Shown piece after piece: positions 1-64,000 of a stretch of DNA of 64,000 bases (the stretch's first letter is position 1; each line of letters begins with the position of its first letter). The translations under genes and the position numbers were made by a program. Origin of the DNA: Hydrocarboniphaga effusa AP103 (GTDB taxonomy: Bacteria > Pseudomonadota > Gammaproteobacteria > Nevskiales > Nevskiaceae); assembly GCF_000271305.1 (NCBI RefSeq), contig NZ_AKGD01000001.1, positions 2,467,501-2,531,500 of the forward strand. The letters run 5' to 3'. The notes beneath the pieces were generated by a model. It ran no database searches, had not been told where the DNA came from, and worked only from the letters and a program-made list of their open reading frames with translations.

Positions 1-373
1 TATCGGCGTCGAGGCCGATCCAGCTCTGCTCGTCGATCATCTGTACCAGCCGGCTGAGCTTGGCTGGATCCTGAATCTTGTTCTGCGCCTTGAAGAAGAT
101 CGCCCCGAGCATGCCGGGGTTGCTGCCAAGCGCATGCAAGGTGGCCAGGTAATGCGCCTCCAGCGGCTCTCCGGTCAGCCGCCGCAGGCTGGGCCAGTCA
201 TAGCCTTTGGGCACGCGCGTATCGCGGTTATAGGGCTCCTGCGTGTACTCGTGCGCCATCTTCAGGAACAGCAGGTAGGTGAGCTGCTCCAGATAGTCGC
301 CATAGCCCACACCGTCGTCGCGCAGGGTGTGGCAGAAGTTCCAGACTTTCTGGATCAGGGTGGTGGTGTTCAT
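1..373 (-). CDS. hsdM: Type I restriction-modification methylase subunit HsdM (N-terminal part, cut by window edge)
   Basis: Only the first 124 codons lie in the window; the gene continues beyond position 1. The translation begins MNTTTLIQKVWNFCHTLRDD and contains YGDYLEQLTYLLFLKMAHE, the helical N-terminal domain (HsdM_N) that precedes the N6-adenine methylase fold. The ATG overlaps the stop of the upstream gene by 4 bp (ATGA), so translation is probably coupled. HsdM would methylate the target adenine and, with HsdS, form the core of the type I enzyme encoded upstream. The catalytic NPPF/Y motif lies outside the window, so activity cannot be judged. Confidence 0.9.
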   Translation of the reverse strand, partial: MNTTTLIQKVWNFCHTLRDDGVGYGDYLEQLTYLLFLKMAHEYTQEPYNRDTRVPKGYDWPSLRRLTGEPLEAHYLATLHALGSNPGMLGAIFFKAQNKIQDPAKLSRLVQMIDEQSWIGLDAD

Positions 374-2361
374 TCAGATGCTTTGTCGGCTGCGGTGTAG
401 GCCTGCCGGGGATCGTTAGCTGCTGGATAGGCCGCTTTGAGCTGGCCGGCTTTCACCATGGGATTGAGCGTGCGTTTACGGAGGTCGTCCGGGTCGCGGC
501 TCAGTAGTTGAGCAAGCACACGTGTGCCCAGATATTGGCCACGGCACAATGCTAGGACCGCGCCCTGAAGAACTTCTTTCCTGGCGTGACGATTGGAACT
601 AACAGGCAAAGCCAGGTCGCTCAACCGAGCCTGCTCGCTGGGAGCGATCGATGACCAATCCAAGATTGGCGCGTCGGGTTTGCTAGAAGCTTCGTCGACA
701 CGCTCCTGTGATTCGGTGCTGAGCTCCGGTGTGTTTGCATGCAGCTCCGGTGTGTTTGCATGCAGCTCCGGTGTGTTTGCATGCAGCTCCGGTGGTTTTG
801 CATGCAGCTCCGGTGATTCGGGCCGGCTACCTGTCGTCTCGAAGAGCCCTTTGGGTTCCCGCTCTTGCCATGGCAGACAGTAGACCGTCCCTCGCCCGGC
901 GCCGTAGGAAACCAGCATTTCATTCCGGACCAGACCGGCCAGCATCTTGGTGATATCGGTCGGGTGCTCTGTCGACATCTCTCGTAGGCGGGCATGCGAG
1001 ACCACGCCCTCGCTCTGTGCTGTGACTAGCGCTAACCGGGCTAGCTCTGGCAATGCCCAGAACTGATCCCCTAAGTGCGAAACGATTTCCGCCACTGCCT
1101 GTTCCGGCACCAGGCTGCTCATGCGCAATTCCATGAGCGTCTGTTCCGGTTCGGCAAGCTCATACAAGATCGGCCGGCTCCAGTGCTGCCCGGCCCAGTT
1201 GCTGTAGATCTTCGGTAGACCAGACCCTGCATGGTCGCCGTAGCCTACTTGCTGGAACATGGTCTGTAAGCGTCGATTGCGGCAGTCACTGTTTCCGCCA
1301 TGCACTGCAATCTCGGGTGGAATCCTCATGCGCCCCGGATTGCGAAAACCGAACATGTCCGGCCGTTTGACCACCATGACTGATACTCGACCAGTATAGT
1401 CCGCGTGGATCAGCGTATTGACCAATGCCTCGCGCAAGGCTTCATGCACTGGAGAATCGTCGATGCGTTGTCCTTCCTTGAGCTGAAACGGTACTTTCAG
1501 GTCGGCGGTGAGCTTCTGGTACACGCGTCGGAAAAAGTCGTACAAGTTTCCGGACCAGCTACCGTCCGGCACAAGGCGGTCCACCCAGCGCTTTTCGGTT
1601 CGTGCCTCCGGACGTTCCTGATAGTCCACCATGTAGTAGGGCAGTGCATCGCGCACGACTTCGGCCCGACCGAACATCAATAGACCGGCGATACGCAACC
1701 CGCCATGCCCTTTTTCACGGTCCGTGCCATAGGCGCCGATTCTCTCAAGGAACACTTCTACCGGAAGGTCGGACCACACATGGCCCGGCTTCACTGCGGA
1801 GAAACGATTGCGGTATGCGGCAACCGTCTCCATGTCGAGATCATTGAAACCGAAGTTTTTAAGAACCCGGTCGTCGCGTGAATCCTCCACCCGCTCGGCC
1901 AGTATGCGGCGCACGGTTTCGTCATCGGCTTGATAATCACCCTCATGACGGCGCAGATAAGTTCCACCGAAGGGGTTGCCGCCGATGTGGACCGGCTTGT
2001 CCTTGCGTGTGGCGCGAGGCACGTCGATCTGCAGCACAGTCTTGCCATCCACGATCAGCGGCTGCACATGCACATCGCTTAGCAAATTGGCACTGATCTT
2101 CTGGCGGTTATGCAGGCAATCCCAAACGGTCTTGCGCACGCGTTCCACGTCGGCGAGACCCAGCACCGAGAAATTGCCGCGCGGCTTCTCCTGGATGCCC
2201 AGCCAGATGACACCGCCCTCGCCATTGGCCATGGCGCTGTAGCTCTTCCAGAAATCGTCCGGTACTTCGCCGCGACCATCACGCCCTTGCGCCGCCTTGC
2301 ATTCCACGTCCACGCCCTCGGACAGAGCGGCCACATCTTCCAGGCGCCACTTGCCGGTCAT
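370..2361 (-). CDS. Schlafen/AlbA_2-type DNA-binding ATPase embedded in the type I R-M operon
   Basis: This 663-aa protein has an N-terminal AlbA_2 (Schlafen-like) domain at about residues 15-160 (VECKAAQGRDGRG, then MANGEGGVIWLGI). A GHKL-like region resembling the RecG-type C-terminal ATPase family follows (EALVNTLIHADY at 321-332, NPGRM at 351-355). Next come winged-helix-like segments and a low-complexity stretch of four ELHA repeats near residues 515-545. It sits between hsdS and hsdM with 4-bp overlaps at both ends, so it is an integral operon member. AlbA_2 ATPases have been seen near other hsd loci, where regulatory or defence roles are suspected; the role here is inferred from position only. 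No frameshift is seen. Confidence 0.8.
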   Translation of the reverse strand: MTGKWRLEDVAALSEGVDVECKAAQGRDGRGEVPDDFWKSYSAMANGEGGVIWLGIQEKPRGNFSVLGLADVERVRKTVWDCLHNRQKISANLLSDVHVQPLIVDGKTVLQIDVPRATRKDKPVHIGGNPFGGTYLRRHEGDYQADDETVRRILAERVEDSRDDRVLKNFGFNDLDMETVAAYRNRFSAVKPGHVWSDLPVEVFLERIGAYGTDREKGHGGLRIAGLLMFGRAEVVRDALPYYMVDYQERPEARTEKRWVDRLVPDGSWSGNLYDFFRRVYQKLTADLKVPFQLKEGQRIDDSPVHEALREALVNTLIHADYTGRVSVMVVKRPDMFGFRNPGRMRIPPEIAVHGGNSDCRNRRLQTMFQQVGYGDHAGSGLPKIYSNWAGQHWSRPILYELAEPEQTLMELRMSSLVPEQAVAEIVSHLGDQFWALPELARLALVTAQSEGVVSHARLREMSTEHPTDITKMLAGLVRNEMLVSYGAGRGTVYCLPWQEREPKGLFETTGSRPESPELHAKPPELHANTPELHANTPELHANTPELSTESQERVDEASSKPDAPILDWSSIAPSEQARLSDLALPVSSNRHARKEVLQGAVLALCRGQYLGTRVLAQLLSRDPDDLRKRTLNPMVKAGQLKAAYPAANDPRQAYTAADKASE
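722..820. repeat. In-frame 21-bp tandem repeat (about 4.5 units) inside the AlbA_2 gene
   Basis: Units begin at 722, 743, 764 and 785, and a partial unit starts at 806. The first three are identical and the fourth differs by two or three bases. Each unit starts AGCTCCGGTG and ends GCATGC on the plus strand, and encodes seven residues (PELHANT-like) on the minus strand. The period is a multiple of three, so gain or loss of units would keep the frame and only change linker length. Confidence 0.93.
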
Positions 2362-3431
2362 GACTTTTCCTTACGCGTAGCTTTCGATTTGCGCGGTTTG
2401 GTGCCGTGCGTTGCTGCGCGTTCGGCGCGAATGCGCTCCAGCAGCACGGATGCGGGTTCGTCGTTCGGGTCTTGCGGCACGAGCTGGCCGGCGAAGGCGG
2501 CGCGCAGGATGTTCTGGCGTTGGGCGGTGGATTGTTTGAGGCTCAGAGAGAGTGCATCGACTTGCCTGTGAATCTGTTCGAAGCGCTGCTCAACCAATGC
2601 CGTGATCTCCTTTATCTCCGCTAGTGGCGGAAGAGGCAGAGGTATTGCTTCAATAATGGACTTGTTGAGCGCGGGTTGATTATTTCCGCTGCTGCCACGC
2701 CGTGTCTCGTCGTAGCGGGACCAAAGCCAGAAGTACACATACTCAGGCGGGATGCCTGCTTCGCTGACCCATATCGCAGCACAGTTCTGATTGTTGGCTG
2801 CCTCAATGTCCAAGATCGCAACCTGTCCCCTGGTCTTGCCTTCGCCAATCATCCCAAGGAGCACGCTGCCGGGCGGATTGAGCTGAGTGCTGCTGTTTTC
2901 TAATCCCGAAGAAGTGATGCACTCCTTGGTTTTTCTGACTCTGCCGAACTGCACTTCACCAGAGCTGACCCATGGGATCGGGCCGTTCCAATAAGCTGCC
3001 TCTTTACGGCTCGGTGTCGCGCCTACGCCAACGTGGAAACACTGCCCAATAGAAGTCCAAGCCCAGCCCGGAGGAAGTGCGGTTAGTTTTGCAATCTCCT
3101 GTGGCTCAGGTACGAAAGCCCGCATGTCCTGATTGACGGTCACTGGAACCGTATTGATTGCAACGGGCAACGTGCGAGAAAGGATGCCCGAGCGAACAAC
3201 GGTCATCACGCTTTCAGCCGGCACCACTGAAAGCCGTTCCGCTGCGGCTTCTGTAATTTGGTCTTCGGCCGCGCCAATAAAAAAACGCTTCATGTCCTTG
3301 GGTGAAACCCAGGGAATCGTGCCGTTGATCCAGTTGGCGGGTTCTGCTTTGGACGGTGTTCCGCCTCCGACAGCGCGCGCCAGTTCGTTGAGATTGGAAA
3401 TCTGCCAGCCGTGAGGCAGTGTTTTACTCAC
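2358..3431 (-). CDS. hsdS: Type I restriction-modification specificity subunit HsdS, shortened first half
   Basis: This 357-aa subunit recognises the DNA target for the HsdR/HsdM complex. Two target-recognition domains are visible: residues about 1-108 (GTPSKAEPANWINGTIPWVS) and about 117-265 (GATPSRKEAAYWNGPIPWVS). The second half ends in the usual PLPPLAE motif and a coiled coil at about 270-320. The first half stops soon after VTVNQDMRAFVPE and runs directly into the second domain, so the first PLPPLAEQ-type motif and central coiled-coil spacer are missing. Typical HsdS proteins exceed 400 aa. It overlaps both neighbours by 4 bp. It could be a natural short form or a deletion product with altered or lost function. 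Confidence 0.88.
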   Translation of the reverse strand: MSKTLPHGWQISNLNELARAVGGGTPSKAEPANWINGTIPWVSPKDMKRFFIGAAEDQITEAAAERLSVVPAESVMTVVRSGILSRTLPVAINTVPVTVNQDMRAFVPEPQEIAKLTALPPGWAWTSIGQCFHVGVGATPSRKEAAYWNGPIPWVSSGEVQFGRVRKTKECITSSGLENSSTQLNPPGSVLLGMIGEGKTRGQVAILDIEAANNQNCAAIWVSEAGIPPEYVYFWLWSRYDETRRGSSGNNQPALNKSIIEAIPLPLPPLAEIKEITALVEQRFEQIHRQVDALSLSLKQSTAQRQNILRAAFAGQLVPQDPNDEPASVLLERIRAERAATHGTKPRKSKATRKEKS

Positions 3432-6214
3432 GCCACCAACTCCCCATTCATCTCCACCATCAACGCATCAATCTCCTTTCCAAATACCGCCCACGCTTTC
3501 TGCAAGCCGCCGCGGCTCGCCAGCTCGGCATAATCGAAATCCTCCCGCCCGATGCTGCACGACGTGGCGATGTGCTCCTTCATCAGTCGCAGCCACTCCA
3601 TCTGTTCGGGCGTGAACGCGGTGGCGCGCTTGGCGTTGTGGCGCCAGATCCAGTCGGCATAACGCTTGTCCACCGCTTCGCTGAAAGGCCGGAGTTCGCC
3701 ATCGAGCCCGATCGCGAAGCGCACCAGGGAAACGAGATCGGTGAGCTGGCGGCGGATGCCGGCGCCTTGCACCTGGGCCTGCTGCACGCGGGCGTAGGCG
3801 CTCCACAATCGTTCCGTGGTGAGCATCAGCGGCGGGCGGCTCAGGGCTTCGTGCAGTTCTTCGATCATGTCGAAGGTCAGCGCGCGCCGCTGATAGGGCT
3901 GTGCATAGAAAAAACTCAGGGCCGCGATCTCGTCCTTGTGCGCGGCGATGTAGTCGCGGAAGGCTTGCACGGTCTGCTGAGCCTGTGTCTCGGCCTGCCC
4001 GGAATAGCCGGAGAAGTTCACGGTGTCGAGGTTGACGTGATCGATGATCTGCTCGCGTTCGCGGCGGATGGATTCGATCTCGTCCCGCAGTTCGGGCTTG
4101 TCAAAGGCCGCGCAGGCGGCGGCGACACGGGCATTGCGGGCAGCGGTGATTTCCTGCTGCGTGAGCGTGTCGGCGCTGCGCGTGATGCCAGCGGCTTGTG
4201 CGGCCGCCAGCGCGGCCTGCTGGATCGCGTCCGGGTTCAGGGCCGCGATCAGGGCCCTTCCGAGTTCGCTTACCGGCGCGCCGCCGCTGTGTTTTTCGAT
4301 GCGCGCCTGCTGTTTGGCATCCAGCAGCCTGGCCAGGCGTACGAGCCGGTTGGCCAGGCTCAACACCGTATCGTCGTCGCGATGGCCCAGGGCGACGCCT
4401 TGCAGCAGGTCTTTCAGCGACTGGCCGGGCTTGCGTTCGAGCGAGCGCGTTTCGGTCTTGCAGGATTTCTCCACGCCGACAGCGTCGATCAGCACGAAAC
4501 GGGTCTTGGCGCCATCCGCGCTCGCGCTGACGCTGCGCAGCTTGTCGGCGGACAGCGAGCGTACGCCGCGGCCCTTCATCTGCTCGTAGTAGCCCTTGCT
4601 GCGCACGTCGCGCATGAACAGCAGCACTTCGAGCGGCTTCACGTCGGTGCCGGTGGCGATCATGTCCACGGTGACGGCGATGCGCGGGTGGTAGTCGTTG
4701 CGAAAGGCCTGCAGCACGCTGTCGGCTTCTTTTTCGCTGTAGGTGACCTTGCGGCAAAAGGCGTTGCCCTGGCCATAGACCTCGCGCACGCAATGGATGA
4801 TGTCATCCGCGTGGCTGTCGGTCTTGGCGAAGATCAGGGTCTTGGGGGTTTCCTGCCGCGCCGGAAAGATCTGGGTTTCCACCGCCGTCTTCATGGCCAG
4901 GATCACCTGCCGGATCTGGCTGGGGTTGACCACGGAACGGTCCAGCTCCTTGCCCGTGTAGAGCGTGTCTTCTTCGGTCTCGGCCCAGCGCTTGGCGCGC
5001 GTGGCGCGGTCGCGGTGGTCCACCCATTCGCGCGCCTTCAGCTCGGCGCCGGCGCGGGTGACTTCGGTTTCGATCTCCCAGACGTCGTAGCCCACGTTGA
5101 CGCCATCGGCCACGGACTGCTCATAGGTGTATTCGGCGACGATGTTCTCGTTGAAGAAGCCGAAAGTGCGCTTGTCCGGCGTGGCGGTGAGGCCGACGAG
5201 AAAGGCATCGAAGTAGTCCAGCACCTGCTTCCACAGGTTGTAGATGCTGCGGTGGCACTCGTCGATGACGATGAAATCGAAAGTCTCGATCGGCACCTGC
5301 GGGTTGTAGCGCACCAGCTTCTGCTGCTTGCCGGTCTGCCTGACCTCAGAGAGCGAGATGTCTTCGGCCGAGTCGTCCATCGGCTCGCCGGAGAGAATCG
5401 AGTACATGCGCTGGATGGTGCTGATGCAGACCTGCGCGTGTGGGTCGATGCTGGCGCTGGCCAGCCGCTGCACGTTGTACAGCTCAGTGAACTTGCGCGC
5501 GTCGTCCGGCGGCGTGTAGGCCATGAATTCCTGGTGCGCCTGCTGGCCGAGGTTCCGCGTATCCACCAGAAACAGGATGCGCCGCGCGCCCGCGAACTTG
5601 AGCAGACGGTACATGGCGGTGATGGCGGTGAAGGTCTTGCCGGCGCCCGTGGCCATGTGGATCAGCGCGCGCGGCTTGGCCAGGGCCAGCGATTCCTCCA
5701 GGCCGGTAACGGCGCCCACTTGGCAGTCGCGAAGGTTCTGCGCCGGCAAGTCCGGCATCTGCTGGGCCAAACGTCGGCGCAGGGTGTTGGGCTGGGCTGG
5801 TTCCGCCAGCCACTCGGCCAGTTGCTGCGGGCGGAAAAAATGAAAGATTTCGCGAGAGCGCGGCACCGGGTCGCGGCCGTCGGTGAAGCGGATGATCTGG
5901 CCGGTAGCTTCAAAAAGGAATGGGAGCGGCAGGTCCGAGCTTCGCCACTTGAGCGTGGCGTTGGCATAACGCGAGGTCTGGTCTTCCGCGACGGTGATGT
6001 TCTCGCCGGCCTCATCCCGCTTGGCTTCGATGACTCCGACGGCGTGGCGGTCCACGAACAGCACGTAGTCGGCCGGACCGGTGTCGGTCGGGTATTCGCG
6101 CACCGCGACCCCGGCCGAAGCTCCGAGATTCAGCGTCCTGTAGTCCTGCACCTGCCAGCCGGCTTCCATGAGCCGCTGGTCGATGAGTTGGCGGGCGCGC
6201 AGTTCCGGTGTCAT
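3428..6214 (-). CDS. hsdR: Type I restriction endonuclease subunit HsdR (EcoEI-like)
   Basis: This 928-aa motor and nuclease subunit cleaves unmodified DNA after ATP-driven translocation. The N-terminal PD-(D/E)XK nuclease is visible as D49 followed by E63-A-K65 (GVIEAKRDE). The helicase core has a Walker A at 188-194 (ATGAGKT), a DECH box at 318-321 (VIDECHRSIYNLW) and a GLTATP motif near 340. The C-terminal part resembles the EcoEI R family and the reading frame is intact. It is the first gene of the R-S-X-M operon; its stop overlaps the hsdS start by 4 bp. The ATG lies 30 bp after the upstream exonuclease gene, so that gene might be cotranscribed. Confidence 0.95.
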   Translation of the reverse strand: MTPELRARQLIDQRLMEAGWQVQDYRTLNLGASAGVAVREYPTDTGPADYVLFVDRHAVGVIEAKRDEAGENITVAEDQTSRYANATLKWRSSDLPLPFLFEATGQIIRFTDGRDPVPRSREIFHFFRPQQLAEWLAEPAQPNTLRRRLAQQMPDLPAQNLRDCQVGAVTGLEESLALAKPRALIHMATGAGKTFTAITAMYRLLKFAGARRILFLVDTRNLGQQAHQEFMAYTPPDDARKFTELYNVQRLASASIDPHAQVCISTIQRMYSILSGEPMDDSAEDISLSEVRQTGKQQKLVRYNPQVPIETFDFIVIDECHRSIYNLWKQVLDYFDAFLVGLTATPDKRTFGFFNENIVAEYTYEQSVADGVNVGYDVWEIETEVTRAGAELKAREWVDHRDRATRAKRWAETEEDTLYTGKELDRSVVNPSQIRQVILAMKTAVETQIFPARQETPKTLIFAKTDSHADDIIHCVREVYGQGNAFCRKVTYSEKEADSVLQAFRNDYHPRIAVTVDMIATGTDVKPLEVLLFMRDVRSKGYYEQMKGRGVRSLSADKLRSVSASADGAKTRFVLIDAVGVEKSCKTETRSLERKPGQSLKDLLQGVALGHRDDDTVLSLANRLVRLARLLDAKQQARIEKHSGGAPVSELGRALIAALNPDAIQQAALAAAQAAGITRSADTLTQQEITAARNARVAAACAAFDKPELRDEIESIRREREQIIDHVNLDTVNFSGYSGQAETQAQQTVQAFRDYIAAHKDEIAALSFFYAQPYQRRALTFDMIEELHEALSRPPLMLTTERLWSAYARVQQAQVQGAGIRRQLTDLVSLVRFAIGLDGELRPFSEAVDKRYADWIWRHNAKRATAFTPEQMEWLRLMKEHIATSCSIGREDFDYAELASRGGLQKAWAVFGKEIDALMVEMNGELVA

Positions 6215-6244
6215 GCCGTGAGCTTACCTGGGCTTGTGGCCGGT

Positions 6245-7282
6245 TTACGCCGGATCGGCTCCGCTTTCCTCCACGTCCTTGTCCGCCTTCGTCGGCTCGC
6301 CCTCGTACTCGGTCTTGAGCTCGCGTGCTTCGATGCCGCGTTCGCGGCACCAGGCGACCAGCGCGTCGGTGTTGCCGTGGGTGGCGAGCACGCGCCGGGC
6401 GCCGGTCTCCTCGATCGTGCGCAGCAGCGAGGGCCAGTCGGCGTGGTCGGAGAGTGTGAAGCCGCGGTCGTAGGCTTCGCGGCGGCGCGTGCCGCGCACG
6501 CGCATCCAGCCCGAGGCGAAGGCGGCCGAGAACGGCTTGAAGCGGCGCATCCACGGCGTGCCGCCGGCACCCGGCGGAGCGAGCAGTAGCTTGCCTTTCC
6601 AGTCGAAGAACTTGGGCTGGTTGCCGACCGCGTCGGTCGGCAGCATGCGGATGCCGGCATCGCGGTAGAGCTTCACGAGCCTGGTCATCGCGCCGTGCAG
6701 GTAAACCGTTTCGTCGGTCAGCCGCGCGAGTTCGGCGAGGATGCGCTGCGCTTTGCCGAGCGCGTAGCAATGCAGGATCGCGGTGACGCCGTCGGTCTTG
6801 CACTGCTGCCACCAGTCGAAGATTTCCTGCGCGACTTCTTCGGTCGGCTGCCAGCGATACACCGGCAGACCGAAGGTGGCTTCGGTGATGAAGACGTCGC
6901 AGGGAACGACTTCGAAGGGTTCGCAGGTCGGGTCCGGATCGCGCTTGTAGTCGCCCGAGCAGACCCAGATTTCGCCTTGATGCTCGACGCGCACCTGCGC
7001 CGAGCCGAGCACGTGTCCGGCCGGGTGCAGCGACACCGTCGTCGGGCCGAATTCGACGCGCTGGCCGTAAGCCAGCGGCACGATGCCGGCGCCGTAGCCG
7101 ATGCGTTCGCGCATCAGGCCGAGCCCGGGCGCCGCGCCCCAGTAGCGTCCGCAGCCCGAGCGCGCGTGGTCCGCGTGGCCGTGCGTGATGACCGCGCGCG
7201 GCACCGGACGCCACGGGTCGATGTGGAAATCGCCGGCCGGGCAGTACAGGCCCTGGTCGGTCGGGATGATCAGGTCGGTCAT
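6245..7282 (-). CDS. Ligase-associated DNA exonuclease (metallo-beta-lactamase / beta-CASP fold)
   Basis: The 345-aa protein starts MTDLIIPTDQGLYCPAGDF. It carries the MBL motif HGHADHA early, HPAGHVLGSAQ, SGDYKRDPDPT, and a late SDHADW motif, all characteristic of the mRNA 3'-processing-like exonucleases linked to ATP-dependent DNA ligase. Family members normally sit beside a LigD-type or stand-alone DNA ligase and a Lhr-like helicase in DNA repair clusters; neither is next to it here. The open frame extends further upstream, but the ATG at 7282 matches the conserved N-terminus and the extension runs into the waaA region. It probably acts in the cytoplasm on DNA ends. Confidence 0.85.
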   Translation of the reverse strand: MTDLIIPTDQGLYCPAGDFHIDPWRPVPRAVITHGHADHARSGCGRYWGAAPGLGLMRERIGYGAGIVPLAYGQRVEFGPTTVSLHPAGHVLGSAQVRVEHQGEIWVCSGDYKRDPDPTCEPFEVVPCDVFITEATFGLPVYRWQPTEEVAQEIFDWWQQCKTDGVTAILHCYALGKAQRILAELARLTDETVYLHGAMTRLVKLYRDAGIRMLPTDAVGNQPKFFDWKGKLLLAPPGAGGTPWMRRFKPFSAAFASGWMRVRGTRRREAYDRGFTLSDHADWPSLLRTIEETGARRVLATHGNTDALVAWCRERGIEARELKTEYEGEPTKADKDVEESGADPA

Positions 7283-7394
7283 AGCGGCGCGAGCAGCGTG
7301 GAGGGGCCCCGTGCGAAGCATGGGGATCGTAGCGTCGCGAGTCGGCGCGAGCGCGTGAGCCCGAGCGTACTTGCAGGGCAGGGCTTGAAGGCGC

Positions 7395-8639
7395 TCACGC
7401 GCTTTCGAGTTCCTGCAGCAGCTTGTGCAAAGCCCCGCGATTGGCGGCGACCGCTTCGCGGCCGGCCGCGCCCATGCGTTCGCGCAGCGCGGCGTCTTCG
7501 AACAAGCGTGTGAGCGCGGGTTCCAGGCCCGCGGCGTCGGCGACTTCGACGGCGGCTTCGCGGGCCAGCAGCAGCTCGCGCGCGGGCAGGAAGTTGTGCA
7601 TGCGCGGGCCGAACAGCACGGGCAGTCCGGCCGCGGCGGGTTCGAGCACGTTGTGGCCGCCGACGTCGACGAGGCTGCCGCCGACGAAGGCGGCATCGCC
7701 CGCGGCGTAGTACACGAAAATTTCGCCCATCGAATCGCCGAGCAGCACGGCGGCGTCGCCGAATGCGCGCGGCTCGGAACGGCGTCGGTACGCGAGGCCC
7801 TGGCGCTCGATGGTGCGTGCGGCTTCGTCGAAGCGCTGCGGATGCCGCGGCACCAGGATCAGCACCGCGTCGGGCCAGCGCCGGCGCAGCGCTGCATGGG
7901 CCTGCAGCGCGGCGAGCTCTTCGCCTTCGTGCGTGCTCGCGGCGATCCACACCGGACGCTGCGTGCCGACGCGCTCGCGCAGCTCACGCCCGGCGGCGAG
8001 CTGGGCCTCGGGTAGCGCGAGATCGAACTTGATGTTGCCCATGACCGTGACCTGCGGGGCGCCGAGCGAGCGAAAGCGCTCCGCATCGGCCGGGCTTTGC
8101 GCGGCCACGCGGCAGCAGGCCAGCGTGTCGGCCGCGAAGCCGCGCACTCGCGAATAACCGCGGAACGAGCGCGGCGACAGCCGGGCGTTGGCGACCAGCA
8201 GCGGAATGCGCCGGCGCTTGAGCGCCTGGAACAAATTGGGCCAGAGCTCGGTTTCCATGATCACGACGCGCCCGGGGCGGATGCGATCGATGAAGCGAGC
8301 GACCGCGTCGGGCAGGTCGTAGGGCATGTAGCTGTGCAGCACGGCGTCGCCGAGCGCCTCGGTGACGCGGGCCGAGCCGGTCGGCGTGGTCGTGGTGACC
8401 CAGACCCGGCCGCGACCGTGGCGCTCGACCAGCGCCTTGATCAGCGGCATCGCGGCGAGCGATTCGCCGACCGAAACCGCGTGCACCCAGACCGCGACCG
8501 GCTGCTCGGGCCGAGGCACGAAGCCGAAGCGCTCGTTCCAGCGTCGGCGGTAATCCGGCAGGGCCCGGCTGCGCAGCAACAGGCGCAGCAGCACGAACGG
8601 CGTCAACAGGTAGAGCAGCAGGGTGTAGAGCGGGCGCAT
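7395..8639 (-). CDS. waaA: 3-deoxy-D-manno-octulosonic acid (Kdo) transferase
   Basis: This 414-aa GT30 glycosyltransferase transfers Kdo from CMP-Kdo to lipid IVA, the first step of LPS core assembly on the inner face of the inner membrane. The N-terminus MRPLYTLLLYLLTPFVLLRL is a membrane anchor. VWVHAVSVGESLAA holds the conserved catalytic-region glutamate, and METELWPN, NARLSPRSF and the C-terminal HNVLEPAAAGLPVLFGP sugar-nucleotide motif all match WaaA. The start at 8639 is preferred over an in-frame ATG seven codons earlier because it begins the hydrophobic anchor directly. It stands alone, 249 bp after hexR, in the same direction. Confidence 0.95.
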   Translation of the reverse strand: MRPLYTLLLYLLTPFVLLRLLLRSRALPDYRRRWNERFGFVPRPEQPVAVWVHAVSVGESLAAMPLIKALVERHGRGRVWVTTTTPTGSARVTEALGDAVLHSYMPYDLPDAVARFIDRIRPGRVVIMETELWPNLFQALKRRRIPLLVANARLSPRSFRGYSRVRGFAADTLACCRVAAQSPADAERFRSLGAPQVTVMGNIKFDLALPEAQLAAGRELRERVGTQRPVWIAASTHEGEELAALQAHAALRRRWPDAVLILVPRHPQRFDEAARTIERQGLAYRRRSEPRAFGDAAVLLGDSMGEIFVYYAAGDAAFVGGSLVDVGGHNVLEPAAAGLPVLFGPRMHNFLPARELLLAREAAVEVADAAGLEPALTRLFEDAALRERMGAAGREAVAANRGALHKLLQELESA

Positions 8640-8888
8640 GGCCGGCCAGCATATCGGCAAGTGAGGGATCGATCAGGGCGGCGCGATACCGGGCCCCGAT
8701 ATTGGAGCCGTCCGGGCGCATTCGGCCGGCCAGAACAATGAAACCGCGGCCTGAACATGCCGCCACGCCACCGCCGGGAAACCAATCGGTTGCGACTGCA
8801 GCGTTTCGCATGCCGTGCCGCCGCAGGCATGATGCAGCGGCGTCGGTGTCAATGTCGACCTCGAAGCGCAGCTGATCCGGCAACGGGG

Positions 8889-9824
8889 CTAGGCGCGACT
8901 CTCCGGCAGGCCAATGCGTTTGTCGCGCAACGTCCTCTTGCTTCGCTCGAGACGTTCGAGCAGGGAGGGGCCCAATGCGAGCGCGACGCCCACCGACAGG
9001 ACGTCGAGAACCGCCAGGTGGGCCAGACGCGTGGTCATCGGTGCGTAGACATCAGGGTCTTCCGGCACATCGACGTTCAGCGCGATGTCGGCCTGTTTCG
9101 ACAGCGGCGAGCCGCCGGGCGTGACGGCGATGACGGCGGCGCCGCACTCGCGCGCAATTTCGGCGGCGCCGATGATGTCGGATGTGCGCCCCGTCGCCGA
9201 GACCGCAACCACGGCGTCACCACGCTTCAGGACCGTCGCCGCCATGCCGATGGAATGACCGTCCAGATAGGCGACGGAGGGAATTCCGAACCGGAAGAAC
9301 TTGAGTTGTCCGTCCTGCGCGACGATGCCGGAGTTGCCGATGCCGTAGAACTCGATTCGCCTGGCCTTGGCGAGGATGTCGACGGCCTGCTGGATCCGCG
9401 CGGGATCGCAATGATTGCGCACGGACATCAGCGCACCGATGGTGCTGTCGAAAACCTTCTGTGCGACCACTGCCATCTTGTCGTCCGGATTGACGTCCTG
9501 ATGGACGAACGGAACGCCGGCGGCCAGGCTTTGCGCCAGCCTGAGCTTGAACTCGCGAAAGCCGCTGAATCCCAACGCGGCCGAGAATCGGGCCACCGTC
9601 GGCTGGCTCACGCCGACGCGTGATGCGGTTTCGGCAATCGACAGATTGAGCACTTCGAGGCTTTGCGCCAGCACGAATTCGGCGACCGCCCTTTCCGACT
9701 TTCGCAACCGATCCAGTTCGCCTTTGATGCGCTCCAGAAACGGATTGCGGCTGGAAACCGGTGTCGGCGCCGTCTGTTCCTTCGGGTTTGCGGATTTGGA
9801 CGAAAGGTTTCGGGGTTTCTTCAA
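8889..9824 (-). CDS. hexR: HexR-type transcriptional regulator of the ED pathway (RpiR family)
   Basis: The protein has an N-terminal HTH_6 domain (SIAETASRVGVSQPTVARF, about residues 70-90) and a C-terminal SIS domain (GIGNSGIVAQD, SATGRTSDII, VPEDPDVYAPM). That layout and the conserved KSERAVAEFVL and LAQSLAAGVPFV segments match HexR, which in other gammaproteobacteria senses the ED intermediate KDPG. No ATG occurs before the HTH, so I take the TTG at 9824, two bases after the pgl stop; this gives 311 aa and implies coupling to pgl. It is the last gene of zwf-pgl-hexR, and its probable operators lie at 12044-12058 and 12196-12210. The start is the least certain part. Confidence 0.9.
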   Translation of the reverse strand: MKKPRNLSSKSANPKEQTAPTPVSSRNPFLERIKGELDRLRKSERAVAEFVLAQSLEVLNLSIAETASRVGVSQPTVARFSAALGFSGFREFKLRLAQSLAAGVPFVHQDVNPDDKMAVVAQKVFDSTIGALMSVRNHCDPARIQQAVDILAKARRIEFYGIGNSGIVAQDGQLKFFRFGIPSVAYLDGHSIGMAATVLKRGDAVVAVSATGRTSDIIGAAEIARECGAAVIAVTPGGSPLSKQADIALNVDVPEDPDVYAPMTTRLAHLAVLDVLSVGVALALGPSLLERLERSKRTLRDKRIGLPESRA

Positions 9825-9826
9825 AG

Positions 9827-10555
9827 TCAGAAATCGCAGAACAGGTGCGTGGGGACCGCATCCTGCAATAGAACAGCCGCGATTGGAAAGCAAAGCGGAT
9901 CGCCGGACGCGGCAGCGCGCTCGAGAACCTCCCGCTTTTTTTCGCCGCTTGCAATGATGATCAGTTGACGGCTGTCCAACAGGGCGCCCAGCGTCAGGGT
10001 CATTCGCTCGTGTGGGGCGGTTTCGGGATTGATCGCCGCCACATTTGCGGGCCGCTTCGGATCGAGCGCGCGGGCCGTCTCCAAAGCGCAGGGGAACAGG
10101 GAGGCCGTGTGCCCGTCTTCGCCCACGCCGAGCACGACGGCATCGAAAGGGCGGGGAATTTCGGCGATGGCGCGTTCGGCGAAGCCCACTCCGGCGGCCG
10201 CGCTCCGCGATGCGTTCTTCAAGGGAACGAACCGAGCCCGGGCTGCCGCGTTGCGGAGCAGATGGGTGCGCACCAGATGTTCGTTGCTGGCGGCACACGC
10301 CGGATCGACCCAGCGTTCGTCGGCCAGGCCGATCACCACGCGGCTCCAGTCGAGCGCCGCAGTCGATAGCGATTCCATGAAGCGCGCGGGGCTGCGACCG
10401 CCGGAGACGATCAGCGAAGCAAGGGGTCGCGTGTCGAGCGCCTGGGCGAGAATGCCGGCGACGACACTGGCCGCGGTCACGCCGATGCTTTCATCGTCTG
10501 CACAGCAGTGCTTCTGCAGTGAGTGTCGGGATGTCGGTAGTGGATCCTTCGCCAT
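9827..10555 (-). CDS. pgl: 6-phosphogluconolactonase
   Basis: The 242-aa enzyme hydrolyses 6-phosphogluconolactone to 6-phosphogluconate in the cytoplasm. It belongs to the NagB-like Pgl family: ASLIVSGGRSPARFMESL, LADERWVDP, VVLGVGEDGHTASLFP and PHERMTLTLGALL are the diagnostic motifs. It starts 5 bp after the zwf stop and ends 2 bp before the proposed hexR start, so the three genes form a tight operon under the HexR-controlled zwf promoter. It links Zwf to Edd, which is encoded on the opposite strand from the same control region. Confidence 0.96.
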   Translation of the reverse strand: MAKDPLPTSRHSLQKHCCADDESIGVTAASVVAGILAQALDTRPLASLIVSGGRSPARFMESLSTAALDWSRVVIGLADERWVDPACAASNEHLVRTHLLRNAAARARFVPLKNASRSAAAGVGFAERAIAEIPRPFDAVVLGVGEDGHTASLFPCALETARALDPKRPANVAAINPETAPHERMTLTLGALLDSRQLIIIASGEKKREVLERAAASGDPLCFPIAAVLLQDAVPTHLFCDF

Positions 10556-10560
10556 GAGGA

Positions 10561-12021
10561 TTACATCTCTTCATGCCAGGCGTGGGATTCGCGCATGAGC
10601 AGGGCGCTTGCTGCGGTGGGCCCCCAGGTGCCCGATGGATAGAATTTCATCGGCGTGACCTGTCGATCCCAGGCACTCATGATCGGCTCCAGCCAGCTCC
10701 AGGCCGCATCCAATTCGTCGCGACGCATGAACAGCGTCAGCTTGCCGCGTATCACGTCCATGATCAGGCGCTCGTATGCATCCCATTGACGCATCTGGTA
10801 CGTCTCGGCGAACGCTACGTCCAGCGAAATCCGCTGAACCTGCATGCCTTCGCCGGGAAGTTTTGCCATCACCTCGAGCTTCAGCCCTTCGTTCGGTTGA
10901 AGGCTGATGACCAGGCGGTTGGCGCCGCTTTCGCCGCCGTTGGGAAAAATCGGGTGAGGCACGCCGCGAAAATTGACCACGATTTCGGCCAGTCTTTCGC
11001 CCATGCGCTTGCCGGTGCGGAGATAGAACGGCACGCCGGCCCAGCGCCAGTTGTCGAGTTCGGCTTTGATGGCGACGAAGGTCTCGGTTTGGCTTTTCGG
11101 AGCGATGCCTTCTTCTTCCAGATAGCCCGCGACCGGCTTGTTGCGGATGGCGCCGGCGCGGTACTGGCCGCGAACGGTCTTGGTTCCCACGTCGGCATCG
11201 GTGAAAGGACGAAGCGCGCACAACACCTTCAGCTTTTCGTTCCGCACGGCGTCGGGCTGAAGGCTGACAGGCGGCTCCATCGCCACGATGCAGAGCAATT
11301 GCAGCAAGTGATTCTGGACCATGTCGCGAAGCGCGCCGGTTGAGTCGTAGAACTCGCCACGGCCTTCGACGCCGACGGTTTCGGCGATGGTGATCTGCAC
11401 ATCGCTGATCCACGAGCGATTCCACAACGGCTCGAACAGCACGTTCCCGAAGCGCAGCGCGATGAGATTCTGGACCGTTTCCTTACCCAGATAGTGGTCG
11501 ATGCGAAAGATCTGCTCCTCCGAAAACACCTTGCCGACGTCTTCGTTGATCCGCGTCGCCGAAGGCAGATCCCGTCCCAATGGCTTCTCCACGACGACGC
11601 GGCTGTTCGGTGTCACCAGTCCCGCATTGCCGAGGTTGGCGCAGATGCTGGCGAACAGGCCCGGGGCAGTCGCCAGGTAGAAGACACGGATCCGGCTGCC
11701 GCTGTCCTTCAACCAGTCGGCCAGCAGGGCGAAGTCTTTTTCGCTGTTGGCATCGAGCTGCGTGTAGTCGAGGCACTGCGCAAACGCGTTCCAGGCGGCG
11801 TCGGTGAAATCGTCGGTGGGAACGTGCTTTCTGCAGTTCTGTTCGACGAGGGCCAGGTACTGGTCGCGGCTGAGCGCATCCCTGCCGGTTCCGATGATTC
11901 GCCAGCCGTGGTTCGGCGAGGTATCGCGATGCCGATAGAACAGGGCCGGCAGCAGTTTGCGCATGGCCAGATCGCCACTGCCTCCAAACAGAATGAAATC
12001 GAACGATTCAAGCGATGACAT
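10561..12021 (-). CDS. zwf: Glucose-6-phosphate 1-dehydrogenase
   Basis: The 486-aa enzyme oxidises glucose-6-phosphate to 6-phosphogluconolactone, making NAD(P)H. The N-terminal nucleotide-binding motif is FDFILFGGSGDLAMRKLLPA, and the active-site signature RIDHYLGKETVQN is intact. VEKPLGRDLPSA and WEGVP-like WAGVPFYLRTGKRM match the family, and length is normal. It is the first gene of zwf-pgl-hexR. Its ATG lies 23 bp from the proximal HexR operator, and the promoter diverges from that of edd. In this setting Zwf takes glucose-6-phosphate made by Pgi from the fructose-6-phosphate produced by the fructan locus. Confidence 0.97.
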   Translation of the reverse strand: MSSLESFDFILFGGSGDLAMRKLLPALFYRHRDTSPNHGWRIIGTGRDALSRDQYLALVEQNCRKHVPTDDFTDAAWNAFAQCLDYTQLDANSEKDFALLADWLKDSGSRIRVFYLATAPGLFASICANLGNAGLVTPNSRVVVEKPLGRDLPSATRINEDVGKVFSEEQIFRIDHYLGKETVQNLIALRFGNVLFEPLWNRSWISDVQITIAETVGVEGRGEFYDSTGALRDMVQNHLLQLLCIVAMEPPVSLQPDAVRNEKLKVLCALRPFTDADVGTKTVRGQYRAGAIRNKPVAGYLEEEGIAPKSQTETFVAIKAELDNWRWAGVPFYLRTGKRMGERLAEIVVNFRGVPHPIFPNGGESGANRLVISLQPNEGLKLEVMAKLPGEGMQVQRISLDVAFAETYQMRQWDAYERLIMDVIRGKLTLFMRRDELDAAWSWLEPIMSAWDRQVTPMKFYPSGTWGPTAASALLMRESHAWHEEM

Positions 12022-12043
12022 GGGCCGCCGTGCACTCAGGTTA

Positions 12044-12087
12044 TGTTGTTTTACTACATTCTATAGCGCGCCGGTCCGACCCTTCAA
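12044..12087 (-). promoter_or_regulatory. zwf promoter with HexR operator
   Basis: Read on the minus strand, TTGAAG (12087-12082) and TAGAAT (12063-12058) form -35 and -10 boxes with an 18-bp spacer. The 15-bp imperfect palindrome TGTAGTAAAACAACA (12058-12044) follows and shares its first T with the end of the -10 box. It fits the published HexR consensus TGTARTWWWAYTACA with few mismatches. Occupancy there would block polymerase. The hexR gene is in the operon it would control, which suggests autoregulation. Confidence 0.75.
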
Positions 12088-12190
12088 GAAATTTATCGGA
12101 CCCAGTGGAATGCATGAAAATTCGAGTAACTCGTGATTTTCAGCTTGTTCTGACGAGTGAAGCGATGGAGGCAACCTCCATGATTCAAAA

Positions 12191-12210
12191 TATAATGTAG
12201 TATTGCTACC
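12191..12210 (+). promoter_or_regulatory. edd promoter -10 box with HexR operator
   Basis: A perfect TATAAT (12191-12196) is fused to the palindrome TGTAGTATTGCTACC (12196-12210), a near match to the HexR consensus TGTARTWWWAYTACA with mismatches at positions 10 and 15. The geometry copies the zwf side: the -10 box runs directly into GTAGTA. No good -35 is visible at 16-18 bp upstream. The edd ATG lies 43 bp downstream. Confidence 0.75.
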
Positions 12211-12253
12211 TAAATCGCCGCGTCCCTGTACCGAACCAAGAACGTCCGAGGCC

Positions 12254-14074
12254 ATGCCTTTACATCCCGTCATCCGCTCCGTCACCGAACGCATACAAGC
12301 CCGCAGCCTCGTTTCGAGGAATGCCTATTTGAAGCGTGCTGCCGATGCCGCCGAGGCGGGAACGGTTCGGTCGCGGATCTCGTGTACCAATCTGGCTCAC
12401 GCCTTTGCCGCTGCGCCTGCCGACGACAAAACCAATCTGCGCGCCGGGCGGTGGCCCAATCTCGCCATCGTTTCTTCCTACAACGACATGTTGTCTGCGC
12501 ATCAGCCCTTCGAACGCTTTCCGGCGATTCTCAAGGACGCCGCGCGCAAGGCGGGGGCGGTTGCCCAGTTCGCAGGCGGTGTGCCCGCGATGTGCGACGG
12601 CGTTACGCAAGGCCAGGCGGGGATGGAGCTTTCGTTGTTTTCGCGCGATGTGATCGCGATGTCCACCGCGATTGCCCTCTCGCACAATGTTTTCGACGGT
12701 GGCCTGTACTTGGGTGTCTGCGACAAGATCGTGCCGGGGCTGCTGATCGGTGCGCTGCAGTTCGGGCATCTGCCGGCCATTTTCGTGCCTGCCGGGCCGA
12801 TGACCACCGGACTCCCGAATCCGGAAAAAGCCAAGGTGCGGCAGCTTCACGTCGAAGGCAAGGTTGGCCGCGAGGCGCTGCTGGAGGCGGAGATGGCCTC
12901 GTATCATGGTCCCGGAACCTGCACCTTCTACGGCACCGCCAACAGCAATCAGATGTTGATGGAGGTGATGGGGCTGCATTTGCCCGGCGCCGCATTCGTC
13001 AATCCCAACACTGCGCTGCGAGACGCCTTGACGGCGGCCGCCGCGACGCGGGCGGCGCAGATAACGCGAGCAGGCGCGGAGTACACGCCGATCGCCGAGG
13101 TGATCGATGAACGCGCCATCGTCAACGGCATCATCGGCTTGCTCGCGACCGGCGGTTCCACCAACCACACGATTCATCTCGTGGCGATCGCGCGTGCAGC
13201 CGGCATCGTCATCGACTGGAGCGATTTCGATACGCTCTCCGCCGTCGTGCCTCTGCTCTGCAGGGTTTATCCGAATGGCAGTGCCGATATCAATCACTTC
13301 CATGCCGCCGGCGGTATCGGCCTGCTGATCCGCCAGTTGCTCGACGAAGAACTGCTGCATGACGACGTCATGACGGTGGCGGGCAAAGGATTGCGCCGCT
13401 ACACCGAAGAGCCCGCGCTCGCCTCCGGAAACCTGACCTGGGTTCCCGGGGCTGCCAGCAGCCTGGACCGCGCGGTGCTGGCCTCTGTTCGTGAGCCTTT
13501 CAGCGCTGATGGCGGATTGAAGCTTCTGAGCGGCAATCTCGGTCGGGCGATCATCAAAACGTCGGCCGTCAAACCGGAACATCGGGTGGTCGAGGCGCCT
13601 GCACGGGTGTTTGATGATCAGGACGACATGCTCGCCGCGTTCAAGCGGGGCGAGCTTCACCGTGACTTCGTCGCGGTCCTGCGCTTTCAGGGACCGCGCG
13701 CCAATGGCATGCCGGAGCTGCACAAGCTGACACCGGCGCTGGGCGTTCTGCAGGACCAGGGGTTCAAGGTCGCACTGGTCACCGACGGACGTATGTCGGG
13801 CGCCAGCGGCAAGATTCCGGCGGCGATACACGTGACGCCCGAGTGCCTGGCTGGCGGGCCTCTCGCTCGCGTGCGAGACGGCGACCTCATCCGACTGGAT
13901 GCCGGGACTGGGACTTTGGAGGCCTTGGTCGATGCGGCCGACTGGCTGCAACGTGAAGTGGCCGGGCCCGATCTTTCGTCCAACCACTACGGCGTCGGCC
14001 GCGAACTGTTCTCCGCCGCCCGCGCCTCCGTCGCCGGTGCCGAGCAGGGCGCCGTTTCGTTTCTGACAGCCTGA
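12254..14074 (+). CDS. edd: 6-phosphogluconate dehydratase
   Basis: This 606-aa [4Fe-4S] IlvD/Edd-family dehydratase converts 6-phosphogluconate to KDPG, the committed ED step. [40 protein letters not shown] and [19 protein letters not shown] are typical of Edd and include the cluster cysteines. The ATG at 12254 opens the conserved [14 protein letters not shown]; a TTG 51 bp upstream in frame lies in the HexR operator and is unlikely. It is first in edd-eda-pyk-pgi, with 14 bp to eda. Control is inferred to be by HexR at 12196-12210. Confidence 0.97.
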
Positions 14075-14088
14075 GCGATCACCCAGAC

Positions 14089-14727
14089 ATGCATCCTTCC
14101 CAGTACGCAATCGACGAAGTCCTGTCGTCGGGCCCGGTGATTCCGGTCATTGTCATCGAGGACATTTCGGATGCCGTACCGCTGGCGCGCGCCTTGGTCG
14201 CCGGTGGCGTGCGGGTACTGGAAGTCACGCTGCGCACGGCCGCCGCGATCGACAGCATCCGTGCAATCGCGAATGCGGTGCCGGAGGCGCTGGTCGGGGC
14301 CGGCACCTTGATCGACGACGCCGACATTCGGCGCGCGCAGGCCGCCGGTGCGCGCTTCGGCGTGAGCCCGGGTGCGACGCCGTCGCTGCTGGCCGCCGCG
14401 ACGCAAGCGGGCTTCCCGCTGCTGCCTGGTGTCATGACGCCTTCCGATGTGATCGCGGCCATGAATGCGGGCTATACGGCGCTCAAGCTCTTCCCGGCGG
14501 CGCAGGCAGGCGGCATCGGCATGCTCAAGGCGCTGAACGGCCCGTTTCCGCAAATCCGCTTCTGTCCCACGGGCGGTATCAGTCCGCAATCGGCGCCCGA
14601 TTTCCTTGCGCTGCCGAACGTCGCTTGTGTCGGTGGCTCCTGGCTGACGCCGCCTGATCTGATCGAGGCGCGGGATTGGGACGGGATTACCCGTCTGGCG
14701 CAGCAGTCATTGCAACTGCGCAAGTGA
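14089..14727 (+). CDS. eda: KDPG aldolase (2-dehydro-3-deoxy-phosphogluconate aldolase)
   Basis: The 212-aa class I aldolase splits KDPG into pyruvate and glyceraldehyde-3-phosphate. Conserved signatures are VIPVIVIED, VLEVTLRTAAA (catalytic glutamate), VGAGTLIDDADIRRA, the Schiff-base lysine in YTALKLFPA, and RFCPTGGISPQSAPDFL. Length is normal for Eda. It follows edd by 14 bp and precedes pyk by 16 bp, a compact ED operon under the edd promoter. Confidence 0.97.
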   Translation: MHPSQYAIDEVLSSGPVIPVIVIEDISDAVPLARALVAGGVRVLEVTLRTAAAIDSIRAIANAVPEALVGAGTLIDDADIRRAQAAGARFGVSPGATPSLLAAATQAGFPLLPGVMTPSDVIAAMNAGYTALKLFPAAQAGGIGMLKALNGPFPQIRFCPTGGISPQSAPDFLALPNVACVGGSWLTPPDLIEARDWDGITRLAQQSLQLRK

Positions 14728-14743
14728 ACGGAGCCTTCAAAGC

Positions 14744-16180
14744 ATGAACGCGGACAGAAGCGGCGCCGTACCCCGAAGCACCAAGATCATTGCGACACTC
14801 GGGCCCTCCAGTCGCGACGAGGCCACCATCCAGGCACTCGCCATGGCGGGCGCGAACGTGTTTCGCCTCAACGCCAGCCATGGCACGCAGGCCGATCATG
14901 CCTTGACCTATGAGCGTGTGCGCCGCGTATCCGCGGCACTGGGCCGTCCGCTCGGTGTCCTGCTGGACTTGCAGGGGCCGAAGCTGCGCATCGGCACCTT
15001 CGCGAGCGGCAGCATCACGCTCGCGGCAGAGGCGCCCTTCTGCTTCGACCTCGATCCGTCCCCGGGCGACGAACGCAGGGTCTGCCTGCCGCATCCGGAG
15101 ATCTTCAGTGCGCTGCAGCCCGGCGATCAGTTGCTGGTGGATGATGGCCGCATGGCCTTCATCGCCACCGAGGTCGGACCGGGGTCGATCCGGGTGCGTG
15201 CCCTGCGCTCCGGGACGTTATCCGATCGCAAGGGCGTGAATGTGCCGTCGCGCGCGCTGTCGCTGTCGGCGCTGTCTGGCAAGGATCGCAGGGATCTGCA
15301 GTTCGGCCTGGATCTCGGTGTCGACTGGATCGCGCTGTCCTTCGTGCAGCGGGTGCAGGACGTGATCGAAGCCCGCGAGCTGGTGCAGCAGCGCTGCCTG
15401 CTGATGGCAAAAATAGAAAAGCCCGGCGCCTTGCAGGAGATCGAAGCCATCATCGCGGCCGCCGACGGCATCATGGTCGCGCGCGGCGATCTCGGTGTGG
15501 AAATGCCGATGGAGCAAGTGCCCAGCGTGCAGAAGCAACTGGTCCGTCTCGCGCGCAGCGCCGGCAAGCCAGTGGTGATTGCAACGCAGATGCTGGAATC
15601 GATGATCGGCTCGCCGTGTCCGACGCGCGCGGAAGCTTCCGACGTGGCGACAGCGGTCTATGACGGTGCCGATGCGGTGATGCTTTCGGCCGAGACCGCT
15701 TCCGGCCGCTATCCCGTAGAGGCCGTGCGCGCGATGGACGGCATCGTCCGCCACACCGAGAGCGACAGCTTGCGCCAGCCGCTGATGCAGGCGATCGGCA
15801 AGGACGGCGAATCCACCACGACGGATGTCTTGGGTTCGGCTCTGCGGCGCGTCTCGGAGCTGCTGCCGCTGTCGGCGACCGTGGCCTACACCGCCTCCGG
15901 TGCTACCGCGATGCGCATGGCGCAGCAGAGACCGCGATCGCCGGTCCTGTGCCTCACTCCGAGCACCACCGTCGCACAGCGGCTGACGATGGTGTGGGGC
16001 ATCCATCCACATGCGGACACCGCGATGGCAGGCGATACCCGCACGGTGGAGCGGGCGACCCGACTCCTGCACGAACAGGCACTGGCTGAACCGGGCAAGG
16101 CCATGGTGCTTGTCTGCGGCACGCCGTTCGGCCTGCCGGGCTCTACGAATCAGCTGCATGTGGTTTGGCCATCTTTCTAG
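14744..16180 (+). CDS. pyk: Pyruvate kinase
   Basis: This 478-aa enzyme makes pyruvate and ATP from phosphoenolpyruvate, finishing the lower glycolytic branch fed by Eda-derived glyceraldehyde-3-phosphate. The N-terminus TKIIATLGPSSRDEATI, MAKIEKPGALQEIEAI with its catalytic lysine, GIMVARGDLGVEMPMEQVP and the DAVMLSAETASGRYPVEAV block are standard. The C-terminal domain is complete and ends NQLHVVWPSF. Its place between eda and pgi means HexR probably sets its expression together with the ED genes. A second pyk could exist elsewhere. Confidence 0.96.
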   Translation: MNADRSGAVPRSTKIIATLGPSSRDEATIQALAMAGANVFRLNASHGTQADHALTYERVRRVSAALGRPLGVLLDLQGPKLRIGTFASGSITLAAEAPFCFDLDPSPGDERRVCLPHPEIFSALQPGDQLLVDDGRMAFIATEVGPGSIRVRALRSGTLSDRKGVNVPSRALSLSALSGKDRRDLQFGLDLGVDWIALSFVQRVQDVIEARELVQQRCLLMAKIEKPGALQEIEAIIAAADGIMVARGDLGVEMPMEQVPSVQKQLVRLARSAGKPVVIATQMLESMIGSPCPTRAEASDVATAVYDGADAVMLSAETASGRYPVEAVRAMDGIVRHTESDSLRQPLMQAIGKDGESTTTDVLGSALRRVSELLPLSATVAYTASGATAMRMAQQRPRSPVLCLTPSTTVAQRLTMVWGIHPHADTAMAGDTRTVERATRLLHEQALAEPGKAMVLVCGTPFGLPGSTNQLHVVWPSF

Positions 16181-16207
16181 AACAGTTCGATACAGCCTCG
16201 AGGCATC

Positions 16208-17710
16208 ATGAGTTTTCCAGAAATTCCTGCTGATCAGTCACCGGAATGGAGTTCCCTGCAATCCGCCGCTGCTCGCATCCGGCACCGAATCCGCGACGAT
16301 GGCGTGTTGCGCCATTGCGATCCCGCGGCCGTGCTTGCGATCGAGGAACTGGGCATCGAACTCGACGGCACGCGTCAATGGTTGGATGCGGCGGCGCTCG
16401 ATAGCCTTCACGCATTCGCGCGTGCACAGCAGCTCGAAGCTCGGCGCGATGCGCTGCTCGGCGGTGCGCTCGTCAATCACAGCGAACGGCGGGCGGCGCT
16501 GCACGGCGCCTTGCGTTCGCCGAAGACGGCCTCGATCGTGTCCGGCGGCCAGGATGTCGTGCCGCTGGTGCACGCAACGTTGGCGCGCATGCGCGAGCTT
16601 GCGGACGCGTTGCATGCCGGCCGGCTGACCGGCGCCGGCGGCACCCCGATCACGGACATCGTCAACATCGGCATCGGTGGCTCCGATCTCGGGCCGCGCC
16701 TGGTCTGCGACGCATTGCAGGATGAAGCCCCCGACCATCTGCGCGTGCATTTCCTGTCGAACGTCGACGGCACCGGCGCTGCTCGCCTGATGCGCAAGCT
16801 GCGTCCTGCCGCGACACTGTTCATTGTCAGCAGCAAGAGCTTTGCGACGCGGGAAACACGCCTCAACGCCAAAACCCTGTTCGCGTGGTGCCTGGCCTCG
16901 GGACTGTCGGCGAGCGAGTTGCAGGCGCAGGTCTTTGCTGTCACCGCCCGACCTGCTGCGGCTGAAGAATTCGGCATTGCAGCGGACAACATCCTGCCAC
17001 TCTGGGATTGGGTCGGTGGCCGCTTCTCGGTATGGAGCGCGATCGGACTGCCGGTGGCCTTGCAGCTGGGCTATCGAAAGTTCGAGGAAATGCTCGCCGG
17101 GGCTGCAGCCATGGATCAGCATTTTGCCAAGGCCGAACTCGAACAGAACCTTCCGATGCGCATGGCTTTGCTGGCGATATGGAACGGCACGGTTCTGAAC
17201 ATGCCCAGCCATTGCGCAGTGGCGTACGACGATCGCCTGCGCTTGTTCGTCGATTGGCTGCAGCAACTGGAAATGGAGAGCAATGGAAAGGGGCGCACCG
17301 CTTCCGGCGAACGCCTCGCCTATGCCACCAGCCAGGTGGTCTGGGGAGGACTCGGCACCAATGATCAGCACGCCTACTTCCAGTTGCTGCGTGAAGGGAC
17401 GCGCGAAACCAGCATCGATCTGCTTTGCGTTCAGCAGCCTTCACATGCTTGCGCCGAGCACCACGTTGCCTTGTTGGCCAACGCCCGCGCGCAAGCCGAT
17501 GCGCTGGCCGACCGCGTAGGCGGTCGCGCTGGCGGAAATGCCGTGTCCGTACTCTCAATGAAAAAGTTCGACCCGCACATGCTCGGCATGCTGTTGTCGG
17601 CCTTCGAGCACCGCACTGCGATGATCGGAGCGGCGCTCGGCATCAACTCCTTCGATCAGCCTGGTGTGGAACTCGGCAAGCAGATGGCGGCAGCGCTGGA
17701 ACAGGCCTGA
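16208..17710 (+). CDS. pgi: Glucose-6-phosphate isomerase
   Basis: The 500-aa isomerase interconverts fructose-6-phosphate and glucose-6-phosphate. Signatures are VNIGIGGSDLGPRLVCDAL, SKSFATRETRLNA, DWVGGRFSVWSAIGLP and EHRTAMIGAALGINSFDQPGVELGK with the catalytic-region residues. It is slightly shorter than the E. coli enzyme (about 550 aa), as in many proteobacteria. It lies 27 bp after pyk and ends the operon. Its place here makes sense if fructose is the feed: Pgi runs backwards to supply Zwf with glucose-6-phosphate. Confidence 0.97.
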   Translation: MSFPEIPADQSPEWSSLQSAAARIRHRIRDDGVLRHCDPAAVLAIEELGIELDGTRQWLDAAALDSLHAFARAQQLEARRDALLGGALVNHSERRAALHGALRSPKTASIVSGGQDVVPLVHATLARMRELADALHAGRLTGAGGTPITDIVNIGIGGSDLGPRLVCDALQDEAPDHLRVHFLSNVDGTGAARLMRKLRPAATLFIVSSKSFATRETRLNAKTLFAWCLASGLSASELQAQVFAVTARPAAAEEFGIAADNILPLWDWVGGRFSVWSAIGLPVALQLGYRKFEEMLAGAAAMDQHFAKAELEQNLPMRMALLAIWNGTVLNMPSHCAVAYDDRLRLFVDWLQQLEMESNGKGRTASGERLAYATSQVVWGGLGTNDQHAYFQLLREGTRETSIDLLCVQQPSHACAEHHVALLANARAQADALADRVGGRAGGNAVSVLSMKKFDPHMLGMLLSAFEHRTAMIGAALGINSFDQPGVELGKQMAAALEQA

Positions 17711-18058
17711 GGGCGATGCATTCATCGGCGGACGTGCGAGTCAGACCCGCCGCGTTGCGCTGATGAAGTCGTGAATCGCCGCCATGCCTGCACGGCGGCA
17801 GATCGTCGGATTCCCTCGATCCTGCCGCTGCTCGCTCCCACGCTTGATCGGAGCGCGTTCATGCCAGCACGGCTCTGACGGCGCTTGCGTCGGAGTACGA
17901 CCATGCCTGGCGGCATCGGGCCTGGTTGCCGCAATCGGAGGCACCGGCTTGTCCCCGCCCCGGCGAACGCAAGCTCGCATGCCGCGGTTCTTCTGTTGCT
18001 CGGAGGGTGGTTGTCACATGGCCGGCCCGGTTTACGTTCCGATTCTGGAGCCCGCCTC
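17711..18058 (+). other. Gene-free stretch after pgi
   Basis: I see no convincing gene or terminator. A minus-strand frame ending at 17741 reads AGMAAIHDFIS, faintly like a LysR C-terminal helix. With the SDR fragment that follows, this may be decayed coding DNA. The likeness is too weak to call. Confidence 0.4.
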
Positions 18059-18245
18059 ATGACGGGCATTCGCCGCTTCGAGAACAAGGTCGCGCTCGTG
18101 ACCGGCGCCGGCATCGCGCGCCGGCGCCTTGAGGCTCGTCGAAGAAGGGGCGCGGGTGCTCGCGGTGAGCCGTGGCGACAACGTCGAAGCGCTCGCGGCC
18201 CTGCCTGTAGCGCCTTTCATCGCGCAGAGCCGATCGCTGGCCTAG
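18059..18245 (+). pseudogene. Short-chain dehydrogenase (SDR) N-terminal remnant with frameshift
   Basis: The ATG opens MTGIRRFENKVALVTGAGIA, the start of an SDR with its TGxxxGxG cofactor loop. The frame then slips: from about 18115 another frame continues GALRLVEEGARVLAVSRGD, the usual next SDR segment (second strand and acidic residue), and ends at TAG 18243-18245. Part of the glycine loop and all downstream catalytic regions (NNAG, YxxxK) are missing. This is a broken fragment of about 60 codons, probably left from a rearrangement at the join between the ED operon and the fructan locus. Confidence 0.7.
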
Positions 18246-18335
18246 CCGACCCGTCTCTTAATTGATTGATAGGAATCGGCTTGTTTCGGCTTCACTCAGC
18301 CGGTTGCGGGGAAATCTCGCGGTTTAATTTCTCTG

Positions 18336-18391
18336 TTGACACTCCCGGGGAGGGTCATTTAATTTGTTTACGAGAAAAAAATAAATAGAAG
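18336..18391 (+). promoter_or_regulatory. Promoter and conserved box upstream of the GH32-like lipoprotein gene
   Basis: TTGACA (18336-18341), a 16-bp spacer containing the palindrome CTCCCGGGGAG, and TTTAAT (18358-18363) form a sigma-70 promoter. From the -10 onward the sequence TTTAATTTGTTTACGAGAAA matches 16 of 20 positions of a block at 21790-21809, before the ROK gene. The shared part extends past the -10, so it may be an operator for the ROK regulator; that is inference. Confidence 0.65.
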
Positions 18392-18845
18392 TACGAAGCG
18401 GCGGTGGGGAGAATCAACATGGCCTTCAACTGTGAATCGGGCGTGCATTCGCCGCGCGGCGGCAGTGTCCATCGGCGTTCGCCTTTTCGGGTGAACGCTC
18501 TGCGCCCTGCGGGAATCACGAGCGATTCACGTCGTCGAAAGAAGAGGCGGACGCAGTCCCCCTCAGGGCTTCGAACATTCACGAAATCTTCTGCCGATCG
18601 GTCGTGAGCGCTTTCCGGAAGCGCTGGTTCGGAATTCGCTTCCCCGCCTGAGCGTCCCGCGTCGCGGATCGGCTCTTGGCGGAGCGCGGAGCGGGCGATG
18701 GCGCATCCGCAAGGCTTCACGGCATCACCCACGAAACAACGGCCACTGGCTCGCCGTATGCGCGCCGGTGACTGGAAGTACGGATCGACGCTGCGTGGCG
18801 TCGAATGAAACGGCCGACGTAGCCAGCTTTTGCGAGGAGAAAATA
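18392..18845 (+). other. Long untranslated leader of the GH32-like gene
   Basis: About 455 bp separate the proposed -10 box from the GH32-like start. I find no convincing coding frame, RNA family or terminator in it. A second, nearer promoter is possible. The start codon itself has a strong site, GAGGAG, 7 bp before the ATG. Confidence 0.4.
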
Positions 18846-21626
18846 ATGAAAAATGTTGAGAAGCTGCTGAGAGTCTTGATGCACGGCGCCTTCTATGTGG
18901 CCAGTGCGTCCTTGGTTCCGGGTTGCAGCGTAAGCATTCAGTTCGATGAGGCGGATTTGGGCGCGGGCGGGATGCCCGAGGTTCCGGAAGAGCCGGAAGA
19001 ACCGGGCGAATCCGACGTGCCGATCACCGACGTGCCCGCGACGGAGGGGCAGAGCCTCTTCGTCAGGAGCTCGGACCCGGGGCAGAACATCGCCGGCTTC
19101 GAGTTTTGCTGTGCGCAGTACGACACCTATCAAGAACACGGCTTTACCGATGCACAGGGAGACTTCATCAAGCTCGACGGCGGCTTCTGGGGCGCCGATA
19201 TCGCGGGCCACATCGGCGAGCGGGTCTTTTCGAGCTATGGCGACGGCTACGAGGATGATACGGATACGACCGCCGCACAGCTCGGCCCGGGTGCCACCGG
19301 CGAGATCTCCAGCCCCGCCTTCGTCATCACCAAGGACTACATCAATTTTCTGATCGGCGGCGGCAGGAATCGATTCGATGGAGTCAATGCAACGGCTGTC
19401 GTCCTGATCGTCGACGGGGCCGTCGTAAGACAGGCCCCCGGCAACGACGAGGAGAACGAGATCGTCTGGACCAGTTGGGACGTGAGGGATCTCGAGGGGC
19501 AGACGGCCGTCGTCAAGTTCATCGACCATCATCCGAACGACGGCTCCGATACTGCGGTTCCGTACATCCTGGCGGATGAGTTTCGCGCTGCGGACAAGGC
19601 CGCCGTGGCTCCGCCTGCCGCCAGCAAAGTGCCCGCAACTCCGGTCTTGAGCGCGGCACCGGCCAGCGAGGGCGCGTCGGCCTTTACGCGCGTGGGCAAC
19701 CCGGGGCAGAACATCGCGGGCTTCGAGTTCTGTTGTGGTGGCTACAACACCTATCAGGAGCATGGCTTTGTCAGCACGGGGGATATCATCCGGCTGAATG
19801 GCGGCCAGTGGGGCGCCGATATCGCGGGTACGGTCGGAGAGCGCCTGTTCGCCAGTTACGGTCCGGGATTCGCCGACGACATGGGTTCGTCGGGCGTCGA
19901 CTACGGATGGGAGGCGACCGGCACGATGACCAGTCCCCAGTTCACGGTCACCACGCGATATCTCAACCTGCTCATCGGTGGCGGCACGAATGCTTACGAT
20001 CAGCCGCTGGCGACGGCAGTGGTGCTGAGAGTCAACGGCAAGATCGTTCGCCACGCTACCGGTAACGGCATGGAGAAGCAGCTGAGCTGGGTGTCGTGGG
20101 ATGTATCCGCGCTGATTGGTCAGACTGCGGTCATCGAGATCATCGATCGGCACGACAACTCGGCCAGCACGGGGGCCTGCCCCTTCATCCTGGTCGATGA
20201 AATTCGCGCCGCGAACAAGGCGGCTGTCGCGCCGGTCCCGAGTTCGATCGTCAGCACAGCGGAGGGTCACACGCAGCTGTTGAATCTCGATATGGCGGAT
20301 GCCAATCCGTACTACGAGAACGGCGTCTATTACATCTACTACCTGCAGAATCTGGGATTCCATTCCTGGGCACTGGCGAAGACCAGCGATCTGCTGAACT
20401 CGACTTTTCCGCAGGAAGTGCTGCCGGCTTCGGGTGATGCGAGCCGACAAGACCAGTTCGTCGGGTCGGGAAGCGTGCTGAAAGCGCAGGATGGTCAGTA
20501 CCATCTTTTCTATTCGGGTCACAACGCGGACCATGCGCCGGTCGAAGCCGTGATGCACGCCACGGCCGCCGACAACACCTTGACGAAATGGACACCCGTT
20601 GCTGCCGATACCTTCAGCGGATCGGCGGGTTACAGCGACTTCGATTTCCGCGATCCGTTCGTCTACTGGAACCAGTCTGCCGGAAAATACTGGATGCTGA
20701 TCACCACACGGCATTCCTCGCAAGCCGCCATTGGTCTATACACGTCGACCAATCTGAGCAACTGGTCTGCCGAGCCTCCGTTGTACATCGAGGCATCTCC
20801 GTTGAATTTCGAAGTGGCCGATCAATTCACGCTCGGCGACACGCCTTACATCGTCTACTCCGATCAGCGTGATGCTTCCCGCCAGGTCAAGTATCTCCAG
20901 CAGAGCGGTGCCAACTGGATCAAACCCTCATTCGATGCACTGGATGGCAAGTGGTTCTATGCCGCGAGAAGCGCGGGAACGGCCGGCGAGCGCCTGCTGT
21001 TCGGATGGGTTCCCCATACCGTCGGCCGGGTCGACCATGCAGGCCCGGATTTTGGGGGCAGCCTGATGGTGCATCAGGTGGCCTCGCTCGGCAGCGGAGC
21101 GCTGGCCGTATCGATGCCCCAGCGCATTCGCGACGGTCTTGCTGCCATACAGCCCATCGCCATGGAGTGGTCTGCCGGAGGAGTCTCGGCCATCGGTACG
21201 ACCGTCAATATGGAGGCGAACTCAGCGTTCACGCTCGCCGAACTCGGTGTGAAGAACCGCATGGCCTTCAAAGTCACGAGTGCCAATGCAGGCAGTACGT
21301 TCGGCATTCAATTGCGTCGCGAAATCAGCGGGCAGCCTGACGAACGGGCGTTCCTGAAAATAGATGCCTCAGCGGACAAGGCCGAGTTCTACTTTCAGGG
21401 CGAGGAGGGCGCGGCCTCCAATCCGAAAGTCGCTGTTCCGCTCGATAGTTCGGACGGGATCGATATCGAAGTGCTGCTCGATCCGGTGGCGGGTGTGGGG
21501 GCGGTGTATCTGAATCGGAATCGCGCGCTCAGCTTCCGGCTTTATGCGTTGGCCAACTACCAAGTCGGCCTGTTTTCCAACGCGGACGGTCTGACCGTGA
21601 CCGATCTGAGTCGCTACACCAAGTAA
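18846..21626 (+). CDS. Divergent GH32-like fructan-active lipoprotein with duplicated beta-sandwich modules
   Basis: The 926-aa protein starts at ATG 18846 behind GAGGAGAAAATA. A signal peptide ends in LVPGC (Cys27, a plausible lipobox), followed by a Pro/Glu-rich linker. Two related modules occupy about 70-255 and 278-465; both contain DPGQ/NPGQNIAGFEFCC, GxWGADIAG and a GGG...VDG/VNG...WDV core that also occurs inside the other GH32 protein of this locus. The C-terminal clan-J five-blade region has DMADANP (Asp485 as likely nucleophile), FRDP at 601-604 and FEVADQF (Glu656 as possible acid/base) instead of the classic WMNDPNG, RDP and EC. It probably binds and cuts surface fructan; catalysis needs proof. 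Confidence 0.8.
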   Translation: MKNVEKLLRVLMHGAFYVASASLVPGCSVSIQFDEADLGAGGMPEVPEEPEEPGESDVPITDVPATEGQSLFVRSSDPGQNIAGFEFCCAQYDTYQEHGFTDAQGDFIKLDGGFWGADIAGHIGERVFSSYGDGYEDDTDTTAAQLGPGATGEISSPAFVITKDYINFLIGGGRNRFDGVNATAVVLIVDGAVVRQAPGNDEENEIVWTSWDVRDLEGQTAVVKFIDHHPNDGSDTAVPYILADEFRAADKAAVAPPAASKVPATPVLSAAPASEGASAFTRVGNPGQNIAGFEFCCGGYNTYQEHGFVSTGDIIRLNGGQWGADIAGTVGERLFASYGPGFADDMGSSGVDYGWEATGTMTSPQFTVTTRYLNLLIGGGTNAYDQPLATAVVLRVNGKIVRHATGNGMEKQLSWVSWDVSALIGQTAVIEIIDRHDNSASTGACPFILVDEIRAANKAAVAPVPSSIVSTAEGHTQLLNLDMADANPYYENGVYYIYYLQNLGFHSWALAKTSDLLNSTFPQEVLPASGDASRQDQFVGSGSVLKAQDGQYHLFYSGHNADHAPVEAVMHATAADNTLTKWTPVAADTFSGSAGYSDFDFRDPFVYWNQSAGKYWMLITTRHSSQAAIGLYTSTNLSNWSAEPPLYIEASPLNFEVADQFTLGDTPYIVYSDQRDASRQVKYLQQSGANWIKPSFDALDGKWFYAARSAGTAGERLLFGWVPHTVGRVDHAGPDFGGSLMVHQVASLGSGALAVSMPQRIRDGLAAIQPIAMEWSAGGVSAIGTTVNMEANSAFTLAELGVKNRMAFKVTSANAGSTFGIQLRREISGQPDERAFLKIDASADKAEFYFQGEEGAASNPKVAVPLDSSDGIDIEVLLDPVAGVGAVYLNRNRALSFRLYALANYQVGLFSNADGLTVTDLSRYTK

Positions 21627-21692
21627 GAGATGCGGAGCATCGGAGGATGAGGAAGTCCTCGTGCCTGCATTGTGTTGCTGGGTCTGAAGTCG

Positions 21693-21732
21693 TGTCGCGG
21701 ATCGCTGCAAGGACTGGCAGTGATCCGCGACA
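21693..21732 (+). terminator. Hairpin after the GH32-like gene
   Basis: Perfect 11-bp arms TGTCGCGGATC (21693-21703) and GATCCGCGACA (21722-21732) enclose an 18-nt loop, between the GH32-like stop and the next promoter. There is no T-run, so it may stabilise the mRNA end or act with Rho rather than be an intrinsic terminator. Confidence 0.5.
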
Positions 21733-21766
21733 TGAAGCCAACGTCGCTGACGCATCCACCATTTTG

Positions 21767-21820
21767 TTGACAGGGGTTTGGGCCTCCTGTTTAATTAATT
21801 CACCAGAAATAAATAATACT
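21767..21820 (+). promoter_or_regulatory. Promoter and conserved box upstream of the ROK regulator gene
   Basis: TTGACA (21767-21772), a 17-bp spacer and TTTAAT (21790-21795) make a consensus-like promoter. The adjoining TTTAATTAATTCACCAGAAA repeats the box at 18358, and both are followed by an AAATAAATA-like run. The ATG of the ROK gene lies about 50 bp downstream, which suggests autoregulation plus co-control of the GH32-like gene. Confidence 0.7.
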
Positions 21821-21847
21821 GGATCAGCGGCGAGGAGATAGAAAAGC

Positions 21848-23092
21848 ATGGCAACGCGCGTCGGCCAGGGCCGAAACTCGATCAATCTGAGACGCTACAA
21901 CGAGCGGCTTGTTCTGCAGGTGCTGCGTCGCGTGGGCCCGGCATCCAAAGCGGATCTGGCGCGTCGTACCAATCTGGCCAACAGCGCGATCGGCAACATC
22001 GTGCAGGCGCTGGAAAACGATGGGCTGGTCGAACTCAAGGGACGCATGCTCGACGGGCAGCGCGGCCAGCCGGCCACGCTCTTGATGCTCAATCCCAAGG
22101 GGGCTTTCGGAGTAGGCGTCCGCCTCGACCGCGAGTTGATCGAAACTGTTCTTACCGATTTCAACGGCGAAATCCTCACGCGCCGGGTACATCGTCAGCT
22201 GCTTCCGTTGCCTCAAGACGCATTGAAGCTGGTGTGTCGGGACATCAAGGACGTGCTGAAGGTGATCCCGCCACGGCAGCGAGAGCGACTGGCCGGTATC
22301 GGGTTGGCACAGCCCTACAATCTGGGCGCCTGGCTAAACGAACTGGGCTACGCCGGCAAGGATTTTCTGCCCTGGGACGACTATGACTTCGCGGCGGAAC
22401 TTTCCCGCGCGACCGGCATTCCGGTCTTCAGCGAGAACGACGCCAACGCCGCGGTCATCGCCGAACTGTTCTACGGTTGTGGCCGCAGGTTCGATGACTT
22501 CGCGTATGTGTTCATGGGCGCTGTCATCGGCGGAGGTGCGGTGATCGCCGGTGAATGCCTCCTCGGTGCGTCCGGGAACGCGTGCGACATCGCCGTCATG
22601 CCGGTGCCCTCGAGCACCTTGCCTTCTGCACGTCCGAATCGAGCCGCATGGGACATCCTGCTATCTCGTGCATCGCTGAACGCGCTGGAGCGCCACCTGC
22701 GTCACTCCGGCCTGCACATAGGCTCAAACGTTGCCGAACTGGAACCCTATGTGGCGCAGCGCCATCCAGCCGTCATGGAGTGGCTGGACGACTGCGTCGA
22801 TGCACTCGCGCCGGCTTTACGCTCGATCGTGTGTCTGCTCGACGTGCCGGTTCTGGTCATCGACTCCGACGTCGATGCGGGGTTGATCGACTGCTTGATG
22901 GAGCGCCTGAGAAACCTGCTGCAGCAACAGGCGCCCGAAGCGCGAAGTGTGCCCGAGTTCGTCCGTGGCACTTTCGGATCCGACGCAGGTGCCGTTGGAG
23001 CCGCCTGCCTGCCGATGTTTTTCAGTTATTCGCCGCGCGCTGAAATCCTGCGCGGCAGCGTCGAATCGATAGAGGCAGATCATGCCGGTTGA
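21848..23092 (+). CDS. ROK-family transcriptional regulator of the fructan locus
   Basis: The 414-aa protein has an N-terminal winged helix ([19 protein letters not shown], about residues 30-62) and a C-terminal ROK fold with [19 protein letters not shown] and [20 protein letters not shown]. The usual ROK zinc motif CxCGxxGCxE, which normally follows that loop, is not seen; the segment reads [13 protein letters not shown]. It is therefore probably a sugar-sensing repressor and not a kinase. It is the first gene of a transport operon: the ABC ATPase start overlaps its end by 11 bp. It probably binds the AT-rich boxes at 18358 and 21790. Confidence 0.88.
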
Positions 23093-24626
23093 ACAGAAGC
23101 AGGCCCCCATCCTGGAGATGCGCCGGATCTCCAAAAGCTTTCCCGGAGTCAAGGCTCTGTCCGAGGTGTCGTTGACCTTGCGGGCCGGAGAGATTCACGC
23201 ACTGATGGGGGAGAACGGCGCGGGCAAATCGACCCTGATGAAGATCTTGTCCGGTGCCTACACGGCCGATCCGGGCAGTCGCATCCTGATCGATGGCTGC
23301 GAAGTGACGATCAACGGACCGCTGAGCGCACGCGCGCTCGGCATTGCGGTGATCTATCAGGAGTTCAGTCTTTCCGCCAATCTCACCGTCGCGGAGAACA
23401 TTTATCTGGGCAGGGAGTTGCGTCGCTTAGGCGTGGTCGACCGCCGCGCGATGGCGAAGGGGTGCGAGCCCATCCTGCGGCGCCTCGGAGCAAGCTTTGG
23501 TCCCGAGGCGCTGGTCAGTGATCTTTCCATCGCGGAGCGTCAGCTGGTGGAAATCGCACGCGCGCTGCATGCCAAGGCGCGCATCCTGGTGATGGACGAG
23601 CCCACCACGCCATTGTCGTCTCGCGAAACCGGTCAGCTTTTCAGCATGATCCGCGAGCTGCGCGAAGACGGAATGGCGATTGTCTATATCAGCCATCGGA
23701 TGGAAGAAATCTACGAGCTCGCGGACCAGGTTTCCGTGCTGCGCGATGGAACCTACGTGGGGACGCTGGATCGCAGCGTGCTCTCGGCCGAAACGCTGGT
23801 GAAGATGATGGTCGGGCGCGACCTTTCGGGGTTCTACAAAAAAACCCACGACGTCTATCAACGCGGCGAATGCGTGCTCTCCGTACGTGGCCTCTCCGAC
23901 GGGCGCCGTGTCCGCAACTGCAGTTTCGATCTGCATGCCGGTGAAGTGCTCGGCATCGCCGGTCTGGTGGGCGCCGGACGGACGGAACTGGCGCGTTTGC
24001 TGTTCGGCGCCGAGCGTCGGCGCTCCGGTTCGATTCGCCTGCGCGGCGCCGACATCAATATGCGCACGCCTCTGGACGCCATCCGCGCGGGCCTGGCGTA
24101 TCTGACCGAGGATCGCAAAGCGCAGGGCTTGTTTCTCGACATGAGCGTCAACGAGAACATCAACGTCTGCACCTATTCCCGCGAGGCGCGCGCAGGCGTG
24201 CTGAGCTTGTCGAAAGCACGGCTGCGCAGCCGTGATGCCATTCGAACGCTCGGCATTCGTGTGCACTCGCCGGACGTCAATGTCGGATCGCTCTCCGGTG
24301 GCAACCAGCAGAAAGTGCTGCTGTCGCGGCTCATCGAACTGAGCCCGCATGTTCTGATCCTCGATGAGCCGACGCGAGGCGTGGACATCGGAGCGAAATC
24401 CGAGATCTACAGGATCATCGCGAAGCTCGCCCAGGAAGGCATGGCGGTCGTCGTGATCTCCAGCGAACTGCCCGAGATCATCGGCACTGCCGATCGGGTC
24501 CTCGTCATGCGGGAGGGCGAGCTCGTTGGCGAGCTTGGAGGCGATACCGGTCAGCCGATTACGCAGGAAGCGGTGATTGCCCTGGCGACCAGCGGCGATC
24601 GGGCGAGCTTGTCCGCAGCAGCCTGA
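23082..24626 (+). CDS. Sugar ABC transporter ATP-binding protein (RbsA/MglA type, two NBDs)
   Basis: This 514-aa protein contains two fused nucleotide-binding domains. NBD1 has Walker [10 protein letters not shown], signature LSIAERQ and Walker [19 protein letters not shown]2 has the degenerate [16 protein letters not shown] (Arg in place of the Walker Lys, normal for this family), LSGGNQQK and [18 protein letters not shown]. It powers import with the permease and binding protein just downstream. The start overlaps the regulator gene by 11 bp, so translation is probably coupled. Context (GH32 enzymes, PfkB kinase) points to fructose or short fructo-oligosaccharides as substrate; the sequence alone does not show it. 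Confidence 0.93.
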
Positions 24627-24656
24627 TTCCGTACCCACACAGCAAACGAAACGCCC

Positions 24657-25661
24657 ATGAAATCTTCAGGTACGACAACCATGCCCCCCCTGTCAGGCCA
24701 GCCCGGCACCCATTTTCGCGAGCACTTGATGCGATGGTTTCGCGCCGCCGGCATGTTGCCCGTGCTCCTGGTGCTCTGCCTTGGATTCAGCCTGGGTGCA
24801 GAGGGCTTTCTGAGTGCACAGAACCTGTCCATCGTGACGCAGCAGGCGTCGATCAACATCGTTCTGGCAGCAGGGCTCACGTTCGTGATTCTCACGGGTG
24901 GCATCGATCTGTCCGTCGGCTCGGTGCTGGCGGCTTCGGCGGTGATTGCAGTGCTGGTGTCGAACGTGCCCGGTTACGGCATGTTGAGCATTCCGGCGGC
25001 CATTTTCACCGGGCTGGCATTCGGTCTGATCAACGGCGGCCTGATCGCGGGTCTGAAACTCCCTCCGTTCATCGTGACCCTCGGTTCGCTGACGGCGGTT
25101 CGCGGTATCGCCCGACTGATGGCGGACGACAAGACCGTGTTCAACCCGGACCTGCCGTTTGCCTTCGTCGGCAACGAGTCCGTTCTGGGGATGCCGTGGC
25201 TGGTGGTGATCGCAATGGCGGTTGTGGGAGCTTCGTGGTTCATCCTGCGGTGCACGGTTCTCGGTGTGCAGATCTACTGTGTCGGCGGCAACCCGGATGC
25301 CGCCCGGCTTTCCGGCATCAAAGTCTGGAAGGTGCTGCTGTTCACCTATGCCATCTCCGGGCTGTTGTCGGGCATTGGCGCGATCATGACGACGTCGCGG
25401 CTGTTTGCCGCCAATGGTCTGCAACTTGGCCAGTCGTACGAGCTCGATGCCATCGCCGCCGTGATACTCGGCGGCACCAGTTTCGTCGGCGGTGTCGGCT
25501 CGATCGTGGGCACCCTGGTAGGCGCGTTGATCATCGCGGTTCTGACCAATGGCCTGATCCTGCTGGGCGTGTCCGATATCTGGCAGTACATCATCAAGGG
25601 AATCGTGATCATCGGCGCTGTCGTGCTCGATCGTTACCGCCGTTCGGGTGCCCGTACATAA
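24657..25661 (+). CDS. Sugar ABC transporter permease (RbsC type)
   Basis: The 334-aa inner-membrane protein has about eight to ten hydrophobic segments and the BPD_transp_2 signatures TFVILTGGIDLSVGSVLA, LPPFIVTLGSLTAVRGIARL, GGNPDAARLSGIKV and GGTSFVGGVGSIVGTLVGA. It pairs with the two-NBD ATPase 30 bp upstream and the periplasmic binding protein 61 bp downstream. An alternative ATG at 24681 sits just before a C7 tract (24684-24690), in the soluble N-terminal tail. Substrate is inferred from context as for the ATPase. Confidence 0.93.
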   Translation: MKSSGTTTMPPLSGQPGTHFREHLMRWFRAAGMLPVLLVLCLGFSLGAEGFLSAQNLSIVTQQASINIVLAAGLTFVILTGGIDLSVGSVLAASAVIAVLVSNVPGYGMLSIPAAIFTGLAFGLINGGLIAGLKLPPFIVTLGSLTAVRGIARLMADDKTVFNPDLPFAFVGNESVLGMPWLVVIAMAVVGASWFILRCTVLGVQIYCVGGNPDAARLSGIKVWKVLLFTYAISGLLSGIGAIMTTSRLFAANGLQLGQSYELDAIAAVILGGTSFVGGVGSIVGTLVGALIIAVLTNGLILLGVSDIWQYIIKGIVIIGAVVLDRYRRSGART

Positions 25662-25722
25662 CCATTGACAAGCATCAGGCTTCCCGGCCGAGCGTCGCCG
25701 GCAGAAGCCGAGGAGGAGTTGC

Positions 25723-26658
25723 ATGATCAGATTGTTTTTCACCGCAGCGCTGGTGTCCTTGGCCTGCATCGCCAACCCGGCGGCGGCCAAGGAACTGAAG
25801 TCCATCGGGGTCACCGTCGGTTCGCTGGGGAATCCCTTTTTTGTCGCCATCGTGCGTGGTGTGGAAAGCCAGGCCAAGCTGTTGAACCCGCACGTCAAGG
25901 TGACTGCGCTGTCTGCGGACTACGACCTCAACAAGCAGTTCAATCAGATCGACAGCTTCATATCGGCGCGCGTCGACATGATCGTCATCAACGCAGCCGA
26001 TCCGAAAGCCATCGAGCCCGCCGTGCGTCGTGCGCAGAAAGCGGGAATCGTGGTGATCGCTGTCGACGTGTCGGCCGCAGGGGCCGATGCCACGGTGCAA
26101 ACCGACAACGTCAAAGCCGGAGCGATGGCTTGTCAGCACATCGTCGACAAGCTGCAAGGCAAGGGCAACGTCATCATCGAGAACGGGCCGCAGGTGTCGG
26201 CCGTGATCGATCGCGTCAATGGCTGCAAGAGCGTGCTTTCAAAGCAGCCCGGCATCAAGGTGCTGTCGGATGATCAGGATGGCAAGGGTTCACGCGATGG
26301 CGGCCTCAGCGTGATGCAGGGGCTGCTGGTGCGCTTTCCGAAGATCGACGGCGTGTTCGCCACCAATGATCCGCAGGCGATCGGCAGCGATCTGGCCGCG
26401 CGGCAGTTCAAGCGTACCGGCATCGTGATCACCTCTGTGGACGGCGCTCCGGACATCGAAGTCGCCCTCAAGAACAAGAACAGCCTGATCTCCGCCTCCG
26501 CCAGCCAGAACCCCTGGGCGATGGCGCGCCAGGCAGTGGAGCTGGGCGCTGGCATCGTCGGTGGCAAGCGTCCCGAGCAACCGGTACTGCTGATCCCTCC
26601 GACCCTGGTCACGCGTGATGACGTCGCCACTTATCGGGGCTGGGCCACGCCTCAATGA
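25723..26658 (+). CDS. Periplasmic sugar-binding protein of the ABC transporter (RbsB type)
   Basis: The 311-aa protein begins with a signal peptide (MIRLFFTAALVSLACIANPAAA). It continues with the type I periplasmic binding fold: SIGVTVGSLGNPFFVAIVRG, SADYDLNKQFNQIDSFI, IVINAADPKAIEPAV, QTDNVKAGAMACQHIV and GVFATNDPQAIGSDLAARQF. RbsB-type proteins bind pentoses and hexoses such as ribose, galactose or fructose. A strong AGGAGG-like site precedes the ATG. In this operon it would deliver fructose released in the periplasm to the permease. Confidence 0.92.
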   Translation: MIRLFFTAALVSLACIANPAAAKELKSIGVTVGSLGNPFFVAIVRGVESQAKLLNPHVKVTALSADYDLNKQFNQIDSFISARVDMIVINAADPKAIEPAVRRAQKAGIVVIAVDVSAAGADATVQTDNVKAGAMACQHIVDKLQGKGNVIIENGPQVSAVIDRVNGCKSVLSKQPGIKVLSDDQDGKGSRDGGLSVMQGLLVRFPKIDGVFATNDPQAIGSDLAARQFKRTGIVITSVDGAPDIEVALKNKNSLISASASQNPWAMARQAVELGAGIVGGKRPEQPVLLIPPTLVTRDDVATYRGWATPQ

Positions 26659-26721
26659 TCGGATTGGTCGTGCGCGCAACCGACGTCTCTCCCCGTGATT
26701 CCTCCTGCGAAAGGTAGTCCC

Positions 26722-27693
26722 ATGTTTCTGGTGTGTGGTGAAGCGCTGTTCGATGTGTTCATTGCGGGAAGTGCCGGCGCGCATTTGCAGATGGCTGCCC
26801 GGCCCGGCGGCTCGCCGTTCAACGTCGCCATCGGCTTGGCGCGCCAGGAAAAGCCGGTCCAGTTTTTTGGAGGTATCGCCAACGACATGTTGGGAAGCCG
26901 GCTTGTGTCCGCCTTGGAGGCCGACGGAGTCGGCGTCCAGTACCTGGTTCGGCTCGATGCTCCAACGGCGCTGGGGCTGGTCAGCGCGGACATCGGCGGG
27001 AATCCGGAATATGCCTTTTACGGCGTGGGCACGGCGGATCGCGGGATCACGGTCCAGCATCTGATGAGGCTGGACGAGAGCATCCGGGCGATTCATATCG
27101 GCTCGTTCAGCGCGGTAGTGGAGCCTGTCGGCCTGACTTTTGAAACCCTGATCCGTCGTGAGCGCGGCACTCGCCTGATTTCCTACGATCCGAATGTGCG
27201 GCTCAACGTCGAGCCATCGATCGAAGTCTGGCTCGCGCGTATAGAACAACTCGTGAAACTGTCGGATGTCATCAAGATCAGCGAAGAAGATGTTCAGCTC
27301 ATCTATCACGGAATCCAGCATGCGGAGCTTGCACATCGCTGGCTCGATGCCGGCGCCGCACTGGTGGTGATCACTCGAGGCGAGCGCGGTGCGCGGGCTT
27401 GGAATCATTCTGCCTTTGCGGAAGTGGATGGCAAGCCCGTCGATGTCATCGACACGGTGGGGGCGGGAGATACATTTCAGTCGGCAATGCTGAGCTGGCT
27501 GGCCGATACCGGAAATCTGGCGGCAGGCGCGGCCTCGTCCATCGATTCGATCCATCTCCACCGCATGCTGGAATACGCCGCCCAAGCCGCCGCATTGACC
27601 TGTACCAGGCTGGGCGCCGACATGCCGTACAAGGCGGACATCATCGATTGGATGTGCAGTCGCTCAACGGCCGACCGCGCCTGGCTCGGGTAA
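26722..27693 (+). CDS. PfkB-family sugar kinase, probable fructokinase
   Basis: The 323-aa kinase starts FLVCGEALFDVF, has the glycine-rich GGSPFNVAIGLARQ substrate region near the N-terminus, SYDPNVRLNVEP, and the C-terminal PfkB signature DTVGAGDTFQSAML with the catalytic aspartate. The ATG at 26722 has AAGG about 8 bp upstream; an in-frame ATG nine codons earlier is less likely. It is the last gene after regulator-ATPase-permease-binding protein. Phosphorylation of imported fructose to fructose-6-phosphate would feed the pgi gene 9 kb away. The exact sugar is inferred from context. Confidence 0.88.
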   Translation: MFLVCGEALFDVFIAGSAGAHLQMAARPGGSPFNVAIGLARQEKPVQFFGGIANDMLGSRLVSALEADGVGVQYLVRLDAPTALGLVSADIGGNPEYAFYGVGTADRGITVQHLMRLDESIRAIHIGSFSAVVEPVGLTFETLIRRERGTRLISYDPNVRLNVEPSIEVWLARIEQLVKLSDVIKISEEDVQLIYHGIQHAELAHRWLDAGAALVVITRGERGARAWNHSAFAEVDGKPVDVIDTVGAGDTFQSAMLSWLADTGNLAAGAASSIDSIHLHRMLEYAAQAAALTCTRLGADMPYKADIIDWMCSRSTADRAWLG

Positions 27694-27695
27694 CT

Positions 27696-27718
27696 GGTCC
27701 GTCTGTTTCAGACGGTCC
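27696..27718 (+). terminator. Hairpin just after the kinase stop
   Basis: Arms GGTCCGTCTG (27696-27705) and CAGACGGTCC (27709-27718) pair with one mismatch around a TTT loop, 3 bp after the TAA. No T-run follows. It probably marks the end of the transporter operon. Confidence 0.55.
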
Positions 27719-28089
27719 AAGCAACGCGACAAGAGGAAAACCAGCAGCGGAAATCTGAAACCAACTAACCAGGCACTGCGGCGGTGCAACGCAGGCTCGC
27801 TTGGAACATTGCACCGAGATAGCGCTGGCCGCGCGGGATTGTCCGATTTGACTCAAATCGGCAGCGTCCCCTCTTTGCCGACGGCAGCCGATATCTCCCA
27901 GCGAACATTTTCCAGATCGCCTTTGCGATGTGGGGGGGGCTCTCTTTGGCCTGCCCATCGTCGGTTTCAGGTAGCCGTATCTCCACGTCGGTGGGGAGAA
28001 AACCGCCAGAAGCTCGATTCGAGTTTCAGCAGCAAGCAGTTCTCTGGCAGCAACGATGACAACTAACGTGAGGAGAGAGGGGGAGAACC
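27719..28089 (+). other. Intergenic region before the SusC-like gene
   Basis: The stretch between the kinase hairpin and the SusC-like ATG holds no convincing gene. It contains a run of eight G (27932-27939) and a purine-rich ribosome site, AGGAGAGAGGGGGAG, just before the ATG. A TTGACT at 27849 is the only -35-like hexamer I noticed. The AT-rich box of the other two promoters is not repeated here. Confidence 0.45.
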
Positions 28090-31000
28090 ATGAACACCAC
28101 GCCATTATATATGTTGTACACGCTCGCGGCCGCCTGTGTGGCTGGCTGCAGCGTGGCTCATGCGCAGGACGACTCGGCGGCGCCGAGTACGCAGGAGGTC
28201 AGCGAGGACAAGGACGCATCCGAGCAAGGCGAGGAACCGGCCGCTTCGACCGGTGCCATCGAAGAGATCGTCGTGACGGGCTACTCGACGTCCGCTAAGA
28301 AAGACATCATCGGCGCCGCCTCGGTCGTGGATATCGGCGAGATCGCCGATCAGCCTTCGGGCAACGTCATTCGCAGCTTGCAGGGCCGATTACCCGGTGT
28401 GCAGATCACCACCAGCGGCAACCCGAATGCCAAAGCGCTGATACGCATTCGTGGACAAGGACTGGGACCTCTGGGGTTCAACGACCCGCTGTACGTCATT
28501 GATGGTGTGCCCACGCTTGCGGGGCTGGAGTCCCTCAACCCGAACGATATCGATTCGATCCAGGTTCTGAGGGATGCGGCGACTGCGAGCATTTATGGCG
28601 CGCGCGCAGGTAACGGCGTCATCGTCATCACGACGAAGAAGGGCGCGCCCGGAATGGATCTGTCCATCCGTGCGAACCAGTCGATCGAGCAGTTCGGCTA
28701 CAACGTTCACCCCTTGAACACCCCGCAGCGTGCGCAGGCTGTGTTCAATGCTGCGATCAATGATCGAACCCATCCGAATAATGCCAGCTCGCTTTATCTC
28801 TACGACTGGAACAACGACTTCGACAACCCTGTCCTCAATGGAGTGACTTACGGTCGCTTTACCGATGCCGCGGGCAATCGCTACATCGACGGTGCAATGA
28901 CCATGCAGCCGGCCAACACCAACTGGTTCGAGGCCGTCACGCAGCAGGCAACCGTTCGCGATGTCAACGTATCGCTCTCGAACGCCGGCGAAGGATCGAG
29001 GTTCTATACATCGGTCGGTTACTACGATGCCAGAGGCATCGTGAAGGAATCCGGCTTCGAAAGGATTTCGCTGCGACTGAATTCGGATCACAGCCTGTTC
29101 GACGACAAAGTCACCATCGGCGAAAACTTCTACATCAACAATCAACGCGAGAATGTGGTCAACGATCTGGCCGGACAGATCCTCGGCCTCGCCATCGAGC
29201 AGCAATCGATCGTGCCGATCCGCACCGCGGACGGCAAGGGCTATGGAGGACCGACCGGGGGCGTCACGGATCGCGACAATCCGGTTCGGATCATCGATCA
29301 GAACAAGGACAACATCAGCAGGTTCAACAAGGTCATGGGCAACATCTTTGTTGAGTATCGCCCGATCGAAGATCTCCAGCTGAGAAGCAACCTGGGCATC
29401 GACTACGGCAGGTTCTATTTCAGGAACTACAAACGCGCTGCGCAAGCGGGAAATCTGAGCTTTCTGGACAGTCTCAACACTTCCGAATCCTGGCAGTACA
29501 CGCTGGTCTTCTCCAACACCGGCGAATACAAATTCACGTTGGGTGACGATCACAACTTCACGGTCCTGGCGGGCACCGAGACCATCGATTTCAGGTCCGA
29601 GAACTTCTTTGGGGCCGTCAGCGGCTTCGCTTCCCTGAACCGGAATTTCGCCTACCTCAGCCAAGGGACGACCAACCCTTCAGTGGGAGGCGGCGGCGAT
29701 TCCTGGGGATTGCAGTCTTACTTCACGAAGATCGATTACGACTACGACCAGAAATACCTGGCCTCCGTGACGGTACGTCGCGATGGATCCTCGCGGTTCG
29801 GAAGCAACAACCGCTGGGGCAACTTTCCCTCGGTATCCGCGGGCTGGAGAATCTCCAACGAGCCGTTCTTCAACCTCGATTCGATCAACGATCTGAAGTT
29901 CCGTGCGAGTTGGGGCCAGAACGGAAACCAGGAGATCAGCACCGGCGCCACGTCTACGATCTTCGTGCCGCGATACTCGACGACGTCGCTGTTCACCAAC
30001 CAGCAGGATGAGGGAACGGCCTACGATCTCAATGGCGTCAATTCGGGCAGCCTGCCATCGGGCTTCGCGAGAGTTCAGATGGGCAACGAGGATCTGAAGT
30101 GGGAGACCTCGACCCAGACGAATCTGGGCCTCGATTTCTCGATGCTGGACAACCAGTTCTTCGGCTCTTTCGACTGGTTCAGGAAGCGCACGGACGACAT
30201 CCTGACCCTCACCAAGCCGCTCGCCGCCGAGGGGGAGGGTGCACTTCGGGTGGTCAACGGCGGCACGATCGAGAACAAAGGTTTCGAAATCCTGCTGGGA
30301 TACAACACGGCGCTCGAGTTCGATCGTATCGGACGGTTTGACGTCAGCGTGTCGGCGAACTACTCCGTCGTCACCAACAAGGTGCTTGCGCTGCCCGATG
30401 ACGTCGTGAACTCGTTCGGTGGCGATGGCCAGACCAAAACCATCCTTGGCCGATCGGTCAACTCGATCTTCGGCTACTACGCCGACGGACTTTTCCAGAA
30501 TCAGGCCGAGGTCGAGGCCCACGCCACTCAGTCGGGTGCCGCACCAGGCCGGATTCGATACCGGGATCTCAATGGCGACGGCGTCATCAACGACAAGGAC
30601 CAGGACTTTTTCGGTACCACCGATCCCGATTCCACGTTCGGCCTGAACTTCGATGTGAAGTACCAGAACTGGGACTTCAACATGTTCTGGCAAGGCGTGC
30701 ATGGTGGCCTGGTGAAGAACTACTGGCAGGGCTTCACGGACTTCACATCGCTGAATGCAGGCTCCAACTACGGCTATCGCACCCTCGATGCCTGGTCGCC
30801 GTCAAACACGGGCAGCAGTGTTCCGGCGCTGACCCTGGTGGACAGCAACAATGAAGGACGGGAATCGACCTACTACTGGGAAAAGGGCACGTATCTGAAG
30901 CTGCGTAACCTTTCCGTCGGATATTCACCGGCGGGTCGCGTACTGAGCTTTTTCAACTTGAAGACTGCCCGTGTTTTCCTGCAGGCGCAGAACATTCTGA

Positions 31001-31101
31001 CCGTCAAGCCAAGTGGAACGCTCATCCAGGATCCGGAGAGCCCCGGCAGTTCGTTCCCGGTACCGAAGCGGTACACGTTTGGCCTCGAGGCCACGTTCTA
31101 G
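28090..31101 (+). CDS. SusC/RagA-family TonB-dependent outer-membrane transporter
   Basis: This 1003-aa protein has a signal peptide ending near AHAQ (residue 26), an acidic linker, a TonB-box-like EEIVVTGY (about 58-65) and a plug domain with the SusC hallmarks LQGRLPGVQITTSGNPNA, IRIRGQG, PLYVIDGVP and IQVLRDAATASIYGARAGNG. A beta-barrel follows, ending in KRYTFGLEATF. Unlike many SusC proteins it has no carboxypeptidase-like domain before the TonB box, only about 30 acidic residues. It is 54 bp upstream of a SusD-like lipoprotein. The pair should capture fructan fragments and import them across the outer membrane. Such pairs are typical of Bacteroidota, so transfer is possible. Confidence 0.93.
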   Translation: MNTTPLYMLYTLAAACVAGCSVAHAQDDSAAPSTQEVSEDKDASEQGEEPAASTGAIEEIVVTGYSTSAKKDIIGAASVVDIGEIADQPSGNVIRSLQGRLPGVQITTSGNPNAKALIRIRGQGLGPLGFNDPLYVIDGVPTLAGLESLNPNDIDSIQVLRDAATASIYGARAGNGVIVITTKKGAPGMDLSIRANQSIEQFGYNVHPLNTPQRAQAVFNAAINDRTHPNNASSLYLYDWNNDFDNPVLNGVTYGRFTDAAGNRYIDGAMTMQPANTNWFEAVTQQATVRDVNVSLSNAGEGSRFYTSVGYYDARGIVKESGFERISLRLNSDHSLFDDKVTIGENFYINNQRENVVNDLAGQILGLAIEQQSIVPIRTADGKGYGGPTGGVTDRDNPVRIIDQNKDNISRFNKVMGNIFVEYRPIEDLQLRSNLGIDYGRFYFRNYKRAAQAGNLSFLDSLNTSESWQYTLVFSNTGEYKFTLGDDHNFTVLAGTETIDFRSENFFGAVSGFASLNRNFAYLSQGTTNPSVGGGGDSWGLQSYFTKIDYDYDQKYLASVTVRRDGSSRFGSNNRWGNFPSVSAGWRISNEPFFNLDSINDLKFRASWGQNGNQEISTGATSTIFVPRYSTTSLFTNQQDEGTAYDLNGVNSGSLPSGFARVQMGNEDLKWETSTQTNLGLDFSMLDNQFFGSFDWFRKRTDDILTLTKPLAAEGEGALRVVNGGTIENKGFEILLGYNTALEFDRIGRFDVSVSANYSVVTNKVLALPDDVVNSFGGDGQTKTILGRSVNSIFGYYADGLFQNQAEVEAHATQSGAAPGRIRYRDLNGDGVINDKDQDFFGTTDPDSTFGLNFDVKYQNWDFNMFWQGVHGGLVKNYWQGFTDFTSLNAGSNYGYRTLDAWSPSNTGSSVPALTLVDSNNEGRESTYYWEKGTYLKLRNLSVGYSPAGRVLSFFNLKTARVFLQAQNILTVKPSGTLIQDPESPGSSFPVPKRYTFGLEATF

Positions 31102-31155
31102 TCCGGCGCTGCGATCCGACCCGGACAAACCAAATTAAGCGATGAGGAGCTGGAC

Positions 31156-32886
31156 ATGAAGATCCATCACAAGAAACTGCTGCCGCTTGCGCTGATCCTT
31201 GCGCTGTCGGCGTGCGGCGAGGCAGGGCTCGAGAAGGAGCCTTCCGGAACACTCACCGAAGCTGAAGTTCAGACCATCGAGAATCTCGATGGTCTGGTGA
31301 CTGCAGCGTATTCCTATATTGGAAACGACCACTACACGGCTCCCAACTTCCTGTGGCCGACGGGAAACCTGAGGGCAGGCGACGCGCACAAGGGAGGTAA
31401 CGGTCCCAGCGATATCTTCGTCTATCACGCGCTGTCGATGTACAACCTGATCGTGCCCGACATGGCGTCGTTCCCGCCCGATTTCGTCGATCTGAACGAC
31501 AAGAAATGGCAACGAAACTACACTGCCATCTCTCGTGCCAATACAGCCCTGCGCACGATGGCCGACGTTTCGGATGCCGACTATCCGCAGAAGGCGATAC
31601 GCCAGGGCGAGCTTCATTTCCTGCGTGGCCTCGTCTACTTCGACTTGAAGATTCATCACAAGCACGTTCCCTACATCGACGAGAATGTCCCGCAGGACGA
31701 CATCAAGAACATCTCCAACATGCAGTTCTCCGATCAGGAGCTGTGGGATCTGATCGTCACCGATTTCAGGATCGCGGCGGAAAAGCTTCCGCCTACTCAA
31801 ACTCAGGTGGGTCGTGCGGCAAAGTTCGCCGCCAAGGCGATGCTGGCCAAGGCGCTGCTGTATCAGGCCTATGTCCAGAACGATACGCACGCTGTGGTAT
31901 CGATCGATCAGGCCAAGCTCCGGGAGGTAGTGAGCCTGGTCGAGGAAATCGAAGCTTCGGGGCTGTATGGACTGCTATCGGATTACGGCGACAACTTCCT
32001 GCCGCAGTTCGACAACAACAAGGAGTCGGTCTTTGCGATTCAGCGCTCGGTCGACGATGGCTCGGTTGAAGGCAACGGCGGGCGCGGATCGTGGCCTACT
32101 GCGCTGAACTATCCGGTCGGAAACAGCGGGTTCGGCTGCTGCGGGTTCCATATTCCGACGGAAAACTTCGTCAACTCCTTCAAGACTCAAAATGGGCTGC
32201 CGTACGACGCGGCAAACAACGCGAACTACAAGCTGTCAGATCCGGTCGATCCACGCCTCGATCACACGGTCTCGATGGAGGGAAAGCCTTTCAAGTACAG
32301 CACCGGCACCGGTCCGACCGCCGTTCATCAGGGGAACGCATGGGCACGCAACCCGGCCACTTACGGTAGCTATGTGTCGATGAAGGAACTCGTGAGTCGC
32401 GACAGTCCGGCGCTTGCTCAGAATGGACCGTTCTTCATTTCCTCGATGAACACCGTGCTGGTTCGGTACGCCGATGTGCTGCTGTGGAAAGCCGAGGCCC
32501 TGATCGAACTCGGGCGGCAAGACGAAGCCCTACCCATCATCAATAGCTTGAGAACACGGGCTGCCAACAGTCAGGGCCGGCTCGTCGGCACGGGCAGTAC
32601 TTACCGCATCTCGACCTATTCGTCATTCGCCGATCAGGAGGCCGCACGCAAAGCGTTGAGGATCGAGCGGCGTTTGGAGCTTGGGCTTGAGGGCTATCGC
32701 TTCTTCGACTTGGTACGTTGGGGCGTCGCCAAGTCGACGATCGATGCCTATCTCGCGGTGGAAGGGGGCCGCAAGCCCTACCTCCAGAGTGCCTCGTTCA
32801 CGGCAGGCAGGGACGAGTATCTGCCCATTCCGCAGCAGCAGATCAATTTGAGTCGCGGCCTGTACCAGCAGTTGCCCGGCTATTGA
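31156..32886 (+). CDS. SusD/RagB-family surface glycan-binding lipoprotein
   Basis: The 576-aa protein has a lipoprotein signal with lipobox LSAC (Cys20), the N-terminal EKEPSGTLTEAEVQTIENLDG helix region and TPR-like helices (AAKFAAKAMLAKALLYQAYV). It has the SusD C-terminal signature VRYADVLLWKAEALIELGR, then ERRLELGLEGYRFFDLVRWG and YLPIPQQQINLS, as in family members. It would form the lid on the SusC-like barrel. It lies between the SusC gene and the second GH32 gene, all in one direction, most likely one transcript. Confidence 0.94.
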   Translation: MKIHHKKLLPLALILALSACGEAGLEKEPSGTLTEAEVQTIENLDGLVTAAYSYIGNDHYTAPNFLWPTGNLRAGDAHKGGNGPSDIFVYHALSMYNLIVPDMASFPPDFVDLNDKKWQRNYTAISRANTALRTMADVSDADYPQKAIRQGELHFLRGLVYFDLKIHHKHVPYIDENVPQDDIKNISNMQFSDQELWDLIVTDFRIAAEKLPPTQTQVGRAAKFAAKAMLAKALLYQAYVQNDTHAVVSIDQAKLREVVSLVEEIEASGLYGLLSDYGDNFLPQFDNNKESVFAIQRSVDDGSVEGNGGRGSWPTALNYPVGNSGFGCCGFHIPTENFVNSFKTQNGLPYDAANNANYKLSDPVDPRLDHTVSMEGKPFKYSTGTGPTAVHQGNAWARNPATYGSYVSMKELVSRDSPALAQNGPFFISSMNTVLVRYADVLLWKAEALIELGRQDEALPIINSLRTRAANSQGRLVGTGSTYRISTYSSFADQEAARKALRIERRLELGLEGYRFFDLVRWGVAKSTIDAYLAVEGGRKPYLQSASFTAGRDEYLPIPQQQINLSRGLYQQLPGY

Positions 32887-32960
32887 GCCATCAGACTCTT
32901 CGCAGCAGCGATCGGTGGCGGCGCCCAGTTGCGCCGCCACTTTGGACAGCGAGAAAAGCA

Positions 32961-34976
32961 ATGAGAACCAAGCTTGGCATTCTGGTGTTTGCGACATGCA
33001 TCACCAGCGGGGTCGCGATGGCGGATGAAATGTACCGAGAGCCGTTACGGCCCCAATTTCATTTTTCGCCGCCTCAGCGATGGATGAACGATCCCAACGG
33101 AATGGTGTTCCATGCGGGGGAATATCATCTTTTCTATCAGTACAACCCCTACGGAAACACCTGGGGGCCAATGCATTGGGGGCATGCGATCAGTCCGGAT
33201 ATGGTGCATTGGGAAAACTTTCCGATCGCGCTGTTTCCCGATCGGCATGGGGCGATGTTCTCGGGTAGCGCCGTCGTAGACCAAAACAATACCTCGGGCC
33301 TGGGCACGGAAGGCAATCCCGCGATGGTGGCTTTGTTCACCTATCACGATGCGATAGCGGAAAGCGCCGGGCGCAAGGATTTCCAGGCACAGGGTATGGC
33401 GTACAGCCTGGACAAAGGGCGCACCTGGGTGAAGTTTGCAGGGAATCCGGTCTTGCCCAATCCAGGTATCCAGGACTTCAGGGATCCAAAAGTCTCCTGG
33501 TTCGAACCGCAGAAGAAATGGATCATGACTCTGGCCGTGTCGGACCATGTCAGCTTCTATTCCTCAAAGGATCTGAAAACCTGGACACATGAAAGTGACT
33601 TCGGCGAGCAATGGGGCGGACACGGCGGTGTTTGGGAGTGTCCCGACCTCATCGAGATGCCGGTTGAAGGCGAAGGCACCAAGAAAACCGTGCTCGTGGT
33701 CAGTCTGAATCCAGGAGGCCCCAATGGCGGTTCCGGGACCCAGTATTTCGTCGGCCATTTCGACGGCCATGCGTTCACGCTCGACAGGGAGTTCCAAAAA
33801 CGGCTTGCGATTACGCCTTCCGCCCAGCGAATGGGAAGCGCCTTCGATCCGTTCAGCGATGTGCAGTGGAAGGCTTCCGGCAACGCGTTCGCCGCGGAGG
33901 CGGCGCTGCGCCCGCCGCTATCGATTCGATCCTCCAAGGATATCCCCGACGCGACCGGCGTCCTGCGGTCGCGCCCGTTCAAAATCGAAAAGCGCAACAT
34001 CAATTTCCAGATCGGCGGTGGACGATATCCCGGAATCGCCGGCATGCAGCTTCTGGTCGACGATGTCGTCGTGCGCACGGAGACCGGTCGCAACAACGAT
34101 CTCGCCGAGCATCCGGTGACGGTCAACTGGGATGTTTCAGCTTGGATCGGGAAGTCCGCAACGCTCGAGATCGTCGATGGGGTTGGCGGTGACTGGGGAT
34201 ACACCGAGGTCAGCGACATCCGGTTTTCGGACAAGCCGGCCTCGATCAAACCCGTGATCGCGGCTTGGCTCGACTACGGTACGGACAACTACGCGGGCGT
34301 TTCATGGGCAGGTGTGCCCAGGTCCGACGGACGCACGCTCATGGTGGGGTGGATGAACAATTGGGAGTACGCCCAGAAGCTCCCGACCGAAGGCTGGCGC
34401 GGTGCGATGACCTTGCCTCGTGAGCTGAAGCTGAGCCGCGGAAAGCAAGGTCTCGAATTGATCTCCGTGCCAGTCAAAGAGCTGCAAGTGCTTCGTGCAG
34501 AGCGCGTCGAGCTGGCGAGCGGGCCCATCGGCGAGCCGATCGAGCTGCTGGATCAGCTGAACGCCAGGAGTTCCGGTCAGTTCGAGCTGAACATCGACGT
34601 GGATCTTCGTGGCACTAAAGCGCTGGATCTGGTTCTCTCCAGCAAGGCAGGGGAGAAAACGACTTTCCGCATCGACAGAAGCTCAGGCCAGTACAAACTG
34701 GACCGGTCGTTGTCTGGGGTAACAAAGTTCAGCCACCCGTTCAACGCGATACAGACCGCACCCATGGCGGATGCTGGCAAGAAGATTTCCCTGCAGATAT
34801 TCGTTGATCGCTCGTCCATCGAAATATTCGTCGATGGCGGAAGAACGGTCTTCACAAGCTTGTTGTTTCCGACCGCCGTTTATGACTCCGCGGTGCTCAG
34901 CGCGGATGGCGAAACCACGCTGTTGTCGGCGCAGGCGTATGAGCTGCGATCGATCTGGGAGGGCACCTCTCGATAG
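32961..34976 (+). CDS. GH32 fructan hydrolase (levanase/inulinase/invertase family)
   Basis: The 671-aa protein has a signal peptide (MRTKLGILVFATCITSGVAMA) and a canonical GH32 five-blade propeller. WMNDPNG at 41-47 carries nucleophile Asp44, RDP is at 174-176 with the stabiliser Asp, and ECPD starts at 226 with acid/base Glu226. A module of about 130 residues (297-424: INFQIGGGRYPGIAGM, VDDVVVRTETGR, VNWDVSAWIGKSA) interrupts the propeller before AWLDYGTDNYAG. It is homologous to the twin modules of the other GH32 protein. A C-terminal beta-sandwich ends the protein (IFVDRSSIEIFVDGGRTVFT). It likely works in the periplasm or outside, releasing fructose; endo or exo action cannot be told. 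Confidence 0.95.
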   Translation: MRTKLGILVFATCITSGVAMADEMYREPLRPQFHFSPPQRWMNDPNGMVFHAGEYHLFYQYNPYGNTWGPMHWGHAISPDMVHWENFPIALFPDRHGAMFSGSAVVDQNNTSGLGTEGNPAMVALFTYHDAIAESAGRKDFQAQGMAYSLDKGRTWVKFAGNPVLPNPGIQDFRDPKVSWFEPQKKWIMTLAVSDHVSFYSSKDLKTWTHESDFGEQWGGHGGVWECPDLIEMPVEGEGTKKTVLVVSLNPGGPNGGSGTQYFVGHFDGHAFTLDREFQKRLAITPSAQRMGSAFDPFSDVQWKASGNAFAAEAALRPPLSIRSSKDIPDATGVLRSRPFKIEKRNINFQIGGGRYPGIAGMQLLVDDVVVRTETGRNNDLAEHPVTVNWDVSAWIGKSATLEIVDGVGGDWGYTEVSDIRFSDKPASIKPVIAAWLDYGTDNYAGVSWAGVPRSDGRTLMVGWMNNWEYAQKLPTEGWRGAMTLPRELKLSRGKQGLELISVPVKELQVLRAERVELASGPIGEPIELLDQLNARSSGQFELNIDVDLRGTKALDLVLSSKAGEKTTFRIDRSSGQYKLDRSLSGVTKFSHPFNAIQTAPMADAGKKISLQIFVDRSSIEIFVDGGRTVFTSLLFPTAVYDSAVLSADGETTLLSAQAYELRSIWEGTSR

Positions 34977-35013
34977 GGCATCCCAATGGTGCTGGAGGCA
35001 CGTTGATCCATAT

Positions 35014-35052
35014 CCGAAGGAACTTTCTCCCGCTTGCAGAGAGTTCCTTCGG
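35014..35052. terminator. Inverted repeat after the fructan locus
   Basis: Perfect 11-bp arms CCGAAGGAACT (35014-35024) and AGTTCCTTCGG (35042-35052) flank a 17-nt loop, between the GH32 stop and the acyltransferase gene. No T-run follows either arm. It marks the distal border of the locus and may end transcription with Rho. Confidence 0.6.
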
Positions 35053-35103
35053 ACTGCGGAAAAATGCACGCCAGGTCGGCGGCTTGCCTAGACTGCGCAA
35101 GCC

Positions 35104-36036
35104 ATGACTCCGCACTCCTCCGCAGCCCCTCCGTTCACCGCGCGCCTGATCGCCCCCTGGTACTGGCCGACCTGGCTTGCGATCGGCCTGCTCTGGCTGG
35201 TCGTCCAGCTGCCCGTGCCCTGGGTGCTCGCCCTCGGATCGGGTTTCGGCCGGGCACTGGGCCGGCTCGCGGGTAGCCGGCGGCAGGTCGTGTTGACCAA
35301 CCTGCGCGTCTGCTTTCCGGATCTGCCGCAGCAGGAGCACGAGCGGCTCGCGGGCGAGCACTTCGCCGCGGTGGGCGCGGGCGCGGTCGAAGCCGGCATC
35401 GCCTGGTTCGCGTCGGATGCCCGGCTGGCCCCCCGGTTTGCGATCGAAGGGCGCGAGCATCTCGACGCGGCGCTGGCGTCCGGCCGCGGTTTCCTGCTGC
35501 TGACCGGGCATTTCACGACGCTCGAGATCGGCGCCCGCGTGCTGTGCACCTCCGCGCGGCTGCCGTTCCACGCCATGTACCGGCCTTACAACAACGCGGT
35601 GCTCGATTTCTGCATGCACCGCTGGCGCGAGAACCGATCGAAGCTGCCGGCCCTGCCGCGCGACGACCTGCGCCGGCTCGTGCGTGCCCTGCGCGAAGGC
35701 CGGGCGATCTGGTACGCGCCCGACCAGACCCTCGACGAGAAGATTTCGGTGTTCGCCCCTTTTTTCGGCGTGCAGACGCTCACCCTGACCGCCACCGCCC
35801 GGCTTGCGCAGATGGGCCGGGCCGGGGTGCTGCCGTACTTCCCGCGCCGCGAGGGCTCGCGCTGGGTGGTCCGTTTCCTGCCGCTGCTCGAAAACTTCCC
35901 GAGCGGCGACGAGCTGGTCGACGCGCGGCGCATCAATGCGCTCATCGAGGAGGGCGTGCAGCTTGCGCTGCCCCAGTATTTCTGGATCCATCGTCGCTTC
36001 AAGAAGCGACCTGCCGGTGAGAGAAAGCTCTACTGA
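35104..36036 (+). CDS. Lipid A biosynthesis acyltransferase (LpxL/HtrB family)
   Basis: The 310-aa inner-membrane enzyme adds a secondary acyl chain to Kdo2-lipid IVA. It has an N-terminal hydrophobic anchor (WLAIGLLWLVVQLPVPWVLA), RRQVVLTNLRVCFPDL, the catalytic H(X4)E motif in LLLTGHFTTLEIG, the MYRPYNN block and WYAPDQTLDEK. All match LpxL/LpxM-type acyltransferases. Which of the paralogues it is cannot be decided from sequence. It follows the fructan locus in the same direction but is separated by a hairpin, and it relates functionally to waaA at 7395. Confidence 0.92.
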   Translation: MTPHSSAAPPFTARLIAPWYWPTWLAIGLLWLVVQLPVPWVLALGSGFGRALGRLAGSRRQVVLTNLRVCFPDLPQQEHERLAGEHFAAVGAGAVEAGIAWFASDARLAPRFAIEGREHLDAALASGRGFLLLTGHFTTLEIGARVLCTSARLPFHAMYRPYNNAVLDFCMHRWRENRSKLPALPRDDLRRLVRALREGRAIWYAPDQTLDEKISVFAPFFGVQTLTLTATARLAQMGRAGVLPYFPRREGSRWVVRFLPLLENFPSGDELVDARRINALIEEGVQLALPQYFWIHRRFKKRPAGERKLY

Positions 36037-36158
36037 GCACGCGTCGAGAGGGGAAAACCCTCGGTGATTCAGCGCGTCGCGCGCCTGACCCGCACCGGCG
36101 GCCTGCTGCTAAGATGCGGGCTTCCCGCTCCATTCACGAATCACCCGAGGTTCCAAGC

Positions 36159-37172
36159 GTGAATAAACGTGTGACCTGGCACTCCTGCAGGATGATCGGT
36201 CGCGGCCTGACGGCCGCGCTGTTGCTGGCGGCGGCGCAGACCGCGGTCGCGGCTACCGCCGTCGAAGAAGCGTCAACGCTACTGCAGCAGGGCCAGCTCG
36301 ACCAGGCGCTCAAGAAGCTCGATGCGCAGCTCAAGTCGCAGCCCCAGGACGCCCAGGCGCGCTTTCTGCGCGGGCTGGTGCTGGTGCGCCTGAACCGCAG
36401 CGCCGAGGCCGTGAAGATGTTCGCCGACCTCACGCGCGACTACCCGCAGCTGCCCGAGCCGTACAACAACCTCGCGGTGCTCTACGCCCAGCAGGGCGAC
36501 TACGAGAAGGCCCGCGATGCGCTCGAAGCCGCGCTCGCCACGCACCCGAGCTACGCGACCGCGCACGAGAATCTGGGCGACATCTACGCGGCGCTCGCTG
36601 GCGCCGCCTACAACCGTGCGCTCTCGCTCGACGGTGCCAACCAGGGCGTGCGCTCCAAGCTCGCGCTGATCGGCCAGCTCGACGGCCAGGGCAGCACGTC
36701 GGTCGCCACCGCCCCGACCATCAGCACGCCGCCGCCGGCCGCTGCAGTCCCGGCCTCCGTGCCGCCGGCCTCGACGGTGCCGGCGCCGCCGCCGTCTGCT
36801 CCGGCGGCCGCCGCCCCGACGGTGGATGCGGCCACCGCGGCGAGCGTCACCAGCGTCATCAACGCCTGGGCCGCCGCCTGGTCGTCGCAGGATCTGAACG
36901 CCTACTTCGCGACCTACTCGCCGAGCTTCGTCCCCGAAGGCGGCCTCGGCCGCTCGGCCTGGGAAGCGCAGCGCCGCGATCGCATCTCGCGCGCCAAGAG
37001 CATCCAGGTGAAGGCGCTCAACCCCGTGTTCAGCCGTCTGGCGGCCGATCGCCTGTCGGTGAGTTTCAACCAGAGCTACGTGTCGGACAGCTTCTCCGAT
37101 TCCACGCAGAAGACCCTCGAGCTGCAGCAGGCCGGATCGAGTTGGCTGATCGCGCGCGAGTATTCGCGCTGA
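36159..37172 (+). CDS. TPR-repeat periplasmic protein with NTF2-like C-terminal module
   Basis: I take the GTG at 36159, which has GAGG 8 bp upstream; an ATG 45 bp earlier and another at 36192 are alternatives. The 337-aa protein has a signal peptide ending near TAVAA, TPR repeats (LLQQGQLDQALKKLDAQL, PEPYNNLAVLYAQQGDYEK, ATAHENLGDIYAAL) and a Pro/Ala-rich linker. The last 110 residues (SVINAWAAAWSSQDLNAYFA) form an NTF2-like (Cds6-type) module. The next gene, an L,D-transpeptidase, ends in a similar module, so the two probably act together on the cell wall. No enzyme motif is seen. Confidence 0.8.
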   Translation: MNKRVTWHSCRMIGRGLTAALLLAAAQTAVAATAVEEASTLLQQGQLDQALKKLDAQLKSQPQDAQARFLRGLVLVRLNRSAEAVKMFADLTRDYPQLPEPYNNLAVLYAQQGDYEKARDALEAALATHPSYATAHENLGDIYAALAGAAYNRALSLDGANQGVRSKLALIGQLDGQGSTSVATAPTISTPPPAAAVPASVPPASTVPAPPPSAPAAAAPTVDAATAASVTSVINAWAAAWSSQDLNAYFATYSPSFVPEGGLGRSAWEAQRRDRISRAKSIQVKALNPVFSRLAADRLSVSFNQSYVSDSFSDSTQKTLELQQAGSSWLIAREYSR

Positions 37173-37242
37173 TCACCTGCGGCGCGTCGGCAAGGCTTCC
37201 CTCGTTTTCTGATCGGCCCCCAGCCGGGATGCGGGTTCATTA

Positions 37243-38418
37243 ATGTTCAAGCGGTGTTGGATGCGGCCGGTACGGTCGGCTGCGCTCGTGGTGCTGGGGC
37301 TGGCCATGACGGCGGCGTCGACTGCTGCAGACCCTGAGAGCAGCCTGGTCTCGGCCATCGGCGAGATTCAGGCCGGGCGCCCGGGCAGGGCGCTGCAGCT
37401 GCTGTCGCAGCTCACGCAGACGCAACCCAATTTCCATCTGGCCCAGTTTCTGTACGGTGACCTGCTTGCCGCGCGCTCGGGCAAGCGCGGGATCATGCCG
37501 GACAGCGAAGACCCGCGTGTGCGCGAGTTCTTCGAAGAGGCACGCCTGCGCAACGAGCAGTCGCGCTTCGTGCCGGCGCCCGGCCTGGTGCCGGCCGGCG
37601 TGCTCAAGCTTGCCGATGAGTATCCGTATCTGGTCATCGTCGACCTGCCGCATTCGCGACTCAACCTGTTCCAGAACAAGGGCGGCGAACTCAAGCTGAT
37701 CCGCAGCCATTACTCGGGCATGGGCCGCAATGGTTTCGGCAAGAAGGCCTCGGGCGACCTGCGCACCCCGGTGGGCATCTATCACGTCACCGGCTGGAAA
37801 TCCGACAACGAATTGCCGGAGCTTTACGGTGCCGGCGCGCTGCCGCTGAACTACCCCAACCTGTGGGACCGCTTCCAGGTCAAGACCGGCTACGGCATCT
37901 GGTTGCACGGCGTTCCGCGCACCACCTACGTGCGCGCCCCGCGGTCGAGCGAAGGTTGCGTGACGATGGCCAACGACGATCTCGTCGGGCTCAAGCCCTA
38001 CGTGTATTCGAACAAGGCGCCGGTGATCCTGGCCGACAAGCTCGAATGGGTTCCGAAGGGCGAGGTTGCGCACGACCGCGATGCGTTTCTCTCCCGCGTC
38101 GAAGCCTGGCGCAAGCGCTGGGCCGGCAAGGACACCGAAGGCTATCTGTCGTTCTACGGCCCCGAATTCACCACCGGCGGCATGAACCTGAAGTCGTTCA
38201 CCGAGCACAAGCGCCGGGTCAACGCGGGCAAGAAATTCATCGACGTGAAGCTCGCCGACCTGAGCCTGTACCACTACCCGGGCGAAGCGATGATGCTGGC
38301 CGAGTTCACGCTGAATTATCGCAGCGACAACTTCAGCTCCAGCGCCAAGAAGCAGCAATACTGGCGCAAGAACGCCAAGGGCGAGTGGAAGATTTTCCGT
38401 GAGGAAAATCTGGACTGA
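37243..38418 (+). CDS. L,D-transpeptidase (YkuD) with NTF2-like C-terminal module
   Basis: The 391-aa periplasmic enzyme has a signal peptide, a short helical N-terminal domain, and a YkuD catalytic domain at about 135-265 with the active-site HG (H232) and SSEGC (C249). This fold cross-links peptidoglycan by 3-3 bonds or attaches proteins to it. The C-terminal part (VEAWRKRWAGKDTEGYLSFY) matches the tail of the upstream TPR protein. The two genes are 70 bp apart in the same direction. Confidence 0.93.
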   Translation: MFKRCWMRPVRSAALVVLGLAMTAASTAADPESSLVSAIGEIQAGRPGRALQLLSQLTQTQPNFHLAQFLYGDLLAARSGKRGIMPDSEDPRVREFFEEARLRNEQSRFVPAPGLVPAGVLKLADEYPYLVIVDLPHSRLNLFQNKGGELKLIRSHYSGMGRNGFGKKASGDLRTPVGIYHVTGWKSDNELPELYGAGALPLNYPNLWDRFQVKTGYGIWLHGVPRTTYVRAPRSSEGCVTMANDDLVGLKPYVYSNKAPVILADKLEWVPKGEVAHDRDAFLSRVEAWRKRWAGKDTEGYLSFYGPEFTTGGMNLKSFTEHKRRVNAGKKFIDVKLADLSLYHYPGEAMMLAEFTLNYRSDNFSSSAKKQQYWRKNAKGEWKIFREENLD

Positions 38419-38546
38419 CCGCGAGGGAAAATCTCGCCTGAGCGTCGCGATCGAGCGCAGGGCGGGTGGCGGCCCGCCGGTTGTGCTCTCGACGTTCTCA
38501 GCGGCGGGCTCGAACCGCCGTACACGCGGCGCCCAGAGGCCTTTTG

Positions 38547-39011
38547 CTATGCGGCCGGACGCAAGGGCTTTCGCAAGCGCAGCCCGTCGCCCTCGTCTTC
38601 GTAATAGCCCGGCAGCGGCTTTTGCAGCGCGTAGCCGAGCCGTTCGTACAGCGTGCGCGCGACCGTGTTGTCGACGCGTACTTCGAGCGCCATCGCCGAA
38701 CATCCGCGCTGCCGGGCTTCGTTCTCCGCCGCGACCACGAGTTCGCGTCCGAGCCCGAGCCCGCGTGCGGCCGGCGAGACGATCACCGAGTAGATGCGCG
38801 CGAGCGTCGTATCGCGCCGCGTGAGCATCAGCAGGTTGCCCATCACGCGGCCCTGGTGTTCGGCGACCAGGAAGGCCGCGTTCGGCGCCGAGATGAAGCG
38901 TCGCAGGGTCCGGCGAGTCATCGCGTCCGACTGGAACAGCGATTCGAGTTGGAGCAAGGCGGGAAGATCGTCGAATCGCGCGCGCCGAATGCGCGTCTGC
39001 CGGTCGCTCAC
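38547..39011 (-). CDS. GNAT-family N-acetyltransferase
   Basis: The 154-aa protein has the GNAT core: TRIRRARFDDLPALLQLESL at the start, RIYSVIVSPAARGLGLGREL with the acetyl-CoA loop (R/Q-x-x-G-x-G/A), and VDNTVARTLYERLGYA at the end. The start overlaps the stop of the upstream ATP-grasp gene by 4 bp, so the two are translationally linked. GNAT/RimK-like pairs are found in other proteobacteria, where the acetyltransferase may modify the same amino-acid or peptide product. The substrate is unknown. Confidence 0.88.
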   Translation of the reverse strand: MSDRQTRIRRARFDDLPALLQLESLFQSDAMTRRTLRRFISAPNAAFLVAEHQGRVMGNLLMLTRRDTTLARIYSVIVSPAARGLGLGRELVVAAENEARQRGCSAMALEVRVDNTVARTLYERLGYALQKPLPGYYEDEGDGLRLRKPLRPAA

Positions 39012-40468
39012 GTTTTCACGCGCGCCTCGAGGCGGCGCACGAAGTATTCGATGATGCGCTTGTACAGCGCGTCCTTGAGCACCAGGTCTTCGACGCCGAA
39101 GTCGACGTTGGGGTTGTCGTTGACTTCGACCACTTTCACCAGGTTGCCGAACTGCTTGAGGTCGACGCCGTAGAGCGCGTTGCCGACGGCCTTGGCGGCC
39201 TGCACGGCGACCGTGCGCACCGGCAGCGGCACGTCTTCGATCGCGACGGTGTCGTGGTTGCCTTCGATCTTGGCGCCATTGCCACCGCGCTTGACCACCT
39301 GCCAGTGATCCTTGGCCATGTAGTAGCGGCAGGCGTAGAGCGGCACGCCGTCGAGCACGCCGACACGCCAGTCGTAATCGGTGGGCTCGAAGCTCTGGCC
39401 GATGACGATGTCGGAGCGCTCGAGCAGATCACGCACCACGCGCTTGAGCTCGGCCTCGTTCTCGACCTTGATGACGCCGCGCGAGAACTGCGAATCGGGC
39501 TGCTTGAGCACGCACGGAAACCCGAGCTCCTTGGCGATGTGCTTCACGTTGCCGCGATGGATCAGCATCGTCTTGGGCTGCGGAATGCGGTGCCGGTCCA
39601 TCAGCTCGGCGAGAAACACCTTGTTCGCGGCACGCAGGATCGACTTCGGATCGTCGACCACGATCAGGCCCTCGCGCTCGGCGCGGCGCGCGAAGCGGTA
39701 GGTGTGGTGATTCACCGCGGTGGTTTCGCGAATGAACAGCGCATCGAATTCGGCGACGTGGCCGTAGTCGCCCTTGTCGATGAAATCGACCTGGAAGCCG
39801 AGGTCTTCGGCGGTCTTCTCGAACAGCTTGAGCGCCTTGGCGTTGCTCGGCGGCTCCTTCTCATTCTCGTTGATCAGGATCGCGAGGTCGTAGCGATAGC
39901 TGTCCTTCTTCTGCCTCGGCATGCGCCGGCGCGTGAAGTAGTCGCGCGCGGCCTGATGCATGAACTCGATGTGCGATGCCGGCACTTCGCCGAGGGCGAT
40001 CGGGCCCACCGAATCGACGCGCCAGTCTTCGCCGCGATAGTCGAAGCTCACCTGCAGCAGCGGCGCCGGGAACAGGTTGAACAGCGCACGCGCGAGCCGC
40101 TCGTGGCGCTTGGTCGGGCTCTGGCCGAAGTAGACGTTGAGCACGTATTCGGTGCCGCCGAGCCGGTTCAGGCTGCTCTGGATCAGCTCGTCGATCTCGT
40201 CGTTGAGCACGCTCGGCGATTCGGCGAGCTTCAAGTCCTGGATCGTGGTGACGTCCGGCAACGGCCGGTGCCCGCGCGCGCCGGCGAGCAGGCTCACGTA
40301 ATAGCCGGTGCTCTGGTACTCGAAGCTGCGGCAGAGGTTGTAGACGCGAATGTTGCGCTGAAGCACCTCGGGCTCGAGCGTCAGATAGTCCCAGGCCGTC
40401 ATCACGTGCATGCCGGGGATTTGCAGCGGCCAGTCACCGCGCGAATCGACGACGACGAGGCCACTCAC
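39008..40468 (-). CDS. RimK-like ATP-grasp ligase with N-terminal RLAN domain
   Basis: From the GTG at 40468 (GGAG 6 bp upstream) the protein has 486 aa and begins VSGLVVVDSRGDWPLQIPG, as homologues do; the ATG 57 bp earlier adds a basic, unconserved tail. The N-terminal half is the RimK-associated domain (YNLCRSFEYQSTGYYVSLLA). The C-terminal half is an ATP-grasp (FPCVLKQPDSQFSRGVIKV, NALYGVDLKQFG, VVEVNDNPNVDFG). RimK-type ligases join amino acids to carboxyl groups; the product here is unknown. It overlaps the GNAT gene by 4 bp. Confidence 0.88.
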   Translation of the reverse strand: MSGLVVVDSRGDWPLQIPGMHVMTAWDYLTLEPEVLQRNIRVYNLCRSFEYQSTGYYVSLLAGARGHRPLPDVTTIQDLKLAESPSVLNDEIDELIQSSLNRLGGTEYVLNVYFGQSPTKRHERLARALFNLFPAPLLQVSFDYRGEDWRVDSVGPIALGEVPASHIEFMHQAARDYFTRRRMPRQKKDSYRYDLAILINENEKEPPSNAKALKLFEKTAEDLGFQVDFIDKGDYGHVAEFDALFIRETTAVNHHTYRFARRAEREGLIVVDDPKSILRAANKVFLAELMDRHRIPQPKTMLIHRGNVKHIAKELGFPCVLKQPDSQFSRGVIKVENEAELKRVVRDLLERSDIVIGQSFEPTDYDWRVGVLDGVPLYACRYYMAKDHWQVVKRGGNGAKIEGNHDTVAIEDVPLPVRTVAVQAAKAVGNALYGVDLKQFGNLVKVVEVNDNPNVDFGVEDLVLKDALYKRIIEYFVRRLEARVKT

Positions 40469-40756
40469 GGCGCGCTCCGATGCGAGGCGTGTCGCATTGG
40501 GCCCGCTTCGGAGGCGGCTTCGCAAGAGTCGTCGGGCGACGGGCTGAAGCCTTGAAGCGGTGGCGCGGAGCTCATGCGCTGGGAAACCGCGAGTCGGTGA
40601 GGTGGGGAGTGGGAAATCCTAGCATCCCGCTTCATCATTCACTGCCTCGATTGGCGGCCGACCCCCAAGCGGATGGACACCATTCCGTCCGCTCGATCGA
40701 TGATGTGCTTAATCGAGTGGAAAAATAATCTTTTTATATAAATAATCTCAGCCATC

Positions 40757-41956
40757 GTGACTCCAGCCGGTATCGCTACGCCCATGTCCGTTCGCCTCGC
40801 TTCGAAGCCCTTCCACGATGGCCGGTTCCGTGCCGTGCTTGCCGGGTTGCTGTCGATCGCATCCACCATTGCTGCGGCCGAGGAGCCGTCGCTGGCCGTC
40901 GAGCGGGTGGCCGCTCCGGCGCAGCTGCAGCGCGCGTCGACGAAATATGAGCTCGAGACGCATCGCCGCCTTCTCGCCGGCGATCGCATCGTCACCGGCG
41001 CGCAGGGCCGTGCTTCGTTGGATTTCATCGATGGCACGCTGATCCGCCTGGGCGCCGACAGCAATCTCGAAGTTCCCCAGCAGTCGCCGATCACGCTGAC
41101 CTCGCGCATGGCCGTGCTGAAGCTCGCGCTCGCCAGCGGCACGATTCGCATCGATGGCCGTCGCACCACCACGGTTCCGCAGGACGTGCGACTCACGCTC
41201 GGCGATGTGCGACTGCGCACCGAAGGCGGCGACGTCTGGGCCCAGCTCAGCGGCAAGCAGAAGACCATTTGCGTGCTCGCGGGCACGGTCGAATTGCAGG
41301 GCATCAACGGCTACGACCGCCTGCAGGAACCCGGCGAGTGCCTGCAGATCGACACCACGGCCACGCGTCGGCTGATGCCCGATCGGCTCGCCACCACGCA
41401 GCGGCTCAGCCAGCTCGCGTTCGCCGACGAGTTGCCGGCGACGCAGGTCGCGCAGGCGCAGCGGGCGACGCAGCCGGCGGCTCGTCCGGTGCCGCTGCCG
41501 ATCCCGGCGCCGAAGCCGATTGCGCCCGAACAACTGCCCGATTCTGTGGTGGAGCCGGCGACCTCGGTGGCTCCGATCGTGCCGGTGCGTTCGCTGGCCT
41601 CGTCCGAAGTGCAGCGACCGGCGGCCGTCGCGGCTCCGGCCCCAGTCGCCGCCGCCCGCCCGGCGGTGATGCCGACCAATCAGGCTGCGCCGGTTCCACC
41701 GACCCCGGCGGCCGCAGGCGAGCACGGCTGGACGCTCGTCGCGGCCTCGTTGGCCGACGGCGAATCGGCCCGGCTCGAAGCCAAGGGCCTGGTCGACATG
41801 GGTTTGTCGGCGCAAGTGCGCACCCTGCTCAAGGACGGCCAGACCTACTACCGCGTGACCATCGGCAACTTCGCCTCGCGCGCCGAAGCCGCGTCCTACG
41901 CCGACCAGCTCAAGCAGCGCTACGGCATGGCCCAAGTCTGGCTCGCGAACTACTGA
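40757..41956 (+). CDS. FecR-domain and SPOR-domain periplasmic protein
   Basis: The 399-aa protein has an N-terminal signal-like stretch ending near TIAAAEE, a FecR domain (LLAGDRIVTGAQGRASLDFI, GTLIRLGADSNLEV, VCVLAGTVELQG-like), a long Pro/Ala-rich linker and a C-terminal SPOR domain (GWTLVAASLADGESARLEAK to YGMAQVWLANY). SPOR domains bind denuded glycan at division sites, so it may sit at the septum. No sigma-factor partner is next to it, so this is not the FecR-type anti-sigma arrangement. The start may be the later ATG 10 codons on (MSVRLASKPF). An AT-rich patch at 40725-40750 may be its promoter. Confidence 0.82.
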   Translation: MTPAGIATPMSVRLASKPFHDGRFRAVLAGLLSIASTIAAAEEPSLAVERVAAPAQLQRASTKYELETHRRLLAGDRIVTGAQGRASLDFIDGTLIRLGADSNLEVPQQSPITLTSRMAVLKLALASGTIRIDGRRTTTVPQDVRLTLGDVRLRTEGGDVWAQLSGKQKTICVLAGTVELQGINGYDRLQEPGECLQIDTTATRRLMPDRLATTQRLSQLAFADELPATQVAQAQRATQPAARPVPLPIPAPKPIAPEQLPDSVVEPATSVAPIVPVRSLASSEVQRPAAVAAPAPVAAARPAVMPTNQAAPVPPTPAAAGEHGWTLVAASLADGESARLEAKGLVDMGLSAQVRTLLKDGQTYYRVTIGNFASRAEAASYADQLKQRYGMAQVWLANY

Positions 41957-41977
41957 AAAATCGCGGGCCTGGTCCGC

Positions 41978-42649
41978 TCAGGAAGCTTCGATCTCCGAGC
42001 GCAGGCTGATCGAGCGCCAGCCGCGCTGCCCGGCCACCGCGAGCAGCCGGGCGTCGGCATCGACGACCACCGGCAGGTCGGCGCGTTCGAGCAACGGCAG
42101 GTCGTTGTGCGAGTCGCTATAGAAACTCAAGTGCTCGACCGGCTCGCCCTGCTCGGCGATCCACTGCTCCAGCCGCACTACCTTGCCGGCCTGGAAGTTC
42201 GGTAACCCCGCGACCTGGCCCGTGTAGTGTCCGTTCACGATTTCCGGGTCGGTCGCGATCAGCGTATCGACTCCGAGCAGTCGGGCGATCGGCTCGGTCA
42301 CGAAGCGATTGGTCGCCGTGGTGATCAACAGGTGGTCACCCTGTCGGCGGTGCTTTTCGAGCAAGGCCGGAGCGAGCGGGGCGACGATCGGGGCGATCTT
42401 TTCGGCGACGAAGCGCTCACGCCAGGCCAGCAGCACGGCCGGCTCGTTGCCCGCGAGCGGGGCGAAGCTGAAGCGGCAGAACTCGTGGATATCGAGCGTC
42501 CCGGCCTTGTAGGCCTCGTAGAACCGCAGGTTCTCGCGCTCGTAGATCTCGCGATCGACGCAGCCCTGCTCGATCAGGAACTGGCCCCAGAGAAAGTCGC
42601 TGTCGCCGGCGAGCAGGGTGTTGTCGAGGTCGAATAAAGCCAGGCGCAT
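41978..42649 (-). CDS. HAD-family phosphatase (subfamily IB, SerB-like)
   Basis: The 223-aa protein begins MRLALFDLDNTLLAGDSDFL with the DxDxT nucleophile motif (D7, D9), continues with TTATNRFVTEP (motif II), and has FYSDSHNDLPLLERAD (motif IV, DSxND) near the end. This matches the HAD-IB hydrolases related to phosphoserine phosphatase and histidinol-phosphatase-like enzymes. The substrate cannot be told. The ATG at 42649 is the conserved start. It diverges from rppH with about 100 bp between them. Confidence 0.9.
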   Translation of the reverse strand: MRLALFDLDNTLLAGDSDFLWGQFLIEQGCVDREIYERENLRFYEAYKAGTLDIHEFCRFSFAPLAGNEPAVLLAWRERFVAEKIAPIVAPLAPALLEKHRRQGDHLLITTATNRFVTEPIARLLGVDTLIATDPEIVNGHYTGQVAGLPNFQAGKVVRLEQWIAEQGEPVEHLSFYSDSHNDLPLLERADLPVVVDADARLLAVAGQRGWRSISLRSEIEAS

Positions 42650-42749
42650 GCGGGTTTGAAGATCGGAGGAACGGGGGCGCGGCAGTTTGCCGGCCCGAGC
42701 GGCCTTGTGGAAGAATCGACCCAAGGCTCTTTTTCAGAAGTTGAATCAA

Positions 42750-43247
42750 GTGATTGATTCTGACGGATATCGCCCGAACGTGGGCATCATCCTGACGAAC
42801 ACCGCAGGCCAGGCGCTCTGGGCCAAGCGGATCGGCCAGGAGGCGTGGCAATTTCCGCAAGGCGGAATCAAGCGCGGCGAATCGCCGCGGCAGGCGCTTT
42901 TTCGCGAATTGCACGAAGAACTGGGCCTGATCGACGACGATGTCGAGATTATCGGCGTCACTCAAGGCTGGTTGCGCTATCGGCTGCCGCAGCGCTACGT
43001 GCGCCAGGGGCGCGGACGCGTCTGCATCGGCCAGAAGCAGAAATGGTTCCTGCTCAAGCTGGTCGGGGATGAAGGACGAGTGCATTTCGACGAGACCCAG
43101 ACCCCCGAATTCGACGGCTGGCGCTGGGTGGACTGGTGGCTGCCGGCCACCGAAGTCGTCGAGTTCAAGCGCGAGGTTTACCTGCAGGCGCTCAGCGAGC
43201 TGGGGCCGCTGATTGGACTATCGCCGCGCATCCAGGCTGCACTCTAG
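42750..43247 (+). CDS. rppH: RNA pyrophosphohydrolase RppH
   Basis: From the GTG at 42750 the protein is 165 aa and begins [17 protein letters not shown], exactly the conserved RppH start. [20 protein letters not shown] followed by ELHEELGL is the Nudix box (about 38-60). RppH removes pyrophosphate from mRNA 5' ends and starts RNA decay. Upstream codons in the same frame are not conserved. A weak AGAAG lies before the GTG. Confidence 0.95.
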
Positions 43248-43284
43248 GAACACCCAGGCCGTCTGTCGCTCGGAGAACTGAGAC

Positions 43285-43303
43285 GATAACGATTGTCATT
43301 TGA
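43285..43303 (+). promoter_or_regulatory. Fur box upstream of bfd
   Basis: GATAACGATTGTCATTTGA matches the Fur consensus GATAATGATAATCATTATC at about 14 of 19 positions. It lies 58 bp before the bfd ATG. A weaker AATCGTTCTCATTTG follows at 43335-43349. Iron repression of bfd fits its role in releasing stored iron. Confidence 0.7.
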
Positions 43304-43360
43304 TTCCGGCCGCGCGATGTCGTAGCGTATCGCCAATCGTTCTCATTTGAGCTTGCGTGC

Positions 43361-43585
43361 ATGTACGTCTGTGTCTGCAAGGCCGTTTCGGATACCAAGA
43401 TCCGCCGTCTCGTCAAAGACGGTGCAACGACGCTGCGTGAGCTTTCCCGCGAAACTGGCCTCGGCACCTGCTGCGGCAAGTGCGTTCCGCAAGCTCGTGA
43501 AACCCTCTCGCAGTCGCTCGCTGCCCAGCCCGTGCGTCTGGCCGACTTGCTGCCGACGCTCGGCGCGGCCGCTGCGAGTGCATGA
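43361..43585 (+). CDS. bfd: Bacterioferritin-associated ferredoxin
   Basis: The 74-aa protein starts MYVCVCKAVSDTKIRRLVKD and has the four [2Fe-2S] cysteines of the Fer2_BFD fold (C4, C6, then CCGKC). It transfers electrons to bacterioferritin to mobilise stored iron. The bfr gene lies 129 bp downstream in the same direction. A Fur box lies upstream, so it should be expressed when iron is scarce. The C-terminal AAAASA tail is not conserved. Confidence 0.95.
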   Translation: MYVCVCKAVSDTKIRRLVKDGATTLRELSRETGLGTCCGKCVPQARETLSQSLAAQPVRLADLLPTLGAAAASA

Positions 43586-43602
43586 GAATCAGATTCATAA
43601 TC
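43584..43602 (+). promoter_or_regulatory. Possible Fur box upstream of bfr
   Basis: GAGAATCAGATTCATAATC matches the Fur consensus at about 14 of 19 positions and overlaps the bfd stop. It sits 113 bp before the bfr ATG, so bfr may have its own iron-responsive promoter. Confidence 0.5.
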
Positions 43603-43714
43603 AGTAGAAAATAGCTTTTCCAACAAGCACTTACGCTGGACATACTGGTCCGGCGACGGCTAGACTGCGGCCCGTCTATATCTCGATCTATCGAATCGAC
43701 AGGAGCCCCCAGCC

Positions 43715-44194
43715 ATGCAAGGCGACGCCAAGGTTCTCGAGTACCTCAATCTCGCGCTCAAGAACGAACTCACCGCCATCAACCAGTACTTCCTGCATGC
43801 GCGCATGCTCGGCAACTGGGGTCTCAAGAAGCTGGAGAAGAAGGAGTACGACGAATCCATCGACGAGATGAAGCACGCCGACAAGCTCATCAAGCGGATT
43901 CTGTTCCTCGATGGCCTGCCCAACCTGCAGGATCTCGGCAAGCTCTATATCGGCGAGAACGTCAAGGAACTGCTCGAATGCGACCTCAAGCTCGAGCAGG
44001 AAGCCCACCCGCTGTATCGCGATGCGATCGCCCATTGCGAGTCGGTGAAAGACTATGTGACGCGTGAGCTGCTGGTTTCGATTCAGGAGAGCGAGGAGGA
44101 GCACATCGATTTTCTTGAAGAGCAACTCAAGCTGATCGATTCGATGGGCCTGCAGAACTACATCCAGACCGCCGTCGGCGAACTGGAGCACTGA
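43715..44194 (+). CDS. bfr: Bacterioferritin
   Basis: The 159-aa iron-storage protein has every ferroxidase ligand at the canonical place: E18, E51, H54, E94, E127 and H130. The haem ligand M52 is also present (DEMKHAD). Twenty-four copies form a shell that stores ferric iron, and Bfd upstream helps release it. GGAG lies about 10 bp before the ATG. A strong terminator follows. Confidence 0.97.
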
Positions 44195-44214
44195 GCGGCA
44201 ATTGCCGTATCCGA

Positions 44215-44253
44215 AAAGGAAAAGGCCGCGATCCGAACGCGGCCTTTTCCTTT
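44215..44253. terminator. Bidirectional intrinsic terminator between bfr and hemJ
   Basis: Perfect 16-bp arms AAAGGAAAAGGCCGCG (44215-44230) and CGCGGCCTTTTCCTTT (44238-44253) flank a 7-nt loop. A-rich and T-rich tails exist on both strands, so it can end bfr on the plus strand and hemJ on the minus strand. Confidence 0.92.
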
Positions 44254-44268
44254 GATGCGACCCGAAGC

Positions 44269-44703
44269 TCAGAACGGCTTGACGATCACCAGGATCACGA
44301 CGGCGATCAGGATCAGTGCCGGCACTTCGTTCATGAAGCGCCAGAAGCGCGCAGATCTAGTGTTCTGGCCGTTGGCGAACTTACGCAGGTTGACCTTGAG
44401 CCAGCCCTGGTAGCCCGACAGCAGCACCACGAGCGCCAGCTTGGCGTGCAGCCAGCCCATGCCCCAGAACACCGTCCTGGCGTAGGCCGCTTCGGCCGAG
44501 AGCAGGGTGGCGATGCCGAACAACCAGGTGCCGATCATCGCGATCAGCGAAATGCCGTAGAGCTTGCGCTCCATGATCACGAAGCGCTCGTGGCCGGCCG
44601 CATCCCGGGTGTCTACGTGATAGACGAACAGGCGCGGCAGGTAGAACAAGCCGGCGAACCAGGCGACGACGAAAATCACGTGGAACGCTTTTAGCCACAA
44701 CAT
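44269..44703 (-). CDS. hemJ: Protoporphyrinogen IX oxidase HemJ
   Basis: The 144-aa inner-membrane protein has four hydrophobic segments, begins MLWLKAFHVIFVVAWFAGLF with the conserved His, and contains YLPRLFVYHV, WLFGIATLL and WLHAKLALVVLLSGYQG. These match HemJ (formerly UPF0093), which oxidises protoporphyrinogen IX to protoporphyrin IX in haem synthesis. It lies convergent to bfr, a haem protein, across a shared terminator. Confidence 0.92.
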   Translation of the reverse strand: MLWLKAFHVIFVVAWFAGLFYLPRLFVYHVDTRDAAGHERFVIMERKLYGISLIAMIGTWLFGIATLLSAEAAYARTVFWGMGWLHAKLALVVLLSGYQGWLKVNLRKFANGQNTRSARFWRFMNEVPALILIAVVILVIVKPF

Positions 44704-44791
44704 GGCAACTCCTGGCTAATGCTTTGACGGCTGGCGGGGAAGTCCTATTATCGCCGTCCTTTGGCGTTGTCTGCAGTCGGCTCGAAAACTC

Positions 44792-45823
44792 ATGATCAAG
44801 GTCGGAATCGTTGGCGGCACCGGGTACACCGGCGCCGAGTTGCTGCGGCTTTTCGCGAATCACCCGCAGGCCCGGGTCGTTGCCCTGACCTCGCGCAAGG
44901 AAGCCGGGCTGCGAGCCGATCGGCTGTTCCAGAACCTGCGCGGCCATTGCGACGTGGTGTTTTCCACGCCCGACGAAGCCAAGCTCGACGAATGCGACGC
45001 GGTGTTCTTCGCCACCCCCCACGGCACCGCCATGCAGATGGCGCCGGCGCTGATCGAAAAAGGCGTCAAGGTCATCGACCTGTCCGCCGACTTCCGGCTC
45101 AAGAACGCGGCCGAATTCCGCAAGTGGTACGGCATGGAACACACCCAGCCGGCGCTGCTCGAAGAGGCCGTCTACGGCATTCCCGAGACGCATCGCATCG
45201 AGATCAAGCACGCGCGCCTGGTCGCCAACCCGGGCTGTCATGCCACGGCTGTGCAGCTGGGCCTGGTGCCGCTGCTCGAAGCCGGTGTGATCGACACCCA
45301 CGGCATCATCGCCGACAGCAAGACCGGGGTTTCGGGCGCCGGCCGTGAACTCAAGCTCGGCTCGATGTACGCCGAGGTCGCCGATTCGCTGAAGGCCTAC
45401 GCGGTGACGGGGCATCGCCACCAGTCCGAGATCGACCAGGAGCTGGCGATCGCGGCCGGCGGGCCGGTCGGGGTGACCTTCGTGCCACATCTGACGCCGA
45501 TGATCCGCGGCATCCACGCCACGATCTACGCGCGCCTGACGCATCCCGAAGCCGATCTGCAAAAGCTGTTCGAGCAGCGCTACAGCGGCGAGCCCTTCAT
45601 CGACGTGCTGCCGGCCGGCGAGCACCCCGAGACGCGCAGCGTGCGAGGCGGCAACCAGAACCGCCTCGCGGTGCATCGCGCGCCCGACGGCAAGACCGTG
45701 GTCGTGCTGTCGGTGATCGACAACCTCGTCAAAGGCGCGTCGGGGCAGGCCTTGCAATGCTTCAACCTCATGTTCGACCTGCCCGAAGACGCGGGGCTGC
45801 AGGCTCCGGGCCTGTTGCCCTAG
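44792..45823 (+). CDS. argC: N-acetyl-gamma-glutamyl-phosphate reductase
   Basis: The 343-aa enzyme reduces N-acetylglutamyl phosphate to the semialdehyde in arginine synthesis. [18 protein letters not shown] is the NADP-binding start, and [12 protein letters not shown] holds catalytic Cys149 (the usual Tyr after Cys is His here). [18 protein letters not shown] and [17 protein letters not shown] are typical. The other arg genes are not adjacent, except argJ 14 kb away. The next gene starts 18 bp after the stop. Confidence 0.96.
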
Positions 45824-45841
45824 CGCTCGGTCGCCGGGCGC

Positions 45842-46609
45842 GTGCAGCACCGCATCGTCATCACGCGCCATCGCCCGTGGATGCGGGCGGCGGCGGTTGC
45901 GGGTGCCGCCGCCCTGCTGGCGATCGCCGGGTTCATGCTGTTCGCGTACGCGCGGACCTCGACGGTGCGCGAGTTCAAGCAGACGCGCAGCGAGCTCGAA
46001 CAACTGCGCGACGAGCGCCGCACGCTCGCCCGCGAGCTGCGCACGGCCAAGTCCGAAAATGCCGAGTTGCGCCAGCAGGTGGTTTACGCCGAGCGCTCGC
46101 AGCAGATCGACGGCCAGGCCTGCGAGTCGGTCAAGGAATCGCTCGCCGGCCTGCAGGCCGAGGCGGCCGACCTGCGCGAGCAGATCGCCTTCTATCGCGG
46201 GGTGATGTCGCCCGATGTCGGCAAGGCCGGGGTGCGGGTGCTCGAAATGCGGATGACGCCCCAGGCGCAGGCCAATCTCTGGCGCTACGATCTGGTGCTG
46301 ATCCAGTCGATGCGCCAGGAGAAGCGGGTGGCCGGGCAGACGCGTATCGCCGTGCTCGGCAGCCAGGGCGGGCAGCAGAAGCGCCTCGATCTGAGCTCGC
46401 TGCTCAATAGCGGCGAAAACCTGCCGGCGTTCGCGTTCAAGTATTTCCAGGAATTCAGCGGCGTGTTCACGCTGCCGAAGGACTTCCGTCCTATCCGTGT
46501 CATGGTGAGCCTCCTCGTCGATGGCGAGGGCTCGCCGCCGGTCGAGGAGGAATTCGACTGGAGTAAGATCCAAGCCCAGAGAGCCGAGCATGAAATTCAC
46601 GTCGAGTGA
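45842..46609 (+). CDS. Membrane-anchored coiled-coil protein (DUF6776-like)
   Basis: The 255-aa protein starts at a GTG 18 bp after argC. One transmembrane segment (AAAVAGAAALLAIAGFMLFA) is followed by a coiled coil of about 100 residues rich in Arg/Glu/Leu (SELEQLRDERRTLARELR) and a beta-rich C-terminal domain ending near FDWSKIQAQRAE. It resembles a conserved gammaproteobacterial family found beside bactofilin and erpA genes. A cell-envelope or morphology role is suggested by this context only. Its end overlaps the bactofilin gene by 20 bp. Confidence 0.72.
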   Translation: MQHRIVITRHRPWMRAAAVAGAAALLAIAGFMLFAYARTSTVREFKQTRSELEQLRDERRTLARELRTAKSENAELRQQVVYAERSQQIDGQACESVKESLAGLQAEAADLREQIAFYRGVMSPDVGKAGVRVLEMRMTPQAQANLWRYDLVLIQSMRQEKRVAGQTRIAVLGSQGGQQKRLDLSSLLNSGENLPAFAFKYFQEFSGVFTLPKDFRPIRVMVSLLVDGEGSPPVEEEFDWSKIQAQRAEHEIHVE

Positions 46610-47069
46610 CAAACAGCCTTCAAAGGGCGTCAGTGCAGTCGAAACCCTGATCGGTCGGCAGACCGAGATCGTCGGCGACACGAGTTTCTCGGGCGGTCTG
46701 CATGTGGATGGTGCCCTGATCGGAGCGGTCATCGCCAAGGCCGACAAGCCAGCGCATCTGTCGGTCAGCGAGAGCGGGCGTATTGAAGGCGAGGTGCGCG
46801 TCCCCACTATCGTGCTCAACGGCCTCATCAACGGCGATGTCTATGCACTGGACAAGATCACGCTCGGCGGCAAGGCGCGCGTGAACGGAAACGTGGTGTA
46901 CCGTTCGCTCGAAATGCAGGTGGGAGCGCAGGTGAACGGCCGGCTGACGCACGAATCCACCATCCCGGCGGCGATCACCCACAAGCAGGACGGGGAATCG
47001 CCGGAGCCGTCCGAATCCAATGTCATCGATGGCCGCGAAGCGTTTCATCACCAGCAGTCCAACGGCTAA
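46590..47069 (+). CDS. Bactofilin (polymer-forming cytoskeletal protein)
   Basis: The 159-aa protein starts MKFTSSDKQPSKGVSAVETL at 46590. The central domain (LIGRQTEIVGDTSFSGGLHV to GAQVNGRLTH) has the repeated G-x-hydrophobic pattern of the bactofilin beta-helix (DUF583). The polar N- and C-terminal tails are disordered, as usual. Bactofilins form filaments under the membrane and help place cell-wall enzymes. The reading frame is open upstream but only inside the overlapping gene, so this start is right. Confidence 0.92.
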   Translation: MKFTSSDKQPSKGVSAVETLIGRQTEIVGDTSFSGGLHVDGALIGAVIAKADKPAHLSVSESGRIEGEVRVPTIVLNGLINGDVYALDKITLGGKARVNGNVVYRSLEMQVGAQVNGRLTHESTIPAAITHKQDGESPEPSESNVIDGREAFHHQQSNG

Positions 47070-47081
47070 AGAGGTTTTGCC

Positions 47082-47465
47082 ATGAGTACCGAACCGTCCA
47101 CCTACACTCCTTCCGCCGCTCCCGTGGCTCCGCCGAGCGACGGCGTGGTGTTCACCGAATCGGCTGCGCGCAAGGTGCGTGAGCTGCTCGAAGAGGAGGA
47201 GAACCCGAACCAGAAGCTGCGCGTGTTCGTCTCGGGCGGCGGCTGCTCGGGCTTCCAGTACGGGTTCAAGTTCGACGAGCAGGCCGAAGAGGACGACACC
47301 AGCGTCGAAACGCTCGGCGTGACGCTGCTGGTCGATCCGATGAGCCTGCAGTACCTCGTCGGCGCCGAGATCGACTACAAGGAGACCGTCGAAGGCGCGC
47401 AGTTCGTGATCCGCAATCCGAACGCGAGCACGACCTGCGGCTGCGGGTCCTCGTTCTCGGTTTGA
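47082..47465 (+). CDS. erpA: Iron-sulfur cluster insertion protein ErpA
   Basis: The 127-aa A-type carrier delivers [Fe-S] clusters to targets including those of isoprenoid synthesis. The three cluster cysteines are present: C55 ([11 protein letters not shown]), C119 and C121 ([11 protein letters not shown]). An N-terminal tail of about 20 residues rich in Pro/Ser precedes the [11 protein letters not shown] core. It lies 12 bp after the bactofilin gene. Confidence 0.96.
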
Positions 47466-47492
47466 TCGCTTGAAGACTGGCGGCGCCTGCGC

Positions 47493-47897
47493 TCAGGCCG
47501 GCGCCGCCAGCAGCATCACGTAGTACCAGCAATCCACGCGCGGCGAATAGGCCCGCGCGAGCCCGCAATCGATGAACGCAGGTTCCAGCAGATTGGCGCG
47601 GTGCCCCTCGCTGTTCCACCACTGCAGATACGCCTCGTCGGCATCGGCCGTGGTGCGTGCGAGCACGTTCTCGCCGACGCGCGACCAGTTGTAGCCGACC
47701 GCTTCGGCGCGGCTCGCGGGCGTGGAATCGTGGCGACCGCCGTGCGACAAAAACCCGCCTTCGGCCAGAAAGAGCGCGTGATCGAGCGCCGCGCTCGTGA
47801 GACGGCGCTCGATGCGCAGCACATTGGTTCCGCTGTCGAGTCGCGCCGTGTTGGCGCGTTCGAGCAGGCCCAGCAGATGCGTTTCGATGACGTTCAA
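47493..47897 (-). CDS. CAP/SCP-like domain protein without signal peptide
   Basis: The best start is a TTG at 47897 whose TTGA overlaps the stop of the upstream peptidase gene; an ATG at 47942 would overlap it by 49 bp. The 134-aa protein carries the CAP fold: ALDHALFLAEGGFLSHGG, VGYNWSRVGENVLA, and WWNSEGHRANLLEPAFIDCG with the conserved His/Glu. CAP proteins are usually secreted, yet neither start gives a signal peptide. The function is unknown. Confidence 0.78.
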   Translation of the reverse strand: MNVIETHLLGLLERANTARLDSGTNVLRIERRLTSAALDHALFLAEGGFLSHGGRHDSTPASRAEAVGYNWSRVGENVLARTTADADEAYLQWWNSEGHRANLLEPAFIDCGLARAYSPRVDCWYYVMLLAAPA

Positions 47898-50062
47898 GGC
47901 CGCGGCGCCTTCGGCGTCGGCAGTGCGGATGTGTAGTGCCACATGAAGGCCAGCTTGTCGGCTTCTTCCTCGATGATCTTGGCGACCGGCTTGCCGGCCC
48001 CGTGGCCCGCGCGCGTGTCGATGCGGATCAGCACCGGGGCATCGCCGCCTTGCGCGGCCTGCAACGCGGCCGTGTATTTGTACGAATGCGCCGGATGCAC
48101 GCGATCGTCGTGATCGCCGGTGGTCACGAGCGTCGGCGGATAGTGCATGCCGGCTTGCGTCGTGTGCAGCGGCGAATAGCGGCGCAGGTAGGTGAAGGCG
48201 TCCGCCTCATCGGACGAGCCGTAATCGCCGGTCCAGGCGTAGCCGACGGTAAACGTGTGGAAGCGCAGCATGTCCATCACACCGACCGTCGCCACCGCCG
48301 CGCCCCAAAGCTGCGGACGCTGATTCACGCTCGCGCCGACCAGCAGCCCGCCGTTGCTGCGCCCCCAGATGGCGATGCGCGGATACTCGGTGTAGTGCCG
48401 GTCGACGAGATAGCGCGCGGCCGCCGCGAAATCATCGAACACGTTCTGCTTGCGCTCGCGCGTGCCGGCGCGGTGCCAGGGTTCGCCGTACTCGCCTCCG
48501 CCACGCAGATTGGCTACCGCGAACACGCCGCCTTTCTCCATCCAGGCGAGCGCGGAAGCATCGAAGGCCGGCGTCTTCGGAATGTTGAAGCCGCCATAGC
48601 CATGCAGGAACGCCTGCGCCTTGCCGTTGCGCTGGAGCCCCTTTTTGTAGCTGATGAACATCGGCACGCGCGTGCCATCGAGCGAGTCGTAGAACACCTG
48701 CTCGGTGACGTACTGCTTCGGATCGAATGCGAGCTTCACCGAATGCAGCGGCGTCGCGCTCGCGGTCTTGAGCGAAACGCGATACGGCGTCAGCGGCTGG
48801 TTGCAGCTCTGATAGCCGATCTGCAGTTCGTCGTCGTTCGCATCGCCATGCAAGGTTTCGGAGATCGCGCCAAGACCCGGCAGCTTGATGTCGGCGATGT
48901 GCTGGCCGTCGTACGACCAGGTTGCGAGACGGCTCGCCGCATCGTGCAGGCTCAGCACCGCGATGCGCCCGCCGGCCTGCTTCGCGCTGATCAGCGTGTC
49001 CTGCGATTCGGGCACGATGACGCGTGCCGAGGAGAGGTCGGGTTTGTCGAGATCGAGCGCGATGATGCGGTTCTTCGGCGCATCGAGATTGGTCTTCAAA
49101 AAGACATCGCGCTCGTTTCTGCCGATGACTTGCCAGGCGTGATCGAAATCGTCGACGAGCTTGACGACGGGCGCATCGAAGCGCGGCGCTTTCGCATCCT
49201 GCAGATCGAGAACATAGAGCCGGCATTCGTCGCCCGAACCCGGACGCAGCGTGATGAACAGGTAGCGGCCATCGGGCGTCAGCTCGCCGCCGACGAACCA
49301 TTTCGGCTCGGCCGGCCACTCGAACACGAGCTTGTCTTCGGCTTGCGGCCTGCCAAGGCGGTGGTAGTAGATCTTCTGGTTCGCCAGGCCGTCGAACACG
49401 GCCTGGTTGCTCGTCGCATCGGCTTTTTCCAGCGCCGGATAGCGCGAGTAGAAAAAACCCGCGTTGTCCTGCGTCCACTGCGCATCCGAGAACTTGATGC
49501 GCGTGAGCACTTCGGCTTGATCGGCGCCCGTATTCACATCGCGAATGCGGAACTCGTTCCAGTCCGAGCCGGCCGTCGCGGTCGAATACAGCAGCCAGCG
49601 GCCATCGTGCGAAGGCTTGATCTGGGCGAGCGCGACGGTGCCGTCGCTGGACAGCGTGTTCGGGTCGAGCAGCACGCGCGGCGCGGCTTTGCCTTGCTGC
49701 ACGTACAGCACGCTCTGGTTCTGCAGCCCATCGTTGCGGCCGAAGAAATAGCGATCACCGACTTTCTCGGGCACGTCGTAGCGCTCGTGATTCCACAGCG
49801 CCGACAGGCGTTCGGCGAAGCCCGCGCGCTCGGGCAATGCGGCGAGAAACGGCAGCGTCAGCGCGTTCTGCGCCTCGACCCACTGGCGCGTCTGCGGAGA
49901 GTCGAGATCTTCGAGCCAGCGATACGGATCGGGAACGGCGACGCCGTGATAGACATCCACGACCTCGCCTTTCGGTGAGGGCGGATAGGCGAGCGGGGTA
50001 GCCGGCACGGGAGAACTCAGGGATGCCGAAGAAAGGGCGATTGCGAACACGAGCGAGCGCAT
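47894..50062 (-). CDS. Prolyl oligopeptidase (S9A family)
   Basis: The 722-aa enzyme has a signal peptide (MRSLVFAIALSSASLSSPVP), a beta-propeller and an alpha/beta-hydrolase. The catalytic serine is in WGRSNGGLLVG, the aspartate in TTGDHDDRVHPAHSYK, and the histidine in DTRAGHGAGKP. YPPSPKGEVVDVYHGVAVPDPY is the usual N-terminal strap. It cuts after proline in short peptides, here in the periplasm. It diverges from another S9 peptidase gene. Confidence 0.95.
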   Translation of the reverse strand: MRSLVFAIALSSASLSSPVPATPLAYPPSPKGEVVDVYHGVAVPDPYRWLEDLDSPQTRQWVEAQNALTLPFLAALPERAGFAERLSALWNHERYDVPEKVGDRYFFGRNDGLQNQSVLYVQQGKAAPRVLLDPNTLSSDGTVALAQIKPSHDGRWLLYSTATAGSDWNEFRIRDVNTGADQAEVLTRIKFSDAQWTQDNAGFFYSRYPALEKADATSNQAVFDGLANQKIYYHRLGRPQAEDKLVFEWPAEPKWFVGGELTPDGRYLFITLRPGSGDECRLYVLDLQDAKAPRFDAPVVKLVDDFDHAWQVIGRNERDVFLKTNLDAPKNRIIALDLDKPDLSSARVIVPESQDTLISAKQAGGRIAVLSLHDAASRLATWSYDGQHIADIKLPGLGAISETLHGDANDDELQIGYQSCNQPLTPYRVSLKTASATPLHSVKLAFDPKQYVTEQVFYDSLDGTRVPMFISYKKGLQRNGKAQAFLHGYGGFNIPKTPAFDASALAWMEKGGVFAVANLRGGGEYGEPWHRAGTRERKQNVFDDFAAAARYLVDRHYTEYPRIAIWGRSNGGLLVGASVNQRPQLWGAAVATVGVMDMLRFHTFTVGYAWTGDYGSSDEADAFTYLRRYSPLHTTQAGMHYPPTLVTTGDHDDRVHPAHSYKYTAALQAAQGGDAPVLIRIDTRAGHGAGKPVAKIIEEEADKLAFMWHYTSALPTPKAPRP

Positions 50063-50220
50063 CGGATAGGCCGGCGACAGGGCGAATTCCGATGGTAGGC
50101 CGCCCGGCGCTTACTTGCATGTGCACCCGCGCGATTCAACACGTGATGCACCGCTCTCAACCGGGGCCGCGCTGTTGGCATACTCACGGTTCGCTATGGG
50201 GGCGATCAGGGGGATCGAAG

Positions 50221-52215
50221 GTGAATCGAGCATCACGAATCGTTGCACTGGTGGCGACGTGGATGTGCAGTGTTCTGGCCTGCGCCGCGGAATCTGCGCC
50301 GGCGCCGATTCCGGTCCGCGATTTCTCGCGCTGGGATCAATATCAGGGGCTCGTACTGTCGCCGACTGGCCAGTATCTGGCGGTCCAGCTGCGCGGCGAC
50401 GATGGCGGCACCGTGCTGGCCATCGTCAACCTCGCCGACAACCAGCTCGTCGCATCGGCCAAGACGATCCCGAGGCAGCAGATCATCAAGGTCAGCTGGG
50501 TGCGCGACGATCAGCTCGTCTATTCGCTCGCCGAGTCGCAGGGGCCGTTCGATTCCCCCCGATCGACCGGCGAGCTGTTCGGGCTCAAGGTCGGTGGCTC
50601 CGGTTCGCGCTACCTGTTCGGCTATCGCGGCGAGATGTCCACCGGCACCCTGATCAACAAGACGCATGCCGAGGAGGCGTCCGGCTACGTCGTGAGCCGG
50701 CTGCGCAACGACCCGAGCAACGTGCTGATCGCGGTGTATCCGTGGAACACGCTCGAACCGAGCGCCTCGCTGTACAAGATGAGCGTCACCACCGGCGCCA
50801 AGTCGCGCGTCGGTTCGGCGCCCGGCAAGGGCTGGACCAATTTTTTGACCGACGCGAGCGGCTTCGTGCGCTACGCCGTCGGCCGCTATACGAACCTGAT
50901 GGCGATCGACACCTTCGTGCGTTCGGAGTCGCAGCCGGATTGGCAAGCCGTCAACGTCGGCCAGCTCGCGAGCGCGAACGTCTCGGCCGTGAGTTTCTCG
51001 ACCGAGCGCAACACCGCCTATCTGATTTCCGACGAGCAGAACCGCCGCAACTGCCTGATCGCGCATCGGCTGACGGACAACCGGCGCGAGGCGCTGGCCT
51101 GCCATGAGATCGCCTCGGTGCAGGACTACTCGCTTTCGCACGACGGCAGCACGCCGATCGGCGTCGGCTTCGAGCCCGGCAAGGCCGAACTCAAAATCCT
51201 CGACGAACACGAGGACGCGCGCGTGCTGCGCATGCTGACCAAGGCGTTTCCGGGCTACGGAGTTCAAATCACCTCGTGGTCCGACGACGGCAAGAAGGCG
51301 GTTGCGCGGGTCTGGGACGACCGCACGCCCGGCGAGTTCTTCCTGTTCGATCGCGACACGCGCAAGGCCGATCACCTGTTCTCGGCACGCAGCTGGATCG
51401 ACCCCGAGAAGATGGGCGAGCGCCGGCCGATCAGCTTCAAGTCCGCCGACGGCATGACCCTCTACGGCTATCTGACCTTGCCGCCCGGCATCGCGCCGTC
51501 GAAGCTGCCGCTCGTGGTGATGCCGCATGGCGGGCCGCTTACCGTAAGGGACGGCTGGGCCTTCGACGCCGAGGCGCAGTTGCTCGCCAGCCGCGGCTAT
51601 GCCGTGCTGCAGCCCAATTTCCGCGGATCGGGCGGTTATGGCGTCGACTACATCGAGGCGGGCACCAAGCAGTGGGGCAGCGGCATGATCGACGACATCG
51701 CGGCCGGCACGAAGTACGTGACCGACAGCGGCATCGCCGATGCCAGGCGCGTCTGCATCTACGGCGTGAGCTACGGCGGCTACGCGGCGCTGATGTCGGC
51801 CGTGCGCTATCCCGATCTGTATCGCTGCACGGTCGGCTTCGCGGGCGCCTACGACCTGCCGAAGCAGAAGCGCGACAGCGACGTCGCCGAGACCAAGCTC
51901 GGCCGCCAGTACCAGGATTTCTTCATCGGCGACGAAAAGGCCGACCTCGATGCGCAATCGCCGATCAACCACCTCGACAAGCTCAAGGCCGCAGTCATGA
52001 TCGTGCACGGCGAGAGCGACGAGCGGGTTCCGTTCTCGCAGGCCAAGTTGTTGCGCGCGGCGCTCGAAAAGAAGGGCTATCCGTTCGAGTGGCTCTCGTA
52101 CGCCGGCGAAGGCCACGGCTTCTACAACGAGGCGCACCGCGAGGAGTTCTGCACGCGGCTGCTCAAGTTCCTCGACCAGCACATCGGCCAGAAAGCCGTC
52201 GCGGCGATGCCGTAA
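50221..52215 (+). CDS. S9-family peptidase (acylaminoacyl/dipeptidyl peptidase type)
   Basis: From the GTG at 50221 the protein is 664 aa with signal peptide VNRASRIVALVATWMCSVLA. A WD40-like propeller is followed by the hydrolase with Ser in YGVSYGGYAAL, Asp in IVHGESDERVPFSQ and His in AGEGHGFYNEAHR. ATGs further upstream add an unconserved basic region. It diverges from the prolyl oligopeptidase gene with a 158-bp shared upstream region, so two periplasmic peptidases are controlled side by side. It ends 3 bp before the convergent patatin gene. Confidence 0.93.
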   Translation: MNRASRIVALVATWMCSVLACAAESAPAPIPVRDFSRWDQYQGLVLSPTGQYLAVQLRGDDGGTVLAIVNLADNQLVASAKTIPRQQIIKVSWVRDDQLVYSLAESQGPFDSPRSTGELFGLKVGGSGSRYLFGYRGEMSTGTLINKTHAEEASGYVVSRLRNDPSNVLIAVYPWNTLEPSASLYKMSVTTGAKSRVGSAPGKGWTNFLTDASGFVRYAVGRYTNLMAIDTFVRSESQPDWQAVNVGQLASANVSAVSFSTERNTAYLISDEQNRRNCLIAHRLTDNRREALACHEIASVQDYSLSHDGSTPIGVGFEPGKAELKILDEHEDARVLRMLTKAFPGYGVQITSWSDDGKKAVARVWDDRTPGEFFLFDRDTRKADHLFSARSWIDPEKMGERRPISFKSADGMTLYGYLTLPPGIAPSKLPLVVMPHGGPLTVRDGWAFDAEAQLLASRGYAVLQPNFRGSGGYGVDYIEAGTKQWGSGMIDDIAAGTKYVTDSGIADARRVCIYGVSYGGYAALMSAVRYPDLYRCTVGFAGAYDLPKQKRDSDVAETKLGRQYQDFFIGDEKADLDAQSPINHLDKLKAAVMIVHGESDERVPFSQAKLLRAALEKKGYPFEWLSYAGEGHGFYNEAHREEFCTRLLKFLDQHIGQKAVAAMP

Positions 52216-52218
52216 GGC

Positions 52219-54006
52219 TCAGATCGGACAGGCCAGCAGCTGCGCGCGCAGCGCGGGCAGCTTCTGCATCGCGAACTCGTAGCTGCGGTCTGCGAGTTCG
52301 TCGAGCCGCTTCCAGTCGAACAGGGCGACGCCGGAGACCGGCAGGCGCAGGTAGGCATCGGCGCGCTGCGCGCGCTGGCGTACGCCCGATTCACTCGTCA
52401 GCGTGGCGGTACGGAACAGGATCGACATCAGCGTCGGCCGGCGCGCCTCGTCGTCGGTCGGGGTCCAGCGCAGCACCGCGTCGATGTCCGGGCCTTCGAT
52501 GCCGGGCATCGTCAGCGTGCCTTCGGTCGACACGTCGGACGCGAGGATCGGCCCGCGTTCGAGCTCCTGCATGACGTCGGTCGGCAGGCTGTTGGCGACC
52601 GCGCCGTCGACGAGCAGATCGCCGCGCCAGACCACCGGCGGCGCGACGCCCGGCACCGCCATGCTCGTGGCGATCCACATCGCCATCGAGCCGCGCTCGT
52701 GCACCACGCTCTGGCCGCGCGTGAGATTGGTGCTCACGCAGAAGTACGGCGTGCGCAATTGCTCGATCTGCTGTTCGCCGAACACGTTCTCGAGCTGGCG
52801 ATAGAACTTGCGGCCGCGGATCAGCGACACGCGTGGCAGCAGGTAATCGTTGAGCAGCTTGCGGCGCACGAAGGTCTCGCGCGCCACTTCGAGAATCTGC
52901 TTCCAGTTCAGGCCGCAGGCCGCGAGCCCGCCGACGAAGGCGCCCATGCTGCTGCCGCCAAGCACGTCGAGCGGCAGGCTGAGCTCCTGCAAGGCGCGCA
53001 ACAGGCCGATGTGCGCGAAGCCGCGCGCCCCGCCGCCGCCCATGACGACGCCGAGCGCGCGGCCGGTCAGGCTGCGGGCGATGCGCGCCGCGTCGCCGTC
53101 GTAGCCGGGACGCAGGAAGTAATGCGCACGCGCACCGGCGAGCTCGCGCCAGGCCAGCACATGCTCGGCTTCGGCGCCATCGGACCGCAGCACGATCAGT
53201 TCGATCGGCACGCGCAGCCGCAGGTCGCGCAGCAGGTCGAGCATCGGCGTCGCATGCGGCGGCGTCTTTGCGGACACCACCACAAGCACGCGATCGCTCT
53301 GGCGCAGGCAGCGTGCCGACCAGGCGCTCGGATGCGCATCGGTCAGATAGAGCAGGTGGCGGAACTGGGTTTCGCCCGCGTGCAGCAGGCGCGTGAGCCG
53401 GTCGGCGTCGGCGTCATCCTGCAGCGTTTGCGCCATGCCGGGCGCGATCGCGGTATCGACGCGATGCGCATCGACGATGCCGGTGTGCCCGCATTCGCTC
53501 AGCGTGCCGCGCAGCTGGCGCGCGAGATCGGCGATGTCGATGTCGGGCGTCGCCGGCACCAGCGCGAGCGCGCGCGGCCTGCGCGCATGCGCGAGCGAAG
53601 CGGGTGTGTGGCGCATCTGCAGCCGGTCGATGATGACCTGCGTCAGCCGCAGCAGGGCGGCCGGATGCCGCTGCACGAAGTCGAGCAGCACGCTGCGGTC
53701 GATGCGCAGCAGGTAGCTGTCGCGCACCGCGTAGACATGGCCGCTGTGCATGCGGTTGCCGAGCGTGGCGATCTCGCCGACGCATTCGTGCAAGCCGACT
53801 TCGCCGCGCAGGCTGCCGTCCGCGTTGTCGACGCGCAGGCGGCCGATGCCGACGATGTAGAGGCAATCCGCGAGCGCGCCGATGTTGAACACGGTCTGGC
53901 CGCTGCGAAAGCTGCAGACCACGCTGCGCTCGGCCAGTGTCGCCAGCGCCGGGCCGTCGATGCCGGCCAGCAAGGGGGTCTGCGCGAGCAGGGTAGGGAT
54001 GTCCAT
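52219..54006 (-). CDS. Cyclic-nucleotide-binding patatin-like phospholipase (NTE family)
   Basis: The 595-aa protein starts MDIPTLLAQTPLLAGIDGPA. An N-terminal cNMP-binding domain (about 15-130) is followed by a Rossmann-like middle part and a patatin domain with the oxyanion motif GGGGARGFAHIG, nucleophile GGSSMGAFVGG and Asp in LVDGAVANSLP. This is the layout of bacterial neuropathy-target-esterase-like lysophospholipases. It is convergent to the S9 peptidase with only 3 bp between stops. Confidence 0.93.
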   Translation of the reverse strand: MDIPTLLAQTPLLAGIDGPALATLAERSVVCSFRSGQTVFNIGALADCLYIVGIGRLRVDNADGSLRGEVGLHECVGEIATLGNRMHSGHVYAVRDSYLLRIDRSVLLDFVQRHPAALLRLTQVIIDRLQMRHTPASLAHARRPRALALVPATPDIDIADLARQLRGTLSECGHTGIVDAHRVDTAIAPGMAQTLQDDADADRLTRLLHAGETQFRHLLYLTDAHPSAWSARCLRQSDRVLVVVSAKTPPHATPMLDLLRDLRLRVPIELIVLRSDGAEAEHVLAWRELAGARAHYFLRPGYDGDAARIARSLTGRALGVVMGGGGARGFAHIGLLRALQELSLPLDVLGGSSMGAFVGGLAACGLNWKQILEVARETFVRRKLLNDYLLPRVSLIRGRKFYRQLENVFGEQQIEQLRTPYFCVSTNLTRGQSVVHERGSMAMWIATSMAVPGVAPPVVWRGDLLVDGAVANSLPTDVMQELERGPILASDVSTEGTLTMPGIEGPDIDAVLRWTPTDDEARRPTLMSILFRTATLTSESGVRQRAQRADAYLRLPVSGVALFDWKRLDELADRSYEFAMQKLPALRAQLLACPI

Positions 54007-54108
54007 GAGACCGCAGTCTAGTGCAGCGCCGGGGGCGCGGATGCCCGGGCGTCGGACCCGCGAAGCCGCCTGTGCCGTCATCGATCAGACGCTATGCTGC
54101 GCCTTGCC

Positions 54109-54588
54109 ATGACATTCGATCTTCCCGCCCCCATCGCCGAGCAGGCCGCTTCGGCCGAGGCGCTCACGCGGTTCCTGCGACAGAGCATTCCGGTTCTCGC
54201 GAGCGTCGAGCTGCGGGCGCTCGTCGCGAATCCGCAGCGGGTGGTGCTGAGCGCTCCGCTGGCCGTCAACCACAACCATCACCAGACCGCGTTCGGAGGC
54301 TCGCTCGCGCTCGTCGGCATCGTCTCGGGCTGGTCTTTACTGCATCTTGCGCTGCAAGCCGAGGGCCTGTCCGCGCGCTTGGTCGTGCAGAAAAGCGAGA
54401 TCGACTATCGCCTGCCGGTGGCCGAAGACCTCGTCGCCGAAACGCAGCGCCCGGACGACGCCTGGCCGGCTTTCGTCGAGCGGCTGCGCACTCGCGGCAA
54501 GGCGCGCATCGACTTGCTGACCCGCATCCGCGCGGCTGATGCGGACGGTGTGCTGCTCAAAGGCACTTACGCGGCCGCGCTCGAATGA
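54109..54588 (+). CDS. YiiD-type thioesterase domain protein
   Basis: The 159-aa protein is a single hot-dog fold of the YiiD_C type: APLAVNHNHHQTAFGGSLAL holds the conserved NHNxxxTAFGG stretch and WSLLHLALQAEGL follows. Substrate is unknown, probably an acyl-CoA or acyl-ACP. An ATG 15 bp upstream is an equally good start. It is followed 43 bp later by a Nudix gene. Confidence 0.85.
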   Translation: MTFDLPAPIAEQAASAEALTRFLRQSIPVLASVELRALVANPQRVVLSAPLAVNHNHHQTAFGGSLALVGIVSGWSLLHLALQAEGLSARLVVQKSEIDYRLPVAEDLVAETQRPDDAWPAFVERLRTRGKARIDLLTRIRAADADGVLLKGTYAAALE

Positions 54589-54631
54589 GCGTCGTCTTCC
54601 CTCGCTGAATCTTGGGACACAGGAAACCCCC

Positions 54632-55165
54632 ATGAACCCGAACTCGAACTTCCGCTTCTGCCCGCAATGCGCGCGCCCGCTCAGCTTCGCCTTGGTCGGC
54701 GAACGCGACCGCATCTGCTGCGACGATCCGCGCTGTGGCTTCGTGCACTGGGACAATCCGGTGCCGGTGGTCGCCGCCGTGGTCGAGCACGAGGGCAAGA
54801 TCATCCTCGCGCGCAATGTCGCCTGGCCGCGCAATTTCTACGCGCTCGTGACCGGCTTTCTCGAAAGCGGCGAAAGCCCCGAGATCGGCGTGCAGCGCGA
54901 AGTCGAGGAAGAGCTCGGGCTCGAGCCGCTAGCCGCGAACTTCATCGGGCTCTACGACTTTTTCCGCAAGAACCAGCTGCTGATCGCGTATCACGTGCCG
55001 GCGCGCGGCACCGTCAAGCTCAACGAGGAGCTCGACGACTGGAAGCACGTGGCCTTCGACCAGGTCACCTACTGGCCCGGCGGAACCGGCTTCGCCCTGC
55101 GCGACTGGCTGGCCGCGCAAGGCTATGCGGCGACGCTCGGCGAGGCGCCGCAGATCCGCTCCTAG
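54632..55165 (+). CDS. Nudix hydrolase with N-terminal zinc ribbon
   Basis: The 177-aa protein has a zinc ribbon with C10-x2-C13 and C30 and C35 (FCPQCARP, ICCDDPRC) and a Nudix box at 75-97 (GFLESGESPEIGVQREVEEE). This resembles the C-terminal half of NudC NADH pyrophosphatase but lacks its N-terminal domain. It may act on NAD-like dinucleotides; the substrate is not certain. The start follows an AGGAAA site. Confidence 0.88.
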   Translation: MNPNSNFRFCPQCARPLSFALVGERDRICCDDPRCGFVHWDNPVPVVAAVVEHEGKIILARNVAWPRNFYALVTGFLESGESPEIGVQREVEEELGLEPLAANFIGLYDFFRKNQLLIAYHVPARGTVKLNEELDDWKHVAFDQVTYWPGGTGFALRDWLAAQGYAATLGEAPQIRS

Positions 55166-55172
55166 CGACGCT

Positions 55173-57281
<2,109 letters not shown>

Positions 57282-57456
57282 CTATGGCGCTGGCGAAAGT
57301 GGCGCTGCCGTCGCTGCAGACGCGGCTGCTTCGGGCGACGGCGGATTGTATTTTTCGACGAAGCTCACTGCGGAGCGCAGCATCAGCCGTGACGGAAGCG
57401 CGCATCATAGGGATTCGGGCCTTGCGTGAATGCGCCGCATGCACGCGTGCCATCGA

Positions 57457-57987
57457 TCAGCGGCGCGAGCCGGCGTCGCGCTTGAGCTGGCCGACCAGCG
57501 CGTCCTGCGCATCGCGCCAGCCTGCGATCCACTCGGGCAGCTCGGGCGAGGGCTCGCGGTGGTCGATCAGTGCCAGCGCCTGGGCCGTCGGAACCGGGCC
57601 CTGCTTGCCGAGGAGCAGGTAGCGCACCGCGACCACGGCGGCGACGCGGTCGCCGAGCTTGTAGCGGTGCTCGATGAAGAACCACTTCGCATCCCAGCCG
57701 AGCAGCCGCGATTCGAGTTCATAGCGCGCGAACGGTTGCAGCGAGGCCGAGAAGCGGCCGCTGCAGTCGCCGGCCACGGGTCGCCAGCCGCGCTTGAGCG
57801 CCCGTTCCCAGAGGCCCGAGCGCAGGCCGTGATCGAAACGTCCGAGATCGGCCAGCGTGAAATAGCGGCCGTTGTTCATGTGCAGGTTGGAGTCGAGATC
57901 GTTGGGCCACACGCGTCCGCTCAGGCGACTCGTGCCGAGCAGGGGCAAGGGCCCGCGCGAGCGGTAGGTCAGCAACATCCAGAGCAT
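57457..57987 (-). CDS. Hot-dog thioesterase-like protein (THEM6/4HBT type)
   Basis: From the ATG at 57987 the 176-aa protein begins MLWMLLTYRSRGPLPLLGTS and has RVWPNDLDSNLHMNNGRYFT, the hot-dog core with the conserved DLDxNLHMNNGRY. This is the usual N-terminus in the family; a longer frame to 58128 adds unconserved basic sequence. It probably hydrolyses acyl-CoA or a related thioester; the substrate is unknown. It diverges from fadI. Confidence 0.85.
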   Translation of the reverse strand: MLWMLLTYRSRGPLPLLGTSRLSGRVWPNDLDSNLHMNNGRYFTLADLGRFDHGLRSGLWERALKRGWRPVAGDCSGRFSASLQPFARYELESRLLGWDAKWFFIEHRYKLGDRVAAVVAVRYLLLGKQGPVPTAQALALIDHREPSPELPEWIAGWRDAQDALVGQLKRDAGSRR

Positions 57988-58310
57988 GCGCAGCAAGGGT
58001 CGTTCTCCGCGGCGCCTGGGCTCTCGGCGCCGCTTTCGTGAGGCGCAGAAGATGCGGCCCGAGGCCGGCGCCGCCAGTGGCGGACACGCCAGAAGATCGT
58101 GTCGGCTCCGCCATGGCGTCCGGAGCATTCAGGCGCGACTCTGCCAGCGTCAAGAGCCGTGCCGCCTCCGGTCCAGGGACGATCCCGTGCGACCGTCGCG
58201 GCCATTCGCGCTGACGCCTGCCATTCATCATCGTCGCGGATTGCGGCGATAAGCTGGCGGAGCGGACCCGGCGGTTCGACCGAATTTCTTCTTCACCATT
58301 GGGATCAACC
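57988..58310. other. Divergent intergenic region between thioesterase and fadI genes
   Basis: This stretch should hold two back-to-back promoters. I see no clear operator, RNA or terminator in it, and the open frames across it have no recognisable features. Confidence 0.4.
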
Positions 58311-59606
58311 ATGACCATTGCCAAGCCTCCCATCGGACGTCGCGTCGCCCTGCTCGGCGGCTCGCGCATTCCGTTTTGCCGCTCGAACACGACGTATTCG
58401 AACAAGAGCAATCAGGACATGCTCACGGCCACGCTGCGCGGCGTGGTCGACAAGTTCCAGCTCCAGGGCGAGCGCCTGGGCGAAGTCGCCGCCGGCGCCG
58501 TGCTCAAGCACTCGCGCGATTTCAACCTGACGCGCGAATGCGTGCTGTCCTCGGGCCTGGCGGCCGAAACCCCGGCCTACGACGTGCAGCAGGCCTGCGG
58601 CACGGGCCTCGAAGCGGCGATCCTGGTCGGCAACAAGATCGCACTCGGGCAGATCGAATCGGGCATCGCGGGCGGCGTCGACACGGCTTCGGACGCGCCG
58701 ATCGCGGTCGGCGAGAAGCTGCGCAAGATCCTGCTCGAACTCAATCGCGCCAAGACCGGCGGCCAGCGCCTGGCCGCGCTCGCCAAGTTCCGTCCGTCCA
58801 TGCTCGCGCCGGCGATCCCGAGCAACGGCGAGCCGCGCACGCGCAAGAGCATGGGCGAGCACTGCGAACTGATGGCGCAGGAATGGAACATCGCACGCGA
58901 AGACCAGGACCAGCTCGCGTTCGAATCGCATCGCAAGGCCGCGGCGGCCTACGACGCCGGCTTCTATGACGACCTGATCATCGAATACGCGGGCATCAAG
59001 CGCGACAACAACCTGCGCGCCGACAGCACGCTCGAAAAGCTCGCCACGCTCAAGCCGGTGTTCGACCGCAAATCCGGCCGCGGCACGCTGACGGCCGGCA
59101 ACTCCACGCCGCTCAGCGACGGCGCCTCGGCCGTGCTGCTGGCGAGCGAGGAATGGGCCGCCGCCCACGGCTTCAAGCCGCAGGCCTTCATCACGCACGC
59201 GGAGACCGCGGCGGTCGATTTCGTGGTCAAGAAGGAAGGCCTGCTGATGGCGCCGGCCTACGCGGTGCCGCGCATGCTCGCGCGCGCCGGCCTGACCTTG
59301 CAGGACTTCGATTTCTACGAGATCCACGAAGCCTTCGCCGCCCAGGTGCTGTGCACGCTCAAGGCCTGGGAAGACCCCAAGTTCTGCAAGGAGCGCCTCG
59401 GCCTCGACAAGCCGCTCGGCTCGATCGACCGCAGCAAGATGAACGTGAAGGGCGGCAGCGTCGCGCTGGCGCATCCGTTCGCGGCCACCGGCGGACGCAT
59501 TCTCGCCACGCTCGGCAAGGCGCTCGAAGAGCGTGGTTCGGGTCGCGGACTGATCTCGATCTGCGCGGCGGGCGGTTTGGGCGTGACGGCGATCGTCGAG
59601 CGCTGA
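58311..59606 (+). CDS. fadI: Acetyl-CoA C-acyltransferase (thiolase, FadI type)
   Basis: The 431-aa thiolase has the nucleophile C96 (VQQACGTGLEAA), the GH-type histidine motif (FYEIHEAFAAQVL) and the C-terminal proton-donor cysteine SICAAGGLGVTAI. The long KRDNNLRADSTLEKLATLKP segment matches the FadI subtype. It shortens acyl-CoA in beta-oxidation. No fadJ partner lies next to it. Its ATG at 58311 is 12 bp after another in-frame ATG that is less conserved. Confidence 0.93.
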   Translation: MTIAKPPIGRRVALLGGSRIPFCRSNTTYSNKSNQDMLTATLRGVVDKFQLQGERLGEVAAGAVLKHSRDFNLTRECVLSSGLAAETPAYDVQQACGTGLEAAILVGNKIALGQIESGIAGGVDTASDAPIAVGEKLRKILLELNRAKTGGQRLAALAKFRPSMLAPAIPSNGEPRTRKSMGEHCELMAQEWNIAREDQDQLAFESHRKAAAAYDAGFYDDLIIEYAGIKRDNNLRADSTLEKLATLKPVFDRKSGRGTLTAGNSTPLSDGASAVLLASEEWAAAHGFKPQAFITHAETAAVDFVVKKEGLLMAPAYAVPRMLARAGLTLQDFDFYEIHEAFAAQVLCTLKAWEDPKFCKERLGLDKPLGSIDRSKMNVKGGSVALAHPFAATGGRILATLGKALEERGSGRGLISICAAGGLGVTAIVER

Positions 59607-59622
59607 TCGCGGTTGATGTTTC

Positions 59623-59759
59623 CTCTCTCCCGCGGTGCGGGAGAGAGTCCCTCGCAACAGCGAGGGGAGTGAGGGAACACGAGCTGTAAAGTGCGCTCCG
59701 TCGGGGGGTGTTCCCTCACCCGGCGCTTCGCGCCACCCTCTCCCGCACGCGGGAGAGGG
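59623..59759. repeat. Composite palindromic (REP-like) element between fadI and argJ
   Basis: Four inverted repeats are nested: CTCTCTCCCGC/GCGGGAGAGAG (59623-59647), CCCTCGC/GCGAGGG (59649-59666), GTGAGGGAACAC/GTGTTCCCTCAC (59669-59680 with 59708-59719) and CCCTCTCCCGC/GCGGGAGAGGG (59736-59759). Parts recur at 61068 and 61212. It may also end fadI transcription. Confidence 0.85.
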
Positions 59760-59840
59760 CCAGGCGACGAAAGCTGAGCTAAAACGCCCCACGCCTTCGC
59801 TACAATCCGCGGCCCCGTTTCTCCTCCACAGAGAACTCCG

Positions 59841-61058
59841 ATGGCCGTCGCCTACCAGGCTCCCGAATCCCTTCCTGCCGTCGCCGGCGTTCGTCTCGGC
59901 GTGGCCGAGGCTGCGATCAAGAAGCCGGGCCGACGCGATCTGCTCGTGATCGAACTCGCGCCGGGGACGCGCGTGGCCGGTGTTTTCACCCAGAACTCGT
60001 TCGCCGCCGCGCCGGTGCTGCTGTGCCGCGAAGTGCTCGCCAGCGGCACCGCGGTGCGCGCGCTGGTGGTCAATTCGGGCAATGCCAACGCCGCGACCGG
60101 CCAGGGCGGCCTCGATGACGCGCGCGCCGTCTCGGCGGCCGTCGCCGCCGCCATCGGCTGCGAAGCCGGCCAGGTGCTGCCGTTCTCCACCGGTGTGATC
60201 GGCCAGCGCCTGCCGGTCGAGCGCATGGTCGCGGCGGCGCCGAAGGCCGTGGCCGATCTGAGCGCCGACGGCTGGATCGCCGCGATGCTCGCGATCATGA
60301 CCACCGACACGGTCGGCAAGGGCGCCTCGCGCAAGGTGGCGACTTCGCAGGGCGAGGTCACCGTGACCGGCATCGCCAAGGGCGTCGGCATGATCCACCC
60401 GAACATGGCGACCATGCTCGGCTACGTCGGCACCGACGCCAGGCTCTCGCAGGCCGCGACCGAACAGGCGCTCAAGACGGCGGTTTCGCGCAGCTTCAAT
60501 TGCGTGACCGTGGACGGCGACACCTCCACCAACGACTCCTGCGTGCTGTTCGCGACCGGCCAGGTCGGTACACGCGAGATCGAAACCGGCGATGCCGATT
60601 ACGCGCTCGTCGCCGAGGCGATCGAAGCGGTTTGCCGCGAACTCGCACACGCGATCGTGCGCGACGGCGAGGGCGCGACCAAGTTCGTCACCATCGAAGT
60701 GAGCCAGGCGCGTAGCGAAGCCGAGGCGCGCCAGGTGGCGCTCGCGGTGGCGCATTCGCCGCTCGTGAAGACCGCGCTGTTCGCCTCCGACGCCAACTGG
60801 GGCCGCATCGTCATGGCGGTCGGCAAGTCCGGCGTCGCAGTCGACCCGGCCAAGGTCGATCTCTGGCTCGACGAGGTCTGCCTGCTGCGCGGCGGCCAGC
60901 CGCACCCGGACTATCGCGAGGAACGCGGCTCGGCCGTGGTCGCCCAGCCCGAGTTCGCGATCCGCATCGCGCTCGGCAGCGGCGATGCGAGCGCCACGGT
61001 CTGGACCTGCGATTTCAGCTACGACTACGTGAAGATCAATGCGGAATATCGGACGTAG
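59841..61058 (+). CDS. argJ: Bifunctional ornithine acetyltransferase / glutamate N-acetyltransferase
   Basis: The 405-aa precursor self-cleaves before Thr191 in the motif IHPNMATMLGYV to give two chains. RVAGVFTQNSFAAAPV, VNSGNANAATGQGGLDDA and FNCVTVDGDTSTNDSC are ArgJ signatures. It recycles the acetyl group between acetylornithine and glutamate in arginine synthesis. It is flanked on both sides by related palindromic elements. Confidence 0.97.
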   Translation: MAVAYQAPESLPAVAGVRLGVAEAAIKKPGRRDLLVIELAPGTRVAGVFTQNSFAAAPVLLCREVLASGTAVRALVVNSGNANAATGQGGLDDARAVSAAVAAAIGCEAGQVLPFSTGVIGQRLPVERMVAAAPKAVADLSADGWIAAMLAIMTTDTVGKGASRKVATSQGEVTVTGIAKGVGMIHPNMATMLGYVGTDARLSQAATEQALKTAVSRSFNCVTVDGDTSTNDSCVLFATGQVGTREIETGDADYALVAEAIEAVCRELAHAIVRDGEGATKFVTIEVSQARSEAEARQVALAVAHSPLVKTALFASDANWGRIVMAVGKSGVAVDPAKVDLWLDEVCLLRGGQPHPDYREERGSAVVAQPEFAIRIALGSGDASATVWTCDFSYDYVKINAEYRT

Positions 61059-61067
61059 TGCTTGGTC

Positions 61068-61110
61068 CTCTCTCCCGCTTGCGGGAGAGAGCCCCTCGCG
61101 CAGCGAGGGG
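61068..61110. repeat. Palindromic element, left half, before tRNA-Ser
   Basis: Two hairpins repeat the left part of the element at 59623: CTCTCTCCCGC TT GCGGGAGAGAG (61068-61091) and CCCCTCGC GCA GCGAGGGG (61092-61110), in the same order and orientation. It lies 10 bp after argJ and 7 bp before the tRNA. Confidence 0.85.
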
Positions 61111-61117
61111 AGAGAGG

Positions 61118-61204
61118 GGAGAGGTGGCAGAGTGGTCGAATGTACCTGACTCGAAATCAGGCGTACGGTTTCCCGTACCGTGGGTTCGAATCCCACCCTC
61201 TCCG
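61118..61204 (+). tRNA. tRNA-Ser (anticodon CGA)
   Basis: Acceptor stem GGAGAGG (61118-61124) pairs with CCTCTCC (61197-61203); G61204 is the discriminator. The anticodon stem CCTGA/TCAGG holds the loop CTCGAAA with anticodon CGA at 61152-61154. A long variable arm (GTACGG/CCGTAC) marks a class II tRNA, and the T arm is GTGGG TTCGAAT CCCAC. CCA is not encoded directly after the discriminator (GGACCA follows). Confidence 0.96.
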
Positions 61205-61211
61205 GGACCAC

Positions 61212-61233
61212 CCTCTCCCACAAGTGGGAGAGG
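61212..61233. repeat. Palindromic element, right half, after tRNA-Ser
   Basis: CCTCTCCCAC AA GTGGGAGAGG is a perfect 10-bp-arm hairpin. It copies the right-hand hairpin of the element at 59736 and could also act as the tRNA terminator, though no T-run follows. Confidence 0.8.
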
Positions 61234-61254
61234 AGACAGGCGTGGAGTGGGTCG

Positions 61255-62193
61255 ATGACCGACCCGCGCCCCATCCTCGAAGTTGCCTGCGGCGTGCTGC
61301 GCAATGCGCGTGGCGAGGTGCTGCTGGCCCAGCGCCCCGAAGGCAAGGTCGCGGCGGGGTTCTGGGAGTTTCCGGGCGGCAAGGTCGAGCCGGGCGAATC
61401 GGTCGCCGGCGCGCTCGCGCGCGAGCTGCACGAGGAACTCGGCGTCAGCGTCACCCAGGCGCGCCCGCTGATCCGGCTGCGGCACGCCTACAGCAACCGC
61501 ATCGTGCAGCTCGACACCTGGCTGGTGACCGGCTTCGATGGGGAGCCGAGTTCGCGCGAAATGCAGGCGCTGGCCTGGTGCGGGCTCGGCGAGATCGCCC
61601 GGCTGCAGACGCTGCCGACGGTCGCGCCGATCCTCAAGCCGCTGCGCCTGCCCGTCGACTACGCCTTCACGCGGTCCGACGCGACGGTCGCCTCGATCCG
61701 TGCCGGGCTCGATCGGCTGCCGGCCGGCGCCTTGCTGCGCCTGCGGCTGCCGAAGCTCGACGACTTCGGCTACGCCGCGCTCGCCCGCATGCTGCAGCCC
61801 GAGGCCCAGGCTCGCGGGCTCACGCTGATGCTCGACCGCGAGCCCGGGCTGTCGCGCGAACTCGGCTGCGGCCTGCATGCCACCTCGAAGGTCTGGCCAA
61901 CGCTGACGAGTCGCCCGGTGCCGGCGCATCTGCCGTTCGCGGTCTCGGTGCATTCCGCCGAAGAGCTGTCGCGCCTCGCCTCGCTCGATGTCGACGCGGC
62001 CGTGCTCGGCCATGTGCTGGCGACGCCGACGCACGAAGGCCAGCCCGGACTCGGCTGGAACGGTTTTTCCGAAGCGGTTTGGGAATGCGGCCTACCGGTC
62101 TACGCGATCGGCGGCGTCGGCCCGGCCGATCACGAGCGCATCTGGACCGCAGGTGGGCAGGGCAGCGCCGGGATCGGCGCTTACTGGCAGTGA
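61255..62193 (+). CDS. MutT Nudix hydrolase fused to a ThiE-like domain
   Basis: The 312-aa protein starts MTDPRPILEVACGVLRNARG. The N-terminal MutT domain has its Nudix box at about 40-62 (GGKVEPGESVAGALARELHE) and would clean 8-oxo-dGTP from the pool. The C-terminal half, about 135-312, resembles thiamine-phosphate synthase (LHATSKVWPTLTSRP, VLGHVLATPTH, VYAIGGVGPADH); its phosphate loop is similar, but thiamine synthesis is not certain. This fusion is known from other proteobacteria, usually near yacG-zapD-coaE as here. Confidence 0.9.
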   Translation: MTDPRPILEVACGVLRNARGEVLLAQRPEGKVAAGFWEFPGGKVEPGESVAGALARELHEELGVSVTQARPLIRLRHAYSNRIVQLDTWLVTGFDGEPSSREMQALAWCGLGEIARLQTLPTVAPILKPLRLPVDYAFTRSDATVASIRAGLDRLPAGALLRLRLPKLDDFGYAALARMLQPEAQARGLTLMLDREPGLSRELGCGLHATSKVWPTLTSRPVPAHLPFAVSVHSAEELSRLASLDVDAAVLGHVLATPTHEGQPGLGWNGFSEAVWECGLPVYAIGGVGPADHERIWTAGGQGSAGIGAYWQ

Positions 62194-62205
62194 AAGATTT
62201 CGCAG

Positions 62206-62287
62206 GGTGGGTTGGCGGCGTAGGAACCCACCGAGGGCGCGCGACGACGGCGGCTTACGCCGCGATGCGGCTAACCTGCCCACTCTA
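62206..62287. repeat. Second-type palindromic intergenic element
   Basis: GGTGGGTT (62206-62213) and AACCCACC (62225-62232) form a perfect hairpin. A further GGCGGC TTA CGCCGC-like palindrome follows at 62250-62264. It fills the space between the convergent MutT-ThiE and yacG genes and resembles widespread proteobacterial intergenic repeats. Confidence 0.55.
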
Positions 62288-62291
62288 AGGG

Positions 62292-62507
62292 CTACTGCAG
62301 CCGGGAGGGAGGGGGACGCCCCTGCTCGACGGTCGGTTCCTCCGCATCGGACTCGTCGTCCGCGGCCGGAATCGCGTACTGGCCGCTGGCCCAGGCGCCG
62401 AGGTCGATGAGCTTGCAGCGCTCGCTGCAGAACGGGCGGAAGCGGTTTGTCTTCTCGAGCGACGCGGGTTCTCCGCAGCGCGGACAGCGGGCCTGCTTGA
62501 TCGGCAT
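62292..62507 (-). CDS. yacG: DNA gyrase inhibitor YacG
   Basis: The 71-aa protein has a zinc finger with C8, C11, C27 and C31 (RCPRCGEP, PFCSERCKLIDLGAW) and an acidic tail. YacG binds GyrB and inhibits gyrase. It lies 4 bp downstream of zapD, in the order coaE-zapD-yacG seen in many gammaproteobacteria. Confidence 0.95.
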   Translation of the reverse strand: MPIKQARCPRCGEPASLEKTNRFRPFCSERCKLIDLGAWASGQYAIPAADDESDAEEPTVEQGRPPPSRLQ

Positions 62508-62511
62508 CAGG

Positions 62512-63345
62512 TCAGAGCGAACAGCACTGGATGCCGAAGGCCACGTCCTGATGCACCTGCGTGCTGCGGCGGTTGACGTCGCGCAGGGAGACGAAGCGGA
62601 TCGTGAAGCGGTGCGCGCCGGCGCTGATTTCCGGATACGCGGCCGCGGCCTGCGGAACGAACACGCGCAGCAGCTGCACCGGGCCTTGCGGCGAATGCAC
62701 GTAGGTGCCGCCGCGTGCGAGGCCCGCGCTGATTTCGGTGCTGCCGCGCAGCAGCTTCAGGTACAGGCCGATCGCGCGTTCGAACGGCGCCAGGTCGGCG
62801 AACCAGGCATCGAGGTCGCGATTGACGATCTCGGACGGCTGCGAAAGCCAGAAGTGGTAGGCGGGCAGATCGAAAGCGCAGCTGCCGCCCGGAATCGAGG
62901 TGCGGTTGTGGATCGAGATCAGGAACTCGTTGTCGCGCAGGGCGCTGCCGGCGAACTGGGTCGCGAGATGCTGCAACCCGGTGACCGAGGTCGTCAGGTC
63001 CTGCAGCACGCCGGACAGGCGCGACTGGTCGACACCCGGGCGTGCGGCCAGCCGCGTGAGGTGCGCGTGCTGTTCGAGCAGCTCTTTGAGGATGTCTTTC
63101 TTGAGGTCCGAGCGCGACAGCACGGTGAGCGTGTCGAGCAGGGTTTGCAGGCGTGCGCGCAGGCCGTAGTTGGACGAGTCCTGGCGATGGTGGGCGTGCT
63201 GGCCGAACAGGAATTCGAGGCGCAGGAAGGTGCGCACGCGCTCGTTGAGCGGTTGCTCGAAGATGATGGCGGAAGATCCGTCTGCCAGTACTGGAGTCAC
63301 GGCCACAGGCTGAAGCAAAGTGGGCTGGATTGTGACGCAGTGCAA
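62512..63345 (-). CDS. zapD: Cell division protein ZapD
   Basis: The 277-aa protein matches ZapD: IIFEQPLNERVRTFLRLEFL at the N-terminus, SDLKKDILKELLEQ, YHFWLSQPSEIVNRDL and HRFTIRFVSL toward the end. It cross-links FtsZ filaments at midcell. The true start may be a few codons after the first ATG, because MHCVTIQPTLLQP is not conserved. It is the middle gene of coaE-zapD-yacG. Confidence 0.92.
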   Translation of the reverse strand: MHCVTIQPTLLQPVAVTPVLADGSSAIIFEQPLNERVRTFLRLEFLFGQHAHHRQDSSNYGLRARLQTLLDTLTVLSRSDLKKDILKELLEQHAHLTRLAARPGVDQSRLSGVLQDLTTSVTGLQHLATQFAGSALRDNEFLISIHNRTSIPGGSCAFDLPAYHFWLSQPSEIVNRDLDAWFADLAPFERAIGLYLKLLRGSTEISAGLARGGTYVHSPQGPVQLLRVFVPQAAAAYPEISAGAHRFTIRFVSLRDVNRRSTQVHQDVAFGIQCCSL

Positions 63346-63424
63346 CAGTCACGGCAAATGCAAATCGAACTCGTCAAGCCTCTGCCCGGCGCCCGGAAAT
63401 CGGGCTTTTTCGCGGCGCGAAAGC

Positions 63425-64000
63425 TCAGCGCGGCGGCAGTTCCCGCGCCATTTGCAGGTAGCGCTGATGCAGGCGCGAAACCGCTTCTAGCGTGGTCGAC
63501 ACGGCAGCGTCGTTGGCGATCACGTCGTCCGCCGCTGCGAGCCGACGCTCGCGCGTGGCCTGTGCGGCCATCATCTGGCGGGCCAGGGTTTCGCTGACCT
63601 TGTCGCGGCTCGTGAGCCGTGCGAGCTGCACGGACTCGGGCACGTCGATCACCAGCACACGATCGACCAGGGCGCGCAGATGCCCCGCCTCGATCAGGAT
63701 CGCGACCGACAGGATGCAGTACGGCGTGGTCTGCTCGGCGAGCCAGCGCCGCATGCGGTTGCCGATCGCCGGATGCGTGATCGCCTCGAGCTGCTTGAGC
63801 GCGGCCGGATCGCCGAACACGCGCTCGCGCATGCGGCGGCGGTCGAGCGTGCCGTCGGCCTGCAGAAAATCCGCGCCGAAGGTTTCGGCGATCTGCAGCA
63901 GCGCCGGCTCGCCCGGCGCGACCACGTCGCGCGAGACCTGGTCGGCGTCCAGCACCGGCACGCCGAGCGCGATGAAGGCGTCGCCGACCAGCGTCTTGCC
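63425..64000 (-). CDS. coaE: Dephospho-CoA kinase (5' end beyond window)
   Basis: 192 codons are present; the first few residues lie outside. The visible start GKT is the end of the P-loop, followed by LVGDAFIALGVPVLDADQVS, HPAIGNRMRRWL and VIDVPESVQLARLTSRDKVS, all typical. CoaE phosphorylates dephospho-CoA in the last step of coenzyme A synthesis. It leads the coaE-zapD-yacG group, with 79 bp before zapD. Confidence 0.95.
   Translation of the reverse strand, partial: GKTLVGDAFIALGVPVLDADQVSRDVVAPGEPALLQIAETFGADFLQADGTLDRRRMRERVFGDPAALKQLEAITHPAIGNRMRRWLAEQTTPYCILSVAILIEAGHLRALVDRVLVIDVPESVQLARLTSRDKVSETLARQMMAAQATRERRLAAADDVIANDAAVSTTLEAVSRLHQRYLQMARELPPR

Follow-up and report, generated by a model that had tools for sequence, protein, structure and literature searches.

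The window, by which we mean the whole 64,000-nucleotide stretch of the Hydrocarboniphaga effusa AP103 genome analysed here, carries an insert between waaA and lpxL that joins two sets of sugar genes (Table 1). The gene groups hexR–pgl–zwf and edd–eda–pyk–pgi, with eda read from its translation, are followed by a fructan locus, an operon-like run from 18.8 to 35.0 kb that encodes a GH32 lipoprotein, a ROK protein, an ABC ATPase with its permease and binding protein, a PfkB kinase, SusC, SusD, and a secreted GH32. The spacing between waaA and lpxL is 26.5 kb here versus about 200 bp in a genome of the same genus (G007) and in one of another genus (G030), and the Entner–Doudoroff half has no counterpart at the waaA–lpxL site of either. 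A second edd, 71% identical, lies elsewhere in the genome. No direct or inverted repeats of at least 9 bp were found at the insert borders, and scans for promoters and terminators gave counts no higher than in shuffles. The GC content declines within the insert from 0.637 in the sugar-phosphate genes to 0.582 in the SusCD–GH32 region, compared with about 0.66 in most of the sampled genome. By GC3, SusC and SusD fall at the 28th and 20th percentiles of the genome. The comparison of composition and codon use that had been suggested as a check on foreign origin gave values that are only mildly unusual, and these are insufficient on their own to show transfer.

Table 1. Coordinates of the insert, its flanking genes, and the fructan locus in the window.
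Feature	Position	Strand	Evidence
waaA (Kdo transferase), left flank of insert	7395..8660	-	
Left half of insert, Entner–Doudoroff genes: hexR, pgl, zwf (-); edd, eda, pyk, pgi (+)	8889..17710	- and +	
GH32 lipoprotein, surface endo-levanase-like, lipobox LVPGC, two N-terminal repeat modules	18846..21626	+	PF00251
ROK-family transcriptional regulator	21848..23092	+	PF00480 plus HTH
Sugar ABC importer ATPase, RbsA/AraG-like, two ABC domains	23082..24626	+	family profiles
Sugar ABC importer permease, RbsC-like	24657..25661	+	family profiles
Periplasmic sugar-binding protein	25723..26658	+	Peripla_BP_4; closest solved structure 4rwe, a sugar-binding transport protein
PfkB-family kinase, fructokinase-like	26695..27693	+	PF00294; best NCBIfam match fructokinase, below cut-off
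SusC-like TonB-dependent transporter without N-terminal extension	28090..31101	+	TIGR04056, Plug/barrel Pfam
SusD-like lid lipoprotein, lipobox Cys20, Gly at +2, vicinal Cys328-Cys329	31156..32886	+	PF07980/PF14322
Secreted GH32, exo-inulinase/exo-levanase-like, likely periplasmic	32961..34976	+	PF00251/PF08244, signal peptide in translation
lpxL (lipid A acyltransferase), right flank of insert	35104..36036	+	

The SusC-like protein (1003 aa) matches the curated SusC/RagA model TIGR04056 far above its cut-off (676.6 bits, 7.5e-203; cut-off 368.25) and also passes the signature TIGR04057 (53.9 bits versus 46.2). The TIGR04056 match covers model positions 76–981 only, and Pfam detected the plug and barrel but not PF13715, the carboxypeptidase-like N-terminal extension (NTE). 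An NTE overlooked through a wrongly placed start is ruled out, since neither model finds one and a six-frame search of the genome returns the same stretch of TIGR04056. A signal peptide (residues 1–26, ending in AHA before Q) leads into a linker at about 27–57, a TonB box of sequence EEIVVTG at 58–64, a plug at 70–177, and the barrel. The linker comprises about 30 residues rich in D, E, S, and A, in agreement with the short, acidic N-terminus lacking a carboxypeptidase-like domain that a sequence-only reading of this DNA had described. In the predicted structure of SusC (pTM 0.71), residues 12–57 have a pLDDT below 50, and no folded domain is predicted there; this disorder in the model suggests that nothing folded has taken the place of the NTE. 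Both the curated model and the tree described below put the protein inside the family, and on these grounds we regard it as an NTE-less variant of SusC/RagA and not as a non-member. The genome's own TonB receptors, with a signal peptide, an Ala/Glu-rich linker, and IEEIVVT-type boxes, share the N-terminal style of this SusC.

SusD adjoins susC and comprises 576 aa, with a lipobox (LSAC20) and full-length matches to PF07980 and PF14322 in Pfam; its predicted model has a pTM of 0.83. The family models thereby confirm both members of the pair, and the span of 28090–32886 assigned to it from the sequence alone is exact. Glycine occupies the +2 position in 29 of 31 gammaproteobacterial SusD rows versus 1 of 36 from Bacteroidota, whose members mostly have N, S, T, D, or K. 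In the lipoprotein export signal of Bacteroidota, the lipidated cysteine is followed by one polar and then two or three acidic residues (PMC5080379), a pattern that is absent from the start of this SusD, CGEAGLEK.

The neighbouring genes point to the likely substrate, since two GH32 genes, not mentioned in the sequence-only reading, lie in the locus and indicate a fructan. The GH32 lipoprotein has only five matches in the PDB, all of them GH32 chains, including the GH32 of the levan utilisome entries 8a9y, 8aa0, and 8aa2. It is 58–60% identical to proteins of the Rheinheimera and Cellvibrio loci, and this endo-GH32 is absent from all three other genomes of the genus. Its mechanically called ORF begins upstream of the gene given in Table 1, at 18768. 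For the secreted GH32, the best PDB match is the exo-inulinase 8i12. The ROK protein is 37% identical to those encoded next to SusCD in Rheinheimera and Cellvibrio, and no hybrid two-component fructose sensor was found in the window's locus. The pair directly follows the ROK, ABC, and fructokinase genes and immediately precedes a GH32 gene; it is indeed joined to an inner-membrane ABC transporter, and the mixed architecture seen earlier holds: outer-membrane parts of Bacteroidota type are combined with inner-membrane and regulatory parts of proteobacterial type.

Which fructan might the pair import? The closest solved structures, both by sequence and by the fold of the predicted models, are BT1762/BT1763, the levan importer of Bacteroides thetaiotaomicron; SusD compares with BT1762 at a TM-score of 0.84 and 39–41% identity, and SusC is 42% identical to BT1763. 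As fructan-contact residues we took the ligand contacts of BT1762/1763 (PMC7782687) and checked them at aligned positions. SusD D67, C299, and R368 and SusC D406 are invariant in the aligned set, and C298 is present in all gammaproteobacterial rows; these kept contacts support the assignment of the pair as a putative fructan importer. SusD D41, N43, W85, and Y395 and SusC T380, D383, and N901 are not kept at aligned positions, most of them varying inside Bacteroidota too, and with several contacts changed, these residues do not establish levan over inulin as the substrate. The same importer could instead serve another beta-fructoside, inulin or a mixed fructan, a rival reading of the substrate and not of the origin. 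The lack of conservation of SusD W85 and D41 and SusC T380 and the proximity of the secreted GH32 to exo-inulinases speak for this alternative, which we nevertheless consider rather unlikely given the match of the surface GH32 to the levan-utilisome enzyme and the conservation of the cysteine pair and R368.

The genes and their families, the single clade, the missing NTE, the insertion site, and the kept part of the fructan site are shown by the data; from these we infer the substrate, activities, and surface exposure, and any reason for the loss of the NTE. Judged by its protein families, the locus would work in the following order. The surface GH32 lipoprotein would break levan or some other fructan down to oligosaccharides, SusD would close over SusC with a bound fructo-oligosaccharide, and TonB, acting through the EEIVVTG box, would drive the oligosaccharide into the periplasm. 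There the secreted GH32 would release fructose, to be brought into the cell by the binding protein and ABC importer and phosphorylated by the kinase, with the ROK protein presumably regulating the locus. The pgi, zwf, pgl, edd, eda, and pyk genes of the insert could then take fructose-6-phosphate to pyruvate.

The distribution of the pair is patchy. Among 85 genomes of the order, this one alone has a PF07980 SusD; in the class the count is 2 of 369, the second genome being fragmented and 7% contaminated, and a relative is present in 21 of 295 genomes of the Rheinheimera family. Named carriers include Rheinheimera, Paraglaciecola, Alteromonas, Pseudoalteromonas, Marinimicrobium, and a Cellvibrio MAG. 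The copy in Catenovulum adriaticum sits on a 672-kb plasmid, which is a possible vehicle for spread. Trees of SusD, of SusC stripped of its N-terminal columns, and of their concatenation agree on one gammaproteobacterial clade that includes the window and is nested in Bacteroidota, among fructan SusCD whose loci carry GH32. The clade unites every gammaproteobacterial sequence that the trees include (Rheinheimera, Cellvibrio, Marinimicrobium, Alteromonas, Pseudoalteromonas, and others), with the window at its base; its neighbours are L013 and L123, of the order Saprospirales, and then L031. In the concatenation and in SusC without N-terminal columns, a support of 100 unites the window with 19 further gammaproteobacterial rows. 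In a careful concatenated tree, the clade is supported at 100/100 and its sister placement at 91/92, while the branch order at the clade base is poorly supported. Of the two nearest Bacteroidota, L013 is a Phaeodactylibacter MAG, and the Bacteroidota-type hybrid two-component genes in L013 and L123 argue for correct binning.

The truncated N-terminus follows the same division. The NTE is absent in all 31 gammaproteobacterial members and present in every Bacteroidota relative read, with a Pfam check on nine proteins. In the gammaproteobacterial genomes checked, just one protein apiece exceeds the TIGR04056 cut-off, matching from model position 70–85; the Bacteroidota genomes have many, matching from position 1–3. 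As the members of the clade share descent, the proteobacterial style of the SusC N-terminus and the glycine at +2 of SusD each count as about one event and not as many. The simplest reading of these sequences is that the NTE was lost once, on the branch leading to the gammaproteobacterial clade. We therefore propose, with considerable confidence, that the pair is an outer-membrane fructo-oligosaccharide importer of the BT1762/BT1763 type, that it passed once from a Bacteroidota lineage near Saprospirales into Gammaproteobacteria, that the NTE was lost before the gammaproteobacterial members diverged, and that the pair then spread patchily. The transfer from Bacteroidota raised by the sequence-only reading is supported by the nesting of both proteins, but transfer and shortening are old and shared rather than specific to this genome.

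Two other origins were weighed and appear very improbable. In the first, this genome would have received the pair recently and independently from a Bacteroidota donor and lost the NTE on its own, a history favoured by the isolated occurrence in the order, the lack of the insert at the waaA–lpxL site of related genomes, and a SusD identity to L013 (66%) that equals the identity to gammaproteobacterial relatives. Such an event conflicts with the full support that unites the window with its gammaproteobacterial relatives, with the rejection of a window + L013 + L123 grouping by the AU test (p 0.0005), with the short N-terminus and the +2 glycine common to the clade, and with a GC3 near the genome's own. 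The second, equally improbable origin is vertical inheritance from a gammaproteobacterial ancestor, with loss in nearly all lineages. The single clade and the long, basal branch of the window would fit this history, and of the two findings that the sequence-only reading had named as refuting transfer, one was obtained, a gammaproteobacterial clade whose members share the short N-terminus. The other, vertical inheritance, was not: so few genomes of the order, the Rheinheimera family, and the class carry such a SusD that very many losses would be required. The clade also lies deep inside one fructan-specific group of Bacteroidota, the insert is cleanly bounded here, and the Catenovulum copy is plasmid-borne. 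A binning or assembly artefact, the stretch coming from contaminating Bacteroidota, is extremely improbable despite an estimated contamination of 8.28% and repeated stretches in the assembly: the locus is embedded in a 2.6-Mb contig, continuous with waaA and lpxL, whose neighbours match genomes of the same genus, its codon use fits the genome, and relatives are present in isolates that have names and on contigs several megabases long.

A single old transfer followed by loss of the NTE would have consequences for how SusCD systems are understood. SusD has been described as exclusive to Bacteroidota, or Gammaproteobacteria as devoid of SusCD pairs (PMC8319329, PMC10100682, PMC11573768, PMC12175321, PMC1790865). 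The well-supported gammaproteobacterial clade contradicts this exclusivity and bears on the use of susCD as a marker of Bacteroidota in metagenomes. The NTE has been described as general for SusC, and when it was deleted from BT1763, growth of B. thetaiotaomicron on levan was no longer detectable, through a mechanism that was not explained; the extension has been suggested to help select among TonB proteins (PMC7782687). The TIGR04056 cut-off does not need the NTE. We found no description of an NTE-less gammaproteobacterial SusCD clade in the open-licence literature.

The N-terminal sorting ends of SusC and SusD now look proteobacterial in sequence, and adaptation of SusC to a proteobacterial TonB is plausible. 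We tentatively suggest, at somewhat less than even likelihood, that the clade consists of working SusCD importers that need neither the NTE nor the Bacteroidota lipoprotein export signal. If so, the NTE would serve a partner specific to Bacteroidota, such as a particular TonB or outer-membrane assembly, and not transport itself, and SusD would reach the gammaproteobacterial surface by another route; how the lipoprotein might be displayed without the Bacteroidota signal is a question raised by these data. Since the relatives lack the NTE naturally, its function can be tested directly by domain swaps. The interpretation of the sequence-only reading is partly supported, being right in outline but too local, and the observation is most valuable for its natural set of NTE-less SusCD pairs.

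How does the locus compare with known systems? The gammaproteobacterial loci of Rheinheimera pacifica (L010), Cellvibrio (L016), Marinimicrobium (L019), Alteromonas (L021), and Catenovulum (L124) belong to the same clade, lack the NTE, have GH32 neighbours, and mostly share the +2 glycine of SusD with the window; ROK and PfkB genes also occur in Rheinheimera and Cellvibrio. The Rheinheimera, Cellvibrio, and Alteromonas loci have MFS sugar transporters where the window has an RbsABC-like importer, those of Alteromonas and Catenovulum have LacI regulators where it has ROK, and the junction with Entner–Doudoroff genes distinguishes the window from the other gammaproteobacterial fructan loci. In regulation, a hybrid two-component sensor is typical of the Bacteroidota loci, and gammaproteobacterial loci have ROK or LacI, with MFS transporters. 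The Saprospirales-type fructan SusCD of L013 and L123, the sister group, are 57–58% (SusC) and 63–66% (SusD) identical to the proteins described here, but have an NTE and a hybrid two-component sensor in the locus, neither of which is found in the fructan locus of the window. The levan SusCD BT1762/BT1763 (PDB 5t3r, 6z8i, 8aa0; PMC7782687) is likewise accompanied by a surface endo-GH32, an exo-GH32, and a fructokinase; the window pair differs from it in lacking the NTE and in its SusD lipobox (CGEAG versus CDDFL), and the locus in having an ABC importer and not an MFS transporter, and ROK in place of a hybrid two-component system. Finally, proteobacterial carbohydrate TonB-dependent receptors (PMC1790865) likewise have a signal peptide, a short linker, and an IEEIVVTG-type TonB box, but they have no SusD partner and lie outside SusC/RagA, whereas the SusC of the window has a SusD partner and belongs to this family.

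In the GH32 lipoprotein of the fructan locus, a module of about 200 residues (GQNIAGFEFCC...) occurs twice (window 18846-20400), and the secreted GH32 contains an inserted stretch, at about 33900-34250, that is similar to this module (41% over about 107 aa). Possibly, the modules of the two proteins are fructan-binding. The Entner-Doudoroff genes listed below are joined to the fructan locus, and a further edd copy, 71% identical to that of the window, lies at 564659-566476 of contig C4 of the source genome. The exonuclease adjoins waaA, a position kept in a same-genus genome (G007) and in another genus (G030).

Further features of the window, by position
Feature	Position	Strand	Family
Type I restriction-modification genes (the next three rows together)	370-6214	-	
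Schlafen/AlbA_2 protein	370-2361	-	
Type I specificity subunit	2358-3431	-	
hsdR-like gene	3428-6214	-	
Ligase-associated DNA damage response exonuclease	6245-7294	-	TIGR04122
Second Entner-Doudoroff set (hexR, pgl, zwf, edd, eda, pyk, pgi)	8889-17710		

On contig C1 of the source genome, matches occur in pairs with equal scores (4887-5294 with 208419-208826; 71582-72025 with 275114-275557), and the members of each pair always lie about 203.5 kb apart. This pattern suggests that a large segment is duplicated or that the assembly contains a repeat, and this may be the source of the 8% contamination estimate.

Elsewhere in the gammaproteobacterial SusCD clade, the SusD of Catenovulum adriaticum, from algae, is encoded on a 672-kb plasmid (NZ_CP109966.1:253102-254811; locus L124). 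In L018, L021, L024, and other Alteromonadales loci, the N-terminal TonB box region of SusC reads EVIEVSYGYS, with one extra residue, whereas in other clade members VVTG or VVVG precedes GY.
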